Of a DNA stretch of 57,184 bases, positions 1 through 57,184 are shown in pieces. Made by a program: the position numbers and the translations under genes. The notes beneath the pieces were generated by a model that saw only the letters and a list, made by a program, of their open reading frames with translations, did no database searches and was not told the DNA's origin. The DNA comes from Myxococcaceae bacterium (GTDB taxonomy: Bacteria > Myxococcota > Myxococcia > Myxococcales > Myxococcaceae): the NCBI GenBank assembly GCA_003818285.1, contig RPRB01000011.1, positions 1 to 57,184 of the forward strand. The letters are read 5' to 3'. Every line of letters begins with the position of its first letter. Position 1 is the first letter of the stretch.

Positions 1-135
1 GGCCTCGCCTCGATGCGCCGGGAGGCCGAGGCGGATGCCAGGAAGCGCCTCGAGGCAGCGACCGCGCCGCCCGCGGCTCTCGGCAGCCCGGCCCCGGCCG
101 CTCAGCCCGCCCCGGCGCCTCCCCCGGGGAAGTGA
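1..135 (+). CDS. C-terminal end of an unidentified protein (partial)
   Basis: Frame 1 is open from the window edge to a TGA at 133-135, giving 44 residues: a short charged, helix-like stretch rich in Arg, Glu and Ala, followed by a Pro/Ala-rich tail ending PPPGK. Such a tail is typical of the disordered end of a high-GC bacterial protein. The gene starts outside the window, so its function cannot be told. It converges on the leftward pirin gene, whose stop is 52 bases away. It is reported because the frame stays open and the composition is protein-like; a chance open frame cannot be excluded in DNA this GC-rich. Confidence 0.45.
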   Translation, partial: GLASMRREAEADARKRLEAATAPPAALGSPAPAAQPAPAPPPGK

Positions 136-187
136 GCGCGGCGAACGAGCTCACCGCGGGTGCCCGGACGGAGGGTGCCGTCCCGGC

Positions 188-1066
188 TCAGCGCTCGATG
201 GCGCCGAGACGCCCGGCCTGGAAGTCCACGATGGCCTGGTGGATCTCCTCGGAGCTGTTCATGACGAAGGGGCCATAGCGGGCCACGGGCTCGCGGAGGG
301 GAACGCCGCCGAGGAGCAGTAGCCGGGCAGGACCCCCGGCCTCCTTCAGCACCGAGAGAGTCACCGCGTCGCCAGGGCCGAAGAGCGCCGCCTGCCCGTT
401 GCGAACCTCGCGCGCCTCGGGTCCGGCGAGCACCGAGCCTCCGAAGACGTAGGCGAACACCTGGAACTCCGGCGGCACCGGCACCTCGACCCGGGCGCCG
501 GGCAGCAGCGTCCAGTCGTGGAGCAGCACCGGGGTACGGGTCTCGATCACCGCCTTGCCGCCGAGGGCCTCGCCCGCCAGCAGCCGCACCCTGGCCAGGC
601 CGTCGTCGCTGGCGCGCTCGGGCAGAAGAGAGCTGGGAATCTCCTGGTAGCGCGGGGCCATCATCTTGTCTTGGCGCGGGAGGTTCACCCAGATCTGGAA
701 GCCGTGGACGCGGCCGCCCTCCTCGCGGATGCGCCGGGCCGGAAGCTCCGAGTGCACGACGCCGGCGCCGGCGGTCATCCACTGCACGTCGCCGGGGCCG
801 AGGTGCCCGCGATGGCCCGCCGAGTCCTCGTGCTCCCAGTCGCCCTCGAGGGCGTAGGTGACGGTCTCGAAGCCGCGGTGTGGATGGTCCGGCGCTCCGA
901 CCGCCTCGCCCGGGCCGTACTCGACCGGACCCATCTCGTCCAGGAGGAGGAAGGGATCGATCTGCGCCAGGCCCGGCGCAGGGAAGGGACGGCGGACGAC
1001 GAAGCCGCCGCCCTCCTGCTGGGTGTGGGCCTGGAGAACGCGGCTGATGGGACGGGGGGTGGACAT
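188..1066 (-). CDS. Pirin family protein
   Basis: A 292-residue bicupin of the pirin family. The metal-site motif HPHRGFETV (His61, His63) and GVVHSE (His105, Glu107) supply the four expected ligands for a ferrous-type metal. Bacterial pirins are cytoplasmic and variously reported as quercetin-type dioxygenases or as regulators of pyruvate metabolism; which applies here cannot be read from sequence. The open frame extends nine codons further upstream, but the ATG at 1066 is preferred because GAGGAAG lies just ahead of it and family members begin this close to the first strand. The C-terminal cupin (from about residue 175) is less conserved, as usual. It sits alone downstream of the cupredoxin operon, 96 bases from its last stop, and could be read through from it. 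Confidence 0.92.
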   Translation of the reverse strand: MSTPRPISRVLQAHTQQEGGGFVVRRPFPAPGLAQIDPFLLLDEMGPVEYGPGEAVGAPDHPHRGFETVTYALEGDWEHEDSAGHRGHLGPGDVQWMTAGAGVVHSELPARRIREEGGRVHGFQIWVNLPRQDKMMAPRYQEIPSSLLPERASDDGLARVRLLAGEALGGKAVIETRTPVLLHDWTLLPGARVEVPVPPEFQVFAYVFGGSVLAGPEAREVRNGQAALFGPGDAVTLSVLKEAGGPARLLLLGGVPLREPVARYGPFVMNSSEEIHQAIVDFQAGRLGAIER

Positions 1067-1162
1067 GTGGCTTCCTCGAGCCTTCACCTTCACCCGTCCG
1101 GGCGCAGCCGCAAGCCCGAGTGCCTGGAATCGACCGTTCCCCGGGGAGCAACGGTGCGGCGC

Positions 1163-2119
1163 TCAGTAACCGAGCTGCGTCTGCCGCGGCTTCCCCGCCT
1201 TGTCCGGGACGAAGGTCATCGGGGGACGGTCGCTGTTCGCCGTGAGGCGCGGGGCGGTGACCGTCTCGGCCTGAACCGATACCGCTCGCCGGACCGGCTC
1301 GAGGCTGGACTCGTGCCAGGCATGGACCTGGTACTCCCCCAGGGGAACGTTCTTGACCGTCCAGGAGCCGCGGTCGTCGGCCTGGGCGTAGTACGGCGAG
1401 TCCACGACGTAGACGTACGCCACCATCGACGTGTGGATGTTGCACAGGAGGTTGACCGGGCCCGGTGTCCGGAACGTCCTGTCTCGCGCCTCCCCGCTCC
1501 GGTACAGCCCGAGGTCGAAGTCGTTCGGACGGCTGAGGGAGAACACGTTGTGGAACACCTCGTCGTCGTTCCGGAAGTGCACCGTCGCCCCCACCGGCAC
1601 GGCGAGCACACGGGGAATGAACTGCTTGCCCCGCTGGACCACCGTCCGCTCGATGGCCTTCGGCCGGGGCGTCGGCCCGTCGGTGCGGGTGAGCCACACC
1701 ACCGTGCCACCCGGCCCGACGGAGCCGCCTCCCGCGACCTGTCCCTTCACCGTCGCCAGCACCGGCTGGGGCGGGGCGGCGAGCAGGGGTGCCTCCGGCT
1801 CGGCCACCGGACTGCCCCCCGCCCTCCGGCGCGCGTTCTCCGCGAGCGGGCGAACCACCGCTGCCACCTCCGGGGAGAGATCGCGGATGGCCAGGAGCCG
1901 CTCGAAGCGGTCCGCCGCCGTCGCCATGTCTCCCCGGTCGTAGGCGAGCTTGCCCGAAGAGAGGAGGTTGAACTCGAGGTACCTGCGCTCCACCACGGCC
2001 TTGAACGCCAGATCCTCCGGCGTTCGCACCGCGAGAGGGAGCGGCACCTCCTCTCCCGGCCAGTCCTTCACCGGGCCCGCTCCGAGGGCCAGGGCCAGCA
2101 TCCAGGTCACGGTTCCCAT
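1163..2119 (-). CDS. Exported cupredoxin-domain protein with type-1 copper ligands
   Basis: A 318-residue protein with a short hydrophobic N-terminus, a helical region (residues 35-100) and a cupredoxin-like domain (about 120-250). Likely type-1 copper ligands are His190 (FHNVFS), Cys226, His229 and Met232 in CNIHTSM, matching the C-x2-H-x2-M loop of plastocyanin/MauL-like proteins. A carboxypeptidase-regulatory-like strand pattern follows (WTVKNVPLGEYQVHAWH). It probably works in the periplasm as an electron carrier or copper-binding protein. ATG at 2119 is chosen over TTG at 2125 because GGGGGAG is better spaced from it. It is the last gene of the leftward kinase-lipoprotein-barrel unit, 24 bases after the barrel stop. 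Its electron partner is unknown, and the hydrophobic N-terminus is short for a signal peptide. Confidence 0.82.
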   Translation of the reverse strand: MGTVTWMLALALGAGPVKDWPGEEVPLPLAVRTPEDLAFKAVVERRYLEFNLLSSGKLAYDRGDMATAADRFERLLAIRDLSPEVAAVVRPLAENARRRAGGSPVAEPEAPLLAAPPQPVLATVKGQVAGGGSVGPGGTVVWLTRTDGPTPRPKAIERTVVQRGKQFIPRVLAVPVGATVHFRNDDEVFHNVFSLSRPNDFDLGLYRSGEARDRTFRTPGPVNLLCNIHTSMVAYVYVVDSPYYAQADDRGSWTVKNVPLGEYQVHAWHESSLEPVRRAVSVQAETVTAPRLTANSDRPPMTFVPDKAGKPRQTQLGY

Positions 2120-2143
2120 CGCCAAGTCTCCCCCTGCTCTGCT

Positions 2144-3445
2144 CTAGAAAGAGAACACCGCCGAGGTGGTGAAGACGTCGTTGTCCACCGTGGGCGCGCC
2201 CGCGTTCTCACGGTTGAACAGCACCTCTGCCTTGAGCTGGAGCACGCTCCACAGCTCGAGCCGGCCACCCACCGTCCATCGTGAGGTCAGCAGCTCCGGG
2301 GTGCCGTCGAAGCCTCCCTTGCGGCGGTCGTACCTCCCGTAGACGCTCGCGCCGGAGAGGACCCGTCCGTGCACCGGCAGGGCGTACGCCAGCTGGACGT
2401 AGAAGCCGTGGGCCCGGAAGCCCGAGGCGATGGTGTACACGCCCGTCCCGGTGGGCTTCGGAGGGCCGGTCGCCGGATCCTCGTTGACGTCGACGTACTC
2501 GCCCCAGACGGAGAATGGACCGACGAAGATCCGGGCGTCGAACCCGAGCTGGCGCTGCGTCACTCCCGGATCCGATTGGTCGTTCCGTGGCCCGTAGAGC
2601 CCGCTCACCCCCAGCTTGAGCTCCGTCCCCAGAAGTGACAGCTCGTAGCCGAGCCGCGCGCTCCCCACCGGCACGCCGGTGAAGCTCAGGGACTCGACCT
2701 GGAGCGACTCGACCTGCGACCCGTGGTTGGTCGCCGCGGCGTTGATCGAGATCGCCGAGGAGATCGAGGGCAGCTGGAACCGGTAGAGGACCTTGAGCCC
2801 GATCGGGTGCCCGGTCGTGTACCGCGCGATGAGCGAGGGGGTGATGCCGAGCCGGAGGTTGGACTCGTTCTCCAGGTACTCGATGCCGAACACCGAGTCG
2901 AACCGGCCCGCGGTGATGGTCAGCTCCTGCTCGGAAAACGGCGACACGCGGCCGAAGGCCTGCTGGAGAAGGAACCGGGTCTCGCTCCCGTTCCCGTTCC
3001 ACCGCGGCAGGGCCTGGGCGCGGACGAAGACCAGGACCGGAAGACCGGACGGGGAGACCTGGAGGTCGACGCTCGCCACGTTGAGGAGGAACGTCCCGTT
3101 TCCCCCTGCCCCGACGGTGTAGGGGAGAAACCCGTTGACGAACCGGCCCCCGGCGTCGAGCGAGGCCACGTCCCCCCGCGAGTTCACTGCCGGGGCGAAC
3201 GGGTCCACGTAGTAGTCGGCGGGGAGCCGGGTGTCGCCAGGGACGAAGCTCGAGCCGTTTCCCTGCGCCTTCGCCCAGCCGACGTCCACGTAGCCCGAGA
3301 TGCGGAACACAGGCTGGGTGGATTGCGTCGGGGTGTATCCACCGGGCTCGCTGTCCGGGGGCTCCCCTTCCGGGGGCACGGGTACGGCTGGCTGGGCGAG
3401 CGCCGGCAGCGCGGCCAGCAGCCAGGGCACGAGCACCCGGGTCAT
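2144..3445 (-). CDS. Outer-membrane beta-barrel protein (porin-like)
   Basis: A 433-residue protein with a short signal peptide (cleavage probably after LPALAQ, near residue 18) and a Pro/Glu-rich linker. Alternating amphipathic strands follow, ending TTSAVFSF, with the terminal Phe expected by the BAM machinery. Aromatic girdle residues and Gly/Asn turns fit a barrel of the kind annotated as porin or outer-membrane beta-barrel in Myxococcota. The start overlaps the lipoprotein stop (ATGA, 3442-3445), so translation is coupled. It is third in the kinase-lipoprotein-barrel-cupredoxin unit. The pore may let a substrate or metal reach the periplasmic cupredoxin; that is inference. No TonB box or plug domain is visible, so it is not a TonB-dependent receptor. 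Confidence 0.8.
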   Translation of the reverse strand: MTRVLVPWLLAALPALAQPAVPVPPEGEPPDSEPGGYTPTQSTQPVFRISGYVDVGWAKAQGNGSSFVPGDTRLPADYYVDPFAPAVNSRGDVASLDAGGRFVNGFLPYTVGAGGNGTFLLNVASVDLQVSPSGLPVLVFVRAQALPRWNGNGSETRFLLQQAFGRVSPFSEQELTITAGRFDSVFGIEYLENESNLRLGITPSLIARYTTGHPIGLKVLYRFQLPSISSAISINAAATNHGSQVESLQVESLSFTGVPVGSARLGYELSLLGTELKLGVSGLYGPRNDQSDPGVTQRQLGFDARIFVGPFSVWGEYVDVNEDPATGPPKPTGTGVYTIASGFRAHGFYVQLAYALPVHGRVLSGASVYGRYDRRKGGFDGTPELLTSRWTVGGRLELWSVLQLKAEVLFNRENAGAPTVDNDVFTTSAVFSF

Positions 3446-4629
3446 CGGGGCACCGGCCTTCCGGCGTAGCCGACGAGAGGAGAGGTGAACCGCACCGGCT
3501 GCGGGCGCCGGTCGAGGAGGGCGCCCTCGACCGCCGACTGTCGGTCCAGCCAGCGGCAGTTCCCGGGGAACCCGGCCACGTCCGAGAAGCAGGTCGGATT
3601 GAGCGCCACCCGGCCCACGTACTGCGCAACGTCCGGGCGGGCGGCGATCTCCGGAGCGGGCTCCGGCATCTGGACCGCTCCGGAGAGGACGGCCGCCTGG
3701 CGCAGGGGTGCATCGGCGGGCAGGAACACGCCGGCGCTCGTCGGAGGAACGACCAGGATCAGGTGGCTGAAGGCGCCCGAGCGCGGCGCGCCCGAGGCGC
3801 CGAAGGCCAAGGGGTCCGGGTGGCCCTCCGGACCGGTGCCGAGCACGTCGGGGAGCAGGAGGGCCCGACCATCGAGCCGGATGAAGCGGTAGAGCGGGAC
3901 GTCGACGATGCGTCCGTCCTCGCCCCAGTGAAAGCCACCCGAGCCGAAACCGAGCGTCGGCTGGTGTGCGCCGCGAACCCAGACTCCGCCCGGCCTCGGG
4001 GAAGCAACCGGGTCACCGCTCAGCGGGCGGACGGGAGCCACACCGGCCGGCGCGGCGAGGCCGACGTTCCCGGGCGAGAGCACCGCGAGCAGCGGGTTCG
4101 CCTCGGTGCGGGGCAGCGAGGGGTCCACGAGCGTGCGCGCGTCGCGGTACGCCTCCGGGGAGGCGCCAGGCGGAATGACGACGCTGAAGAGCTGCCAGAA
4201 CGGCGAATAGAAGAAGCTCGGCGGGACCACGTCGACCACCGGCTCCGCGTCCTGGACACGCACCGCCGGCGGTCCGCTCGGCGGGACCTGGAAGAGGACG
4301 TACCAGGGCTGGAGCCACGCCTCCGGCAGGTTCTGCCAGACCTCGGCCACCACGTAGGCCGCTGCCTGCCCGTCGAGCCATGCCGGGACGATCACCAGCC
4401 CGTCCGTCCCCGCCGGTTGAACCGCGGCGTCCAAGGTGTGGGGAGGCGAGAGCCAGGGGATCGTCGCTCCTCCCGGGGTGACGAGGCTGCCCGCGTCCAG
4501 TCCGGCGACCATCGCGCCGCCGTGGGCGGCCTCCGCGAGCTCACTGGACGACCAGATGCGGGCTCGCTCCGAAGCGGGGATGGACTCGCAGGCGGCGACG
4601 AGGAGCGCCAGCGCCGGCAGCCACCTCAA
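3442..4629 (-). CDS. Lipoprotein of unknown function
   Basis: A 395-residue protein beginning with a type II signal peptide, lipobox LVAAC with Cys14 as the lipid-modified residue. No Asp follows the Cys at +2 (Glu15), so outer-membrane sorting is possible. The rest is Pro/Gly/Val-rich with no motif I recognise; a Cys pair near residues 349 and 357 could form a disulfide. The start is TTG at 4629, overlapping the kinase stop (TTGA), and the 3' end overlaps the barrel start. This tight packing says the four products are made together. It may be a surface partner of the barrel, or an extracytoplasmic ligand-binding partner for the kinase sensor. Confidence 0.75.
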   Translation of the reverse strand: MRWLPALALLVAACESIPASERARIWSSSELAEAAHGGAMVAGLDAGSLVTPGGATIPWLSPPHTLDAAVQPAGTDGLVIVPAWLDGQAAAYVVAEVWQNLPEAWLQPWYVLFQVPPSGPPAVRVQDAEPVVDVVPPSFFYSPFWQLFSVVIPPGASPEAYRDARTLVDPSLPRTEANPLLAVLSPGNVGLAAPAGVAPVRPLSGDPVASPRPGGVWVRGAHQPTLGFGSGGFHWGEDGRIVDVPLYRFIRLDGRALLLPDVLGTGPEGHPDPLAFGASGAPRSGAFSHLILVVPPTSAGVFLPADAPLRQAAVLSGAVQMPEPAPEIAARPDVAQYVGRVALNPTCFSDVAGFPGNCRWLDRQSAVEGALLDRRPQPVRFTSPLVGYAGRPVPR

Positions 4630-6683
4630 CGGTGGATCTCCGCAGGAGGCACGGCGAATTGCACGGCCGTCTTCCCCGGCTCGGTGGTGCTCTCCGAGGC
4701 GGACCCCGATGTCTCCTCGCCGGCCCGCCCGAGATCGGCGAACCGCGCCTCCTCGCTCGCGAGGTCCGCGCCCACCAGACGCTCGACCAGCTCGAGGAGC
4801 ATCGTGCCTCCACCGACGAGCTCACGGGCCGGGAGCGCGAGCAGAAACTCCTCCGCGCTTTCGAAGCGGTCGGCGGGTTCGATCCGCAGAGCCTTCTCCA
4901 GCAGGGCGGCCGCGGCCTGGGGCAGGCTGGAGATGCGCGCCAGCTCCACGGGCCCCGGCCCCTGCGCGGCACGCACCAGCAGATCGTAGTCGGAGCCGTC
5001 CTGCTGATAGAGCGGCTCGCTGGTCAGGCAGTAGTACAGGGTGAGCCCGAGCGAGAACAGGTCCGAGCGCGCGTCGATCGGCAAGCCCCGCGCCTGCTCC
5101 GGGGACATGAAGAGCACGTTGCCCTTCACCAGCCCCGCCTCGGTGGTGGTGCCGTCGTGGCGGTCGAATCGGGCGATCCCGAAATCGAGGAGCTTCACCT
5201 CGCCGCGCCGGCTCACCATCACGTTCATCGGCGAGATGTCCCGGTGCACGATGCTCAGCGGCCTGCCCGACGGGTCGGTCCGCGAGTGCGCGTAAGAGAG
5301 GGCGTCGAGGATCTCGTGCGCGACGTGGAAGACCGCCGGGACCGGCAGTCCACCGCTCCCCTGGTGCCGCGCGCGCTTGACCAGCAGATTGAGGTCCCGC
5401 CCGAGGATGTACTCCTGCGCGAGGAAGAACTCGTTCCCCACCCGGCCGAAGTCGAAGATGGGAACGATGTTGGAGTGCACCAGGCTCGCTCCCAATCGCG
5501 CCTCGTTGACGAAATGGTGCATGACCTCCGGCCTCCGGGCCACGTCCTCCCGAAGGCGCTTCACCACGAAGAACCGGCGAAATCCCTCGACGCCGTACGA
5601 GACCGCCAGGTGGACGGTGGCCATCCCGCCCTGCCCGAGCACGTGGAGCAGCTGGTAGCGGCCGAACTCGGTGGGCGTGGGCCGGGAAAGCAAGGTCTGC
5701 GCGAGGGGCACCTCGTCCGACCGCACCGCGGGCACCGGGGTCCGGAGGCGATCGAGCTCGGCGCGGGTCCTTCGCAGCTCGTCCCGCGTGGCCTCGAGGA
5801 GCGCGTCATCCTCCCTCGGACGACGGAAGCTCATCACGACCAGCGCGGCGGAGATTCCCAGGCCGAGCACCCAGAGCACGGCGACCACCGTCTGGGCCGG
5901 GCGGCGCGCCGCCTCGGAGGCAATCCGGGTATCGGCGGATGCCCAGAGGCTCAGCCCGTCACCGATGGGAAGCGCGCCGGCGGCAGCAGCGGCACCGTCG
6001 AGCACGGGGCGAGGTCGACCGAGCAGCTCCCGGAGCCGTTGCTCCTCCTCCGCGGGCCCGCTCGCGGCCAGGACGTGCCGGTTGTCGTCCGCCACCGCGA
6101 CCGCGCCTCCGGTGCGACCGGCGATGCGGGCGAGATCCTGTTTCGAGAGCGGCTGGGCGAGGACGATCGCCGACGGCCGGCGCCCGGGATCGACCGGAAC
6201 GTCGACCAGGGCCGCGCTGGTGAGCAGGACCGTGTCATCGACGCGGAGCGCGGCGGAGGCCGGAGAGCGCTTCGCCGCTTCCTGCACGAGGGGGTCCGCC
6301 TTCAGGGAACGGGCGAGCTCCTTCCTGCCGAACTCGTGGCGTTCGGCGCCCATGACGAGCAGCTGGGCCGGGAACTCGTCGCGGAAGCTGCGCCACCAGT
6401 CCTCGGTCTCGAAGCCATCGCGGAGCGTGCGTTCGTCGACCCGCTGAGCGACCAGAGCCCGCACTGCGTTCAGGGATGCGGCAGCGGTGGCGCGGGCCTC
6501 GAGCTGGCGGATCCTCCCCTGCAGCTCGAGCTGTCCGAGCGCTGCTGCGTGAGCGGCCAGTCGGAGGGCCTCCGCCTGGGCGGCATCGCGCGCGCGCCCG
6601 AGGACGCTCGCACTGGCCACCGCGACGCCGCCGAGCACGGCCGCCGAGGCGAGCAGGAGCGCCATGCGCCTGGACCGGATCAT
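4626..6683 (-). CDS. Membrane Ser/Thr protein kinase with extracytoplasmic sensor domain
   Basis: A 685-residue Hanks-type kinase with reversed layout: TM1 (residues 7-28), a periplasmic sensor of about 235 residues with Cache-like strand pattern, TM2 (266-286), a short coiled coil (292-314), then the kinase domain (342-610). Visible motifs: glycine loop GQGGMA (350-355), Lys375, HRDISPMN (480-487), DFG (500-502) and SPEQ (527-530). The catalytic loop has Ser where classical kinases have Lys (HRDLKxxN), a variant common in myxobacterial kinases. Most bacterial Hanks kinases carry the kinase N-terminally, so this order suggests direct ligand sensing. It heads the leftward operon. Candidate targets are its operon partners or an unlinked regulator. 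Confidence 0.9.
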   Translation of the reverse strand: MIRSRRMALLLASAAVLGGVAVASASVLGRARDAAQAEALRLAAHAAALGQLELQGRIRQLEARATAAASLNAVRALVAQRVDERTLRDGFETEDWWRSFRDEFPAQLLVMGAERHEFGRKELARSLKADPLVQEAAKRSPASAALRVDDTVLLTSAALVDVPVDPGRRPSAIVLAQPLSKQDLARIAGRTGGAVAVADDNRHVLAASGPAEEEQRLRELLGRPRPVLDGAAAAAGALPIGDGLSLWASADTRIASEAARRPAQTVVAVLWVLGLGISAALVVMSFRRPREDDALLEATRDELRRTRAELDRLRTPVPAVRSDEVPLAQTLLSRPTPTEFGRYQLLHVLGQGGMATVHLAVSYGVEGFRRFFVVKRLREDVARRPEVMHHFVNEARLGASLVHSNIVPIFDFGRVGNEFFLAQEYILGRDLNLLVKRARHQGSGGLPVPAVFHVAHEILDALSYAHSRTDPSGRPLSIVHRDISPMNVMVSRRGEVKLLDFGIARFDRHDGTTTEAGLVKGNVLFMSPEQARGLPIDARSDLFSLGLTLYYCLTSEPLYQQDGSDYDLLVRAAQGPGPVELARISSLPQAAAALLEKALRIEPADRFESAEEFLLALPARELVGGGTMLLELVERLVGADLASEEARFADLGRAGEETSGSASESTTEPGKTAVQFAVPPAEIHR

Positions 6684-6772
6684 GGGGGCCCACGAGAGTC
6701 TTGCGACGGCATGGAGAGGTCAAGCCGGGCTGCGGGCCAACCGCGCCGCGTCAGAGCCCGTTCCCGCTCCGG

Positions 6773-6791
6773 TTCACGGCCGAACCGTGAA
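6773..6791. repeat. Perfect inverted repeat upstream of the sensor kinase gene
   Basis: TTCACGG (6773-6779) and CCGTGAA (6785-6791) form a perfect 7-base inverted repeat with a 5-base centre. It lies 90 bases upstream of the kinase start in the 235-base gap between the LEA-like gene and the kinase. The geometry fits either an operator for a dimeric regulator or an RNA hairpin. No promoter boxes are clear around it, and nothing else is recognised in the gap except a second hairpin at 6888-6907. Confidence 0.4.
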
Positions 6792-6887
6792 TCGCGCTTC
6801 TTTCCTTCCCGAGCGGGCAGGCGGCACGGGGGGCATGCCCTGGACCGCCCCGTGACGGCGGGGATGACACGCCGGGCGCAGGCGAAG

Positions 6888-6907
6888 GGCCACTGGCGCC
6901 AGGGGCC
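6888..6907 (-). terminator. Terminator-like hairpin after the LEA-like gene
   Basis: Arms GGCC-A-CTGGC and GCCAG-G-GGCC form a 9-pair stem with one mismatch. It sits 11 bases past the stop of the gene at 6919-7197, read leftward. No T-run follows, so it would be an atypical intrinsic terminator or an mRNA-end stabiliser. Confidence 0.35.
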
Positions 6908-6918
6908 GAGGCACCGGA

Positions 6919-7197
6919 CTACTTGGTGAGCGAGTCGGCGGCCGCCTTGGTCTCGTCCGAGGCCTTCTTCGCGCCGTGCTTGGCCTTCTTCTTCGTCGTG
7001 CTCGCGGCGGCCTTGGTGTCGTCGGCGGCCTTTTCCGCAGAGGCCTTGGTGTCGCTGGCCGCCTTGTCGGTGGTCGCCTTGGCGTCGCTCGCGGTCTTGT
7101 TTGCCGCCGCCTTGGTGTCGTCCGCCATCTTCTCCGCGGACTGGGCGAAGCCGACGACAGGCATGGAGAGCACGAGCGCGGTGAGCAGGGTCTTCAT
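6919..7197 (-). CDS. Small secreted protein with LEA-like 11-residue repeats
   Basis: A 92-residue protein with a signal peptide (cleavage likely after GFAQ, residue 19). Behind it is an Ala/Lys/Asp/Thr-rich region built of four successive 11-residue units at 27-37, 38-48, 49-59 and 60-70, each starting D-T/A-K-A, for example DTKASAEKAAD. A basic patch (KKKAKHGAKK) and a half-repeat follow. Eleven-residue amphipathic repeats are the hallmark of group 3 LEA proteins, which are disordered when hydrated and protect membranes or proteins under desiccation. Similar composition occurs in histone-H1-like proteins, but those are not exported. The start is clear: GGAGGTG seven bases before ATG. It is divergent from the ECF sigma operon, which suggests envelope-stress control; this is inference. 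Confidence 0.8.
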   Translation of the reverse strand: MKTLLTALVLSMPVVGFAQSAEKMADDTKAAANKTASDAKATTDKAASDTKASAEKAADDTKAAASTTKKKAKHGAKKASDETKAAADSLTK

Positions 7198-7311
7198 CGG
7201 GGCACCTCCACCACGCGGAGCGCCGGGGCCATCCCGGGCATGACGTGACCGCCGCGGGACTAGCACAGGCGGGAGGCGCCGTCGGACGCGTGGTAAAGCG
7301 ACGGTCCGCCG

Positions 7312-7884
7312 GTGAAACCTGTCCCGCCCCTCCAGCGTAAGCCCTCGGATAGCACCGAGACCGATGAGCAGCTGATGGAGCGATTCGTCCAGGGAGAGGA
7401 GCAGGCATTTTCCGAGCTGTTCAGGCGGCACGCCCCCCGCCTCGAGGGAGCCTTGCGCCGGATGGTCGGGTCGGCCGCGGGCGACGTCCTCCAGACGACC
7501 TTCCTTTCCATCGTCCGCGCCCGTGGTCGCTACCAGCGGGGCGCTCCCTTCCGTCCCTGGCTGTACACGGTGGCGATCAACGCCGCCCGGGACCACCTCC
7601 GGCGTCATCGGCGGGAGGAGCCGCACCCGACGGACAAGCTTCCCGACAGGCCTGCCGAGCCCGCGCCCCTGCCGGACCCCGGGCTCTCGCGGACCGTCGA
7701 GGCGGCGCTGGCGCAGCTGCCGGGGAATCAGCGGGAGGCCATCGTGCTCCATCGCTTCGAGGGTTTCTCCTTCAAGGAGATTGCCAAGCTGCTCGGTGTC
7801 ACCGAGACCGCGGTGAAGGTCCGCGCCCACCGGGGTTACGAGCGCCTCCGCACGCTGCTCGCCTCGCAGAGGGAGCCCGGATGA
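7312..7884 (+). CDS. ECF-type RNA polymerase sigma factor
   Basis: A 190-residue sigma-70 family protein of the ECF class. Region 2 runs from about residue 19 to 92, including the FRPWLYTVAINAARDHLR stretch that recognises the -10. After a short linker, region 4 (about 125-182) carries a helix-turn-helix, FSFKEIAKLLGVTETAVKVR, that reads the -35. The overlapping next gene is its predicted membrane anti-sigma factor, which would hold it inactive until an envelope or oxidative signal arrives. The start is uncertain. GTG at 7312 has no clear ribosome site, but the first internal ATG (7375) would cut into region 2. A candidate ECF promoter overlaps this 5' end (see 7313-7339). Confidence 0.93.
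   Translation: MKPVPPLQRKPSDSTETDEQLMERFVQGEEQAFSELFRRHAPRLEGALRRMVGSAAGDVLQTTFLSIVRARGRYQRGAPFRPWLYTVAINAARDHLRRHRREEPHPTDKLPDRPAEPAPLPDPGLSRTVEAALAQLPGNQREAIVLHRFEGFSFKEIAKLLGVTETAVKVRAHRGYERLRTLLASQREPG
7313..7339 (+). promoter_or_regulatory. Candidate ECF-type promoter at the sigma factor 5' end
   Basis: TGAAACC (7313-7319), 16 bases, then CGTA (7336-7339) resembles the AAC/CGT signature of many ECF promoters and could be autoregulatory. It lies inside the annotated 5' end of the sigma gene, so it can drive that gene only if translation starts further downstream. A short motif like this can occur by chance. Confidence 0.25.
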
Positions 7885-8630
7885 CCGACTGCGACCGTTT
7901 CCTCGAGACGCTCGCCTCGGACCGGCTGGACGAGGCGGCACGCGACCACGCCCGCGGGTGCGCCGTCTGCGGCCCGCTCCTCCCCGAGCAGCCTCCGGCG
8001 GTGGCCGGCACGCCCGCTCCCTCGCTCGAGGCGGTGCGGAGCCGTGCCCTCGAGGCGCTCCGAACGACCCCGCTGCGCCCGTGGACGCGAGACGCGGCAC
8101 GCATCGCCCTGCTCCAGACAGCGGTGGCGCTGGTGGTGACGGTCCTGCTCGGGACTCGCAACTGGAGCTCACCGATGGCGCACCACATGGCGCTGGCGGT
8201 CGTGGGCGCGGTGCTCCTGGTGGTGGTGATCCTGGGCAGCGTCGTCGCGCTCGCGCCGGGGCGCCGCAGCCCGCGTGCGATGCTGGCGCTCATCCCGGTT
8301 GTCCCGCTGCTGCTGGTGCTGTCGGGCAACGGCGTTCACACCGCGACCACGATGCGAAGCGCTCTCCCCTGCGCGGTGACCGTGGTCCTGACCGCGGTCC
8401 TCCCCCTGGCGGTGGGGCTGGCGCTGCTCCGGGGCATGGCGCTCGATGCAGCCCGGACGGCGGCGCTCGCGCTGTCGGCCGCAGCGACCGGCCTCTTCGC
8501 CCTCCACTGGAAGTGCCCCGACGGGAGCGCCTCCCACCTCATGGCCTACCACGCGTTGCCCTGGCTGGCCCTCGCGCTTCTCGCCATTCCTCTCCGTCGT
8601 GCGCTGCCGACCGAGAGTCACGTTCCCTGA
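7881..8630 (+). CDS. Zinc-binding anti-sigma factor with six-TM NrsF/DUF1109-like domain
   Basis: A 249-residue protein. The short cytoplasmic head has a His-x3-Cys-x2-Cys zinc motif (His23, Cys27, Cys30 in HARGCAVC), as in ZAS-type anti-sigma factors. About six hydrophobic segments follow (from residue 74 to 240), with a KCPDGSASHLMAYHALP motif before the last one, as in the DUF1109/NrsF family. NrsF-type proteins are membrane anti-sigma factors for ECF sigma factors. The start overlaps the sigma stop (ATGA, 7881-7884), the normal sigma/anti-sigma arrangement. Having both a ZAS-like zinc knuckle and the NrsF-like membrane body in one chain is less usual. The signal sensed is unknown. Confidence 0.82.
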   Translation: MTDCDRFLETLASDRLDEAARDHARGCAVCGPLLPEQPPAVAGTPAPSLEAVRSRALEALRTTPLRPWTRDAARIALLQTAVALVVTVLLGTRNWSSPMAHHMALAVVGAVLLVVVILGSVVALAPGRRSPRAMLALIPVVPLLLVLSGNGVHTATTMRSALPCAVTVVLTAVLPLAVGLALLRGMALDAARTAALALSAAATGLFALHWKCPDGSASHLMAYHALPWLALALLAIPLRRALPTESHVP

Positions 8631-8640
8631 GGCTCATCGA

Positions 8641-9363
8641 ATGCGTTCCCTCCTTGCCCTCGCCGTCCTCGGTCCATCGCTCGCCGCCGCCGAGCCCCGT
8701 CCACAGGTGCTGGTGGAGCTCTTCACCTCGGAGGGTTGCTCCTCGTGTCCCCCGGCAGACGCGGCGCTCGCGGCGCTGGCGCGGGATCCAGCGCTGCGGT
8801 CGGCGGAGGTGATTCCCCTCGAGCTGCACGTCGACTACTGGAACCACCTCGGCTGGGCCGACCCCTTCTCCGCCCCGGAGTTCACCGCGCGGCAGGAGGA
8901 GTACGCGCAGCTCCTCGGGGGCGACGGTCTGTACACCCCGCAGATGGTGATCGACGGCTGGGTCTCTGCCGTCGCGTCCCCGGGCTCGCTGCGGCGAGGC
9001 GTGGAGAAGGCGGCGGGCCGGAGCAAGGCGCGACTCGAGGTGCTGGTCGCGGCGGCGCGGACGGGGCTCGAAGTGGTGGTGCGGCCGCCGGCGGGCCTTT
9101 CCGGCCGGCTGATGGTGGCGCTCTCCGAGGACCGGCTCTCCAGCAAGGTGGAGCGCGGCGAGAACCGTGGCCGGACGCTCGCGCACGCGCCGGTGGCGCG
9201 GCTGCTGGTGACCGAGGGGCCGGTGGCCACCGAGCACCACGTCCGGCTCGGGCTGTCTCCGTCGTGGAAGCGAGATCAGCTCCGGGTGGTGGCGTTCGTG
9301 CAGGAACCCGGCGGGCGGGTGGTGGCGGTCGGGACGGCGGTGGTTCCGCCCGGGCGCAGCTGA
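8641..9363 (+). CDS. DUF1223 secreted thioredoxin-fold protein
   Basis: A 240-residue DUF1223 protein. A short signal peptide (cleavage near ALA-AAEP, residue 17) is followed by the family signature LVELFTSEGCSSCPPADAAL with a CxxC (Cys33, Cys36). VDYWNHLGWADPF and the YTPQMVIDG cis-Pro-like loop are also characteristic. The fold is thioredoxin-like, exported, with presumed thiol redox activity; no substrate is established. ATG at 8641 is chosen although the frame stays open upstream, because the signal peptide starts there and it is 10 bases past the anti-sigma stop. As third gene of the ECF operon it is a likely regulon member, which suggests the sigma factor answers thiol or envelope oxidative stress. 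Confidence 0.88.
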   Translation: MRSLLALAVLGPSLAAAEPRPQVLVELFTSEGCSSCPPADAALAALARDPALRSAEVIPLELHVDYWNHLGWADPFSAPEFTARQEEYAQLLGGDGLYTPQMVIDGWVSAVASPGSLRRGVEKAAGRSKARLEVLVAAARTGLEVVVRPPAGLSGRLMVALSEDRLSSKVERGENRGRTLAHAPVARLLVTEGPVATEHHVRLGLSPSWKRDQLRVVAFVQEPGGRVVAVGTAVVPPGRS

Positions 9364-9386
9364 AGGGCCGGCGCCCGGAGGGCTCG

Positions 9387-9402
9387 CGGCCCGTCCGGGC
9401 CG
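9387..9402 (+). terminator. Terminator-like hairpin after the ECF operon
   Basis: CGGCCCG and CGGGCCG form a perfect 7-base inverted repeat around a 2-base centre, 23 bases past the DUF1223 stop and 40 bases before the ABC exporter start. The stem is strong, but only TTG follows rather than a T-run, so termination efficiency is uncertain. Confidence 0.4.
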
Positions 9403-9442
9403 TTGCGGCACCCGCCCGGGCGAGTTACCGGAAACCCTACCG

Positions 9443-11251
9443 GTGGCCGAGGACGTCACACGATTCCGGCTCTCCGTCCTGCGCGAGAGCTTCCAGCACA
9501 CCCGGGCCACCCTGGCCCTGGTGTGGTCCGCCTCGCCTCGCCTCACGCTGGTCCTGGGCGCGCTGACCCTGGTCTCGGCGGTGGTGCCGCTGGCGGTGGC
9601 GTACGTGGGCAAGGAGATCATGGACGCGGTCGTGGCCCACGACGGCGCCCGGACGCTCCGCTGGGTGCTCACCGAGCTCGGAGTGGTCGGGATCCAGGCG
9701 CTGGTGCTCCGCGCGCTCGGGCTGGTCCGGCAGCTCCTCGGAGCGCGGCTCGGGCTGGTGATCAACGAGCGCATCCTCGAGAAGGCGCTCTCGCTGGAGC
9801 TAAGGCACTTCGAGGACCCGGAGTTCTACGACCGGCTGACGCGCGCGCGCCGAGAGGCGTCGAGCCGGCCGATCTCGGTGGTCACCGAGTCCTTCCAGCT
9901 GGTCCAGAACGTCCTGACCCTCGGCGGCTACGTGGCGCTGCTGGTCCGCTTCTCGGGCTGGGCGGTGCTGGGCCTGGTGGTCGCGGCGATCCCGGCCACG
10001 GTCGCCGAGATGCGGTTCAGCGCGCTCGCCTTCCGCCTGCGGAATTGGCGGAGTCCCGAGAGCCGCCGACTCATGTACCTGGAGTACGTCCTGGCGAACG
10101 ACGAGCACGCGAAGGAGGTGAAGCTCTTCGGGCTCGGGCCGGTGCTGCTCGACCGGTACCGGTCGTTGGGTCAGCGCTTCTACCTCGAGGACCGGAAGCT
10201 GGCGGTGCAGCGCGCGGGCTGGGGCACGGCCCTGAGCCTGGTGGGGACGGGCGCGTTCTACGTCTGCTACGCACTGATGGCAGTGGCCACCGCGGCGGGA
10301 CAGCTCACACTGGGCCTGATGACCCTGTACATCGTCGCCTTCCGCCAGGGGCAGCAGGCCTTCCAGAGCATCCTCACCGCCATCGGGGGCATGTACGAGG
10401 ACAACCTCTGCATGTCGACCCTCGTCGAGGACCTGGCCAGCCCGACCGGCCGCCCGGCTCTCCCGCCCGAGCTCGCCGCGCTTCCGGCGGGGCAGGAGGA
10501 GGGGGTGCGCTTCCAGGACGTGGGCTTCCGCTATCCCGGCGCCGAGGGCTGGGCGCTGCGCCACGTCTCGCTCTTCATCTCCCGCGGTCAGAGCCTGGCG
10601 CTGGTCGGTCAGAACGGCGCGGGCAAGACGACCTTCATCAAGCTCCTCACCCGGCTCTACGAGCCCACCGAGGGGCGCATCCTGCTCGACGGGAGAGACC
10701 TCCGCACCTGGGACGAGGAGACGCTCCGCCGGCGGATCGGGGTCATCTTCCAGGACTTCAACCAGTACCAGTTCCGCTTCCGGGACAACGTGGGCTTCGG
10801 GAGCGTGGAGCACGCCGAGGACGTGGAGCGGCTCGAGCGCGCAGTGGATCGGGGCGGCGCGGACGAGGTGCTGCGGACGCTTCCCGCGGGGCTGGAGACG
10901 CCGCTCGGCCGCTGGTTCAAGGAGGGGACGGAGCTCTCCGGCGGCCAGTGGCAGAAGGTGGCGCTCGCCCGCGCGTTCATGCGCGAGGAGGCGGACATCC
11001 TGGTGCTGGACGAGCCGACCGCGGCGCTGGACGCCGAGGCCGAGCACGCCATCTTCGAGCGCTTCCGGCAGCTGGCCCGCGGGCGGACCACCCTGCTCAT
11101 CTCGCACCGTTTCTCCACGGTGCGGCGGGCTGACCGCATCGTGGTCATCGAGCAAGGTCGGATCGTCGAGCAGGGCACCCACGAGGAGCTGATGGCCCTC
11201 GGCGGGCGCTACGCGCACCTCTTCACCCTGCAGGCGAAGGGCTACCAGTGA
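9443..11251 (+). CDS. ABC exporter half-transporter (membrane plus ATPase domain)
   Basis: A 602-residue half-transporter. The N-terminal membrane domain (residues about 25-320) has roughly six hydrophobic helices. The ATPase domain (about 350-598) has Walker A GQNGAGKT (389-396), signature LSGGQWQK (498-505), Walker B ADILVLDEP (from 517), and the switch His in LISHRFSTV. It acts as a dimer in the inner membrane, exporting a lipid, peptide or small molecule; the substrate cannot be told. The start is GTG at 9443. A small inverted repeat (ACCGG at 9427-9431 and CCGGT at 9440-9444) overlaps the start codon and could affect initiation. Its stop overlaps the start of the HAD gene (GTGA). Confidence 0.92.
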   Translation: MAEDVTRFRLSVLRESFQHTRATLALVWSASPRLTLVLGALTLVSAVVPLAVAYVGKEIMDAVVAHDGARTLRWVLTELGVVGIQALVLRALGLVRQLLGARLGLVINERILEKALSLELRHFEDPEFYDRLTRARREASSRPISVVTESFQLVQNVLTLGGYVALLVRFSGWAVLGLVVAAIPATVAEMRFSALAFRLRNWRSPESRRLMYLEYVLANDEHAKEVKLFGLGPVLLDRYRSLGQRFYLEDRKLAVQRAGWGTALSLVGTGAFYVCYALMAVATAAGQLTLGLMTLYIVAFRQGQQAFQSILTAIGGMYEDNLCMSTLVEDLASPTGRPALPPELAALPAGQEEGVRFQDVGFRYPGAEGWALRHVSLFISRGQSLALVGQNGAGKTTFIKLLTRLYEPTEGRILLDGRDLRTWDEETLRRRIGVIFQDFNQYQFRFRDNVGFGSVEHAEDVERLERAVDRGGADEVLRTLPAGLETPLGRWFKEGTELSGGQWQKVALARAFMREEADILVLDEPTAALDAEAEHAIFERFRQLARGRTTLLISHRFSTVRRADRIVVIEQGRIVEQGTHEELMALGGRYAHLFTLQAKGYQ

Positions 11252-11856
11252 GCGCGCGCGCGGTGTGCTTCGACCTGCTCTCGGCCCTGCTCGACAGCTG
11301 GTCGGTCTGGGACGGAGTGGCCGCGTCGCTGGGGAGTCCCGAGCTGGGGCGCGCGTGGCGCCGGAGGTACCTCGAGCTCACCTCCACCGTCGGGCGGTAT
11401 CGGCCTCACCTCGAGGTGGTCGCGGAGGCGGCGACCGACACCGGCCTGCCCGCCGAGGCCGCGGCCGGGCTCGAGGGGGCGCGGGAGGGGCTGCGGCCGT
11501 GGCCGGACGTGCTGCCCGCGCTCGCCACGCTGGAGGTTCCCACGGCGGTGGTGACGAACTGCTCGCTCGCCCTCGGGCGCCGGGCGGTGGCCTGCGTGGG
11601 AGCTCCGTTCACGGTGGTGGTCACGGCGGAGGAGGCAGGCGCCTACAAGCCGGACCCTGCGCCGTACCGTCTCGCTTGCGAGCGACTCGGGCTTCACCCC
11701 TGGGAGATCGCGTCCGTGGCCGGCTCACCCTTCGATGCCGGCGGGGCGCTCGCCTGCGGATTCCAGGTGACCTGGGTCAACCGGCTCGGCCAGCCGCCTC
11801 CGCCGGATGCGTCCGCGATCCGCATCGTTCCCTCCCTCTCGGGCTGGACGCAGTGA
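11248..11856 (+). CDS. HAD-superfamily hydrolase, haloacid-dehalogenase-like
   Basis: A 202-residue HAD protein. Motif I is FDLLS with Asp9 as nucleophile; the second Asp of the phosphatase DxD motif is missing, as in L-2-haloacid dehalogenases. Motif II is VVTNCS, motif III Lys is in YKPDP, and the last motif is SPFDAGGALACGF, close to the dehalogenase-type SNAWDATGA. Hydrolysis of a haloacid or a small phosphate ester is possible; the exact substrate is not readable. It starts with a GTG overlapping the ABC exporter stop, so the two are translationally coupled and may share a substrate pathway. The cap domain (about residues 18-85) is of the C1 type. Confidence 0.82.
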   Translation: MSARAVCFDLLSALLDSWSVWDGVAASLGSPELGRAWRRRYLELTSTVGRYRPHLEVVAEAATDTGLPAEAAAGLEGAREGLRPWPDVLPALATLEVPTAVVTNCSLALGRRAVACVGAPFTVVVTAEEAGAYKPDPAPYRLACERLGLHPWEIASVAGSPFDAGGALACGFQVTWVNRLGQPPPPDASAIRIVPSLSGWTQ

Positions 11857-11897
11857 GCGAGCGGGCGCGAGACTCGCGCGGACCCAGGAGGCAGACC

Positions 11898-12263
11898 ATG
11901 CAGGGCGAGATGCGGACCTATCGCGGCGCGTGCCACTGCGGAAAGGTGCAGTTCGAGATCGAGTCGACGCTCGATCCCGCGAACCGCTGCAACTGCTCCC
12001 TGTGCCGGCGCCGCGGAGCGGTGATGACGCGGGTGCCGGAGGACCGCTTCAGGCTCGTCTCCGGCGAGGAGTTCCTCTCGCTGTACCAGTTCAATACCCG
12101 GGTGGCGAAGCACTACTTCTGCAAGGTCTGCGGCATCTACACCTTCCACCGGCCGCGGGTCGCTCCGGAGCTGTACGGCGTGAACGTGGGCTGCCTCGAG
12201 GGCATGGACCCACAGTCGCTGAAGGTCGGGCTCATCGACGGCGCGGCTTACTCGCTGCTCTAG
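11898..12263 (+). CDS. GFA/CENP-V family zinc protein
   Basis: A 121-residue protein of the GFA (glutathione-dependent formaldehyde-activating) family. Zinc ligands occur in the normal three groups: CHCG (13-16), CNCSLC (from 33) and CKVCG (from about 76). Despite the family name, members have varied or unknown roles, and formaldehyde activation is not established for most. The start is well marked by CAGGAGG six bases before ATG. It lies 41 bases after the HAD gene and converges on topoisomerase IB with a 22-base gap. Confidence 0.9.
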   Translation: MQGEMRTYRGACHCGKVQFEIESTLDPANRCNCSLCRRRGAVMTRVPEDRFRLVSGEEFLSLYQFNTRVAKHYFCKVCGIYTFHRPRVAPELYGVNVGCLEGMDPQSLKVGLIDGAAYSLL

Positions 12264-12285
12264 CGATTGCACGAGCCTCCGGGGC

Positions 12286-13317
12286 CTACACGGGTTCGGA
12301 GCTCGCCTCGAGCAGCTCCTTCAGCGCCTTCTCCGGCTCGGCGAGCGTGGGCTTCTCGTGCTCGACCAGCTCCTCGACCTTGTCGAAGTACTTCTCGAGC
12401 ACCTCACCCTTCTCGAAGCTGCTGAGGACGCTCGGCTCGATGTAGCTGCTCTTGGACACCGCCGGTGTGTTCCCCAGCTCGGCCGCGGTCTCCTTCACCG
12501 CCTCGACGACCTTCTTCCGCACTGCCCTCTTCGGCGCGTGCATGATCTGGGGATCTTCCCCGGCGACGCGCGCCAGCGCACACGCGCAGATCAGCGTCCC
12601 GGCCCAGGTGCGGAAGTCCTTGGCCGTGAAGTCCGGGCCCATGATGCTCTTGATGTAGTCGTTGAGGTGCTCGCGCTTGACGTCCACCACCGCGCCGTCG
12701 TCGGCGAGGAACTTGAACAGCTCCTTCCCGGGAAGCTTCCTCATTTGGCGGACGATGCGCGCCACGCTCCGGTCACGGATCTCCCGGCGCTGTTGCTGGC
12801 CGGACTTGCCCGGGTAGTCGAAGGTGATCAGGTCGCCCTTCACCTTCACGTGCTTGTCGAGGATGGTGGTCAGCCCGTAGTGCCGGTGACGGCGCGCGTA
12901 CTCGTCGCTGCCGGGACGCATGAAGCAGGTGGACAGCACGCGGATGGCGCAGGCCATCACCCGGTCCCGGCCGAGCCCCGGCACGCGGATGTCCCGCGCG
13001 ACGCGCTTGCGCATCCGCGGCAGCGCGTCCGCGAAGTCGACCAGCTTCTGGAACTTGCGCTGCTCCTGCCGTTCGCGGAACCGCGGGTGGTACCGGTACT
13101 GCCACCGGCCCGCCTTGTCCTTGCCGACCGCCTGCAGCTTCGCGGTCGCCGACGGCGCGACATGGACGTCGGTCCAGGCCGGAGGGATGGCGAGCCTGCG
13201 CATCCGCGGCAGCTCCGAGGCAGCGACCGGCTTGCCCTGCGCCGTCCGGAAAGCGAACCCCTTGCCGGCGCGGACGCGGCGGATGCCGGTCTGCTGGAGC
13301 TTCTCGAGGGCAGTCAT
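12286..13317 (-). CDS. DNA topoisomerase IB
   Basis: A 343-residue bacterial/viral-type topoisomerase IB. It relaxes supercoils by transient 3'-phosphotyrosyl nicking. The N-terminal domain (residues 1-75) contains IPPAWTDVHVAP; the catalytic domain holds an active-site Arg in FMRPGSDEYARRHRHYGLTT, a Lys in the VDVKREHLNDYI region, and the nucleophile Tyr292 in SKSSYIEP. The frame is open 80 codons upstream of ATG 13317, but family members start at this point. Bacterial members occur sporadically alongside the essential type IA and gyrase enzymes, often in taxa with large genomes. Its C-terminus (after about residue 300) is acidic and Lys/Glu-rich. Confidence 0.93.
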   Translation of the reverse strand: MTALEKLQQTGIRRVRAGKGFAFRTAQGKPVAASELPRMRRLAIPPAWTDVHVAPSATAKLQAVGKDKAGRWQYRYHPRFRERQEQRKFQKLVDFADALPRMRKRVARDIRVPGLGRDRVMACAIRVLSTCFMRPGSDEYARRHRHYGLTTILDKHVKVKGDLITFDYPGKSGQQQRREIRDRSVARIVRQMRKLPGKELFKFLADDGAVVDVKREHLNDYIKSIMGPDFTAKDFRTWAGTLICACALARVAGEDPQIMHAPKRAVRKKVVEAVKETAAELGNTPAVSKSSYIEPSVLSSFEKGEVLEKYFDKVEELVEHEKPTLAEPEKALKELLEASSEPV

Positions 13318-13447
13318 TCCCCAGAAAACCTGTGCACCCGCCGCTCGGGGCGAAAGCCCCACCGTCCCCGGGCCCCGATGAATCCGGTGAAATCCGGCTC
13401 CGTCGAAGCCACGTTCACCGGCGGCCGGCCTCCGAAGAGCGCCCAGG

Positions 13448-14377
13448 ATGTCCCCTCGAACTCGACTGCTTCCGCTCCTTGTCGGCGTGCTCCTCGCGTC
13501 CGGCCCTTCGCTGGCCCAGGGGCGATTCGGCATGCGGACTCCACCGCCGAGATCCACGCCTCCCGTCGCGCCCGCTCCGGCACCGGGCGGCAGCGCCGGC
13601 GGAGGCTGGGTGCCGCGCGGCCCACCGGTCTTGCGCCCCGCGCCGCCTCCCTACGTCTACGGATGGGGGTTCGGCTACCGGGGCTGGCTGTGGGATCCGT
13701 GGTGGACCGAGCCGGTGCCAGTCGGCCCGCCCACCGTCGTCGCTCCCTACGGAACCTACGTCCCCCCCGGATATCCGCCCAGCGTCTACCCACCACCACC
13801 GCCGGCCGGCACGCCCATCGACGACGACGAGCTGCCGCCGCAGCCGGAGCGGTCGGTCAGGCGCACCATCTTCAGCATCACCGGCTACGGCCAGCACGTG
13901 GAGTCGAAGGGCAGCGCCTTCGGGCTGGGGCTCGGCGTCGAGGGCGAGCACTGGGGGATGCTGGCGCAGTGGAACGGCTTCTACCTGGACTCGCTCACCG
14001 GAGACGGAACGGACAACATCAACGTCGTCCACCTCCACGCGACCTACGCGGTGCTGAGCGGGCCCCAGGGGCGGCTCCGGCTTCATCTCGGCGGGAGCGG
14101 CGCGTTCGCTCCGGAGCTGAGCCGCGTCGGCCCCTCGATCGGCGCCTCGGCGGCCCTCGGTCTGATCGGCCCGCTCGGCGTCGAGGGACAGGTGAGCTAC
14201 ACGCCCACCCCCTTCATCGAGTTCGACGCCTTCGCCGGGCTCAGCCTCTCGTGGGAGCGGCTGGCGCTCCGGGGCGGCTACCACTGGACCTACCTCGACG
14301 ACCGGGGCCTGGTAGATGGCATTCCGCACAGCGAGCGCTACCAGGGGCCGTGGGTCGGCATCGGCATCGCCCTGTAA
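13448..14377 (+). CDS. Secreted Pro-rich outer-membrane barrel protein
   Basis: A 309-residue protein with a signal peptide (cleavage after SGPSLAQ, residue 24). A Pro/Gly/Tyr/Trp-rich low-complexity segment follows (about 28-135, with runs such as YPPSVYPPPPPAG), then a region of short amphipathic strands (140-309) like a small barrel. It contains repeated aromatic-Gly motifs and LGLGVEGEHWGM, and ends VGIGIAL. The Pro-rich part may cross or contact peptidoglycan. Function is unknown; such proteins are common in Myxococcota. The upstream 130-base gap is divergent from topoisomerase IB. It may be co-transcribed with the kinase 54 bases downstream, unless the hairpin at 14391-14408 stops transcription. 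Confidence 0.72.
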   Translation: MSPRTRLLPLLVGVLLASGPSLAQGRFGMRTPPPRSTPPVAPAPAPGGSAGGGWVPRGPPVLRPAPPPYVYGWGFGYRGWLWDPWWTEPVPVGPPTVVAPYGTYVPPGYPPSVYPPPPPAGTPIDDDELPPQPERSVRRTIFSITGYGQHVESKGSAFGLGLGVEGEHWGMLAQWNGFYLDSLTGDGTDNINVVHLHATYAVLSGPQGRLRLHLGGSGAFAPELSRVGPSIGASAALGLIGPLGVEGQVSYTPTPFIEFDAFAGLSLSWERLALRGGYHWTYLDDRGLVDGIPHSERYQGPWVGIGIAL

Positions 14378-14390
14378 CTGCGGGACAGCA

Positions 14391-14408
14391 GGGGGGTCAG
14401 ACCACCCC
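14391..14408 (+). terminator. Hairpin between barrel protein and kinase
   Basis: GGGG-GGT, loop CAG, ACC-A-CCCC forms a 7-pair stem with a single bulged A, 13 bases past the barrel stop and 23 bases before the kinase TTG start. It could be a weak terminator or a structure near the kinase ribosome site; no T-run follows. Confidence 0.33.
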
Positions 14409-14431
14409 GGCAGTGTAGACTTCGGACCTCG

Positions 14432-16483
14432 TTGACCGTCAGCACGAGCTCCTCCTGGTTCGGTCGTTACCGGCTGACGTCGCGCATCGCGACGGGCGGC
14501 ATGGCCGAGGTGTACCTGGGCCGCGCGCTCCAGCCGGACGGGCGGTTCGGTCCCGCCGTGGCGGTGAAGCGGCTGCTCCCGCACCTGACCTCCGACGCGG
14601 CCATCGTGAGGATGTTCCTCAACGAGGCGGAGATCACCCAGCAGATCGACCACCCCAACGTGGTCCGCATCCTCGACCTGGGAAACGTCCAGGCCGAGCC
14701 GTTCATCGCCATGGAGCTGCTCGAGGGGCACAGCTTCGCCGAGCTCCGTCAGACGGCCGCGCAGGGGGGGCGGCGGGTGCCGCTGGGCATCACCCTGCGC
14801 GTGCTCACCGAGGCCTGTCGCGGGCTGGATGCCGCACACCGGGCCGTGGACAGCAAGGGCCGGGAGCTGCAGATCGTCCATCGCGACTTCACCCCCGACA
14901 ACATCCACGTCAGCGTCACCGGCGAGGTGAAGGTCATCGACTTCGGCATCGCCAAGTCGGCCGCGGTGCCGGGTGGAACCGAGCCCGGGACACTGAAGGG
15001 CAAGTTCTTCTACATGTCGCCGGAGATGATCGCCGGTCACGACGTGGACCACCGCGCCGATCTCTTCGCCGCCGGGGTGATGCTCTACGAGCAGCTCTGC
15101 GGGCGCAGGCCCTTCACCGGTCTGAATACCGAGGAGGTGCTGAACCGCATCTCCGAGGGGAAGCCTCGCCGGCCCACCGAGTTCGACCCGTCCGTGCCGC
15201 TGGCGCTGGAGCTGGTCTGCCTCACCGCGCTCTCGAAGGACCCCGCGCGCCGCTTTCCGTCGCTGCACGAGTTCATCGCCGCGATCGAGGCGGTCGGAGG
15301 CCAGGCGCGGGTCGCCACGCCCGAGGAGATCAGCGAGTACGTGACGTCGATCTTCCCTGCCGAGGAGGACCCCAAGCGCATCGCGCTGCGGCGCGCCCGC
15401 CTCGCCGATCCGTCCACGCCGACCCACCGGGCGCCGGACGCGATCGGCGTCCTGCTCCCGCCAAGGGAGGAGAGCCGCCCGCCGCGGAAGGAGCCACCGG
15501 GCCCCCCGCCCGGACCCTCCGCGTGGCAGCGCCGGATGGCGTGGGCGCGGGAGAAGCTATTCCGGGTGGAGGTGCTCGGGCCGGCGGCGCTCGCGGTGGT
15601 GGTGATCGCCGGGGCGGTCGCCGTTGCCACCCGGCCCGAGCGGTCGGTGGCGGACCGGCTGCAGCTCGCGGAGAGGGCCTCCAATCCGGGTCAGCGGATC
15701 CGGGAGCTCACCGCGCTGGCCGAGGACCCGAGCGCCACCGAGGCCGATCTCCGGCGGGCCGGGGAGCTGGCCCTGCAGAGCCCGGATCTGGAGGGAGCGC
15801 TGGCGGTCACCCAGGCCTTTGCCCGCCGGTTCCCGAAATCCATCGAGGCGGCGCTCCAGGAGGCACGCGCCTGCGTGGGCCTGCGCCTGGGGAAGAAGGC
15901 GGACGCGGCGATCGATCGGGCGATCAACCTCGGCCCCGACGACCCGCGGCCGGATCTGCTCCGCGCGGACCTGCGGCGGCTCCAGGGCGATGCCGGAGGG
16001 ATGCTGGACGCGCTGACCTCGGCGAGCAAGAAGGCGCCCAACGACCGGGAGATCGCGGTCCGCCGCGGCGAGCTGCTGAGCCAGGCCGGGCGACTGGACG
16101 AGGCCTCGGGCGTGCTCAACGCGGTGCTCAGGCACCGTTTCCATCCGGGCGCCGCCGCCGAGCTGGGCTTCGTGAAGCTGCGGCAAAACCAGTCGACCGA
16201 CGCGATGCGGCTCCTGCGCGCCTCGCTGAGTCGATCGCCGAACCTGGCCAAGGCGCACTACTACCTCGGCGCGGCCCTGACCCAGCAGGGCGACATCGCC
16301 GCGGCCGAGTCCGAGTACCGGACGGCGGACCGGCTGGCCCCGAGCGACCCCCGTCCGCTCGGGGCGCTGTGCACGCTGTTCGCTCAGAACAGGCGCGGCC
16401 CCGAAGCGGAGGCGCTGAAGAAGGAGCTCGCCGACCGGTTCCCGGAGCAGGCTCCCCGCTACGTCGCGGAGTGCCACCCGTGA
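14432..16483 (+). CDS. Membrane Ser/Thr protein kinase with C-terminal TPRs
   Basis: A 683-residue protein: kinase domain (residues 12-290), Pro-rich linker (325-365), one TM (382-400), then a TPR-like helical region (405-675). Motifs are ATGGMAEVYLG (20-30), Lys46, HRDFTPDN (150-157), DFG (170-172) and MSPEM. As in the kinase at 4626, the Lys of the catalytic loop is absent, replaced by Thr, a known myxobacterial variant that need not abolish activity. The TPR part lies outside the inner membrane and may bind a periplasmic protein. The start is TTG at 14432. Its stop overlaps the start of the ChbG-like gene (GTGA), so the two are translated together. Confidence 0.9.
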   Translation: MTVSTSSSWFGRYRLTSRIATGGMAEVYLGRALQPDGRFGPAVAVKRLLPHLTSDAAIVRMFLNEAEITQQIDHPNVVRILDLGNVQAEPFIAMELLEGHSFAELRQTAAQGGRRVPLGITLRVLTEACRGLDAAHRAVDSKGRELQIVHRDFTPDNIHVSVTGEVKVIDFGIAKSAAVPGGTEPGTLKGKFFYMSPEMIAGHDVDHRADLFAAGVMLYEQLCGRRPFTGLNTEEVLNRISEGKPRRPTEFDPSVPLALELVCLTALSKDPARRFPSLHEFIAAIEAVGGQARVATPEEISEYVTSIFPAEEDPKRIALRRARLADPSTPTHRAPDAIGVLLPPREESRPPRKEPPGPPPGPSAWQRRMAWAREKLFRVEVLGPAALAVVVIAGAVAVATRPERSVADRLQLAERASNPGQRIRELTALAEDPSATEADLRRAGELALQSPDLEGALAVTQAFARRFPKSIEAALQEARACVGLRLGKKADAAIDRAINLGPDDPRPDLLRADLRRLQGDAGGMLDALTSASKKAPNDREIAVRRGELLSQAGRLDEASGVLNAVLRHRFHPGAAAELGFVKLRQNQSTDAMRLLRASLSRSPNLAKAHYYLGAALTQQGDIAAAESEYRTADRLAPSDPRPLGALCTLFAQNRRGPEAEALKKELADRFPEQAPRYVAECHP

Positions 16484-17220
16484 CCGCCCCGGCGCGGCGA
16501 CTGATCATCAACGCCGACGACCTCGGCTACGACCCGGCGGTGAGCGAGGGCATCGTGCTCGCGATGCGTGGCGGGGTGGTGACCTCCTCGACCCTCATGG
16601 TGAATCTGCCCCACTCCGAGCACGGCGCCGCGCTCGCCCGGGGTCTCTCCGTGGGCCTGCACCTGAACCTGTCGCGGGGCACGCCGGTCTCGGAGCGCTT
16701 CCCGGCGTCGCTGCTACGCGCCGGCGCGTTCGACGAGGCGCTGGTGGGCTCGCTCTCGGCGGACGTGGTGGCCGAGGAGGCCGAGGCCCAGCTGGCCCGG
16801 GCCGAGGATCTGCTCGGCGGTCCTCCGACGCACGTGGACGTGCACCGGCATCTCCACCGCTTCGCGGCGGTGCTCGAGGCGGTGTGCCGCGTCGCCGGGA
16901 GCCGCGGGCTTCCGGTCCGAGCGCTCGACGAGGGGATGCGGGCCGAGCTCCGGCGGGCCGGCGTCCGGACCACCGACCACTTCGTGGGCGAGGCGAGCGG
17001 GGAAGCCTACTGGACCGAGCAGCGCTTCGCGGCGACGGTGGCCGCGCTCGCCGAGGGCACCACCGAGCTGATGTGCCACCCCGGGTACCCTCCCCGGGAG
17101 ACCCGGACCAGCTACGCGCTCCAGCGCGCGGTGGAGCTCGCGACCTTGACCTCGGCTGCCGCCCGCCAGGCGATCGTCGACGCCGGAGTCGCCCTCGGCA
17201 GCTTCGCCGACCTGGACTGA
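16480..17220 (+). CDS. ChbG/YdjC-family carbohydrate deacetylase
   Basis: A 246-residue YdjC/ChbG protein. Diagnostic motifs: INADDLGYD (metal-binding Asp pair, residues 10-18), VGLHLNLSRG, THVDVHRHLHRF (metal His pair) and MCHPGYPP. The family removes the acetyl group from chito-oligosaccharides or from N-acetylated sugars in cell-wall or hopanoid metabolism using a divalent metal. It has no signal peptide, so it is cytoplasmic. Its GTG start overlaps the kinase stop, suggesting kinase-linked control of sugar deacetylation; this is inference. The exact substrate is not readable. Confidence 0.9.
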   Translation: MTAPARRLIINADDLGYDPAVSEGIVLAMRGGVVTSSTLMVNLPHSEHGAALARGLSVGLHLNLSRGTPVSERFPASLLRAGAFDEALVGSLSADVVAEEAEAQLARAEDLLGGPPTHVDVHRHLHRFAAVLEAVCRVAGSRGLPVRALDEGMRAELRRAGVRTTDHFVGEASGEAYWTEQRFAATVAALAEGTTELMCHPGYPPRETRTSYALQRAVELATLTSAAARQAIVDAGVALGSFADLD

Positions 17221-17256
17221 TCGCCGCTCGCTCGGCACGGGGCCGGCCTCGGTGCT

Positions 17257-17634
17257 ATGGGCTCTCCAGCCATGGCAGCACCGAGCAAGAACCTCGAGAC
17301 CTTCCCCAACCCGTCGCCGGACCGCGACTACGAGATCGCGTTCGAGGTGCCGGAGTTCACCTGCCTCTGCCCGCTGACCGGCCAGCCCGACTTCGCGCAC
17401 TTCAAGATCCGCTACGTGCCGGACCAGACGTGCGTCGAGCTGAAGAGCCTGAAGCTCTACTTCTGGAGCTACCGCAACGAGGGCGCCTTCCACGAGGCGG
17501 TGACCAACCGGATCCGCGACGATCTGGTCGCAGCGCTCTCCCCGCGCTCGCTCACCGTGGTGGGCGACTGGTTCATTCGCGGGGGAATCAAGACGGTGGT
17601 GACGGTCAGCTACGAGAAGCGCGGCCGGGGGTAG
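17257..17634 (+). CDS. queF: NADPH-dependent 7-cyano-7-deazaguanine (preQ0) reductase QueF
   Basis: A 125-residue unimodular (short) QueF that reduces preQ0 to preQ1 in queuosine synthesis. The catalytic loop is [14 protein letters not shown], with Cys38 forming the thioimide and the following Asp as proton donor. The family signature [20 protein letters not shown] supplies substrate-binding Glu and His. Two ATGs are possible, 17257 and five codons later. QueC, which makes preQ0, is encoded at 38235-38924 on the other strand, so the pathway is split; queD and queE are not in the window. Confidence 0.96.
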
Positions 17635-17665
17635 CAGCGCTCCCGTGCTCCGGCCTCGGAGACGG

Positions 17666-17884
17666 TCAGCGCTCGTCGAGCTTTCGTTCGGCCTCCTGCA
17701 TGCGCCGCTCGGTGTCCTGCTCGATGCGCCGGGTGGTCTCGCGGGTGCGGTCGAGCACCGCCTTCGGCTGGGAACGGCCCTCGGGATCCGGCCGCTCGGC
17801 GTCCACGACCCGGTTCAGCGCCCAGTAGGCGATGAACGCAACCACCGCGAGACCGAGCACGAGCGAGAGAAGCCGTCCGAGCAC
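17666..17884 (-). CDS. Small single-TM protein with charged helical tail
   Basis: A 72-residue protein with one N-terminal hydrophobic helix (residues 3-23), a short linker, and a strongly charged amphipathic helix (44-72) rich in Arg, Glu and Gln that could form a coiled coil. It has no recognised family. The start is GTG at 17884, 21 bases after the outer-membrane protein stop, so it is probably in the same Fur-box-controlled transcript. It could be a membrane adaptor for the larger protein. The size and the clear membrane-plus-helix layout argue for a real gene, though short high-GC frames are prone to false calls. Confidence 0.6.
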   Translation of the reverse strand: MLGRLLSLVLGLAVVAFIAYWALNRVVDAERPDPEGRSQPKAVLDRTRETTRRIEQDTERRMQEAERKLDER

Positions 17885-17905
17885 CGCCCCGAGGCTACCA
17901 CCGCC

Positions 17906-18706
17906 CTAGATGTGGAAGGAGAAGAGCAGCCGCGCCTGGAACCGCTCGTAGTCGGTCAGGACGTAGGTGCCCCCACCTTCCGACTTCTTGAAGGCCGGGA
18001 GCTGGGGAAGAACGGTGAAGGTCATCCACCAGCCGTCTCCCGAGTACGACACCACCGGACCGAGGAAGAACGCCGAATGCTCCCAGGTGCCCTCGGCGAT
18101 GATGTTCGCGTTCCTGGCCTCGACGCCGATCATGAACCGGGGGGTGAAGAACCAGCCCGCGGCGAGGAAGCCGTCCAGCTTCAGCTCCTTCTCCGTCTCG
18201 CCGATGCCGTACTCCCACTCGTGCTCGGCGACGAAGTTGGCGGCTAGGAGGAGCGGGCCGAACCGCTTGTCGATGATCAGCTTGCCCTCGAGCTCCAGCT
18301 CGTCCACGCCTCCGGTGATCTCTCCGTAGAGGGCGAACCCGATCCCGTCCGCCGCGTCGTCGAGCAGCCGCCACTTCCACTCGTTGCTCACCGAGACCTC
18401 GGTGCTCGTCGCCAGATGGCCGGTGCCGTCGTCCTGACCGACGGCGGTCAGGTTCACGTAGAACGAGGTCTGCAGCCCGGGGACCAGCCCGAGCTCGAAC
18501 TCCAGCCGTTCGTCGAAGCGGGTGTACCGGGTGTCCCGCCCGTTCCGGTACGTGGTCCAGACCTCGATCTCCTTCTCGCCCGGGGCGAGAACGGCGGCCT
18601 CGTAGGTGTACCCGAAGTGCCGATCGTTGGCCCGAGCGCTCAGCGGGATCGCGAGCACTCCGAGCAGGACCGCGAGCAGCAGGGCCGATGGCCAGTAGCG
18701 AGACAT
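17906..18706 (-). CDS. Outer-membrane barrel-like protein under a Fur-box-like site
   Basis: A 266-residue protein with a signal peptide (cleavage after SARA, about residue 25) and then many alternating strands with Trp, Tyr and Phe. Examples are HFGYTYEAAVLAPGEKEIE and GDGWWMTFTVLPQLP; it ends RLLFSFHI. The pattern fits a small outer-membrane barrel like those annotated DUF6662, an attribution from memory. ATG at 18706 is preferred over earlier in-frame codons because the signal peptide starts there and GGAGGGG lies upstream. The Fur-like palindrome at 18739-18757 lies 32 bases upstream, suggesting expression when iron is scarce. It lacks a TonB box and is too small to be a siderophore receptor. 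Confidence 0.75.
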   Translation of the reverse strand: MSRYWPSALLLAVLLGVLAIPLSARANDRHFGYTYEAAVLAPGEKEIEVWTTYRNGRDTRYTRFDERLEFELGLVPGLQTSFYVNLTAVGQDDGTGHLATSTEVSVSNEWKWRLLDDAADGIGFALYGEITGGVDELELEGKLIIDKRFGPLLLAANFVAEHEWEYGIGETEKELKLDGFLAAGWFFTPRFMIGVEARNANIIAEGTWEHSAFFLGPVVSYSGDGWWMTFTVLPQLPAFKKSEGGGTYVLTDYERFQARLLFSFHI

Positions 18707-18738
18707 GCAGGAGACCCCTCCAGGATTCTGGAGTCTTA

Positions 18739-18757
18739 TTTGAGAACGATTCTCAAA
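18739..18757. promoter_or_regulatory. Fur-box-like operator
   Basis: TTTGAGAA (18739-18746), CGA, TTCTCAAA (18750-18757): perfect 8-base arms around a 3-base centre. The TTGAGAAnnnTTCTCAA core closely matches known Fur boxes of the TGAGAATNATTCTCA type. It is AT-rich in a very GC-rich region and lies 32 bases upstream of the outer-membrane gene start, where it would overlap a promoter. This implies repression by Fe-Fur. A related Fur-family regulator (Zur, PerR) could instead bind. Confidence 0.75.
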
Positions 18758-19129
18758 GTCAAACTCGAACGACCTCCTGGCCAGGCGCCCGGCTCCGCCA
18801 ACCGCCGCGGCACCTCTCGCGGGCAACTGCGTTCCTCGTCGGCCTCCAGGCGAGTGCGCGCGAGGGCTGTTCGCTCACGTCAGGTTCGGCGACGAGCGGA
18901 TGTCCCTCGCCCCGAAGCAGCACCCGTGCAGAGCGCTCGAGGCCCAGCGCGCCCGCGAGCCAACGGCGCTGGCCCGGGCGGTGATCCCCGGAGGCGAAGG
19001 CGGCGGCGGCGACGCCGAGCGCAGTGGACTTTGCCGACAAGGGCCTTCCGTGTGCGCCGACCGAGGTTCCACCAGAGCCGGCTCGCGCCCGAGGTGCCCT
19101 GAAGCAGCGGCGGGGTAGGCTCCGGGCCG
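18758..19129. other. Intergenic stretch with no supported gene
   Basis: This 372-base region lies between the Fur-like site and the DUF4230 gene and is divergent. A 93-codon leftward frame with TTG start (18759-19040) exists, but its third-position GC is lower than neighbouring genes and it has no clear ribosome site. Rightward frames show no protein character. It may hold the promoter of the DUF4230 gene, but I recognise no boxes. Confidence 0.5.
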
Positions 19130-19768
19130 GTGGAAGCGACCACGCCCCGTGCCACGTCGTTCCGGACGGTCCTGCTCGTGCTCGCTGGCGGGGTGGTGGG
19201 CGCGGGCCTCGTCTGGGCGCTGTCGCATCGGCAGCCCGAGCCGGGCCTCCCCCCGGCCCCGCTGGTGGTGGATCGGATCCGCGAGGTGGCCCGGCTCGAG
19301 ACCCTCGACCTGCAGGTCTACAAGAAGATCTCCTTCGAGCCCGAGCCTACGCCCAGCGGAGCGCTGTGGAAGGACGTGCTGGCCTGGGCCAGGTCCTCGC
19401 TGTTCCCCTCCCGCGGACGGGCCATCGTGTTCGGGACGGTCCACCTCGGGCTCGATCTCTCGAAGCTGGACGCGCGGCGGCTGCGCATCCAGGGGAGCCG
19501 GATCGAGGTCGCTCTTCCGCCGCTGCAGGCGAAGGTCGAGCTGCGCCCGGGCGAGACGGAGATCATCTCCAGCAACCTCGACTCGGCCCAGACCGCGCAG
19601 CTGCTCGAGCTGGCGAAGGGGGCGTTCGAGCGCGAGGTAATGGCGGATCCCGCGCTGCAGGCGAGGGCGCGGGGCAGCGCGGAGCGAGCGCTCACCGGCT
19701 TGTTGATGTCGCTCGGGTTCCGCGAGGTGGTGTTCGTGGACGGACTCCGCCCCTCGGGCGCGGGCTGA
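19130..19768 (+). CDS. DUF4230 membrane-anchored protein
   Basis: A 212-residue protein with one N-terminal TM (residues 12-31) and a single extracytoplasmic domain. Family features are LVVDRIREVARLETLDLQV near the start, the central IVFGTVHLGLDLSKLD, and an IEVALPPLQAKVELRPGE strand pair, as in DUF4230. The role of the family is unknown; the domain is all beta with a helical tail (about 150-200). The start is GTG at 19130. It stands alone; the ABM gene begins 107 bases later. Confidence 0.82.
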   Translation: MEATTPRATSFRTVLLVLAGGVVGAGLVWALSHRQPEPGLPPAPLVVDRIREVARLETLDLQVYKKISFEPEPTPSGALWKDVLAWARSSLFPSRGRAIVFGTVHLGLDLSKLDARRLRIQGSRIEVALPPLQAKVELRPGETEIISSNLDSAQTAQLLELAKGAFEREVMADPALQARARGSAERALTGLLMSLGFREVVFVDGLRPSGAG

Positions 19769-19875
19769 GATTCTGGCCTGCCCCGCCCTGCGCGAGCTGG
19801 CCTTGGCGCCAGACCAGCCCGACGACACCTTCAGGGCCTGCCGGCGGGAGGCCGGCTGCCGGAGGAGGTCCGCTC

Positions 19876-20169
19876 GTGGAGCTCGACGTGTTCGCCCGCT
19901 TTCATGCCGCCCCGGACCAGGAGGGCCGGATGGCCGAGGTGCTGCGCGAGCAGACCCGTGCCGTGCGCCTCGAGCCGGGATGCCTCTACATCCAGGGCTG
20001 CCGGTCGAAGAAGGACCCGTCCCGGTTCCTCCTCTTCTCGCGCTGGAGCGACGAGCCGGCCTTCCAGGTGCACGCGGACCTTCCGGCGACGGACCGCTTC
20101 ATCTCCACGATGGAGCAGCTCTCCGACCAGCCGGTGGACGTGCACCGGAGCTGGCCGGTCGACGGCTGA
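19876..20169 (+). CDS. Antibiotic biosynthesis monooxygenase (ABM) domain protein
   Basis: A 97-residue ferredoxin-like-fold protein of the ABM family. It shows the typical VFARFHAAPDQEGRMAEVL beginning, then EPGCLYIQGCRSKKDPSRFL and LFSRWSDEPAFQVHADLP. Members form dimers and include cofactor-free quinol monooxygenases and haem-degrading enzymes; many have no known substrate. The start is GTG at 19876, marked by GGAGGAGGT five bases upstream. The frame is open further upstream but shows no protein-like sequence. The 107-base gap before it contains a small GCCGGC/GCCGGC hairpin (about 19844-19860). Confidence 0.87.
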   Translation: MELDVFARFHAAPDQEGRMAEVLREQTRAVRLEPGCLYIQGCRSKKDPSRFLLFSRWSDEPAFQVHADLPATDRFISTMEQLSDQPVDVHRSWPVDG

Positions 20170-20192
20170 CGGTGTCTCCTTCGGCCTCGCCC

Positions 20193-20915
20193 TCAGCCCG
20201 TGCCCAGTCTCTGCAGCGTTCCGTCGGGCTGGAGCGCGAATCGACCCCGGATTCCGTCGGGTCCCGGCTCCACCGATTCCAGCAGCGCCACCGCGGAGGG
20301 ATCGAGCAGCGGCGCGACCAGCGCGAGCACCCGCCGGGCGAGCGACACCCGGTAAGGTCCGGCTCCCACGACCTCGAAGAGGCGCCGCCGCTGCTCCCGG
20401 CCGAGGAGGCGCGCCCCGTCCGCGCCGTCCGCCTCGCACAGCGCCCAGAGCCCGAGCGGCTCCGGCGACAGCCGCGGCTGCCCGCGATCGACGATCACCG
20501 GACGAGGCTCGGCCACGCGCGCCTCGAGGTGACTCCACGCTGCCCGGTCCACCGCCTCGAGCGAGACCCCGGCGCGGTCGGCGTCCACCGCCGTCCCGTT
20601 GCTCAGGTACGTGACCACCAGCCCCGCCGGGCCCTCTCGAGAGAGGATGCCGGGGGCAGCCGCGTCCGCCAGGCTCGGGACCACCTGCGCGAGAACGTCC
20701 TCCGTTCCCGGCCCCTCGTCGGTCCACGTCGCGCGCAGCCCGCCGTGCTCCCGGCCCGCCGCCCTGGAAGGGCCCGCTGCAAGGCGGCCGGCGAGCGCCT
20801 CGGCGAGAGCCCGCGTCTCCTCGTCGGCCGCGGTGCGCAGCCAGCGCATCTCCGCGTCGGAGAGGCGCTCTCCGCGCTGAACCCTGCGGCACAGCCGCTG
20901 GAGCCGGGCGTCCAT
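20193..20915 (-). CDS. Hypothetical protein, unrecognised
   Basis: A 240-residue protein with no signal peptide, membrane segment or motif I recognise. The N-terminal 45 residues are helical and charged (LQRLCRRVQRGERLSDAEM), a style seen in proteins with zinc-independent anti-sigma-like or small helical heads. The rest alternates Ala/Leu/Val with acidic residues. Codon use matches its neighbours. It starts with ATG at 20915 and is divergent from the isocitrate dehydrogenase gene across 64 bases, in which GATAG occurs in both orientations and may belong to the two promoters. It converges on the ABM gene. Confidence 0.65.
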   Translation of the reverse strand: MDARLQRLCRRVQRGERLSDAEMRWLRTAADEETRALAEALAGRLAAGPSRAAGREHGGLRATWTDEGPGTEDVLAQVVPSLADAAAPGILSREGPAGLVVTYLSNGTAVDADRAGVSLEAVDRAAWSHLEARVAEPRPVIVDRGQPRLSPEPLGLWALCEADGADGARLLGREQRRRLFEVVGAGPYRVSLARRVLALVAPLLDPSAVALLESVEPGPDGIRGRFALQPDGTLQRLGTG

Positions 20916-20979
20916 GGTCGATCGAACGGCTCCCCGACGCTATCACCCCTGACCCGGCGAGTTGCGATAGACAGGGCCA

Positions 20980-21984
20980 ATGACGGAACGACGCAAGGTC
21001 ACGCTCATCCCCGGCGACGGGATCGGTCCCGAGGTGATGTCCGCCACGGTCCGGGTCCTCGAGGCGCTGCAAGTGCCGCTGGAGTTCGAGCAAGGCGACG
21101 CGGGCTCCGAGGTCATCAGCAAGTACGGCACCAATCTCCCGCGGGAGACGCTGGACTCGGTGCTGCGGAACGGCGTGGCCCTGAAGTGCCCCACCGGCAC
21201 CCAGATCGGTGCCGGCCTCCCCTCGGCCAACGTCGCGCTGCGCAAGGGGCTGGACCTCTACGCCGCGCTCCGCCCGGTGCGTTCGGTGCCCAACGTGAAG
21301 ACCCGGTACGAGAACATCGACCTGGTCGTCGTCCGCGAGAACACCGAGAGCCTCTACACCGGCCTCGAGCACATCGTCGTCCCGGGCGTGGTGGAGAGCC
21401 TGAAGATCATCAGCGACAAGGCGAGCACCCGCATCGCTCGCTACGCCTTCGAGTACGCGCGCAAGAACGGGCGGAAGAAGATCACCGCGGTCCACAAGGC
21501 CAACATCATGAAGCTGTCGGACGGCCTCTTCCTCGACTGCTGCCGCAGGGTGGCGCGGGAGTTTCCCGAGGTGACCTACGAGGAGGTCATCGTCGACAAC
21601 ATGTGCATGCAGCTGGTGCGCAACCCCGAGCGGTACGACGTCCTGCTGATGGAGAACCTGTACGGAGACATCATCTCCGACCTCTGCGCCGGCCTGGTGG
21701 GCGGCCTGGGCGTGGTCCCTGGCGCCAACATCGGCGAGCGCACCGCGGTGTTCGAGGCCGTCCACGGCACCGCCCCGGACATCGCGGGGAAGAACTTCGC
21801 CAACCCGACGGCGCTGATGATGTCGACGGTGATGATGCTCGCCTGGCTCGGCCTCGATGAGGCCTCGCGCCGGTTCGATCGCGCGCTGATGCGGGTCTAC
21901 TCCGAGGGACGGGTCCGCACCCATGACCTCGGCGGCTCGGCGACCACCCGGGAGTTCACCGACGCGGTGATCGCCGCCCTGTAA
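20980..21984 (+). CDS. NAD-dependent isocitrate dehydrogenase
   Basis: A 334-residue beta-decarboxylating dehydrogenase. Motifs: LIPGDGIGPEV (6-19), the substrate loop RENTESLYTGLEH, YAFEYARKNGRKKITAVHKANIMK with the catalytic Lys, the Tyr/Asp region VDNMCMQL and LYGDIISD, and the NAD-binding loop EAVHGTAPDIAGKN. Length and RENTE-x-LYTGLEH favour the mitochondrial-like NAD isocitrate dehydrogenase (TCA cycle, isocitrate to 2-oxoglutarate) rather than isopropylmalate or homoisocitrate dehydrogenase, although those paralogues are close. Ser stands where many have Gly or Asp after RENTE. No leucine genes are nearby, which supports the TCA assignment. A hairpin (22000-22048) follows. Confidence 0.87.
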   Translation: MTERRKVTLIPGDGIGPEVMSATVRVLEALQVPLEFEQGDAGSEVISKYGTNLPRETLDSVLRNGVALKCPTGTQIGAGLPSANVALRKGLDLYAALRPVRSVPNVKTRYENIDLVVVRENTESLYTGLEHIVVPGVVESLKIISDKASTRIARYAFEYARKNGRKKITAVHKANIMKLSDGLFLDCCRRVAREFPEVTYEEVIVDNMCMQLVRNPERYDVLLMENLYGDIISDLCAGLVGGLGVVPGANIGERTAVFEAVHGTAPDIAGKNFANPTALMMSTVMMLAWLGLDEASRRFDRALMRVYSEGRVRTHDLGGSATTREFTDAVIAAL

Positions 21985-21999
21985 CTCCAGACCTCCGGT

Positions 22000-22048
22000 T
22001 GCAGACAGACCGGCAGGAGCAACTTCCGCTCCGGCTGCGGTGTCTGCA
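22000..22048 (+). terminator. Long imperfect hairpin after isocitrate dehydrogenase
   Basis: TGCAGACA (22000-22007) and TGTCTGCA (22041-22048) are a perfect 8-base inverted repeat. Within it GGAGC and GCTCC pair again, making a two-part stem with internal loops. It begins 16 bases past the isocitrate dehydrogenase stop and ends 26 bases before the acyltransferase start. It could be a terminator without T-run or a 5'-leader structure of the next gene. Confidence 0.4.
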
Positions 22049-22074
22049 TCTTCCGGACGTCCTCTTCCTCGCAC

Positions 22075-23136
22075 GTGAGTCCTTCGACCCTTCCGCCCTC
22101 CAAGCGTCGTGACCCCTGGCTGGACGCCGTCCGCGGCGCATCCGTGGTGGCGATGGTCTTCGGCCACACCCTCGACCTCACCCTCGAGGATCGGCTCCGT
22201 GACCTTCCGCTGGTCGGGCTCTACTGGTCCTTTCGGGGGCTCACCGCGCCGCTGTTCCTGGTGGCGGCCGGCTGGGCGCTGGCCTCCTCCCTGCGCTTGA
22301 CCGACGCGGACACGGTGGGCCGGCGCCTCCGCCGGGCGGGGCTGGTTCTGGCGCTCGGGTACGGCCTGCACTGGCCCGGCCTCTCCGCCGCGCAGGCCAT
22401 GGCCGAGGACGGCACGCTCTGGCCGCACCTGCTCGCCTTCGACGCCCTTCCCTGCATCGGCTGGTCGATCGTGGCCGGCGTGCTGCTCCTCTCGCTGCTC
22501 CCCCGCACGCCGGGCCGGGTCGGAGCGCTCGGGGTGCTGGCGCTCTGGATTCCCTTCGTCGCCACGGTGAGCTGGCCGGTGGCCCTGGACGCCGGATGGC
22601 TCTGGCGGGGGTTGCTCGGCCATCCGGAGGCGCACTTCCCGCTGGTTCCCTGGTCGGCGTTCTTCTTCCTCGGCGGAGCGCTGGCGATCGGGGTTCCAAT
22701 CCTCCGGCTTTCCCGCCACCGGACCATGGCCCTCCTGCTCGCCGGAGCGCTCCTGCTGCTCCTGCTCGAGCAGACCGGGCTCGAGGACTGGTCCGTGAGC
22801 TCGCCCTGGCCGACGTTCTACCGGATGGGCCAGGCCCTGCTGGCGCTCGGGTTCCTCTCGGCGCTGCCCGTGTTCCGGATTCCGGGGCTGGTCAGCCTGG
22901 GACGGAGCTCGCTCGGGGTCTACGTGGCGCATCTGGTCCTGCTCTTCGGCTGGGCCGGAGACGAGGGGCTGGTCACGCGATGGGCCCACCAGCTGTCGTT
23001 CCCGGAGGCGCTCGCGCTCGCCGCGGCCGTGCTGGCAGCGGCGATGGCGATGGCCCAGGGCGTGCCGGCGGCGCTGAGGTGGCTGGAGGAGAAGGCCGCG
23101 CCGCGGTGGGAGCAGCCGTCGGGCGAGCCCGGCTGA
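22075..23136 (+). CDS. Membrane acyltransferase, heparan-glucosaminide-acetyltransferase-like (DUF1624)
   Basis: A 353-residue integral membrane protein with about ten hydrophobic segments. The N-terminal RDPWLDAVRGASVVAMVFGHT motif is characteristic of the acyltransferase-3/DUF1624 clan: an Arg-Gly turn followed by a TM ending in His. A later signature is SLGRSSLGVYVAHLVLLFGWA. Such proteins transfer acyl groups to sugars across a membrane. The substrate is unknown. It starts with GTG at 22075, though an internal start is possible. It stands alone, converging on the SUI1 gene. Confidence 0.8.
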   Translation: MSPSTLPPSKRRDPWLDAVRGASVVAMVFGHTLDLTLEDRLRDLPLVGLYWSFRGLTAPLFLVAAGWALASSLRLTDADTVGRRLRRAGLVLALGYGLHWPGLSAAQAMAEDGTLWPHLLAFDALPCIGWSIVAGVLLLSLLPRTPGRVGALGVLALWIPFVATVSWPVALDAGWLWRGLLGHPEAHFPLVPWSAFFFLGGALAIGVPILRLSRHRTMALLLAGALLLLLLEQTGLEDWSVSSPWPTFYRMGQALLALGFLSALPVFRIPGLVSLGRSSLGVYVAHLVLLFGWAGDEGLVTRWAHQLSFPEALALAAAVLAAAMAMAQGVPAALRWLEEKAAPRWEQPSGEPG

Positions 23137-23154
23137 GGCTCGCCTCCCCCCGGT

Positions 23155-23529
23155 TCACCCCACGGAGATCTGCGACACCCCGCGCGCCTCGAGCCAGGCC
23201 CGTACCCGGGACCGCTGGTCACCCTGGAGCACGAGGCTGTCGCCCTCGAGCGTGCCCCCGCACCCGAGGGCCTGCTTCATCGCCAGCAGCCACTCGTCGC
23301 GCTCGCGGGGGGACAGAGCGAGCTGCTCGACCACCGTGGCCTCCTTGCCACCGCGTCCCTTGCGCTCGTAGCGCACGACCGCCCGCGACGGACCCTTCGG
23401 CGGCGAGGGGCGCACGGGCTCGGGGCGTGGGTGCGCGGGCAAGGAGCCACGCAGCGAGCCCAGCGCGGCGAACGCCGTGTTGAACGGGCCCGGTTCCTCG
23501 TTCAAGGGCGGCGACTTCTTCCCCTTCAC
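23155..23529 (-). CDS. SUI1/eIF1-like translation factor (YciH family)
   Basis: A 124-residue protein with a 45-residue Pro-rich, poorly ordered head and a SUI1 domain (about 48-124). Key parts are VVRYERKGRGGKEATVVEQL, MKQALGCGGTLEGDSLVLQG and VRAWLEARGV. Bacterial YciH proteins resemble eukaryotic eIF1 and can affect start-codon fidelity in vitro; the in vivo role is unclear. It starts with GTG overlapping the VKOR-DsbA stop (GTGA, 23526-23529), so it is coupled to that gene. The pairing with a disulfide-forming membrane protein has no obvious functional link. Confidence 0.92.
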   Translation of the reverse strand: MKGKKSPPLNEEPGPFNTAFAALGSLRGSLPAHPRPEPVRPSPPKGPSRAVVRYERKGRGGKEATVVEQLALSPRERDEWLLAMKQALGCGGTLEGDSLVLQGDQRSRVRAWLEARGVSQISVG

Positions 23530-24857
23530 TGGGGTGCGGCCGCGTGCCGCGCCGGCGGCAGCGCGGAGGTGAGCACCGGCGCCGTCGGATCACCGCTGGC
23601 CATGGTGAGCGCGTAGAGGAACACCGGCGAGGCGAAGGCCGGCTTGCCGTTGATGGCGACGATCGGCGTGCCGGTGGGGTGGTACAGATCGGCGTAGCGG
23701 ATGTCGTCCTGGAGCTTGGCCGCGGCCTCGGGGCTGGCGATGCACGCCTCGAGCTGACCGCGGGAGACCGAGCCCGAGCTGGCGATCTGCAAGAGCGAGT
23801 CGCGGGTGAGCGTCTTCTGCGCGCCGAACACCTTGTCGCGCAGGCTCCAGAAATCCGGCGCCTGCTCCAGGCAGATGAGCGCGAGGGCGCCGGTGCAGCG
23901 CAACCCATCGCCCTTCTGGGGCACGTCGGAGTTGCAGGTCCCGTCCAGCGGATACTGCCGTGGCTCCACCGCGAGCCTTCCGGGCGGCACCGCGGCCTGC
24001 AGCTGCTCGAGCGCGTCGTTCAGGTGCCGGCAGTGCGGACAGAGGACGTCCGTCCACTCGACCAGGTGCACCGGTGCGCTCGCGGCGCCCTTGAGCACCC
24101 GCGCCCGCGGGAGCAGCTCGGGCTGGGTGGGGGCGGGGGTCCGGGCGAACTGGGCCAGCGCGTCCGCGAGGGCTTGCTTCTCGGCGTCGGGACGGCTGGC
24201 CAGGAACTGGGACACGTCGCGGCCCGTGCCGGTGCTCTTGCCGGCGCTCCTCGCGGGCAGCGCGTCGCGCGGGGGAGGCGCTGGAGCGAACAGGAGCAGG
24301 GCGCCCCAGCCGACGGCGACCACCGTGGCCGGAAGCCCCACCGCACGCGCCCACTCCCCGGACCCGGGCTGGAGCCCCCCGGGCAGGGCAGCGATCGAGA
24401 CCCCCGCGTACCCGAGGACCAGGGCATAGGTGCCGAGGCAGGTGAGGCAGAGCGCTCCGGCGCTGATCGACCCTGCCACGAAGGTGATGCAGGCCAGCGC
24501 GCCGACGATCGCCACCGTCCGGACGGGCAGCACCGCCGGCCGGGTCGGCCGACCGGTCCGTGCTCGCCACAGCAGGGCGCCGGCGCACACCGCCGCGGCC
24601 AGACCCCAGACGACGCCGAGCCCCGCCACCGGGAACCCGGTGAGCCCTCCGAGCCGCTGGGCGAAGGGGCTGGTCCAGACCGTCTCGCAGTTCACCGACG
24701 CGTTGAGGCTGCAGATCGCCGTTCCGCCCGCCTGGATGGCGCGCAGCTCGAACCACTGGAAGATCGACAGGCCGATCTCCGCCACCCCGAGGCCGAGCAG
24801 CGTCCACGGCACCCAGGGCCGGACGCTCTCCAGCGGCTGCTTCGACCGCTTCTTCAT
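23526..24857 (-). CDS. VKOR-DsbA fusion, membrane disulfide-forming protein
   Basis: A 443-residue fusion. The N-terminal VKOR domain (residues 15-195, about five TMs) has the loop pair Cys49/Cys57 and the quinone-site CLTC (137-140). A linker leads to a DsbA-like thioredoxin domain (245-430) with CPHC (273-276), preceded by VEWTDVL, and a TGTP cis-Pro loop near 395-398. In such fusions the VKOR part passes electrons from the thioredoxin domain to quinone, forming disulfides in exported proteins. The extra Cys (308, 321, 329, 372) sit where DsbA/ScsC relatives often have additional disulfides. ATG at 24857 has GGAGAGGAC ahead and overlaps the cupin stop (ATGA). DsbA/DsbB genes are not seen elsewhere in the window. 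Confidence 0.93.
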   Translation of the reverse strand: MKKRSKQPLESVRPWVPWTLLGLGVAEIGLSIFQWFELRAIQAGGTAICSLNASVNCETVWTSPFAQRLGGLTGFPVAGLGVVWGLAAAVCAGALLWRARTGRPTRPAVLPVRTVAIVGALACITFVAGSISAGALCLTCLGTYALVLGYAGVSIAALPGGLQPGSGEWARAVGLPATVVAVGWGALLLFAPAPPPRDALPARSAGKSTGTGRDVSQFLASRPDAEKQALADALAQFARTPAPTQPELLPRARVLKGAASAPVHLVEWTDVLCPHCRHLNDALEQLQAAVPPGRLAVEPRQYPLDGTCNSDVPQKGDGLRCTGALALICLEQAPDFWSLRDKVFGAQKTLTRDSLLQIASSGSVSRGQLEACIASPEAAAKLQDDIRYADLYHPTGTPIVAINGKPAFASPVFLYALTMASGDPTAPVLTSALPPARHAAAPQ

Positions 24858-25180
24858 GTCCTCTCCGGGGGCGGACTCATCAGCACCAGCACGCGCGCAT
24901 CGGCCGCCCCGGCATTCCGCAGGCCGTGCGAGCTGCCCGCGGGACACAACACCGCATCCCCCTCGCGAAGTTCCTGCCGCTCGCCATCCAGCTCGACCGT
25001 GGGCCGCCCCTCGAGCACGACGTACACCTTGTCCGACCCGGCGTGGGCATGAGGGGTCTGGGCCTGGCCGGGGCGGAGACAGTACACGTCCAGGAAGAAC
25101 CGCTCGGTGCTGAAGAGGTTGTGCTTCTGGAGCTTCGCCTCGGCGAACCCGCGCACGTCCGGGAGGTGCTGGACCTTCAC
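24854..25180 (-). CDS. Small cupin-domain protein
   Basis: A 108-residue single-cupin protein. Motif 1 is HAHAGSDKVYVVLEG; motif 2 is around LCPAGSSHGLRNAG. This gives His residues suited to bind one metal ion. It may be a dioxygenase-like or sugar-binding cupin; the substrate is unknown. GTG at 25180 is chosen over ATG at 25225 because the longer start would overlap the divergent YgfZ gene and the conserved part begins after it. Its stop overlaps the VKOR-DsbA start. The AT-rich TATATA at 25189-25194 lies 8 bases ahead of the GTG, which suggests a nearly leaderless transcript. Confidence 0.82.
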   Translation of the reverse strand: MKVQHLPDVRGFAEAKLQKHNLFSTERFFLDVYCLRPGQAQTPHAHAGSDKVYVVLEGRPTVELDGERQELREGDAVLCPAGSSHGLRNAGAADARVLVLMSPPPERT

Positions 25181-25186
25181 GGAGCC

Positions 25187-25194
25187 TTTATATA
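25187..25194. promoter_or_regulatory. Shared palindromic -10 element between divergent genes
   Basis: TTTATATA, containing self-complementary TATATA (25189-25194), lies between the cupin GTG (8 bases away, leftward) and the YgfZ ATG (10 bases away, rightward). It is AT-only in very GC-rich DNA. Both transcripts could use it as -10, each then with a very short or absent leader. No clear -35 is seen for either direction. Confidence 0.4.
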
Positions 25195-25204
25195 GCTGCC
25201 GTCC

Positions 25205-26251
25205 ATGGTTCCGCTCCTCCTCCATCCGCGACATGTGGCCCTGGGCGCCACCTTCGGCGAGCTGAAGGGCCGGGAGGTGGTCGACCGGATCCCGGGCCGG
25301 GACGAGGACCGGGTCCTGCGGGCCGGTGCCGCCCTGTTCGACGGCTCCGCGCGTGAGGTGGTCCGGGTCATCGGTCCCGACCGGGTGAGCTTCCTCCAGG
25401 GCATGCTCACCCAGGACGTGGAGGGCCTGCCGGCGGGGTCGGTCGCCGACGCGGCGCTGCTCACCGCCAAGGGGGCGATGGTCGCGGATGCGCGGGTGGT
25501 GAAGCGCTCGGACGATCTCCTGCTGCTGACCGAGCCGGGGTTTGGTCCCGTCGTGCGGGGGGCCCTGGAGCGGTACCTCATCAGCGAGGACGCCGAGCTC
25601 TCCGATGCCACCGCCCTGTTCGGCCAGCTCTCGGTGCTGGGTCCGGAGGCCGAGGCGCTCGCGTCGCGGGTGCTCGGGCTCGGTCCGCCGGCCGGTGCGG
25701 CGCTGCGTCCGTTCGACGCCGGGGGTGGGATGACGGCGTGGGCCCTGCCCCAGGGGCAGCTGCTCCCCGGGATCGATCTTCTGCTGCCGGCGGAGGCGCT
25801 CGGTTCGACATTCGACCGTCTGCTGGACGCCGGCGCCACGCCGGTGGGGTTCGCCGCGCTGGAGGTGCTCCGGGTGGAGCGAGGGACTCCCCGCTTCGGG
25901 GTGGACATGGACGAGAAGACCATCCCCCTCGAGGCGAACCTCCAGCGCGCCATCCACTACCAGAAGGGCTGCTACATCGGGCAGGAGGTCATCGCCCGGG
26001 CCACCTTCCGGGGCCACATGAACCGGCATCTGGTGGGGCTTCGCTTCGCGGGTGCGCTGCCCTCGCCGCGGACCGAGCTCCTGGTCGGCGAGCGGCGCGT
26101 GGGTTGGGTGACGTCGGCGGTCGAGAGCCCACGGCTCGGTGCCATCGGGCTCGGCTACGCCCACCGCGACGTCGAGCAGCCGGGGACCGAGCTGACGCTG
26201 GCCGGAGGAGCCGGAACGGCCACCGTCCAGCCCCTCCCCTTCCCTGGCTGA
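25205..26251 (+). CDS. ygfZ: Folate-binding YgfZ-type protein (GcvT-like)
   Basis: A 348-residue protein of the GcvT/YgfZ fold. The defining loop KGCYIGQE spans 254-261, followed by VIARATFRGHMNRHLVGLRF. An N-terminal folate-binding part includes VGATFGELKG-like and LLTAKGAMVADARVV segments. YgfZ/IBA57 proteins bind tetrahydrofolate and help build or repair Fe-S clusters in enzymes such as MiaB and radical SAM proteins; the Cys of the signature is needed. The start ATG at 25205 matches the usual family start and sits just behind the TATATA element. It stands alone, with a hairpin right after its stop. Confidence 0.93.
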   Translation: MVPLLLHPRHVALGATFGELKGREVVDRIPGRDEDRVLRAGAALFDGSAREVVRVIGPDRVSFLQGMLTQDVEGLPAGSVADAALLTAKGAMVADARVVKRSDDLLLLTEPGFGPVVRGALERYLISEDAELSDATALFGQLSVLGPEAEALASRVLGLGPPAGAALRPFDAGGGMTAWALPQGQLLPGIDLLLPAEALGSTFDRLLDAGATPVGFAALEVLRVERGTPRFGVDMDEKTIPLEANLQRAIHYQKGCYIGQEVIARATFRGHMNRHLVGLRFAGALPSPRTELLVGERRVGWVTSAVESPRLGAIGLGYAHRDVEQPGTELTLAGGAGTATVQPLPFPG

Positions 26252-26252
26252 C

Positions 26253-26274
26253 GACGGCACGGCCGCTGCCCGTC
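26253..26274 (+). terminator. Terminator-like hairpin after ygfZ
   Basis: GACGGCA (26253-26259) pairs with TGCCCGTC (26267-26274) with one bulged C around a GC-rich loop, directly after the ygfZ stop. The sequence then reads TCCCGCC with no T-run. A second, weaker repeat (GGACA/TGTCC) lies about 35 bases later in the 174-base gap. Confidence 0.4.
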
Positions 26275-26425
26275 TCCCGCCGCCGGCTGCAGCGGGGCAT
26301 GTAGGACATCCACTTCTGGTGTCCCAGTCCTTGTGAGCCCCCGGGGGGGATCTGCTAAGCGTTCCTGCGGCGCGAGAGCAGGGCCGGCGCGCTCGGGCGG
26401 AACCCCCTCCCGAAGCTTGCGCGCG

Positions 26426-27058
26426 ATGTCCACCCTGGTTGCCATCACCAGCCTCGTCCTGGCCGCTGCCCCGGGTGACGTCCCCCGTGCGGGCACGGAG
26501 GCGCTCGAGCATCCCCTGCTCGCGGTGGGGACGGCGCCGACCGGAGATACGACCGTCCAGGCCGTCGCCGAGCCCAGGGCCGCGCCCACCTCGCGCACGG
26601 TCCGGGTCGTCTCCGAGGTGCTGGTCGCCGGCGCCGCGGGCACGCTGACCGGCGCGCTCGGAGGGTACCTCGGCTGCATCGGGTCGCTCTCGGCGCAGGA
26701 CAGCTGCTCCGAGGGCACCGTGGCCGCAGGACTCCTCTCCGGCTTCGGGCTCGCGGTGGCGACGATGGTGCCACTGACCGGGGCGTACTTCGACGCCCAC
26801 GGCTCTCCCTGGGTGAGCTGGTTCGGCGAGGCGCTGGGGGCGGGCGCCGCCTTCGGGATCGGCCAGGGCAGCACCAGCCGGCTGATGTGGGTGGCACCGC
26901 CACTGATGCTCGCCGGGGCGGTGCTGGGGTACGAGCTGTCGACGAAGCCCGGGCCCTCGCCAGCGCCGCGCCCGAAAGCGAACGGCGAACGGATCTCGGT
27001 CGTTCCCACCTTCGGTCCGGACGGCCGCGGCGGCCTGGTCGTCGCCGGACGGTTCTGA
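26426..27058 (+). CDS. Exported/membrane Gly-Ala-rich protein of unknown function
   Basis: A 210-residue protein. A short N-terminal hydrophobic stretch (LVAITSLVLAAAPGDV) looks like a signal peptide. Three to four hydrophobic Gly/Ala-rich segments follow: AGAAGTLTGALGGYLG (about 70-95), SGFGLAVATMVPLTGAYF (105-125) and APPLMLAGAVLGYEL (155-175). The C-terminus is a Pro-rich linker and a strand ending VVAGRF. The pattern resembles small membrane or barrel-associated proteins common in Myxococcota; no family recognised. A Cys pair lies at about 87 and 96. ATG at 26426 follows GCTTGCGCGCG with no good ribosome site; the longer start at 26333 lacks protein character. Confidence 0.65.
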   Translation: MSTLVAITSLVLAAAPGDVPRAGTEALEHPLLAVGTAPTGDTTVQAVAEPRAAPTSRTVRVVSEVLVAGAAGTLTGALGGYLGCIGSLSAQDSCSEGTVAAGLLSGFGLAVATMVPLTGAYFDAHGSPWVSWFGEALGAGAAFGIGQGSTSRLMWVAPPLMLAGAVLGYELSTKPGPSPAPRPKANGERISVVPTFGPDGRGGLVVAGRF

Positions 27059-27148
27059 CCGCGGCCGCCGGGCCCGCCGAGCGCCGGAGCGGAGCGACCG
27101 CGCCGCTCCAGGCCGCGTTCCAGGGACCCGGGGGCGCGGGGCCGCGGT

Positions 27149-28330
27149 TCAGCCCTTCACGCAGAGGAGCTGCTTCAGCTCGGCGACGATCTCCACCAGG
27201 TCCTTCTGGTACTCCATCACCTGCTCGATGGGCTTGTACGCGCCAGGAATCTCGTCGAGCACACCGCCGTCCTTCCGGCACTCCACGCCGGCGGTCTGCT
27301 CCGCCAGGTCCTTCACGCTGAACTGCCGCTTGGCCTCACCGCGGGACATCTTCCGGCCTGCGCCGTGGGAGGCGGAGTGCAGCGACTCGGGATTCCCGAG
27401 TCCGCGGACGACGTAGCTCCGGGTGCCCATCGAGCCGGGGATGACCCCCAGCTGACCGGCGCGCGCGGAGATGGCGCCCTTTCGGGTGACCAGCAGCTCC
27501 TCGCCGTGGTGCGTCTCCTCCGCGACGTAGTTGTGGTGGCAGAGCACCGGCTCGTCGAACCGGACCTGGGGAAAGTGCCGCCGCATCACCTGCATGTACA
27601 GGTCGAACATGAGCCGGCGGTTGATCATCGCGTAGCGCTGCGCCCAGTCGAGGTCGCGCCGGTAGGCGGCCATCTCCTCGGTCCCGGCGAGGAATACCGC
27701 GAGGTCCGGGTCCACCAGGGCACGGTTGTGCTTCAGCTTCTTCGCCCGCGTCATGTGCACCTCGGCGAGCGACTTGCCGATGTTCCGCGAGCCGGAGTGG
27801 AGCATCAGCCAGACACGCTGCTCGGAATCGACGCACAGCTCGATGAAGTGGTTTCCGCCGCCCAGCGTGCCCAGCTGCTTCGCCGCGCGACTTCCGAGGT
27901 CCTTCACCGCCGGATCGAGGTCGTCGAAGCCGGCGAGCAGCTCCCTCACCTCCGCGCCGAGGCGCGGGGCCCGCGGCTTCACCAGCGCGTCGTGAGAATC
28001 GAAGCCCACCGGGATCGCGTCCTCGAGGTCCGAGCGGAGGCCGCGGAGGCTCTCGGGGAGGTCCGCCGCGGCCAGGCTGGTGCGCACCGCGCCCATCCCG
28101 CAGCCGATGTCCACCCCCACCGCCGCCGGCGAGACCGCGCCGCGCATGCCGATGACCGAGCCCACGGTGGTCCCCTTCCCGAAATGCACGTCGGGCATGA
28201 CCGCGACGTGGGCGACCCAGGGAAGGCTGGCGATGTTGCGGAGCTGGGTCAGCGCCTGCGACTCGACCTGGTCCACCGGAGTCCAGAGCCGGACGTCGAC
28301 CGTCCCTCCGCGGAGTCGGGCGAGGCTCAT
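27149..28330 (-). CDS. rtcB: RNA-splicing ligase RtcB
   Basis: A 393-residue RtcB, the Mn- and GTP-dependent RNA ligase joining 2',3'-cyclic phosphate or 3'-phosphate ends to 5'-OH. Visible active-site parts: VMPDVHFGKG, GVDIGCGMG (metal Cys), GGGNHFIEL, HSGSRNIG, CHHNYV, and His322 in SASHGAGRKMSR, the residue that receives GMP. It lacks an intein. The start at 28330 has GAGGAGGGCGGC ahead and lies 10 bases after the OsmC stop, so the two form an operon. RtcB in bacteria serves RNA repair after stress; no RtcA or RtcR gene is nearby. Length (393) is that of the shorter bacterial type. Confidence 0.97.
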   Translation of the reverse strand: MSLARLRGGTVDVRLWTPVDQVESQALTQLRNIASLPWVAHVAVMPDVHFGKGTTVGSVIGMRGAVSPAAVGVDIGCGMGAVRTSLAAADLPESLRGLRSDLEDAIPVGFDSHDALVKPRAPRLGAEVRELLAGFDDLDPAVKDLGSRAAKQLGTLGGGNHFIELCVDSEQRVWLMLHSGSRNIGKSLAEVHMTRAKKLKHNRALVDPDLAVFLAGTEEMAAYRRDLDWAQRYAMINRRLMFDLYMQVMRRHFPQVRFDEPVLCHHNYVAEETHHGEELLVTRKGAISARAGQLGVIPGSMGTRSYVVRGLGNPESLHSASHGAGRKMSRGEAKRQFSVKDLAEQTAGVECRKDGGVLDEIPGAYKPIEQVMEYQKDLVEIVAELKQLLCVKG

Positions 28331-28340
28331 GCCGCCCTCC

Positions 28341-28790
28341 TCAACCGCCGGAACCGGGGGGTGCCGGTCGCTCGTCGCTCCCGTGGACCCGGGCTTCCGA
28401 GAGTCGCACGGCCGTTCCGCGGCGGAGAGAGTTCGGGATCTCGGCGATGGTGTCCACGCGGGCCACGAGCTCGCGCAGTGCGGACGCCGGAGCGTCTCCC
28501 CACACCTCGACCGAGTAGCCGATGCCGCCGGAGACCGGGGGGTCGCCGGTGAACTCGCCCCGGGCGGTGAGCGCCACCCGGGTGAGCCGGAGCCCGAGGG
28601 CGCGGGCCTCGCGGAACAGATCGTTCGAGACACAGCCGGCGACCGCGAGGTGGAGCAGCTCGCCGCCGTTGAAGCCGAGATCCTGACCACCCGCGTCCGC
28701 CGGACGGTCGATGACCACGGTGTGGCCACGCGCCCAGCCGAGCGCGGTGGCGGTCCCCGCGAGACTGTCTGTCCGGACCTCGAAGTTCAT
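28341..28790 (-). CDS. OsmC-family protein
   Basis: A 149-residue OsmC/YhfA-like protein with the family pattern GFNGGELLHLAVAGCVSNDLF around the central helix Cys and LTRVALTARGEF on the following strand. Ohr/OsmC peroxidases need two Cys; here only one is visible in the expected place, and no second Cys lies in the equivalent helix, so peroxidase activity is doubtful. ATG at 28790 (GGGGAGAG upstream) is chosen over an upstream start with a Pro/Arg-rich lead. It precedes rtcB by 10 bases in a likely stress operon. Confidence 0.85.
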   Translation of the reverse strand: MNFEVRTDSLAGTATALGWARGHTVVIDRPADAGGQDLGFNGGELLHLAVAGCVSNDLFREARALGLRLTRVALTARGEFTGDPPVSGGIGYSVEVWGDAPASALRELVARVDTIAEIPNSLRRGTAVRLSEARVHGSDERPAPPGSGG

Positions 28791-28846
28791 GGGCCGCTCT
28801 CCCCCTGGTCGTGCGGGGGGCAGCATGGCAGCAACCGGCGGCGGCT

Positions 28847-28852
28847 GATAAT
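28847..28852 (+). promoter_or_regulatory. Possible -10 box of the heme A synthase gene
   Basis: GATAAT sits 12 bases before the ctaA-like ATG, an AT-rich hexamer in GC-rich DNA, and could be a -10 of a near-leaderless transcript. It lies within TGATAATGA, whose complement (TCATTATCA) also resembles a -10 for the divergent OsmC gene. No -35 match is seen. Confidence 0.3.
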
Positions 28853-28864
28853 GACCCCCCTGTC

Positions 28865-29827
28865 ATGGTGAACGTGCGCTTCGCGCGGGCGACCTGGGGA
28901 CTCGTCGCCTTCCTCCTCGCCGTCGTGCTGTGGGGAGCGTTCGTGCGGGCGACGGGCTCGGGGGCGGGCTGCGGCGCACACTGGCCGGTCTGCAACGGAG
29001 AGGTGCTGCCCCGGGCGCCGGCGCTCGAGACCATGATCGAGTTCAGCCATCGCGTCTCGAGCGGCCTGGTCACCCTCGCGGTCGTGGGCTGGGCGGTGTG
29101 GGCCTTCGTGGCCTTCCCCCGCCGGCACCGGGTGCGGCGCGGCGCGGCGCTGGGCGTGCTCGCGATCCTGGTCGAGGGGGGGATCGGCGCGGCGCTGGTC
29201 CTGCTCCGGCTCACCGGGGAGAACGACTCCCTGGCCCGGGCTGCGGTCATGGGAATGCACCTGGTGAACACCTTCTTCCTGCTCGCGGTGGTGGCGCTGA
29301 CCGGCGCGTGGGCAACAGGCGCCAGCCGTCTCCGGCTGCGGGATCAGGGAGCCGTGGGGGTGCTGATTCCGGCGGCGCTGCTGGGCCTGGTGGTCCTCGG
29401 GGTGAGCGGAGGCGTCGCGGCGCTGGGGGACACGCTGTTCCCGGCGAGGTCGCTGGCCGAGGGCTTCCGCCAGGACATCTCGGGCGGGGCGCACGTGCTG
29501 CTCCGGCTCCGCGTCCTCCATCCGCTGCTCGCGGTCGCGGTGGGCACCCTGCTCCTGGTCACCGCGGCGGCGACGAGCCTGCTCCGTCCGGGCCGCCAGG
29601 TCCGGCGGGCAGCCATGGCCCTCGCCTTCCTGGTGGTGCTCCAGCTCACCGCCGGGCTGGTGAATCTCGCCTTGCTGGCCCCGGTGTGGATGCAGCTCCT
29701 CCATCTGCTGCTCGCCGACGCCGTCTGGCTGGCCGCGGTCCTGCTCGGCGCCTCTGCCCTCGCCGAGGACGCTCCCCGGCTGGCGGTCCCGGGCCTCGCG
29801 GCGCCAGGGTCGGCGTCCGCACGCTGA
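28865..29827 (+). CDS. ctaA: Heme A synthase (CtaA/Cox15)
   Basis: A 320-residue polytopic protein with eight hydrophobic segments that converts heme O to heme A for aa3-type cytochrome oxidase. Four conserved haem-ligand His lie in EFSHRVSSG, MGMHLVNTF, RVLHPLLAV and QLLHLLLAD. An extracytoplasmic Cys pair (Cys36, Cys43 in GCGAHWPVCNG) matches the disulfide of bacterial CtaA. ATG at 28865 is chosen over an earlier in-frame start (28811) because the first TM begins just after it. CtaB is not in the window. It is divergent from the OsmC-rtcB pair. Confidence 0.93.
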   Translation: MVNVRFARATWGLVAFLLAVVLWGAFVRATGSGAGCGAHWPVCNGEVLPRAPALETMIEFSHRVSSGLVTLAVVGWAVWAFVAFPRRHRVRRGAALGVLAILVEGGIGAALVLLRLTGENDSLARAAVMGMHLVNTFFLLAVVALTGAWATGASRLRLRDQGAVGVLIPAALLGLVVLGVSGGVAALGDTLFPARSLAEGFRQDISGGAHVLLRLRVLHPLLAVAVGTLLLVTAAATSLLRPGRQVRRAAMALAFLVVLQLTAGLVNLALLAPVWMQLLHLLLADAVWLAAVLLGASALAEDAPRLAVPGLAAPGSASAR

Positions 29828-29881
29828 GCGGTCGGCCCCTTGGCGCTCGGGAGCGGCCCGGGGGAGACTGCATCCCACTCC

Positions 29882-30919
29882 ATGCGAATCGCCGTGCTGA
29901 CCGGTGGAGGGGACTGCCCCGGTCTCAATGCCGTCATCCGCGCCGTCGTCCGACGGGCCCAGAACCATCGCTTCGAGGTCGTCGGTCTCCGTGACGGGTG
30001 GAAGGGTCTCCTCGAGGATCGGATGTTCCCGCTCACCCGGGAGAACACCGCGGGCATCCTTCACCGCGGCGGCACCATCCTCGGAACCAGCCGGGTGAAT
30101 CCCCTCACCGTCGAGGGAGGGGCGGAGAAGGTCCTCTCGAACGCGAAGAAGCATGGCATCGACGCCGTGGTGGCGATCGGTGGGGAGGGAACGCTGTCCG
30201 CCGCGGCCCGGCTGCACGAGCACGGGCTCCCGGTGGTCGGCATTCCCAAGACCATCGACAACGACCTGAACGGGACGGACTACACCTTCGGCTTCGACAC
30301 TGCGGTCTCCATCGCCACCGAGGCGATCGATCGCCTGCACAGCACCGCCGAGTCCCACAAGCGGGTCATCGTGGTGGAGGTGATGGGACGGCACGTCGGG
30401 TGGATCGCCACGCATTCCGGGATCGCCGGCGGCGCGGACGCGATCCTGGTTCCCGAGGAGCCGGCTGACCTGGGCGTGGTGGCGGAGCACCTGAAGCGGC
30501 GCTACGCCGGCGGGACCAGCTTCAGCATCGTGGTGGTGGCGGAGGGGACGAAGATCCGCGCCAGTCCGGACGAGCCCGAGCACGTCATCACCTCGGGCGC
30601 GCTGGACGAGGCGGGACGGGTGCGGCTCGGGGGGGTGGGCCAGTACGTCGCCCAGGAGCTCGAGCGCCGCACCGGGTTCGAGACCCGGGTCTCCGTGCTC
30701 GGCCACATCCAGCGTGGCGGTACCCCGACCGCACACGACCGGGTGCTCGCCTCCCGGTTCGGCGTCTATGCCTGCGACATGGTCGCCCGGGGCGAGTTCG
30801 GGAGGATGGCGGGGCTCCGCGGCAACGAGGTCACCAGCGTGGCCCTCGCCGATGCCACGCGCACGCTGAAGCGGGTGCCCGCCGAGTACTTCGACGTGGC
30901 GAAAGTCTTCTTCGGCTGA
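29882..30919 (+). CDS. pfkA: 6-phosphofructokinase, group III type
   Basis: A 345-residue phosphofructokinase. Motifs: LTGGGDCPGLNAVI (6-19), IGGEG (E102), PKTIDNDLNGTDYTFGFDTA (from 122; K123 T I D N D128), VMGRHVGW and LGHIQRGG. Gly at the position equivalent to E. coli 104 argues for ATP, while Lys123 before TIDND is a mark of PPi-dependent relatives; the G/K combination defines the ATP-using group III enzymes of Actinobacteria and some other bacteria. GGEG instead of GGDG is part of the same pattern. The start is ATG at 29882. In Myxococcus xanthus a PFK is regulated by the kinase Pkn4; here no kinase gene is adjacent. Confidence 0.94.
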   Translation: MRIAVLTGGGDCPGLNAVIRAVVRRAQNHRFEVVGLRDGWKGLLEDRMFPLTRENTAGILHRGGTILGTSRVNPLTVEGGAEKVLSNAKKHGIDAVVAIGGEGTLSAAARLHEHGLPVVGIPKTIDNDLNGTDYTFGFDTAVSIATEAIDRLHSTAESHKRVIVVEVMGRHVGWIATHSGIAGGADAILVPEEPADLGVVAEHLKRRYAGGTSFSIVVVAEGTKIRASPDEPEHVITSGALDEAGRVRLGGVGQYVAQELERRTGFETRVSVLGHIQRGGTPTAHDRVLASRFGVYACDMVARGEFGRMAGLRGNEVTSVALADATRTLKRVPAEYFDVAKVFFG

Positions 30920-30929
30920 CCCGTTGATC

Positions 30930-30960
30930 GTCGTAAGCGACTGAAACGACACGTCTTTTT
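30930..30960 (+). terminator. Possible weak intrinsic terminator after pfkA
   Basis: GTCGT (30930-30934) and ACGAC (30946-30950) pair across an 11-base loop; five T follow at 30956-30960, five bases past the stem. This is the only hairpin in the window followed by a T-run, though the stem is short. Confidence 0.35.
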
Positions 30961-30962
30961 GT

Positions 30963-31030
30963 GGTGCCAGACACCTCGTTACGGCCTCGTTACGAGGGCG
31001 TGACCGGAGGTGCCAGACGCCTCGTGACGG
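30963..31030. repeat. Direct and inverted repeat island between pfkA and ada
   Basis: Two 22-base direct repeats, GGTGCCAGACACCTCGTTACGG (30963-30984) and its copy at 31009-31030, differ at two positions and are 46 bases apart. The 10-mer CCTCGTTACG occurs at 30974-30983 and 30985-30994, with a variant at 31020-31029. CCTCGT-T-ACGAGG (30985-30997) is a perfect palindrome, and GGTG...CACC within the first copy is a short hairpin. The arrangement looks like a REP-type element or tandem regulator sites. It lies in the 207-base gap ahead of ada; no transposase is nearby. Confidence 0.7.
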
Positions 31031-31126
31031 GCATTTCAGTCCCCGGACATCGAGCGCAGGAGCCGGCACGCGGGGTGGCCGGGGGCGGGGCTACTCCTTG
31101 ACCCGTTTCGACGTGCGAGGACTCGA

Positions 31127-32221
31127 ATGGACCTGCATTCTCTGGACATGGACGTGGTGCGCGACGACCCCGAGGACGGCCGCTGGGCCGCGTTCGTCCG
31201 GCGCGATCAGGGCGCGGACGGCCAGTTCGTCGTGGCCGTGGAGACGACCTGCATCTACTGCCGGCCCACCTGCCCGGCTCGCCGGCCGCTCCGCAAGAAC
31301 GTGCGCTTCCTGCCCGACGCGGCCACCGCGGAGCGCCAGGGTTACCGCGCCTGCAGGCGCTGCAAGCCGCATCTCGCCCAGCTCCCCTCCGAGGCGCTGG
31401 TGGAGAAGGTCAAGGCGCTCATCGTGGCAGACCTCGAGGCGCCGCCCGGGCTGGACGCGCTCGCCCGGGCCGTCGGGCTCAGCGCGGCGCATCTGCAGAA
31501 GACGTTCAAGAAGCACACCGGACTCTCGCCCAAGGAGTTCGTGTCCGCGGTCCGTCTCGAGCGCTGGAAGGCGGAGCTCCGGGCCGGAAAGCCGGTGACC
31601 GAGGCGTGGCTCGAGGCCGGCTATGGCTCGGCGGGGCGCGCCTATGCCGCGGCGAGGAAGCAGATGGGGATGAGCCCGGCGCAGTACGGGAAGGGCGGCG
31701 CGGGTCAGCGCATCACCTGGACGTTGCTCGACACGCCGCTCGGGGCGCTCCTCCTGGCCCGGACCGAGAAGGGGCTCTGCCGGGTGGCGTTCGGGGAGAA
31801 CGCGCGGACGCTCGAGTCGATGCTCCGCTCCGAGTTCCCCGCCGCGGAGCTCGAGCGCGCGTCACCGGAATCGGATGTGCGGCTCCGTGCGGCCGCCGTT
31901 GCGCTGGGCGAGCGCTCCGGGGCGGAGCAGCTCCCGCTCGACATCCGCGCCACGGCGTTCCAGCGCCAGGTCTGGCAGGCCCTCCGGGCAATCCCCAGCG
32001 GGAGCACCGCGAGCTACGCCGACGTGGCGCGCTCGGTTGGTCATCCGCGGGCGGTGCGCGCCGTGGCCCGGGCCTGCGCGACCAATCCGGTGGCGCTCGC
32101 CGTGCCCTGCCACCGCGTCGTCCACTCCGACGGGAGCCTCTCCGGCTACCGCTGGGGGCCGGAGCGGAAGCGCGCGCTGCTCGCCGCGGAGAGGGATGCC
32201 GTCGGCCCAGGTCAGGTCTGA
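31127..32221 (+). CDS. ada: Bifunctional methyl-accepting regulator / DNA repair protein Ada
   Basis: A 364-residue full-length Ada: N-terminal zinc domain with Cys45, Cys49, Cys76 and Cys79 (CRPTC...CRRC), where Cys45 is the expected acceptor of methyl from phosphotriesters. An AraC-type helix-turn-helix (about 90-185) with ALARAVGLSAAHLQKTFKK follows, then an O6-alkylguanine methyltransferase (190-355) with acceptor Cys328 in VPCHRVVH. Methylation of Cys45 normally turns Ada into an activator of its own gene. The start ATG has GAGGA ahead. The repeats at 30963-31030 lie in its upstream region. It overlaps the HupE-like gene tail to tail by 10 bases. Confidence 0.95.
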   Translation: MDLHSLDMDVVRDDPEDGRWAAFVRRDQGADGQFVVAVETTCIYCRPTCPARRPLRKNVRFLPDAATAERQGYRACRRCKPHLAQLPSEALVEKVKALIVADLEAPPGLDALARAVGLSAAHLQKTFKKHTGLSPKEFVSAVRLERWKAELRAGKPVTEAWLEAGYGSAGRAYAAARKQMGMSPAQYGKGGAGQRITWTLLDTPLGALLLARTEKGLCRVAFGENARTLESMLRSEFPAAELERASPESDVRLRAAAVALGERSGAEQLPLDIRATAFQRQVWQALRAIPSGSTASYADVARSVGHPRAVRAVARACATNPVALAVPCHRVVHSDGSLSGYRWGPERKRALLAAERDAVGPGQV

Positions 32222-33219
32222 GCGGAGAGGAACCCGCTCACCCGCTCGAAGACCCAGAATGCAGCCACTGCCCCGGTGACGTAGGCGGGCATCCGCCACG
32301 CTCCGGTGGGAAGGCGCTGGAGGGGACCCCGCAGTAGTCGGCGCAGGGCGATCACGGCCAGGACGAAGGCCAGCTGCCCGAGCTCGACCCCGAGGTTGAA
32401 GAAGAGCAGGGCCAGGGGGATGGCCCCCGACGGAAGCCCGACCTCTCGCAGGGCGCCGGCGAAGCCGAGGCCGTGCAGCAGGCCGAAGGTGAAGGCCACC
32501 AGCCAGGGCCAGCGCTCGGCGAGGCCCGGCCGGCCCTCGCGCGCGTGCACCACCTCTGCCGCGACGAAGACGATGCTCAGGGCGATGACCGCCTCCACCG
32601 GGGCCTGCGGGACGTGAACCCACCCGAGAGTGGCGGCGGCCAGGGTCACGCTGTGGGCCACGGTGAAGGCGGTGATGGTTCCCACGACGCGCCTCCAGCC
32701 CGAGACCAGCAGCAGCAGGCCGAAGACGAAGAGCAGGTGGTCGACTCCGCCGAGGATGTGCTCCACGCCGAGACGGAGATAGGTCCCCGCGACCTCCCAC
32801 CGTCCAGGGCTGATCTCGATCACGAAGGACGGCGCGGAGGGGATGATCCGGGAGGTCTGCACCGAGCCGTCGGCGCGCACCACCCTCACCAGCACGTCGG
32901 TGAACGTCACCTCCAGCCGCTCGATGCGGACGGTGGTTCCCGCCAGACCGCCCGGGCAGACCAGCGTCCAGCGATCGGCCCAGGCGTCCGCCTGCCGGTA
33001 ACGGATGGCCGTGCCCTCCGGTCGACACCGGTTATCGAAGCGCGGCGCGATGGACAGCCGGAGCTCCTCGCGGGCGGGCACCTTCCAGAGCACGCCCCAG
33101 CGGTCGGGCCCGAGCTCGCGCAGCTCGAGGTAAGCCGGGCGGAGCTCGTGTGCACGGGCAGCGCTTGCCCACGCGAGCAGGGCCAGGACGAGCGCCCATC
33201 CCGGGCCGGTTCGCCTCAC
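32212..33219 (-). CDS. HupE/UreJ-family membrane protein
   Basis: A 335-residue protein: signal peptide (cleavage after ARA, about residue 23), an extracytoplasmic beta-rich domain (24-145), then six hydrophobic helices (150-325). The motif VEHILGGVDHLLFVFGLLLL and a later HSVTLA and GLLHGLGFAGAL are diagnostic of HupE/UreJ_2 proteins. Relatives are proposed nickel or cobalt permeases. Many members found with DUF3604 and PpiC genes have no known metal role. The start is GTG at 33219, overlapping the stop of the PpiC gene (GTGA). It ends the leftward three-gene unit and overlaps ada at its 3' end. Confidence 0.87.
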   Translation of the reverse strand: MRRTGPGWALVLALLAWASAARAHELRPAYLELRELGPDRWGVLWKVPAREELRLSIAPRFDNRCRPEGTAIRYRQADAWADRWTLVCPGGLAGTTVRIERLEVTFTDVLVRVVRADGSVQTSRIIPSAPSFVIEISPGRWEVAGTYLRLGVEHILGGVDHLLFVFGLLLLVSGWRRVVGTITAFTVAHSVTLAAATLGWVHVPQAPVEAVIALSIVFVAAEVVHAREGRPGLAERWPWLVAFTFGLLHGLGFAGALREVGLPSGAIPLALLFFNLGVELGQLAFVLAVIALRRLLRGPLQRLPTGAWRMPAYVTGAVAAFWVFERVSGFLSAQT

Positions 33220-34121
33220 CGTCCCGCCCTCGGATCGGCCGTCTCCACCGGCGGGGGCTCGACCGTGACCTTCATCCTCCGCAGCAGCGCCTGGTAGGCC
33301 GCCTCACGCGCCCGGGCGGTCTCCTGCGAGAGCCATTCCCGCTGGACGGCTTCGCGGACCTCCTCGAGGCGCGCGGGCCGACCTGGCACGCGCTCGGTGA
33401 CCCGGACGAAGTGGAGGCCGTAGCCAGAGCGAACCGGCCCGGTCCAGTCGTTTACCGGGGCTGTCGCCAGCTCGCGCGCGAAGGCATCCCCGAAGATTCG
33501 TTCGACCTCCCGCTCCGAGGCGGCATCGAAGCGGCCTTCGAGCATCGAGGAATCTCCCATCCGGAGCGGATCCGCCCCGGGTACGAGGTGCTGGAGCGAT
33601 GCCTGCAGCCGGCGCAGGTCCGTCTCCAGCCGCTCCCCGTGTCGCTCCGGGCTCAGGAATACCTGGACGAAGGTGGTCCGGCTTTCCTGGCGGAAGGCGC
33701 CTGGATGGACATCCAGGTACGCCTGGAGCTGGGCATCGGTGGGTGGCGAGACTGCCGCGGTGTCGTCGAGGAGGACGTCCATCCGGGTCCGGAGGCGCCG
33801 CCGGACCACCGGGTCATCCCGGTCGAGACCGAGCCGAACCGCCTCGCGCACCAGAACCTCCTCGCGCACGTGGTCCATCACCAGTCCGCGGAGCTCGGCC
33901 TCGGTCGGCGGGCGCTGCCACGTCATGCGGAATGTCTCCGCAAGCGACCGGAGCTTGCCCACGCTCACCACGATCCGGCTCCCCTCTGCCGAGGGAGCGG
34001 TGGCGAGCCGGTGGACGCCGAAGAGCGCCGCGCCGAGGAGCAGAAAGTGCAGCAGTGGCTCGCGGAGCAGTCGGCGAGCGCGAGACACCGGGCGCCCGGA
34101 AGGGAGGCTCGTCGGGGTCAC
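33216..34121 (-). CDS. Membrane-anchored PpiC-type peptidyl-prolyl isomerase
   Basis: A 301-residue protein with one N-terminal TM (about 22-40), a SurA-like helical part (50-150), and a parvulin domain (about 150-255). GDSSMLEGRFDAAS and the GPVRSGYGLHFVRVTERVPG strand are characteristic. It sits facing the periplasm and would help fold exported proteins. Between DUF3604 and the HupE-like gene it may be dedicated to one of them. GTG start at 34121, 4 bases after the DUF3604 stop; its stop overlaps the HupE-like start. Confidence 0.87.
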   Translation of the reverse strand: MTPTSLPSGRPVSRARRLLREPLLHFLLLGAALFGVHRLATAPSAEGSRIVVSVGKLRSLAETFRMTWQRPPTEAELRGLVMDHVREEVLVREAVRLGLDRDDPVVRRRLRTRMDVLLDDTAAVSPPTDAQLQAYLDVHPGAFRQESRTTFVQVFLSPERHGERLETDLRRLQASLQHLVPGADPLRMGDSSMLEGRFDAASEREVERIFGDAFARELATAPVNDWTGPVRSGYGLHFVRVTERVPGRPARLEEVREAVQREWLSQETARAREAAYQALLRRMKVTVEPPPVETADPRAGR

Positions 34122-34125
34122 GCGC

Positions 34126-36054
34126 TCAGCTGCCGGGCGTGTACCAGATCGGGGAGGTGTAGGCCCGCTCCTGGGTGACCATCGGCACCTCCGGCCCCAT
34201 CTTCACCCCGAAGCGCACGGCGTCGTAGGCGGTCCACCGCGGGGTGGGGATCTCGATCACCCGGGCGTAATAGAACGCTCGCTGGGTCGGATCGAACTTC
34301 GGATCCTTCCACACCGTGATCAGCTCCGCCGCGCCGATGGAATTGGTCCAGGTGGCAGTCTTGAGGTCGACGGTGTTCCCCACCGCGGGGAGCTTCCCCT
34401 TGGCTCCGGGCTTGCGCTTCCCCGACCAGACCACGTCGTACACCTGCTCCTGGAGGCCGCCCGCCTTGTCCATCCAGCCCTTGACGATCTGCACCCGGTC
34501 CAGGTTCGCCCCTTGCGGGTCCTTCAGCGCCGCGACCAGGAATGACGGCGCCTTCGCCTGTCCCCGCGCCGCCAGGTCGCCGCCCATGGGGACGCCCTTC
34601 TCGTATCCCACCGAGGCGGGGACGCGTGACCTCGCGTCCTGCGGCTCGAAGCTCCAGCCGCCGAAGAAGCGGACGATCATCCGCGGGCCCGTCGTGGCGT
34701 AGGTCTCCCTTCGCGACATCGCGTCGAAGATCGCCTCCCGGGTGTTGTCGGTGGCCCACACCGCGGCATACCCGGATGCCGCCTGCTCCCAGCCGAGGAT
34801 GCTCACCCCGTTGAAGGTGGCCACCGGCCTCTCCCACCGGTGCGGGCTGGGCTCCTTCCCGGAGTGCTTCCCGAAGAAGTTGTCCTCGTCGGCGGTGGCC
34901 AGCGAGGTGTGGGAGTCGGTGCTGCCGATCATCCCGAACTTGAAGGGATTGACCCCGAGCTGCTGCTCCAGCTTGAGGCCGAGCTTCAGCCCCTCGCGAG
35001 CGTATTCGTACTGGAGCATCTCCGGCCGCTTCTTCTCGCTGAGGTTGAGATTGCCCTTGTCCCAGATCTCGTAGCCGGCGAACTCGTCGTTGGGGGAGAG
35101 GAACTTGTGGGTCTCTCCGTCGCCCTTGATCTGGGTGACCTCGTAGAGCGGCTCCCACCTCCTTCGGGTCTCGGCGTAGCTCCGGGTGAGCGCGGCGCCG
35201 TTGAAGTCCACCGGCCCGAACATGCGCCCGTTGGAGAGGTTGCCGTTGTGGGCGATGGCCAGGACCTTCACCCCGAGCTTCTGCTCGTAGCCAGCCAGAG
35301 CGTTCCAGAGATCGGCCGGGTTCTCGCTGTCGAGCGACGAGAAGGGAAGCAGCTGATCGACCTTCGCCTTGCCGTCCCGGAAGAGGACCACCCGGTGCAG
35401 ATTCTGACCGCCCTTGTTCGAGGTCCACTCGTAGCCGAGGAGAGCGGTGAACCGCCCCGGCTCGTTGTACCGTTCGGCCACGGCGTTGGTGCTCTGCCAG
35501 ATGGTGCGGGCGATCGTCGGGTCCTTCACCACCTCGGGGAGCTTGTTGGTGGAGAGCGCGACGATGATCTCCTGTGCCGCGGCGGTCCCTGATTCCCCGC
35601 CCTTGGCCATCATCTCGTTCCAGCGCTTCGCCACCGGGTCCTTCATGAACGCTGGGTTTCCCTTGGCGATCTCCACCATGGTTCCCAGTGCTTCGGAGTG
35701 GTCGGCCACCACCAGGAAGTCCAGGGGCCGGGAGAGCCGCGCCTGCTGCCCGGTGGAGGTGGTGACCTCCTCGCCGCGAGCGAACCGGAAGGCCGCTTCC
35801 GGCTCGAGCACGTTGCCGAAGGCGCGTGCATCGAGGGAGAGCGCGGTGTGGAGGTGGGTGTCCCCGAAGTACGGACGGGTCGGCTGGGCCCGGCGCACGT
35901 ACGGGGAATAGTCCTTCTTCGCCGCGGGCTGGGCCACCGTCCGGGCGTCGAGATGGCCCTCACTGGTGGGAGTGCCGTCCTGGGCCCAGCTCGCTGCGCC
36001 GAGCAGCAGCCCGACGGTGAACCCACCGCGTCGCAACGCGCTGCCCAGGCCCAT
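34126..36054 (-). CDS. DUF3604 protein (PHP-like metal-dependent hydrolase), exported
   Basis: A 642-residue DUF3604 protein with a signal peptide (about residues 1-24, ending ASWAQ). Motifs fit a PHP-like metallohydrolase fold: GDTHLHTALSLDA near residue 62, DFLVVADHSEALG, LAIAHNGNLS and FGMIGSTDSHTSLA, supplying His/Asp ligands for two or three metal ions. The family's substrate is unknown. ATG at 36054 is chosen over a longer start because GAGGAGGTCGTC lies right ahead. It is the first gene of the DUF3604-PpiC-HupE unit, the other two following with 4-base gap and GTGA overlap. Confidence 0.9.
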   Translation of the reverse strand: MGLGSALRRGGFTVGLLLGAASWAQDGTPTSEGHLDARTVAQPAAKKDYSPYVRRAQPTRPYFGDTHLHTALSLDARAFGNVLEPEAAFRFARGEEVTTSTGQQARLSRPLDFLVVADHSEALGTMVEIAKGNPAFMKDPVAKRWNEMMAKGGESGTAAAQEIIVALSTNKLPEVVKDPTIARTIWQSTNAVAERYNEPGRFTALLGYEWTSNKGGQNLHRVVLFRDGKAKVDQLLPFSSLDSENPADLWNALAGYEQKLGVKVLAIAHNGNLSNGRMFGPVDFNGAALTRSYAETRRRWEPLYEVTQIKGDGETHKFLSPNDEFAGYEIWDKGNLNLSEKKRPEMLQYEYAREGLKLGLKLEQQLGVNPFKFGMIGSTDSHTSLATADEDNFFGKHSGKEPSPHRWERPVATFNGVSILGWEQAASGYAAVWATDNTREAIFDAMSRRETYATTGPRMIVRFFGGWSFEPQDARSRVPASVGYEKGVPMGGDLAARGQAKAPSFLVAALKDPQGANLDRVQIVKGWMDKAGGLQEQVYDVVWSGKRKPGAKGKLPAVGNTVDLKTATWTNSIGAAELITVWKDPKFDPTQRAFYYARVIEIPTPRWTAYDAVRFGVKMGPEVPMVTQERAYTSPIWYTPGS

Positions 36055-36163
36055 GACGACCTCCTCGGAATTCACCGCGCTCCCCGGAGAACCCTATCCC
36101 ACGGCGAAACCGGACGATCAGGCATCTCGCCGGCACCTTGGTCCAATGGCGCGGATCGTCGGA

Positions 36164-36189
36164 CTCGAGGAGGGCTCCTCCTTCTCGAG
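36164..36189 (-). terminator. Terminator-like hairpin after cardiolipin synthase gene
   Basis: Read leftward, CTCG-aga-AGGAGG, loop AGC, CCTCCT-CGAG forms a 10-pair stem with a 3-base bulge, 32 bases after the phospholipase-D-family gene stop. No T-run is seen. It lies in the 167-base gap before the DUF3604 gene and may separate the two transcription units. Confidence 0.45.
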
Positions 36190-36221
36190 CGGCGGGCAAG
36201 ACTCGCCAAGTCCGCGCGCGT

Positions 36222-37604
36222 TCAGAGCTCGGGCGCGAGCAGGCGCGCGATGTCGTCGATGAGCCACCGCCGCCGGGTGGGCGGGGCGAGCGTCGGGGGA
36301 CACTCCGCCGACAGCCACTCGATCCAGCCGCGTACCGCCGCGATCTCGGGCGGCGAGTAGAGCAGCAGCGCATCCTCGTAGTTCAGGAAGAAGCTGCGCA
36401 TATCCAGGTTCGGGGACCCGATGTAGGCCACGGTCTCGTCCACGACCATCGCCTTGCCGTGCACCATCCCGCCGAACCAGTGGAAGACCACCCCCGCCTC
36501 GGCCAGCTCGGGAAGGAGGCCGCGCCGCGCCTTGTCCGCGAGCAGGTGATTGGAGACGGCGGGCATCACCATCTCGGTGCGCACGCCCCGGCGCGCGCAG
36601 AGCACGAAGGCGTGCTGCACGACGTCGTCGGGGACGTAGTACGGCGTCACGCACGCGACGTGGCTCCGGGCGGCGTAGAGCGCGGTGACCAGCGCGTCGT
36701 AGAAGGTGTCGGTCGCCATCTCCGGACCGCTCGGGACCAGCTGGACCACCGCCTCGCCCGCGGCGGGGGGCACCTCCGCGACCCGCACCGGGTCCTCCTT
36801 GCCGGCGAACGCCCAGTCCGCGGCGAAGAGCTGCGCGGCGTCCGCCGCGACTGGCCCGTCCACGAGGCAGGCCACGTCCCGCCATCGGCCGGTCCTCGGC
36901 GTGGGGCCCATGTACTCCAGGGCCATGTTCATCCCCCCGAGGAAGACTCGGTGCCCGTCGAACACGGCGATCTTCCGGTGGCTGCGCAGGTTGCTCCGCC
37001 CCCGCACCGGTGCGTGGAGGAGCGGCATGAACGAGCGGACCTCGCCACCCGCGGCCCCCAGCTCCTGCCTGGCACGCGACAGGATGGGTCGTGACCCCAC
37101 CGCGTCGAGGAGGAGCCGCACCCGCACTCCGGCCCGGGCCCGCGTGGCGAGCGCGCTCACGATGCTGGCGCCCACCTCGTCGTTGCCGAGGATGAACACC
37201 GTGAGGTCGACGCTCCGCGCGGCGGCCCCGATGGCGCCGAGCAGCGCCTTGTAGGCCTCCTCTCCGGTGCCGAGGAGCTGGAAGGCGTTTCCCGCCCGCA
37301 CCCCCGGGACGCCCTCGGTGCGGAGCACGCGCGGCACGTCCGCAGCCCGGTGGCCCTCCGGAAGCTCGGCCCGGGCAGCCGGGGCGAGCAGCGGCGCCTG
37401 CTTGCCCTTCGCCCCACGGGGGAACTTCCGTCCTCCGAGGAGGAAGTAGAGCGGGATCGCGGCCCAGGGCGCGAAGATCAGGGCCAGAAGCCACGCCATC
37501 AGGCTCTGCGGCGCGCGGCGGGTGACCAGCACCCGCATGGCCACCAGCAGCCCCAGCACGTGCACGGCGACGAGCAGCGGATGGGAGCGCACGAACGTCA
37601 GCAC
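36222..37604 (-). CDS. Cardiolipin synthase (phospholipase D family)
   Basis: A 460-residue protein with two N-terminal hydrophobic segments (about 8-22, 36-57) and two HKD motifs, HRKIAVFDG (first half) and HGKAMVVDE (second half), the catalytic pair of the phospholipase D family. The IPLYFLLGGRK and GMNMALEYMGP contexts are typical of bacterial cardiolipin synthase, which joins two phosphatidylglycerols at the inner membrane. GTG at 37604 is chosen so the first TM is kept; it lies 22 bases after the VanX-like stop and has no strong ribosome site, and ATG at 37538 is the alternative. It is last in the giant-TPR operon. Confidence 0.9.
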   Translation of the reverse strand: MLTFVRSHPLLVAVHVLGLLVAMRVLVTRRAPQSLMAWLLALIFAPWAAIPLYFLLGGRKFPRGAKGKQAPLLAPAARAELPEGHRAADVPRVLRTEGVPGVRAGNAFQLLGTGEEAYKALLGAIGAAARSVDLTVFILGNDEVGASIVSALATRARAGVRVRLLLDAVGSRPILSRARQELGAAGGEVRSFMPLLHAPVRGRSNLRSHRKIAVFDGHRVFLGGMNMALEYMGPTPRTGRWRDVACLVDGPVAADAAQLFAADWAFAGKEDPVRVAEVPPAAGEAVVQLVPSGPEMATDTFYDALVTALYAARSHVACVTPYYVPDDVVQHAFVLCARRGVRTEMVMPAVSNHLLADKARRGLLPELAEAGVVFHWFGGMVHGKAMVVDETVAYIGSPNLDMRSFFLNYEDALLLYSPPEIAAVRGWIEWLSAECPPTLAPPTRRRWLIDDIARLLAPEL

Positions 37605-37626
37605 GGTCGGCCGGAGCGTAGAGGTT

Positions 37627-38238
37627 TCACGGCGCCGGCACGAGCGCCTCGTCGAGCAGCGGCGCGCCCCGGCGCTCGGGCGCGTCGTAGTGCCACCACT
37701 CCATGCGGTTGGGCCGGAACCCGGCCTCCACCATCGCCTGCCGGAGGACCTCGCGGTGCCCCCGGGCCTCCTCCGTTCCGGCACTGCTCCCGTGGTGGGC
37801 CGCGGGCCCGAAGGTGTCGAACGGGGTCGGCATGTCCACCGCCACGCCGTCGAGCATGACCAGGGTCACGTCCACGGCCGCGCCCCGGTTGTGGGGGCTC
37901 CCGGTATGCGGGTCGGCGACGTACCCCTTGCGCGGCACCAGCTTCCACATCGCCCACTGGACGTGGAGCGGCCGGTAGCAGTCCAGGGCCTTCAGCCGGA
38001 ACCCTCGCGCCTGCAGCGTGCGCGCGGCGCGGGCCAGCCGCTCCGCCACCCCGGGGAGCAGCAGACAGCGCGCACCCTCGGGATAGACCGCCCGTCCCAG
38101 GAAGTTGTCGACGGTCGCATACGGCAGCTCCACCACCAGGCCGGGCACCCGCGTGCTCGCGTCGACCAGGATCGTGGCGGTGCCGGCGTCGCCTCCTGCC
38201 AGCAGCACGGCGAACGCAGTGAGGAGGCCGGCCGTCAC
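37627..38238 (-). CDS. D-Ala-D-Ala dipeptidase, VanX-like, exported
   Basis: A 203-residue VanX/DdpX-family zinc peptidase with a short signal peptide (about 1-19). Active-site parts: [13 protein letters not shown] (His and Asp zinc ligands) and MEWWHYD (catalytic Glu, zinc His), with [13 protein letters not shown] holding the substrate Arg. Because it is exported, it fits dipeptide recycling from peptidoglycan rather than vancomycin resistance, which needs a cytoplasmic enzyme and VanH/VanA partners that are absent. The start is GTG overlapping the queC stop (GTGA, 38235-38238). Its place between queC and a cardiolipin synthase gene implies no obvious pathway. Confidence 0.9.
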
Positions 38239-38924
38239 GTCGCGTAGGGCGTCGGGTCCGCTACGCCCGCCGTCCGGAAGCCCTCGCGCCGGATGAGGCA
38301 GCTGTCACAGCGCCCGCAGGCTCGCCCCCGCGGGTCCGGGTCGTAGCAGCTGTGGGTCAGCGCGAAGTCCACGCCGAGCCGCGCGCCGGTCTGGATGATC
38401 TCCGCCTTGCGCAGCCCCGAGAGCGGCGCATGAACCCGGAAGCGGGCCCCCTCCACCCCGGCGCGGGTCGCGAGATTGGCGAGTCCCTCGAACGCACGGA
38501 TGAACTCCGGCCGGCAGTCCGGGTAGCCCGAGTAGTCCACCGCGTTGACCCCGATGAAGAGGTCGGTCGCGTCGAGGGTCTCCGCCATCCCCAGCGCCAG
38601 GGCGAGGAAGAGCGTGTTCCTCGCCGGCACGTAGGTCACCGGGATGCCCGCTCCCCGCTCGGACTCGGCCCGGTCCTTCGGGACCTCGATGTTCGCGGTC
38701 AGCGCCGAGCCGCCGATGGCCCGGAGGTCCACCTGGACCACCCGGACGTCCTCCACGCCCTGGGCCCGCGCCACCAGGCGGGCGCGCTCCAGCTCCACCC
38801 GGTGACGCTGCCCATAGTCCACCAGGAGGCAGCTGCAGAGGAAGCCCTCGCTCCGGGCGATGGCCAGGACGGTCGCCGAGTCCAGTCCTCCCGACAGCAG
38901 AACCACCGCGCGCCGGGCGGTCAT
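38235..38924 (-). CDS. queC: 7-cyano-7-deazaguanine synthase QueC
   Basis: A 229-residue QueC, ATP-dependent enzyme making preQ0 from 7-carboxy-7-deazaguanine and ammonia. P-loop LSGGLDSAT (10-18), [42 protein letters not shown], and the zinc Cys cluster [18 protein letters not shown] near the C-terminus are all present. ATG at 38924 overlaps the upstream lipoprotein stop (ATGA), and its own stop overlaps the VanX-like start. QueF, the next enzyme of the pathway, is at 17257-17634. Confidence 0.97.
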
Positions 38925-39646
38925 TGCTCGAGCGTCCTCCCCTGGACCGAGAAGCGGATGGTGCAGGACTGGCACTCCGGGCTGCACCCGGCGTCCGGCG
39001 CGTGGTTGAGCACCTGCACCTGCTCCTCGGTCACCCCGCAGACCAGCGGCACGCTCCACACGCCGCTCGGGTCGCGGGGCCCGATGATTCCCCCGCCCAC
39101 CGGAGGGATTCCGCCGTCGAGCACCACGAAGGGCGGCGCGCAGGTGGTCGTCGAGCCGAGCGCCTGCGCCTGCGAGGCGCTCAGCAGGGCGATGACGTTC
39201 CGCTCCAGAACCTGGATGTCCGGCGGATCGAGGCCGGTGCAGTTGCAGGCGGAGAACACGCGCGGCGCGACCGCCGAGACGTCGATCAGCTGACCGACGA
39301 TGACCCCGTACTCGGAGCCCGATCCCTCGATGAAGGTGAGGTACCCGGCGTCGTAGGGGGTGACCGGTCCGCCGTCCGGCCAGCGCGTGCCGCCGTCGGG
39401 CGTGGTGGTCTGGTTGAAGGTGACCGAGAAGATGACGCCCGCGTCGACGAAGAAGCCGCCGCTCGCGCCGCCGTCCACGCCGGCGTCGAAGATGGCCGGA
39501 GCGCAGTCGTTGAACAGCGGGTCACCCACCGATTGCAGCAGGTACGTCCCGACCCGCTCCTTGCCCGGGACCGGGACCTCGCCCTTGCAGGCGACGAGGG
39601 ACACGCCCAGCAGGGCCAGGGGAGCGAGCGACGCGGGACGGAGCAC
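38921..39646 (-). CDS. Lipoprotein of unknown function
   Basis: A 241-residue lipoprotein with lipobox GVSLVAC (Cys20) and Lys at +2. The mature part is rich in Gly, Pro, Asp and Val ([19 protein letters not shown]) and has ten or so Cys, several in pairs near the end (ECQSCTIRF), suggesting disulfides. No family recognised. GTG start at 39646 is 14 bases after the giant TPR stop, AAGGT serving as a weak ribosome site. Its stop overlaps queC. The partner of the TPR protein may be this surface or periplasmic lipoprotein. Confidence 0.75.
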
Positions 39647-39660
39647 GGACGACGGCGACC

Positions 39661-42600
39661 TTACACGAGCCGCAGCGCGCGCTGGACCACCGCGGCGAGC
39701 GCCGCGCTCCCGGTCAACACCGCCACGGGGTCGACGGTGTCCAGGTCCGCGCCACGCGCCACCGGATCGAGCCAGAGCAACACCCGCGCAGCGGCGGCCG
39801 GCGAGGGCACCGCCGCGAACGCCTCGGCCGCGGCGGTGGGCAGCCCCGGCACCTCGCCCGGCCGGGCCAGGGCCTGTCCCTCGTCCCCCAGGGCCAGGGC
39901 GAGCGCCACGAGGTAGGTGACCTCCAGCGGGCCGAAGACGGAGAGCGCACCCGCGCCGAGCACCAGATCGCCGGCGCTGGCCAGCCACGCCTCCGAGGCG
40001 CCACCGGGGTCGAGCCAGATCTGCAGCTCGGGAGCCCCCAGCGCGGCGAGCGACTCGTCGAGCACCGTCGTCAGATTTGGCATCTCCTCGGGAGTGAGGG
40101 CCAGCACTCCGCCGGGGAGGGTCACCGAGGTGCGCACCGGGCCACGGGCCACGGGCTGCAGGGGGACGGGGGCGGCGACGGTCTCCTCGCCGGCGAAGAG
40201 GTGTCCGAAGGCGGCGGAGCGGACCGCGGCGTCCGGGCGGCCGGCGTGGCGGAGCGCCTCGGCGTGCAGCGCCCATCCCTCGGCGTCCACGGGGTGCTGG
40301 GTGAGGAGCAGCGCCCAGAGCTCCACCGCCAGCGTGGCGCCGTCCTCGGTCGCGGCCAGCGCGGAGGCGAAGGTGCGCTGTGACTCGGGCGACAGCGCGT
40401 CCAGCGATTCGAGGGGCCCGAGGATGCGCACCACGTCGGCGTGCCGCCCGGCCCGGAGCGCGGCGAGCGCCAGCGCCTCTCGCTCCTCCGGGGTCCGGAC
40501 CAGCTGCTCCCGGAGGGCGAGCGCCTCCTGCCCTCGACCGAGCGATTCCGCCAGCTCGGCACGGAGGCGGATCCGCTCCTCGGTCGCCGGGAGCTGGGGG
40601 AGCACGCCCAGCGCGTCCGCGGCCCGGCCCAGCTGGACGTAGGCGTGCACGAGCTCGTCCAGCCGGCCACCCAGGGCCTCGGGCCCGGCGAGGGAGCTCA
40701 GCCGCTCGGCGAGGTCGGCGAACTCCTCCGGCGACTCGTCGGCCGAGGTGAGCGCGAGCAGCTTGCCGATGGCCGCGATCGACGTCGGATCCTCGGCGGC
40801 GGCCTGCGTCCACGCCGCGCGGGCCGCGTCCGTCCAGCCGATGGCGAGCGTGAGATCTCCGGCCTGCACCCTTAGGCCTGCGCGCTGGACCGGATCCGGA
40901 GTGGCGTCCACCCACGACGACAGGGCAGAGGCCGCGTCCTCGAGGCGATTGTCGTCGCGGGCCTGCTCGAAGAGGGCCTGCCAGAGCTGCGCGGCCCGGG
41001 AGGGCACGCGCCCCGCGAGCAGGCGCAGCCCACGCTCCCGCTCCGCGCCGCGACGGCTGCGGAGGTGCTGGAGCAGCGCCTCGACCAGCGCCGGGGCGGT
41101 GCTCCCGTCCACCTGCTCCAGCAGCTGGAAGACCGCGCCCTCGAGCTCGCCCAGCGCCTGGAGGCGCTGGAAGGCCCGCAGCCGCTCCTCGTCGCTGGCC
41201 TCACCTGGTGGGGAGACGAGGATCGCCTGGTGGAGCGCCACGGCGAGGTCCATCGCCCGGCGCGCCGCGGCCAGCTCGGCACACGCCTGGCGCTCGACGG
41301 CCGTGCCCTCGCGGAAGAGCAGCGTCGCGAGCCGGCGAAGGGCCTCGGCGCCGGACGGAGCCTGGGCCAGCCCCCAGAGGCTCTGGCGGATGCGCGGTGC
41401 GTCCTCCAACGCCTCGGCGATCTCCAGCGCCTGGGCGAACTGGCCGTGGGCGAGAAGCGGCTCGTACCCGTGCTCGAGAGCCTGGGCGTTCGCTCCGAGC
41501 CGGAGGAAGCGCGCCGCCCAGGCACCCGGGCCGAGCGTCGCCGGGTGGAGGCGGGCCACCCGCTCGAGCAGCTCCTGTGCTTCGGCCGGATCCCCCGCGC
41601 CTTCCCACGCCTCGGCGGCTTCGAGCAGCAGCCTCGGCCGGTCCTCGGGGGCTGCGAGCTGCGCGGCCTGGGTCAGTGAGGCGGCGGCCTTCGCCAGCTC
41701 GCTCGCGTCGCGCATGAGGCCGGCGAGCAGGAGGAGCGCGTCCTGGCTGGCCTCGGTGGCCACCGACGCACGGGCGAGCCGCGCCGAGCGGGCCTCGTCG
41801 CCGGCCTGCTGCGCGGCGAGCGCGGCCTCGTAGAGCAGCCGCGCGCGCTCGGGTCCCTGCGCCATCTCTGAGCGGGCCGCGAGCACGGTGGAGCGGGCGA
41901 GCGCGTCGTCGGCGCCCTGGAGCAGCGGGACGAGCAGATCGAGCGCCTCGGAGTATCCCGGGCCCGAGCGTCCGCCGGCGGCGAGCGGCTCGAGAAGCCC
42001 CCGGGCCTCCTCCGTCTCCCCGCGCTCGAGCAGCAACCGCGCCAGCTCGAGCTTCAGCCGGGCCGATTCCTCGCCCTGCGGAGTTCCGGCGACGAGCCCC
42101 CGGAGCACCGGCACGAGCGAATCGACCTCACCCCGGCTGCGATGGCTGTCGGCGAGCGAGCGCAGGGCGACCACGTTCCCGGGGTCCGCCTGGTGGGCGA
42201 GCTCGACCAGCGACAGCGCGCGCCCCTCGTCGTGGAACACCTCCGTGGCCAGCTGCGCCGCCTGGACCAGGAGAGCGGCGGCGCGCGGGCCGCCCGACGC
42301 CTGGGCGGCGCGCTCGAGCAGGGCGAGGAGATCCTGGTGCCGGGAGACGGCGCGGAGCCCGGCCACGGCCCGGTCCACGACGGAGGCCTCCGCGGGGCGG
42401 AGCTCGGCGAGCGGGAGCAGGGCCTCGAGCGCCTCGGCGGGGTCCTCCACCAGCGCGGCGGCGCGGCGGTAGAGCGCCTCGGCCTCATCCGGCCCGGCGG
42501 TCCGTGCCAGCCGCACCGAGGTGCGGAAGAGTCCCGGCGCGTCGTGGCGGCGCCCGTGCACCTCGGCCAGGAGCGACAGCGCCTCGCGGCCACGCTCGCC

Positions 42601-45600
42601 GTCCGGGTCGGCGGCCACCACGGCCTCGAGAGCGTCAGCGGCATCGTGCAGGGCGCCGGCGGCGAGCGCGGCGTTCCCCAGCCGCAGCTGCAGCCGGGCC
42701 CGCTGCGCCGTCGGAAGGTCCGGGGCGAGCTGGAGCGTGCGGCGATCGTAGGGCTGCGCGGCGACCGGCCCACCGGCGGCCGCGGCCAGGTCGCCGCGGG
42801 CGAGCAGCGCTCTCACGTCGTCCGGGCTGACCCGGAGCAGCTCGTCCCAGGCCTCGGCGGCGAGGAGCGCTTCCCCGGCGCGAGTCAGGAGATCCGCTCG
42901 CTCGGCGAGCAGGGCTGGCGCCTCGGTGGGCACCGCCCGCGCGCGCTGGCCCAGCAGCTCGGCGAGGGCGCGCACGTCGTCCTCGACCCGGGCGCGCCGG
43001 GCGGCGAAGGCCACGTCCAGCTCGGGGGCCTGGTCGAAGGCGCGATCCTCGGCGGCGCGGGCGTCGTCCTCGCGGCCCCCGGCGCGCAGCGCCTCCGCGG
43101 CGCGCAGCCAGGTCCGTGCGGCCTCCGCGCCCACCTGCCGCTCGCCGCGCGCAGCCTCGAGTCGGCCGAGCGCCACGCCGTCGCCGGCCGCCTGGAGCCG
43201 CTCCACGTGGCGTGCGTACGCGGGGTGGAAGGGATCTGCCTGGAGCAGGAGCGCGTCGAACGGCGCGGCGTCGGCATCCTGTCCCCTGGAAACCAGGAGG
43301 TCCGCCAGCTCGGCGGTGATGGATGGATTCGCCGGGGCGAAGCCGTGAGCCGCGGAGAGCGCATCCAGGGCCTGGTCGGACTTGCCCAGATCGCGGTACA
43401 GCCCCGCGGCGCGGCGGAGCAGGTAGGCCCGCGCGGCGCCATCGGGCCGGCTGCGCGCAGCGGCGACGTAGTAGGCCGCGAGGTCGGCTCCGCGCCCGGA
43501 GCGCTCGAGCAGCTGGACCAGGAGGACCTCGGCAGCCGGGTGGCCCGGCACCTCGGCCAGCGCATCACGCACCAGGGACTCGGCCTCGGCCTCGTCGCCC
43601 AGCGGACCGGCGTGGAGCTCGGCGACCTGGACCAGTGCGGCCGCTTGTGCCTCGCCGGTGGCCAGCAGCGGCACCGTGCGCTTCAGCCATCCCGCGCGGG
43701 CGCGGGTGTCGCCGCGGCGGGCGGCGAGTTCCGCCAGCTGGGCAGCGGTCTCCACGTCCGGGGCGAGCTCGAAGGCCCGGGCGAGCGCCGCGCTGGCGGC
43801 GGTGGCGTCCCCGCGCACGTCGAGGAAGAGCGAGGCCCGGCGCCGTTCCACGGTGGCCGCGTCGGTCTTCCGGCCCGCGCCCTCCAGCGTCCCCCGGAGA
43901 CGGGAGAGCGCCTCGAGCGCCTCGTCGGCCCGGTCCGAGCGGGACGCGACCTCGGCCACCTCCTCCAGCGTTCGCGAGCCGAGCGCGACGTCGCCGCTCC
44001 GGAGCGCCGCGTCTGCGGTGGCCTGCAGCGCCGCCAGGAGCGCGCCGCTGCGCCCCGTGTCGCGGTGGAGCGCGGCACGAGCCTGGTGCGCGGGAAGCGG
44101 ATCCGGGAGCGCGGACGCGGCCCCGAGCAGGAGCCGCTCGGTCAGCTCGGGATCCGCCAGCTCCGCGCGGGCCCGCTCACCGAGCTTCAACAGGGCGCGT
44201 CCCACCTCCTCCGACGGTGGCTGGCGGAGCTGGTACGCGGCGAGCAACTCGATCGCCTCGCGGGGATCGGTGCGGGCGCGAAGCTCGGCCAGGCGCTCCA
44301 CGGCGGTGACGGGCGCGTCGGGACGGTCCGCCAGTCGCCGGAGCGTGGCCTCCGCCTGGGGAAGCTCTCCCGCCTCGGCGAGGAGATCGGCATGGGCGAG
44401 GAGGACCTCCGCCTCGCGGACGGGGCGCTGCCCCCGATCGAGACTGGCGACCACCGAAGCGAGGAGCGGCAGCGCCTCGGCCCGCGAGCCACCCGCGTAC
44501 AGCGCCAGCGCGAGCTCGGCCAGCTCGTCACCGCTGGCGGGAACCAGGGCGTGCGCCTGCCGCCGGAGCGCGAGCGCGGCGGCCCCGTCGTGGGCGGCCG
44601 AGGCGAGCTGCGCGGCCTGGCGGAGGAGATCCGCGGCGCGATCCGCCGGGAGGAGCCCAGAAACCTTCTGCAAGAAGGGGGAGGCCTCGGTCCAAGCTCC
44701 GCGGCGGAGCTGGAGCGAGATCAGCCGGTCCAGCGGCCTCGGCGCCTCGGCATCGAGGTGCAACGCACGGCGGAACGCTGCCTCGGAGGCCTCGCCGCGG
44801 CCCAGCCGTTCGTCGAGGAGCGTTCCCAGCTCGGCGAAGAGGGCGGCTCCGCGCTCGCGCGGAGCGCGCTCGGCCTCCACCTCCAGCAGCTCGGCCACCG
44901 CCGGCCAGTCGCCGGCGTGCTCCAGGAGAGCCCGCAGGCGGGGGAGGGCCCGCGGATGGCGGGGAGAGATCTTGAGGACGCGGCGGTAGCTGTCGGCCGC
45001 GCCGGCGGAGTCCCCGCGCTCCTCGGCGAGCTCCGCACGCTCGAGCAGCACGTCGGCGCGGAGCGGCTCGGGGGCGAGCTCCGCCGCCTGGAGTAGCGCA
45101 TCGGAGGCTGCGTCCAGCCGACCCCGGCGGCGCTCCATCCTCGACAGCGTGCGCCACGCCTCCACCCCATCGGCCGGCGCCCCGCGCTGGGTGGTCTCCC
45201 GCAGCGCAGCCTCGGCCAGGTCCGGACGGCTCTCTTGCAGCGCACGTCCGAGCGCGAGCAGCCGCGGGGCGGCCTCGACACCGACCGACGGATCTCGCTC
45301 CAGCGCCCGCTGCCAGGCCTCGACCTCGCCGGCCGCATCGTCCGAGGCCTGCGCGAGCAGCGCCACCTCGCGCCAGAGCAGGGCCGGTTCCCCGGACTCG
45401 CCGGCCGCGCGGGTGAGCTCCTCTCGCGCGGCGGTCCGGTCGCCCCGGGCGCGGAGCAGCCGGGCTCGCTCCACCCGGTGGTGGGCCCGCGCGGCACCGG
45501 TGGTCAGCTCCACCAGTCGCGTCCGCAGCACCAGCGCCTCGGTATCGCTCCCCGGCACGGCGGGGGGCAGGAGCGAGACCAGGGTCTCCAGCGCCCACGG

Positions 45601-48600
45601 GTCGTCCGGCGACAGCTCCACCAGTCGCCGGAGCGCGTCCAGCGCCTCGCTGGGGCGGTGCAGCTCGAGCGACAGCTCGACCAGCTCCCTGCAGGCGGCC
45701 CGGGCCTGCTCGCCAGACAGCCGCGGCCAGAGCCCGGAGAGGAGCGCCGCCAGGGCCTCCACCGCGCCGGCGCTCCGGTGCAGGGCTGCCAGCTGGAGGA
45801 GCGCGTCGATGTCGTCGGGCGCGGCATCGGCGTAGGCGGTGAGGTGGCGGCGCGCGGCCTCTGGGTCCCCGGAGCGGACCGCGCTCTCCGCCGCCAGGCG
45901 CTCCAGCCGCTTGCGTTCGGCGGGCGGGACCACCGCCGGATCGGCGCGGGCGAGCGACAGCGCCACCTCGAGGTCCTCGAGCGCCCGGCGCGGCTCGCGG
46001 GAGAGGAGCAGCTCGGCGCGGCGGATGCGGGCCGCGGCCAGCGCGGGATCCAGCCGGAGGGCGTCCTCGAGGAGCCCTCCTTCCCGTGCCTCCCCGCGCG
46101 CGAGCTCGGCGCCGCGGAGGAACAGGCGGGCAGCGGCCAGCGGGTCGCCGACCAGCGCGGCCTGACGGGCGAGCAGCGTCGCGGCCTCGGGACGGTTGCC
46201 GGCGGAGAGCTCGAGCTCGGCCAGCGCCTCGAGGATCTGCCCCGCCAGCAGCCCCCGCGGCGCGACCTCGAGGGCGGAGTAGAGCTGGCGGTGCGCGGCG
46301 TCGCGCTGTCCCGCGTCGAGCAGCGCCCGGGCACCCTTGAAGAGCAGCGGCGCCGCGGCCTCGGTGCGGCCCTCGGCGAGGAGCTGCCGAGCCCGGAGGG
46401 CCCAGACCTCGGCCAGCTCCTTGCTTCGGCCAAGCTTCTCGTACAGCCCCTCCAGCCGGGCGGCGAGCGCGTCGTCGCCACGGCGGTACGGCAGGGCCTC
46501 GGCGTAGTGCGCGGCGGCCGCGGGGAGGTCGCCGGTCATCTCGCACGCCTGGCCGAGCTTCGCGCGCACCTCGGCGAGCTTCTCCGGCGAGCCGGTGCGG
46601 GGGAGGGTGACCAGCACGTCCTCCAGCGCGCGCCGGGCGTGCTCCGGACGCTCGCAGCGGAGCGAGAGGTCGGCCAGCTCGAGGAGCACGTCCGGGCGCG
46701 GGTCGAGCCGCGCGGCCTTCTCCAGGGCGACCAGCGCCTCGCCGAAGCGGCCCAGGCGGGCTTCCTCGACCTGAGCAAGCTCGCGGAGGCAGGCCGCCGC
46801 CAGGCGCGGATCGGCCTGGGACTCGGCCACCCGCGCCCGGGCGGCGAGCGCCGCGGCCAGGCCCGGCATGTCGGCCCGGCGGCGCTGCAGCGCGCACAGC
46901 TCGCCCCAGGCCAGGAGGTCCTCGGGCTGGATCTTCAGGACCTCGGAGAGCGCGCGGGCGGCGACCTCGAGGTCGGAGGCCAGGTCCTTCGCGGCAACCG
47001 CCAGCCGCCGCAGGAACTTCGCCCGGTCCGCGCCGTCGCGGGCGAGCTCGGTCAGGGTCGACAGGCAGCGGACGAGCAGCGGGCCGTCGCGCCGGGCCTC
47101 GCCGATGGCCACCAGGCCCTCCAGCGCGACGCGGTTCCGGGGGTCGGAATCGACGGCGCGGGTGAGCAGCCCCTCCGCCTTGTCCGGGGCGGCCAGCCGG
47201 GTGCGTTGCAGCTCACCGGCCTCGGCGAGGAACGCGGCCCGGCGGACCGGATCCGGCACGGTGGGCGCGGCGCGTTCCAGGGCCCGGGCGAGCGCGGCCG
47301 GATCTCCCGCCGCGCGCCAGGCCGGAACGAGGGCCTCGAGGGCCTTCGCGTCGTCGGGCACCAGGGACAGCGCGGCCTCCCAGTGCTCGCGGGCCTGCAC
47401 CTGGTCGCCGAACCGGGAGGTGGCGAGCGCGGCCAGCGCATGGTGAGCGGCGTGTGCTGCCTTGCGAACGCCGGCGTCGGTGGGCGACGGACCGGCGAGC
47501 TCCACCGATTGCTGATAGCCGGTGACCGCCTCGGCGACGCGGCCGAGCCCCTCGGCGGCGCGGGCCTGGGCGACGAGCGCCACCACGTCGCCGGGAAGGA
47601 GAGACACCGCCTCGCGGTAGCGGAGCAGCGCGTTGTCCAGCTGCTTGAGGCCGATCTCCCACACCTCACCGGCGCGGAGGTTCGCGCGGCCCACCAGCCC
47701 CAGGTCGTGCCTGCCGAGCGACACGTCCCGCAGCCGGTCGAAGGCCTTCAGCGCGCGGAGCGGCTCGCCCGCGCGGGCGCACAGCTCGCCGAGCAACTCG
47801 AGGGCCGCAGGAAGATCCGGGGCGAGCTTCAGCGCGGCCTCGCAGTGCAGGCGCGCCCCGGCGACGTCGTCCTCGCTCAGCGCCGACAGCCGGGCGAGCT
47901 GCACGTGCGCCTCGGCGGACTCGACCGGGTCGCGGGCCAGCGCCGAGAGCCGGCGGTAGGCGCGCAGGGCTCCGGCGCGGTCCTGCGCCTGATCCGCGGC
48001 CCGGGCCAGCGCGCGGAGCGCGGGCAGGTGATCCGGGCGGATGCCGAGCACGGCGTGCAGCGCCTTGACCGCCATCTGCGGCGCCTGACCCTCCGCCACG
48101 CGGGCCGCGGCCTGGGCCGCACTGAAGGCGGAGGCCTCGTCGCCCCGCTTGCGCGCCACCTCCACCAGCGCGAGCCAGCGCTCGGCGCTGCGGGCGGGCT
48201 CGCCGCGGCGCTCGCGGACGATGGCCTCGGCCCACAGCGGCGCGGCAGAGCCCGGGCGACGGCGGGCGAGGGTCTCCACCACGTCGAGCGCGTACTCGTG
48301 CGCGGCCGGGTCCGCGACCAGGAGCGCGAGGAGCCGCTCCAGCGCGAACGGGTGCGCCTCCTCGGCCCCGGCGCCGCGCAGGTACGCCTCACGCGCCTCG
48401 GCGAGCTTTCCCGCGGCCACCAGCGCCTCGGCCTCGGCGAAGGCCCGCGCCCCCTCGAGGGTGAGGAGCAGCTCCTCGTCGAGGAGGGCGGGGGGCGGCA
48501 GCGCACCGGAGGCGAACCGGAGCCGCAGTCCGAGCGGCGAGACCTCCACCCCGGCCAGGCGCGCCCCGTCGAGGGACGGCATCCGGAAGCCGCGCGTCAC

Positions 48601-49197
48601 CGCGGCGCGCTGGACCAGCTGAGGAAGCACCCGCGCCGAGAAGCCGTTCGCCCCGCGCAGCTCGACGTCGGGCAACGCCGCAGCGCCCTGCACCGCCCGG
48701 GACAGCACCAGCGGAACCGTGGCCGCCGGCACCGGCGAGTACCCGTACATGCGGACGTCGTAGAGGTAGACGGCGAGGCGCTCCCCGTCGGCGTCGAAGG
48801 CGACCTTGAAGGTACTGGGCGCGGGCGACGGTCCCTTGAGGCGTGCCTCGCCCTCGATCCAGCCCTGCCGGAAGTTGAGCGCGACGTCCGAGAGCTCGAG
48901 CGTCGAGGCGGTGGTCTCCTGGACGCTCCGGCGGATCAGCTCCGCGTCGATGGCCACCTCGAGGAACCCGAAGTGGAGCTTGCGACGCTGATACTTCTGC
49001 GCGCCGCCGCCGACGTTGAACGGGAAGCTGACATCGGGGATCTGCAGCCCGAAATCGACGACGGTGATGCCGGGGCGCAGCTCGACCGGCGGGAAGCCGA
49101 CGAATGCGCGTCGGTCCAGCAGTCGCAGCTCGGGCCCGGCAGCCCGCCCCCCTGGAGCGGGCGGGACCGAGCCTCCGGACGTGTCCTCGGAAGCCAT
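39661..49197 (-). CDS. Giant TPR-repeat protein (3178 residues)
   Basis: One uninterrupted 3178-residue frame. Residues about 1-270 are a distinct beta-rich head, with segments such as VELRPGITVVDFGLQIPDVS and LELSDVALNFRQGWIEGEA. From about 280 to 3000 it is almost all Ala/Leu/Arg-rich helix pairs with the TPR rhythm (A-x2-LE-ALL, DP near repeat ends), tens of degenerate repeats. The last 170 residues form a compact Leu/Ala/Gly-rich domain (PNLTTVLDESLAALGAPELQ). There is no signal peptide or TM, so it is probably a cytoplasmic scaffold. ATG at 49197 is chosen; 36 codons of open frame precede it but lack protein character. It is divergent from a Ser/Thr kinase, 124 bases away, and heads the operon running to 36222. 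Confidence 0.93.
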   Translation of the reverse strand: MASEDTSGGSVPPAPGGRAAGPELRLLDRRAFVGFPPVELRPGITVVDFGLQIPDVSFPFNVGGGAQKYQRRKLHFGFLEVAIDAELIRRSVQETTASTLELSDVALNFRQGWIEGEARLKGPSPAPSTFKVAFDADGERLAVYLYDVRMYGYSPVPAATVPLVLSRAVQGAAALPDVELRGANGFSARVLPQLVQRAAVTRGFRMPSLDGARLAGVEVSPLGLRLRFASGALPPPALLDEELLLTLEGARAFAEAEALVAAGKLAEAREAYLRGAGAEEAHPFALERLLALLVADPAAHEYALDVVETLARRRPGSAAPLWAEAIVRERRGEPARSAERWLALVEVARKRGDEASAFSAAQAAARVAEGQAPQMAVKALHAVLGIRPDHLPALRALARAADQAQDRAGALRAYRRLSALARDPVESAEAHVQLARLSALSEDDVAGARLHCEAALKLAPDLPAALELLGELCARAGEPLRALKAFDRLRDVSLGRHDLGLVGRANLRAGEVWEIGLKQLDNALLRYREAVSLLPGDVVALVAQARAAEGLGRVAEAVTGYQQSVELAGPSPTDAGVRKAAHAAHHALAALATSRFGDQVQAREHWEAALSLVPDDAKALEALVPAWRAAGDPAALARALERAAPTVPDPVRRAAFLAEAGELQRTRLAAPDKAEGLLTRAVDSDPRNRVALEGLVAIGEARRDGPLLVRCLSTLTELARDGADRAKFLRRLAVAAKDLASDLEVAARALSEVLKIQPEDLLAWGELCALQRRRADMPGLAAALAARARVAESQADPRLAAACLRELAQVEEARLGRFGEALVALEKAARLDPRPDVLLELADLSLRCERPEHARRALEDVLVTLPRTGSPEKLAEVRAKLGQACEMTGDLPAAAAHYAEALPYRRGDDALAARLEGLYEKLGRSKELAEVWALRARQLLAEGRTEAAAPLLFKGARALLDAGQRDAAHRQLYSALEVAPRGLLAGQILEALAELELSAGNRPEAATLLARQAALVGDPLAAARLFLRGAELARGEAREGGLLEDALRLDPALAAARIRRAELLLSREPRRALEDLEVALSLARADPAVVPPAERKRLERLAAESAVRSGDPEAARRHLTAYADAAPDDIDALLQLAALHRSAGAVEALAALLSGLWPRLSGEQARAACRELVELSLELHRPSEALDALRRLVELSPDDPWALETLVSLLPPAVPGSDTEALVLRTRLVELTTGAARAHHRVERARLLRARGDRTAAREELTRAAGESGEPALLWREVALLAQASDDAAGEVEAWQRALERDPSVGVEAAPRLLALGRALQESRPDLAEAALRETTQRGAPADGVEAWRTLSRMERRRGRLDAASDALLQAAELAPEPLRADVLLERAELAEERGDSAGAADSYRRVLKISPRHPRALPRLRALLEHAGDWPAVAELLEVEAERAPRERGAALFAELGTLLDERLGRGEASEAAFRRALHLDAEAPRPLDRLISLQLRRGAWTEASPFLQKVSGLLPADRAADLLRQAAQLASAAHDGAAALALRRQAHALVPASGDELAELALALYAGGSRAEALPLLASVVASLDRGQRPVREAEVLLAHADLLAEAGELPQAEATLRRLADRPDAPVTAVERLAELRARTDPREAIELLAAYQLRQPPSEEVGRALLKLGERARAELADPELTERLLLGAASALPDPLPAHQARAALHRDTGRSGALLAALQATADAALRSGDVALGSRTLEEVAEVASRSDRADEALEALSRLRGTLEGAGRKTDAATVERRRASLFLDVRGDATAASAALARAFELAPDVETAAQLAELAARRGDTRARAGWLKRTVPLLATGEAQAAALVQVAELHAGPLGDEAEAESLVRDALAEVPGHPAAEVLLVQLLERSGRGADLAAYYVAAARSRPDGAARAYLLRRAAGLYRDLGKSDQALDALSAAHGFAPANPSITAELADLLVSRGQDADAAPFDALLLQADPFHPAYARHVERLQAAGDGVALGRLEAARGERQVGAEAARTWLRAAEALRAGGREDDARAAEDRAFDQAPELDVAFAARRARVEDDVRALAELLGQRARAVPTEAPALLAERADLLTRAGEALLAAEAWDELLRVSPDDVRALLARGDLAAAAGGPVAAQPYDRRTLQLAPDLPTAQRARLQLRLGNAALAAGALHDAADALEAVVAADPDGERGREALSLLAEVHGRRHDAPGLFRTSVRLARTAGPDEAEALYRRAAALVEDPAEALEALLPLAELRPAEASVVDRAVAGLRAVSRHQDLLALLERAAQASGGPRAAALLVQAAQLATEVFHDEGRALSLVELAHQADPGNVVALRSLADSHRSRGEVDSLVPVLRGLVAGTPQGEESARLKLELARLLLERGETEEARGLLEPLAAGGRSGPGYSEALDLLVPLLQGADDALARSTVLAARSEMAQGPERARLLYEAALAAQQAGDEARSARLARASVATEASQDALLLLAGLMRDASELAKAAASLTQAAQLAAPEDRPRLLLEAAEAWEGAGDPAEAQELLERVARLHPATLGPGAWAARFLRLGANAQALEHGYEPLLAHGQFAQALEIAEALEDAPRIRQSLWGLAQAPSGAEALRRLATLLFREGTAVERQACAELAAARRAMDLAVALHQAILVSPPGEASDEERLRAFQRLQALGELEGAVFQLLEQVDGSTAPALVEALLQHLRSRRGAERERGLRLLAGRVPSRAAQLWQALFEQARDDNRLEDAASALSSWVDATPDPVQRAGLRVQAGDLTLAIGWTDAARAAWTQAAAEDPTSIAAIGKLLALTSADESPEEFADLAERLSSLAGPEALGGRLDELVHAYVQLGRAADALGVLPQLPATEERIRLRAELAESLGRGQEALALREQLVRTPEEREALALAALRAGRHADVVRILGPLESLDALSPESQRTFASALAATEDGATLAVELWALLLTQHPVDAEGWALHAEALRHAGRPDAAVRSAAFGHLFAGEETVAAPVPLQPVARGPVRTSVTLPGGVLALTPEEMPNLTTVLDESLAALGAPELQIWLDPGGASEAWLASAGDLVLGAGALSVFGPLEVTYLVALALALGDEGQALARPGEVPGLPTAAAEAFAAVPSPAAAARVLLWLDPVARGADLDTVDPVAVLTGSAALAAVVQRALRLV

Positions 49198-49321
49198 GAA
49201 AGGTGCAGTCGGCGACGGTACCACCCGCCCCCAGGCACCCCAAAAAAGGGACGTTTCCGGTCGATCGGTCGGTGGGTAGGCGCGCGAACGACAGTGAGCG
49301 CGCACCCGGCTGGCTGGTAAC

Positions 49322-51043
49322 GTGCGATTGGCCGTGCTCGAGCCGAACTCACTGGTCCTCGGGGAACGCTTTCGTGTGCTGGGCCACCTCGGGGGTGGCG
49401 GGATGGGCGAGGTCTACCTGGCCGAGCAGGTGAGCCTGGGCCGGCGCGTCGCCTTGAAGGTGCTCCGCCGGGAGGTGGGCCAGCAACCGGGCATGAGCGA
49501 GCGCTTCCGCCGCGAGGCACGATTGCTCTCCAGCGTGGAGCACCCCGCCGTGGTGCGGGTCATCGACTTCGGCCAGTCACAGGATGCGACGTGCCTGGTG
49601 ATGGAGTTCGCCGAGGGTGAAACGCTGCTCCAGCACCTGGGAGCGGGGCCGCTCACGCCCGAGCGGGGTCGGCGGGTGCTGCTCCAGCTCGCCGAGGGCC
49701 TCGGGGCCATCCACGAGAAGGGCATCATCCACCGCGACCTCAAGCCGGAGAACGTGGTGCTCACCCCGGGTCCGCGTGGCGAGCAGGCGCGGCTGCTGGA
49801 CTTCGGCATCGCCAAGCTCCTCCAGCCGGACCCGGACGCGAAGGGGTTGAGCCAGGTCGGCGTGGTGCTGGGGACGCCGGAGTACCTCTCGCCGGAGCAG
49901 GCGATGGGTCACCCGCTGGACGCGCGCAGCGACATCTACTCGCTGGGGGTGCTCGCCTACCGGATGCTCTCCGGCTCGCTGCCGTTCAACGGCCCGAACG
50001 CGCGCGACTACCTGCTCCAGCACATCGGCACGCCGCCGACGCCGCTCCTCGAGGTCTCTCTGGCGATGGGGGACGACCCGGACCTGTCGGCCATCGTGAT
50101 GCGCTGCCTGGCGAAGGACCCGCGGGCACGCTTCCAGACGGCAGAGGACCTGGTGGGGGCGCTGGAGGCGCCGCCGCAGGCGTCGGCGCGGATCGGACTA
50201 CCGCTCCTGCCGCGTGCCATCTCCACCGTGTCCGAGGTCATCTTCGCCCGCCGGCCGCAAGTGGACGCCCGTCCCGCCCCGGAGACTCCGCTGCTCGAGC
50301 TTCCCACCGGAGCGATCACGCCCGTTCCTCCGCCCCCGCGGGTCGCGGACACGCTGTCCTCGAGCCTGGGGCCGCCTCGCTGGCGCACGCCGCTGCTGGT
50401 GGGTCTCGCGGGTCTGGTGGCGGTGGTGGCCTTCCTCGCGGTGCGCGCACGTCCCACGGGACTGGACGAGGCGGCGAGGCTGCTCGATGCCGGCAAGGCC
50501 CGCGAGGCGCTCTCCACCCTGGAGCGGCTGGAGAAGAGCGGCACCCCGGCGGCCGAGGTCGCAGGGCTTCGCGCGGCCGCGCTCCATGCGGTGCGTGACC
50601 ACGCGACGGAGCTCAAGGTGCTGCTCGCCTCGCGGGAGGCGAGCTCGGTGCTGGACCGTCGGGCCCTCAGCGGCGTCGCGGAGGACCTCTCGCGCGAAGG
50701 TGGCGAGGGCCCGAGATCGGACTTCCTCGACCGGCTGGAGGCGGGTCGCTCGACCGCAGTGCTGCGGGCGATCGCCGAGTCAGGCACGAGCCAGGCCGCC
50801 TGGGGCGCGCTCCAGTACCTCGAGCAGCAGCACCGGACGGAGACCCTGGACCTGGTGGCGGTCTACGGAAAGTGGCTGGAGGGGACGGAGTGCCCGGCGC
50901 GGGTGCTGGCGGCCCGGCGGCTCGGCGAGCTGGGGCGCCCGGAGGCGGTGTCCGCGCTCCAGAAGGCGCGGAAACGGAAGGTGCCCCATGGCTGCGGCCA
51001 GGAGGAGATCGCCGAGTCCCTGAAGGTCCTCGAGCGAAACTGA
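49322..51043 (+). CDS. Membrane Ser/Thr protein kinase, classical HRDLKPEN type
   Basis: A 573-residue Hanks-type kinase: kinase domain (residues 17-283), Pro-rich linker (285-355), one TM (358-375), and a 195-residue helical extracytoplasmic part. Motifs: GGGGMGEVYLAE (24-35), Lys46, HRDLKPEN (137-144), DFG (160-162) and TPEYLSPEQ. The catalytic Lys141 is kept, unlike in the other two kinases of the window. The outer part has short TPR/HEAT-like helices (LLDAGKAREALSTLERLEKSG). The start is GTG at 49322. It is divergent from the giant TPR gene and precedes DUF1272 by 15 bases. Confidence 0.93.
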   Translation: MRLAVLEPNSLVLGERFRVLGHLGGGGMGEVYLAEQVSLGRRVALKVLRREVGQQPGMSERFRREARLLSSVEHPAVVRVIDFGQSQDATCLVMEFAEGETLLQHLGAGPLTPERGRRVLLQLAEGLGAIHEKGIIHRDLKPENVVLTPGPRGEQARLLDFGIAKLLQPDPDAKGLSQVGVVLGTPEYLSPEQAMGHPLDARSDIYSLGVLAYRMLSGSLPFNGPNARDYLLQHIGTPPTPLLEVSLAMGDDPDLSAIVMRCLAKDPRARFQTAEDLVGALEAPPQASARIGLPLLPRAISTVSEVIFARRPQVDARPAPETPLLELPTGAITPVPPPPRVADTLSSSLGPPRWRTPLLVGLAGLVAVVAFLAVRARPTGLDEAARLLDAGKAREALSTLERLEKSGTPAAEVAGLRAAALHAVRDHATELKVLLASREASSVLDRRALSGVAEDLSREGGEGPRSDFLDRLEAGRSTAVLRAIAESGTSQAAWGALQYLEQQHRTETLDLVAVYGKWLEGTECPARVLAARRLGELGRPEAVSALQKARKRKVPHGCGQEEIAESLKVLERN

Positions 51044-51058
51044 CGAGGGGGTCCGACG

Positions 51059-51247
51059 ATGGCGCTGGAGATGCGCGCGGTCTGCGAGCGCTGCGGCGCG
51101 GCCCTGACTGCCGATGGGCCGGCACGGATCTGCAGCTTCGAGTGCACGTTCTGCATCGCGTGCGCCGAGGCGATGAAGGGCGTCTGCCCGAACTGCGGCG
51201 GTGAGCTGGTCCCACGCCCGCGGCGTCGCACCCGGACGACCGGCTGA
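51059..51247 (+). CDS. DUF1272 small zinc-binding protein
   Basis: A 62-residue protein matching DUF1272 over its whole length: MRAVCERCGAAL, ICSFECTFCIACAE and GVCPNCGGELV, eight Cys in three groups, probably binding two zinc ions. A basic tail (RPRRRTRT) follows. Function is unknown. ATG at 51059 has GAGGGGG ahead and follows the kinase by 15 bases, so the two are probably co-transcribed. Confidence 0.93.
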   Translation: MALEMRAVCERCGAALTADGPARICSFECTFCIACAEAMKGVCPNCGGELVPRPRRRTRTTG

Positions 51248-51354
51248 TTCCGGGAAGCGTGCCGTCCCGCTCCGCTGAGCGCGCCGGGCGCGGGTTTGAA
51301 CCCGTCCTGCCGCGGCTGCGGACCGCGAAGCTCGGCCTCGAGCGGGAGAGCCCA

Positions 51355-53079
51355 CTACTTCATGAATCGCACGCGGGCGATGCGCCCGTTCACCACCTCG
51401 TACATCACGAGCGCGTGGACGGGCTCCCCCGCGCCGGTGACCCACTCCTCGTCGACCACCCAGGCCCCCGCGGACACGCGTCCACGCAGCTCGCAGTGGA
51501 GCGCAGGACTCGTCCTGAACCGCTCATCGTACCGGGTGCGAAACGCTTCCTTGCCCTTGCTGACGACCTTCCCCTCCAGGTCCCGGACCTCCACGTCCTC
51601 GGCGTAGGGAGCGAGGAACGCCTCGAGGTTCCGGGCGTTGTAGGCGTTGAGCTGTCGCTGGGCGAGCGCTTCGGGGGAATCCGGGATCAGCGTCTCGGGA
51701 TCGATGAGGTGACCGTCCTTCACCACGCGGCGGATCCGGGCCAGCGCCCGGGTCCCGGTGCGGGGATCGGCATCGAGAACCAGGAGGTCCGCCAGGGCGC
51801 CGGGTGAGATGCGGCCCAGCTCCTTCTCGCGCCCCATCAGCCGTGCACCTCCCTGCGTCGCCGCCTGGAGCACCTCCAGGGGCTTCATCCCGGCCTCCTC
51901 CATCGCCGCCATCTCGCGCAGCACGGCGACGCCGTGAAGGGTGCCGATGTTCCCCGAGTCGGTCCCCATGGCGACGGTGACGCCGGCGCGGAGCACCGAC
52001 ATCAGATTCTTCGCCATCGTGGGGTCCAGCGCGAGTGAGGCTGGCTTCTCCCGCCCGCGCCGCATGGGCTCGGGCAGCTTCTCGGCGGGGAGGTGGGCCA
52101 GGTCGAACAAGGTGCCGATCACCCAGGGGTCGCCACGCGTGAATTCCTCGAAGGTGAGATCCAGCTTCTGGTGAAGCGTCCGGAGGTACCCGGAGCGGAC
52201 GTTGAGGGTCGGGATGTAGATGACCTTCCGCTCCCGGGCGAGCCGGAGGAACGCGTCGTCGACCTCCGCGTCCCTCACGCTGTGCACGAGGATGTCGGCG
52301 CCGCTCTCCAGGGCGGCGCGCGCGGTCGCCAGCTCGGTCGCGTGCACGGCGACGCGCAGGCCGAGACCGTGCGCCTCCTGGATCGCGGCCTCGACGATGG
52401 GTCGGTTCTTCGCGAGCGGCTGGTCCGCGGTGACGATGAACCAGATCTTGATGTAGTCGGGCTTGCGCGGGGCCTCGCGCCGAACCAGGGCGCGAGCCTC
52501 ATCCGGGGTGCCACAGCGGATGATGGGTGGGTCGCCGAGATCCAGCTCCGGCCGGGCCACTGACGAGATCAGCGGCCCGGTGGCCGCAACGCGGGGGGCA
52601 CGGGAATTGTCCCTGGCCCGGTCGCGGAGGTCGAAGTTCCAGAATGGGCCGCCCACGTCGGCGACCGAGGTGACTCCGTTCCTGAGGAAGCGCGCGAGCG
52701 TCTCGTCCAGGTGCTCGCGGATGAGTCGCTGCTCCTCGGTGTAGGGGCGGTAGGCACGGAGGTCGAACGCGTCAGGGCGGGTGTACAGGCCGCCGCTCTG
52801 GAAGAAGTGGACATGCGCGTCGACGAGCCCCGGGACGACGAACGTGCCCTTCGCCTCGAGCCGGGTCGCGCCTGCCGGCACCTTCACCCGGCTGCTCGGG
52901 CCCACGGCCTCGATCCGGTTTCCGAGCACGAGGACGGTGGCGGCCGGCGTCGTCGAGCCGCCCGGATCCACGACCGTGCCCCCGACGATGGCCAGCGCCG
53001 GCTTGTCGGGTGCGGCGTGGGCTACGTGGACCGCGAGAACCAGCAAGCTCAGCGCGCGCACAAGAGCCTCCGCGGTCAC
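51355..53079 (-). CDS. Exported amidohydrolase with C-terminal NTF2-like domain
   Basis: A 574-residue protein with a signal peptide (about 1-23, VAHA). The amidohydrolase domain (25-450) has DAHVHFF, IKIWF (candidate metal-bridging Lys), AVHATE, ILVHSV and MGTDSG, the expected metal ligands of an imidazolonepropionase-like enzyme. The last 110 residues (from about 465) have a SnoaL/NTF2-like pattern, QRQLNAYNARNLEAFLAPYA and VMYEVVNGRIARVRF. The substrate is unknown, perhaps a cyclic amide or peptide. The start is GTG at 53079, with AGGCGGGG upstream; the frame is open 15 codons further. The next upstream gene, argB, stops 67 bases away. Confidence 0.88.
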   Translation of the reverse strand: MTAEALVRALSLLVLAVHVAHAAPDKPALAIVGGTVVDPGGSTTPAATVLVLGNRIEAVGPSSRVKVPAGATRLEAKGTFVVPGLVDAHVHFFQSGGLYTRPDAFDLRAYRPYTEEQRLIREHLDETLARFLRNGVTSVADVGGPFWNFDLRDRARDNSRAPRVAATGPLISSVARPELDLGDPPIIRCGTPDEARALVRREAPRKPDYIKIWFIVTADQPLAKNRPIVEAAIQEAHGLGLRVAVHATELATARAALESGADILVHSVRDAEVDDAFLRLARERKVIYIPTLNVRSGYLRTLHQKLDLTFEEFTRGDPWVIGTLFDLAHLPAEKLPEPMRRGREKPASLALDPTMAKNLMSVLRAGVTVAMGTDSGNIGTLHGVAVLREMAAMEEAGMKPLEVLQAATQGGARLMGREKELGRISPGALADLLVLDADPRTGTRALARIRRVVKDGHLIDPETLIPDSPEALAQRQLNAYNARNLEAFLAPYAEDVEVRDLEGKVVSKGKEAFRTRYDERFRTSPALHCELRGRVSAGAWVVDEEWVTGAGEPVHALVMYEVVNGRIARVRFMK

Positions 53080-53146
53080 GGCGGTGTCGCCCCGCCTGGA
53101 CCTCACCGTACTCGAACCGGGCATGGCGCCGAGGCTGTATCCGCCG

Positions 53147-53992
53147 TCAGCGGACGAAGGCTGTGCCGTGGCTCCCTGGCTCGCGCGCCTCGTCGAGGAT
53201 CGACGTGGGCGGGTCGATGCCGACGATGTGCACCGCCTCGATGCCCTCCTCGAGCATCGCCAGCGCCTCCTCCACCTTGGGGATCATCCCGCCGGAGATG
53301 GCGCCCGAGGCTATCTGCTCCCGCGCCTCGGCGGCGGTCAGCTTCGGCATGCGCGTCGACGGGTCGTCCTTGTCCCGGAGCACCCCGGGGACGTTCGAGA
53401 CCAGGAAGAGCTTCGCCGCCCGGAGCTTCGCCGCGACCCGGCCCGCGACCGTGTCGGCGTTGATGTTGAAGACGTTCCCGCCCGAGTCGCCGCCGAGCGA
53501 TCCAAGGACGGGCACGAAGCCCACGCTGGCCAGCTTCTCCAGCGCGGCGGTGTCCACCGCGACGATGTCTCCCACCAGTCCGAGGTCCACCGGGTCCGGC
53601 CCCGCGCCGGTGATGACCTTCGGCGGCCGCCGCACGGCGTCGATCAGGCCGGCGGACACGCCGGTGGTGCACAGGGCCGGAACCTCCACCAGGCGCATCG
53701 CGGCGGCCACGTCCACCGAGACCTCGCCGGCCAGGGTCATCTTCATCACCTCGAGCGTCTCCGGGTCGGTGACGCGGCGGCCGCCGACGATGGTCGGCTC
53801 GAGACCCAGGCGCCGCCCCAGCTCGGTGGCCTGCGGGCCGCCGCCGTGGACGATGCAGACGCGGATCCCCGCGCCGAGGAACTCGCCCACCGCCGACCCC
53901 ACGCTTCCGGCCAGCTTGGTACGGTCCGCGGCCAGCTCGCCGCCCACCTTCACCACGAACCAGCGCCCGGCAAAGTCGGAGAGCGCGCTCAT
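53147..53992 (-). CDS. argB: Acetylglutamate kinase ArgB
   Basis: A 281-residue amino acid kinase phosphorylating N-acetylglutamate in arginine synthesis. FVVKVGGELA near the start binds ATP phosphate; IVHGGGPQATELG binds the acetyl-glutamate; INADTVAGRVAAKLRAAKLFLVSNVPGVL and GGMIPKVEEAL complete the site. The middle segment (GVSAGLIDAVRRPP) differs from the E. coli type, as in other Myxococcota. ATG at 53992 overlaps the argC stop (ATGA), so argC and argB are coupled. LysW is not seen, arguing against the LysW-carried pathway. Confidence 0.93.
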   Translation of the reverse strand: MSALSDFAGRWFVVKVGGELAADRTKLAGSVGSAVGEFLGAGIRVCIVHGGGPQATELGRRLGLEPTIVGGRRVTDPETLEVMKMTLAGEVSVDVAAAMRLVEVPALCTTGVSAGLIDAVRRPPKVITGAGPDPVDLGLVGDIVAVDTAALEKLASVGFVPVLGSLGGDSGGNVFNINADTVAGRVAAKLRAAKLFLVSNVPGVLRDKDDPSTRMPKLTAAEAREQIASGAISGGMIPKVEEALAMLEEGIEAVHIVGIDPPTSILDEAREPGSHGTAFVR

Positions 53993-55044
53993 GGCCAGAG
54001 CCCCGGTTCCTTGAGGGTGAGCGTCTCGTCGTGGCCCATCATCACGTTGAACGACTGGATCGCTTGCCCTGCCCCGCCCTTCACCAGGTTGTCGAGCGCG
54101 CTGAAGCAGACGACGCGGCGGGTCGACCCGGTAGGCGCGCCGAGGGTGAAGCCGACCTCGACGTAGTTGCCACCCGACACCGAGACCACCTCGGGCTGGC
54201 GACCCTCGACCACGCGGACGAACGGCTCGCCGGCGTAGCAGCGGGTCCACGCTTCTCGAAGGTGCTCGGCGGTGGTCGAGGAAGGGACGTCGACGAAGCT
54301 GGTGGCGAAGATGCCGCGAGGCAGCGGGGCGGAGACCGGCACGAAGTCCAGCGCCAGCTCACGTCCGCCGGCGCCGTGGAGCGTCTGGAGGATCTCGGGG
54401 ATGTGCTGGTGGTCCAGCGGCTTGTACGTCCGGAGGTTCACCGCCCGCAGCGGATGATGGGTGGTGAGCTGCGGATTGGCGCCCGAGCCCGAGCTGCCGG
54501 TGGCGGCCACCGTATGCACCGGGCCGGTGAGCATCCCCGCCCGTGCGAGCGGGAGCAGCCCGAGCGCGATGGTGGTGGCGAAGCAGCCCGGCGAGGCGAT
54601 GTATCGCGCCTTCGCGATGGCGGCCCGGTTCACCTCGGGCATCCCGTAGGTGAACAGCCCGTCGGTCAGCGCCTTCGGCGTGGGGTGAGCGACGCCGTAG
54701 TACCGCTCGTACGCCGCCGGGTCGCGCAGGCGGAAATCGCCCGACAGGTCGACGATGCGTACGCCCGAGCCGAGGATGGCCTTGACCACCTTCGCCGTCG
54801 TCTTGTGGGGCATGGCCAGGAAGGCCACCTCCATCCCGGCAACGGCCTGCTCGGGGGCCATCTCCTGGAACGTCAGGTCGGTCAGCCCGGCGAGGTTGAA
54901 GTGAACCTCGCCGACCTTCTTGCCGATGTTGTCCGCCGCCGTGACACGGGCGACCTCGACGTGGGGATGGAAGAGGAGCCTGCGGAGGATCTCCGCCCCG
55001 CCGTAGCCGGTGCCCCCGATGAGCACTGCCTTCACACGAGCCAT
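53989..55044 (-). CDS. argC: N-acetyl-gamma-glutamyl-phosphate reductase ArgC
   Basis: A 351-residue NADPH-dependent ArgC. The N-terminal GGTGYGGAEILRRLLFHPHVE is the Rossmann loop; the catalytic Cys lies in SPGCFATT; downstream HHPLRAVNLRTYKPLDHQHIPEI and GSSGSGANPQL are conserved. It reduces the acyl phosphate made by ArgB, encoded next. ATG at 55044 has no strong ribosome site. The pair is a typical arginine operon lacking argJ and argD here. Confidence 0.95.
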   Translation of the reverse strand: MARVKAVLIGGTGYGGAEILRRLLFHPHVEVARVTAADNIGKKVGEVHFNLAGLTDLTFQEMAPEQAVAGMEVAFLAMPHKTTAKVVKAILGSGVRIVDLSGDFRLRDPAAYERYYGVAHPTPKALTDGLFTYGMPEVNRAAIAKARYIASPGCFATTIALGLLPLARAGMLTGPVHTVAATGSSGSGANPQLTTHHPLRAVNLRTYKPLDHQHIPEILQTLHGAGGRELALDFVPVSAPLPRGIFATSFVDVPSSTTAEHLREAWTRCYAGEPFVRVVEGRQPEVVSVSGGNYVEVGFTLGAPTGSTRRVVCFSALDNLVKGGAGQAIQSFNVMMGHDETLTLKEPGLWP

Positions 55045-55095
55045 GATGGCCGGGCACCCTGCCAGAGTGTCGTCACCCAGGAAAGCGATCCGCGT

Positions 55096-55608
55096 TCAGC
55101 GGTGCCGGTCCCACCTGTAGGTGAGGTCACCCGGGTCCCACGACGCGAGCGGTCGGGTCGGGGGCTCCTGCCGGAACCCGAGCGCCTCCAGGAGCCGCCG
55201 CGAGCGCACGTTCGCCGGGGTGGTGCAGGCCCAGACCTCGTCCACCTCCAGCTGGCCGATCAGCCAGCGCACCGCGGCGCGTGCGTATCCCCGCCCCCGG
55301 TGGGCAAGGCCGAACACGTAGGCGATCTCCGCCCAGCCTTCTCCGGTGTGGGCGGTGGCCTCGACCCGACCCAGGTAGGGCCCACCGGGAAGCCGGACCG
55401 CGTGGTTGATCCATCGCTCGCCCGCGCGGCCCGGTCCGGCGGCTCGTCGGGCGTACCCCGCGCGCATGTGGTCCTCGGTGGCTCCGTCGCTGCCCGGGAG
55501 GTGCTCCCAGACACGCACGTCGCCAAGCACGGGGAAGAGCGAGCTCGCGTGTCCCGGGCCGAGCGGCTCGAATACCAGCGCAGGGTCCTGAGAGCTCGCG
55601 CTCCGCAT
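55096..55608 (-). CDS. GNAT-family N-acetyltransferase
   Basis: A 170-residue RimJ/RimL-like acetyltransferase. The acetyl-CoA loop is FGLAHRGRGYARAAVRWLIGQL; TTPANVRSRRLLEALGF precedes the final strand. The acceptor is unknown; the N-terminal FEPLGPGHASSLFPVLGDVRVWEHLP is typical of this subfamily. ATG at 55608. It lies between argC and the metallo-beta-lactamase-fold gene, 51 and 76 bases away, all leftward. Confidence 0.88.
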   Translation of the reverse strand: MRSASSQDPALVFEPLGPGHASSLFPVLGDVRVWEHLPGSDGATEDHMRAGYARRAAGPGRAGERWINHAVRLPGGPYLGRVEATAHTGEGWAEIAYVFGLAHRGRGYARAAVRWLIGQLEVDEVWACTTPANVRSRRLLEALGFRQEPPTRPLASWDPGDLTYRWDRHR

Positions 55609-55684
55609 CGGTGCTCCGGGAGGAGGACCGTAGCACTGCCCCAGCTTCGGCGAAGGAAGGGGCGCTTCCGGCCGGCGAGACGTC

Positions 55685-56950
55685 TCAGGGAGCGCGCGGG
55701 CGCTCCTGCGCCGCGAGGGCCTGGTCGAGATCGAGGGTCATCTCGTCGAGGTGACGCGTCAGCTCGCCCGGGTCGACGAACGGGTTCGGAGCGCGGCTCC
55801 GCGCGAGCCGCGCCGCCTTCCCGGTGAGATCGAACCAGAATCCGTGCGCGCCGAGCATCACGTCGGCCCGGAGCGAGCGGAGCCGGGCAATCGACCGGCG
55901 TGCATCCTCGGCCACCGCCGGGTACACCGGGTTGTTGGTGAGCTTGAACGGCGAGACGGTCAGCCCGCAGATGAAGACCACGTCGTAGGTCCGGCCACCC
56001 TCCTCGATGCGCGTCGACCAGGTCGTGCATCCCCGGGTGTGGCCGGGGGTCAGGGTCGCGGTCAGGGTGACGTCGCCGAGCTGAACCTGTTCCCCGTCCC
56101 GGATGCGCTGGTCGGGAGCGACCGGCTCATAGGGGTAGTCGTCGCCGTACGCGAAGTCGCCCTTGCCGCCTCGCTCCATCTGCGCGGCGTCCGCCTCGCT
56201 GGCGACGATGCGGGCGCCGGTGCGGCGTCTCAGCTCGGCGAAGCCGCCGCAGTGGTCGAAGTGCGCCTGGCTGTTGAGGATCACCTTCACATCGGCGAGC
56301 CGGAACCCGAGGGCCTGGACGTTCCGCTCCAGCATCGGGAGCATCTCGACCGGTCCGCTGTCGAGCAGGACGTGGCCCGCCGGTGTGGTGAGGAGGAAGG
56401 CGCTGACCTCGCTCGCGCCGACGTAGTGGGCGTTCCCCAGCAGCCGGAACGGGGAAACGGGCTTCATCCACTCGGTCCGTATCTCCCGCATCTGGGCGGC
56501 CGGCGGCGGCTTCGGCGTCGTCTCTCGCCGGTCCTTCACGATGCGCCAGGCGCCGTCGACTCGCCGGAGGGTCAGCTGGTCTCGGCGCTGCTCGGTGGGC
56601 GATTCCACCGCCACGACGACGGAGGCCACCCCGGCATCCTCGCGGAGCGATTCGACCCGCCGCACACTTCGTGACTCGTCCGCCGCGACTGCCGTCGAAC
56701 GGGCCGCGAGCACCTCGGGCGTGAGGCGTACCCACTTCGCGCCGCGCTTTTCGAGGACGGTCGCTCCCGGGGCGAACGCGCTCCGCAGATCGTCCGCCGA
56801 GCCGAGCGCGTCGGCCCGGAAATACCGCTCGACCACTTCCCGGACCTCCGGCTCGGGACCGGCGGGCGCGGCGGCGGCAAGACCGGGGCAGCCGAGCATG
56901 AGCAGCATCACGGCCGCGCGACGCCGGATCGTCATTCCGATTCCACTCAT
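55685..56950 (-). CDS. NTF2-like / subclass-B3-like metallo-beta-lactamase-fold protein
   Basis: A 421-residue exported protein: signal peptide (about 6-28), an NTF2/DUF4440-like domain (32-150), and a metallo-beta-lactamase domain (165-400). Metal loop NSQAHFDHCGG gives Gln228, His230, Asp232 and His233; His304 (PGHTRGC) and His369 (GAHGFWFD) complete two sites. The order matches subclass B3, where the first His is Gln as in GOB enzymes. Whether it hydrolyses beta-lactams cannot be read; many B3-like proteins do other chemistry. ATG at 56950 overlaps the stop of the upstream remnant (ATGA, 56947-56950), supporting this start over ATG 56935. Confidence 0.88.
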   Translation of the reverse strand: MSGIGMTIRRRAAVMLLMLGCPGLAAAAPAGPEPEVREVVERYFRADALGSADDLRSAFAPGATVLEKRGAKWVRLTPEVLAARSTAVAADESRSVRRVESLREDAGVASVVVAVESPTEQRRDQLTLRRVDGAWRIVKDRRETTPKPPPAAQMREIRTEWMKPVSPFRLLGNAHYVGASEVSAFLLTTPAGHVLLDSGPVEMLPMLERNVQALGFRLADVKVILNSQAHFDHCGGFAELRRRTGARIVASEADAAQMERGGKGDFAYGDDYPYEPVAPDQRIRDGEQVQLGDVTLTATLTPGHTRGCTTWSTRIEEGGRTYDVVFICGLTVSPFKLTNNPVYPAVAEDARRSIARLRSLRADVMLGAHGFWFDLTGKAARLARSRAPNPFVDPGELTRHLDEMTLDLDQALAAQERPRAP

Positions 56951-57183
56951 CCCGCCGCGACGGAGCGGAACGGAAAGGCGATCTCCAGCCACCCGGGCTG
57001 GCCGGGGAGGGGCATCTCTCGCTTCGGGCCCTGAAGGACGTGGCCCTCGCGGGTCATCCAGTGCCGGAGCGCGCGGTAGCCCAGCTCGGCCGCGTCGCCA
57101 GATGTCCAGCTCGAATCAGCGCGGGCGGGCGTGCGGCGTCCCCTGGGGGTCGAGGGCGATGATCTCGAGGTAGGCGCCGCCGC
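56947..57183 (-). pseudogene. Remnant ending like a GyrI-type effector-binding domain
   Basis: A leftward frame open from the window edge to TGA at 56947-56949. Only its last 49 residues read as protein: AELGYRALRHWMTREGHVL, QGPKREM and WLEIAFPF match the end of GyrI-like/AraC effector-binding domains. The part upstream (57075-57183) is Ser/Thr/Arg-rich and looks like the shadow of another frame. Its stop overlaps the MBL-fold gene start. The match covers only the final third of a domain, so this is a truncated gene or a frame-shifted remnant. Confidence 0.55.
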
Positions 57184-57184
57184 C
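57116..57184 (-). pseudogene. Fragment of a glyoxalase-like (VOC) domain, interrupted by TGA
   Basis: The edge frame reads GGGAYLEIIALDPQGTPHARPR, then TGA at 57116-57118, then FELDIW. Glyoxalase-3-like domains have AYLEIIAPDP...RPRWFxLD, so TGA stands where TGG (Trp) is expected: one base change would restore the match for a few residues. After FELD the similarity is lost and frame +1 takes up the GyrI-like end. Only part of the gene is in the window, so its state upstream cannot be judged. Confidence 0.45.

Follow-up and report, generated by a model that had tools for sequence, protein, structure and literature searches.

A conserved myxobacterial operon of four genes: transmembrane Ser/Thr kinase, lipoprotein, probable outer-membrane barrel and cupredoxin

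Organization of the operon

The window, which is the whole stretch of DNA analyzed here, comprises 57,184 nucleotides from a Myxococcaceae bacterium (contig RPRB01000011.1). Four adjoining genes on its minus strand are predicted to encode a membrane-spanning protein kinase, a lipoprotein, an outer-membrane barrel and a periplasmic copper protein (Table 1). The TGA of the kinase gene is overlapped by the TTG start of the lipoprotein gene (TTGA, 4626-4629), and the lipoprotein and barrel genes are joined by an ATGA overlap (3442-3445). The gap between the barrel and cupredoxin genes is 24 bases if translation of the latter starts at the ATG at 2119, the likely start, and 18 bases if it starts at the TTG at 2125. 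These ORFs and overlaps are as claimed in an earlier note on this DNA, and a codon-bias gene call, run independently, gave the identical four genes. Scans for promoters and terminators returned matches at chance level only. A Pirin family gene (188-1093, minus strand) follows the cupredoxin gene on the same strand after about 70 bases and could be co-transcribed with it; it was rejected as a fifth operon member because the flanks of the operon are not conserved in relatives.

Table 1. Positions of the four-gene operon and its genes in the window
Feature	Position	Strand	Content or basis of assignment
Four-gene operon	1163-6683	minus	kinase, lipoprotein, barrel, cupredoxin
Transmembrane Ser/Thr kinase, 685 aa	4626..6683	(-)	Pfam Pkinase E 6e-33
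Lipoprotein, 395 aa, TTG start	3442..4629	(-)	lipobox; alignments of relatives
Probable outer-membrane beta-barrel, 433 aa	2144..3445	(-)	sub-threshold Pfam, strand alternation, C-terminal aromatic
Periplasmic cupredoxin, 320 aa	1163..2125	(-)	ligand alignment, PDB profile match

Predicted products

To our knowledge, few bacterial transmembrane Ser/Thr kinases have a known periplasmic input. The window kinase has the Gly-rich loop, catalytic Lys, HRD and DFG motifs of Hanks-type enzymes; G350/G352/G353, K375, H480-R481-D482 and D500-F501-G502 are invariant in 17 sequences, and the predicted kinase is intact. The kinase domain lies at residues 343-608, and the Pfam match is above the cut-off. 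Hydropathy places the first transmembrane segment at about residues 7-25 and the second at about 266-284, with a periplasmic sensor region at about 27-260. In an AF2 model of residues 1-295 (pLDDT 92), PAS-like folds stand in tandem on a long helix at the N-terminus. When the sensor model was compared with the PDB using Foldseek, 48 matches were found at E<=0.001, mostly to dCACHE/CHASE4 domains, and the periplasmic part is thus predicted to be a sensor of this type. Domains of the dCACHE class bind many ligands, among them amino acids, AI-2 and organic acids. The fold does not tell the ligand class of the window sensor, because its match to the CHASE4 domain of IsmP (8wct; VIA Z 12.5, rmsd 4.6, 189 residues aligned) is tied with that to LuxQ (Z 12.4); in the PDB ranking, the Z values of CHASE4, LuxQ and PctA all lie within 1 of one another. 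No residues resembling metal ligands are conserved in the sensor besides E94 and D89.

In Pseudomonas, the CHASE4 domain of IsmP (PA2072) binds Fe3+ (PMC10904736) and that of PA14_37690 binds Cu2+ (PMC13277305). Like these proteins, the window kinase is a sensor of the inner membrane whose periplasmic part is predicted to fold similarly, but its output is a Ser/Thr kinase rather than PAS-GGDEF-EAL. Metal binding has been shown for the Pseudomonas domains, whereas the likeness of the window sensor to them is one of predicted fold. Unlike the IsmP-type sensors, the window kinase matches no Pfam CHASE4 or dCache profile; among its relatives, the kinases of loci L111 and L139 have CHASE4 matches below the cut-off.

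The lipoprotein has a signal peptide followed by a lipobox, VAAC (residues 11-14), whose Cys14 is aligned in 20/20 sequences. Residues W98, W105, Q107-P108, F140-Y141-S142-P143 and W145 and the Cys pair C347/C358 are invariant in the alignments. Pfam and NCBIfam searches yielded no family match. The AF2 model is confident (pLDDT 91, pTM 0.89) and has no counterpart in the PDB (best Foldseek E 0.93; none by VIA among the Foldseek candidates), so that the fold may be new, although this is not thereby proven. Neither a CXXCH haem motif nor a match to the CCP_MauG profile was found in the window lipoprotein. Kinship with MauG-like proteins was rejected at an hhalign probability of 1%, and a relationship to MbnP was rejected in the absence of an NCBIfam match.

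The third protein carries a signal peptide and shares 50-62% identity with 16 relatives; about 100 columns of the alignment are invariant. Its Porin_4 and BBP2 matches are both below the Pfam thresholds. Alternating strand-like windows number 17, compared with 9.4 in shuffled sequences (none of 200 shuffles scored as high), and each of the 17 aligned proteins ends in F or W. These features point to a probable outer-membrane beta-barrel, an assignment that reflects composition and the C-terminus rather than a solved fold.

The cupredoxin is made up of an N-terminal helical region, a type-1 copper domain and a domain resembling CarboxypepD_reg/fn3_3 (both Pfam matches sub-threshold), and its conserved C-terminal tail ends in QLGY. 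Profile positions 183-253 match the cupredoxin domains of Cu nitrite reductases (PDB profile, E 8e-8). The His and C-x2-H-x2-M expected of a type-1 copper site are present in the cupredoxin domain, for which the earlier note had spoken of apparent copper ligands; H192, C228, H231 and M234 are invariant in 16/16 aligned sequences, and the copper site is predicted to be intact. Ligand loss among relatives, which the same note had set as a test of its proposal, was not seen in the operons, and in the wider family 100 of 103 relatives have a C-x2-H-x2/3-M motif. In L179 and L180, two relatives adjoining large multihaem cytochromes, C-x3-H-x2-M replaces C-x2-H-x2-M. All operon cupredoxins form one clade in a quick tree (27 rows, SH-aLRT 99).

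Conservation of the gene set

The lipoprotein was present in 19 of the 98 genomes searched, the window genome included. Gene calls in the relatives' loci were made in this analysis. Sixteen of the 18 relatives are informative; the contigs of the other two end after the kinase and lipoprotein genes. In all 16 whose contigs span the locus, the order kinase-lipoprotein-barrel-cupredoxin and the strand are the same. Most junctions in the relatives measure -4, -1 or a few bases, a few reach about 100 bases, and the flanking genes vary among the loci. The arrangement is therefore confirmed as real and beyond chance, since order and strand are constant while the flanks are unrelated, and the set is a conserved myxobacterial operon. 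Scattering of the four genes, a possibility raised in the earlier note, was not found; a lipoprotein gene by itself occurs in one genus only, in seven genomes that lack the barrel. At the five of these loci that were inspected (L224-L228), all in large genomes, neither a barrel nor a cupredoxin gene is nearby, and Ser/Thr kinase genes are near.

A profile scan for the barrel over about 85,000 species genomes gave 27 loci, many on contigs already found. All come from metagenome-assembled genomes whose titles name Myxococcota, Myxococcales and relatives, Deltaproteobacteria or Proteobacteria, and no barrel homologues were found on plasmids. That the full operons are all from one phylum would suit an explanation in which the four genes are unrelated neighbors that stay side by side solely through recent shared descent. 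However, lipoprotein identity falls to 25-35% with the order kept and the flanks changed, the junctions overlap, and other loci have these families recombined in a different order (below). This explanation is already disfavored and we consider it highly improbable.

Variant loci

Barrels of a second type, about 27-31% identical where measured, are paired with a cupredoxin and a protein that matches the CCP_MauG di-haem profile; several of these di-haem proteins have a lipobox-like N-terminus. In L142 the order is MauG-barrel-cupredoxin-kinase, and in L139 and L140 it is barrel-cupredoxin-kinase, without the lipoprotein. The SENS sensor profile matches these three kinases at E 9e-22 to 1.5e-26, the latter for L142, whose sensor is of the window type. 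Next to the L138-L140 barrel-cupredoxin loci lie a divergent RND-type efflux pump and a regulator, which in L139 has a profile match of the MarR type. At one syntenic site, the full operon is found in G014 (L020), kinase and cupredoxin in G052 (L111) and the kinase alone in G138 (L229), a series in which kinase and cupredoxin outlast the middle genes. The window-sensor profile gave weak matches to separate 276-286 aa transmembrane proteins (E 0.005 for L098 and 0.018 for L099, compared with 0.65-0.81 in shuffled controls), and its link to the sensors of L110 and L114 was not distinguishable.

In another lineage (L119, L121, L127, L132), an AhpC-type peroxiredoxin gene precedes lipoprotein-barrel-cupredoxin, and no kinase gene was seen upstream within the 3-5 kb examined. 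Such kinase-free loci, together with those that pair barrel and cupredoxin with a di-haem MauG-like protein, are what might be expected if barrel, lipoprotein and cupredoxin were in the first place an apparatus for uptake or for electron transfer and oxidant handling. The kinase would then be a dedicated regulator that senses an imported small substrate, and not the cupredoxin, through its dCACHE domain; these domains are classically small-molecule binders. This is a serious alternative but a rather unlikely one, as the L111 site keeps kinase and cupredoxin without barrel and lipoprotein, and elsewhere a cupredoxin is again paired with a sensor in the company of different partner proteins.

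Cupredoxins and sensors at other loci

Pairs of this kind were seen in a sample of 45 Myxococcota cupredoxin loci, hand-picked from the listed matches, so that proportions are indicative only. At 7 of the 45, the cupredoxin is accompanied by a secreted partner of 241-255 aa, barrel-like by strand alternation in most, and by a transmembrane adenylate cyclase or Ser/Thr kinase. At L114, the cupredoxin precedes a two-TM kinase without the secreted partner. The transmembrane kinases of L153 and L176 have the reverse domain order, with the kinase domain first. The SENS profile matched none of the cyclase or kinase sensors adjoining other cupredoxins, and the parallel with the window operon is therefore limited to topology and gene context. 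Respiratory-type operons with molybdopterin/FeS and multihaem proteins account for about a quarter of the wider cupredoxins in the sample, so the family is not confined to signaling. The window's own genome has a second cupredoxin (L232, contig C259, 440-1818) beside a 245 aa secreted partner; the neighboring frame on the other side is truncated at the contig edge and has a beginning resembling that of the zf-HC2 kinase of L176, an arrangement of this other cupredoxin-sensor type.

Plasmid homologues of the cupredoxin, annotated 'methylamine utilization protein' or 'carboxypeptidase regulatory-like', precede a HAMP-GGDEF-EAL protein with a dCache_3 domain (above the cut-off in Caballeronia and Comamonas, just below it in Novosphingobium). 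Those of Caballeronia and Novosphingobium also adjoin genes for DUF3034 and a truncated haemoglobin, the order being DUF3034, truncated haemoglobin, cupredoxin, sensor. Like the window operon, these proteobacterial loci combine a cupredoxin with a dCache-type membrane sensor and a protein of unknown function, but the output is different, there is no lipoprotein, DUF3034 stands in the barrel's stead and a haemoglobin is added. No description of their function was found in the papers searched.

Comparison with described systems

Genes for MauG-like enzymes occur as pairs with genes for copper proteins, their partners, and in MopE one Trp is modified (PMC3621798). As in the pairs MopE-SACCP, CorA-CorB and MbnP-MbnH, a MauG-like di-haem protein is paired in the sister myxobacterial loci with a copper protein, there a cupredoxin, and with a homologous barrel; the window lipoprotein, for its part, has invariant Trp residues. 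Unlike the MauG/MbnH-type pairs, the window operon has no haem enzyme, and no MbnP or MauG model fits its lipoprotein.

The curA operon of M. xanthus, which encodes a cupredoxin, a multicopper oxidase, CopA and a sensor kinase, is copper-responsive (PMC3707914). Like the window operon it is myxobacterial and combines a cupredoxin with a sensor kinase of the membrane, but curA/CorSR has a histidine kinase and response regulator, a multicopper oxidase and the CopA ATPase, and its gene set is not that of the window. On the model of curA, the barrel of the window operon might export or import copper, with cupredoxin and lipoprotein acting as copper buffers and the kinase as regulator of tolerance genes. 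The invariant type-1 copper site, the coupling of cupredoxin and sensor kinase in curA and the copper binding of one CHASE4 domain are all in keeping with such a role in copper homeostasis. Nevertheless, we regard it as distinctly unlikely: no gene for a copper ATPase, copper efflux or a multicopper oxidase was recognized as a conserved neighbor, by profiles next to the window operon and by listing in the relatives' flanks; the RND-type pump adjoining L138-L140 may or may not carry copper. No description of the four-gene set was found in the open-access papers searched, in agreement with the earlier note, whose author knew of none.

A possible role in sensing copper or redox state

The reading that we tentatively prefer, at somewhat less than even likelihood, is that the operon encodes an envelope copper/redox-sensing module with an interchangeable cytoplasmic output. 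We prefer it because the four-gene order is kept with mostly overlapping or near-touching junctions while the flanks vary, because the same sensor kinase rejoins barrel and cupredoxin in other orders (L139, L140, L142) and because kinase and cupredoxin persist without the middle genes (L111). It is also favored by the invariance of the copper ligands and kinase catalytic residues, by the binding of Fe3+ or Cu2+ to Pseudomonas CHASE4 domains taken with the predicted dCACHE fold of the sensor, by the appearance of AhpC-type peroxiredoxin and di-haem CCP/MauG proteins as substitutes in variant loci, and by the pairing of Myxococcota and plasmid cupredoxins with two-TM/dCache sensors of other outputs. 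Against it are the diversity of dCACHE ligands and the lack of separation of CHASE4 from LuxQ and PctA, the scarcity of conserved metal-ligand-like sensor residues beyond E94 and D89, the peroxiredoxin at the kinase's place in one lineage, the partial occurrence of the cupredoxin family in respiratory-type operons and the opposite domain order of the L153 and L176 kinases. The earlier note had proposed a sensing or redox/metal-handling unit spanning the whole envelope; its first part is favored by the predicted sensor fold, the redox-enzyme substitutions and the cupredoxin-sensor pairing, and its second, the envelope span, is putative.

In such a sensing module, the barrel would admit solutes or metal into the periplasm; depending on the state of that compartment, the type-1 copper cupredoxin within it would gain or lose copper or electrons. 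The lipoprotein, or the di-haem MauG-like enzyme in sister loci, might hold or load the cupredoxin. The dCACHE/CHASE4-type domain of the kinase would read the state of the cupredoxin, or the same metal or oxidant, and would then switch the cytoplasmic Ser/Thr kinase; that is, the kinase may read the copper or redox state of the envelope through the cupredoxin or together with it. Copper loading or redox state could be the signal, as could peroxide or a small ligand. We infer likewise the positions of the products in the envelope (including that of the lipoprotein in the outer membrane), their physical contact and the direction of signaling.

A broader form of the proposal, speculative and on balance unlikely as a whole, is that the cupredoxin is a signal-carrying subunit that docks on a dCACHE/CHASE4-type sensor in an as yet unrecognized class of envelope signaling systems crossing phyla, with an interchangeable output (Ser/Thr kinase, adenylate cyclase or GGDEF-EAL); the myxobacterial form would add an outer-membrane barrel and a new-fold lipoprotein, the latter loading or positioning the copper protein. 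The operon offers a transmembrane Ser/Thr kinase with its probable partner genes attached, and ties envelope copper/redox proteins to Hanks-type kinase signaling. The general rule that it suggests, a cupredoxin and a two-TM sensor with the output swapped, would provide genes known from annotation solely as 'methylamine utilization protein' with a function that can be tested.

Other features of the window

Two more Ser/Thr kinases are encoded on the plus strand, at 14501-16480, with C-terminal TPR repeats, and at 49334-51040. At 7312-8630 (plus strand), an ECF sigma factor gene is followed directly by a gene for a membrane protein with a marginal match to NrsF (negative regulator of sigma F), likely a sigma/anti-sigma pair. 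An open frame of 3178 codons (39664-49197, minus strand) has many TPR-like repeat matches, and its G+C content is about 77%, compared with about 72% usual for the window.
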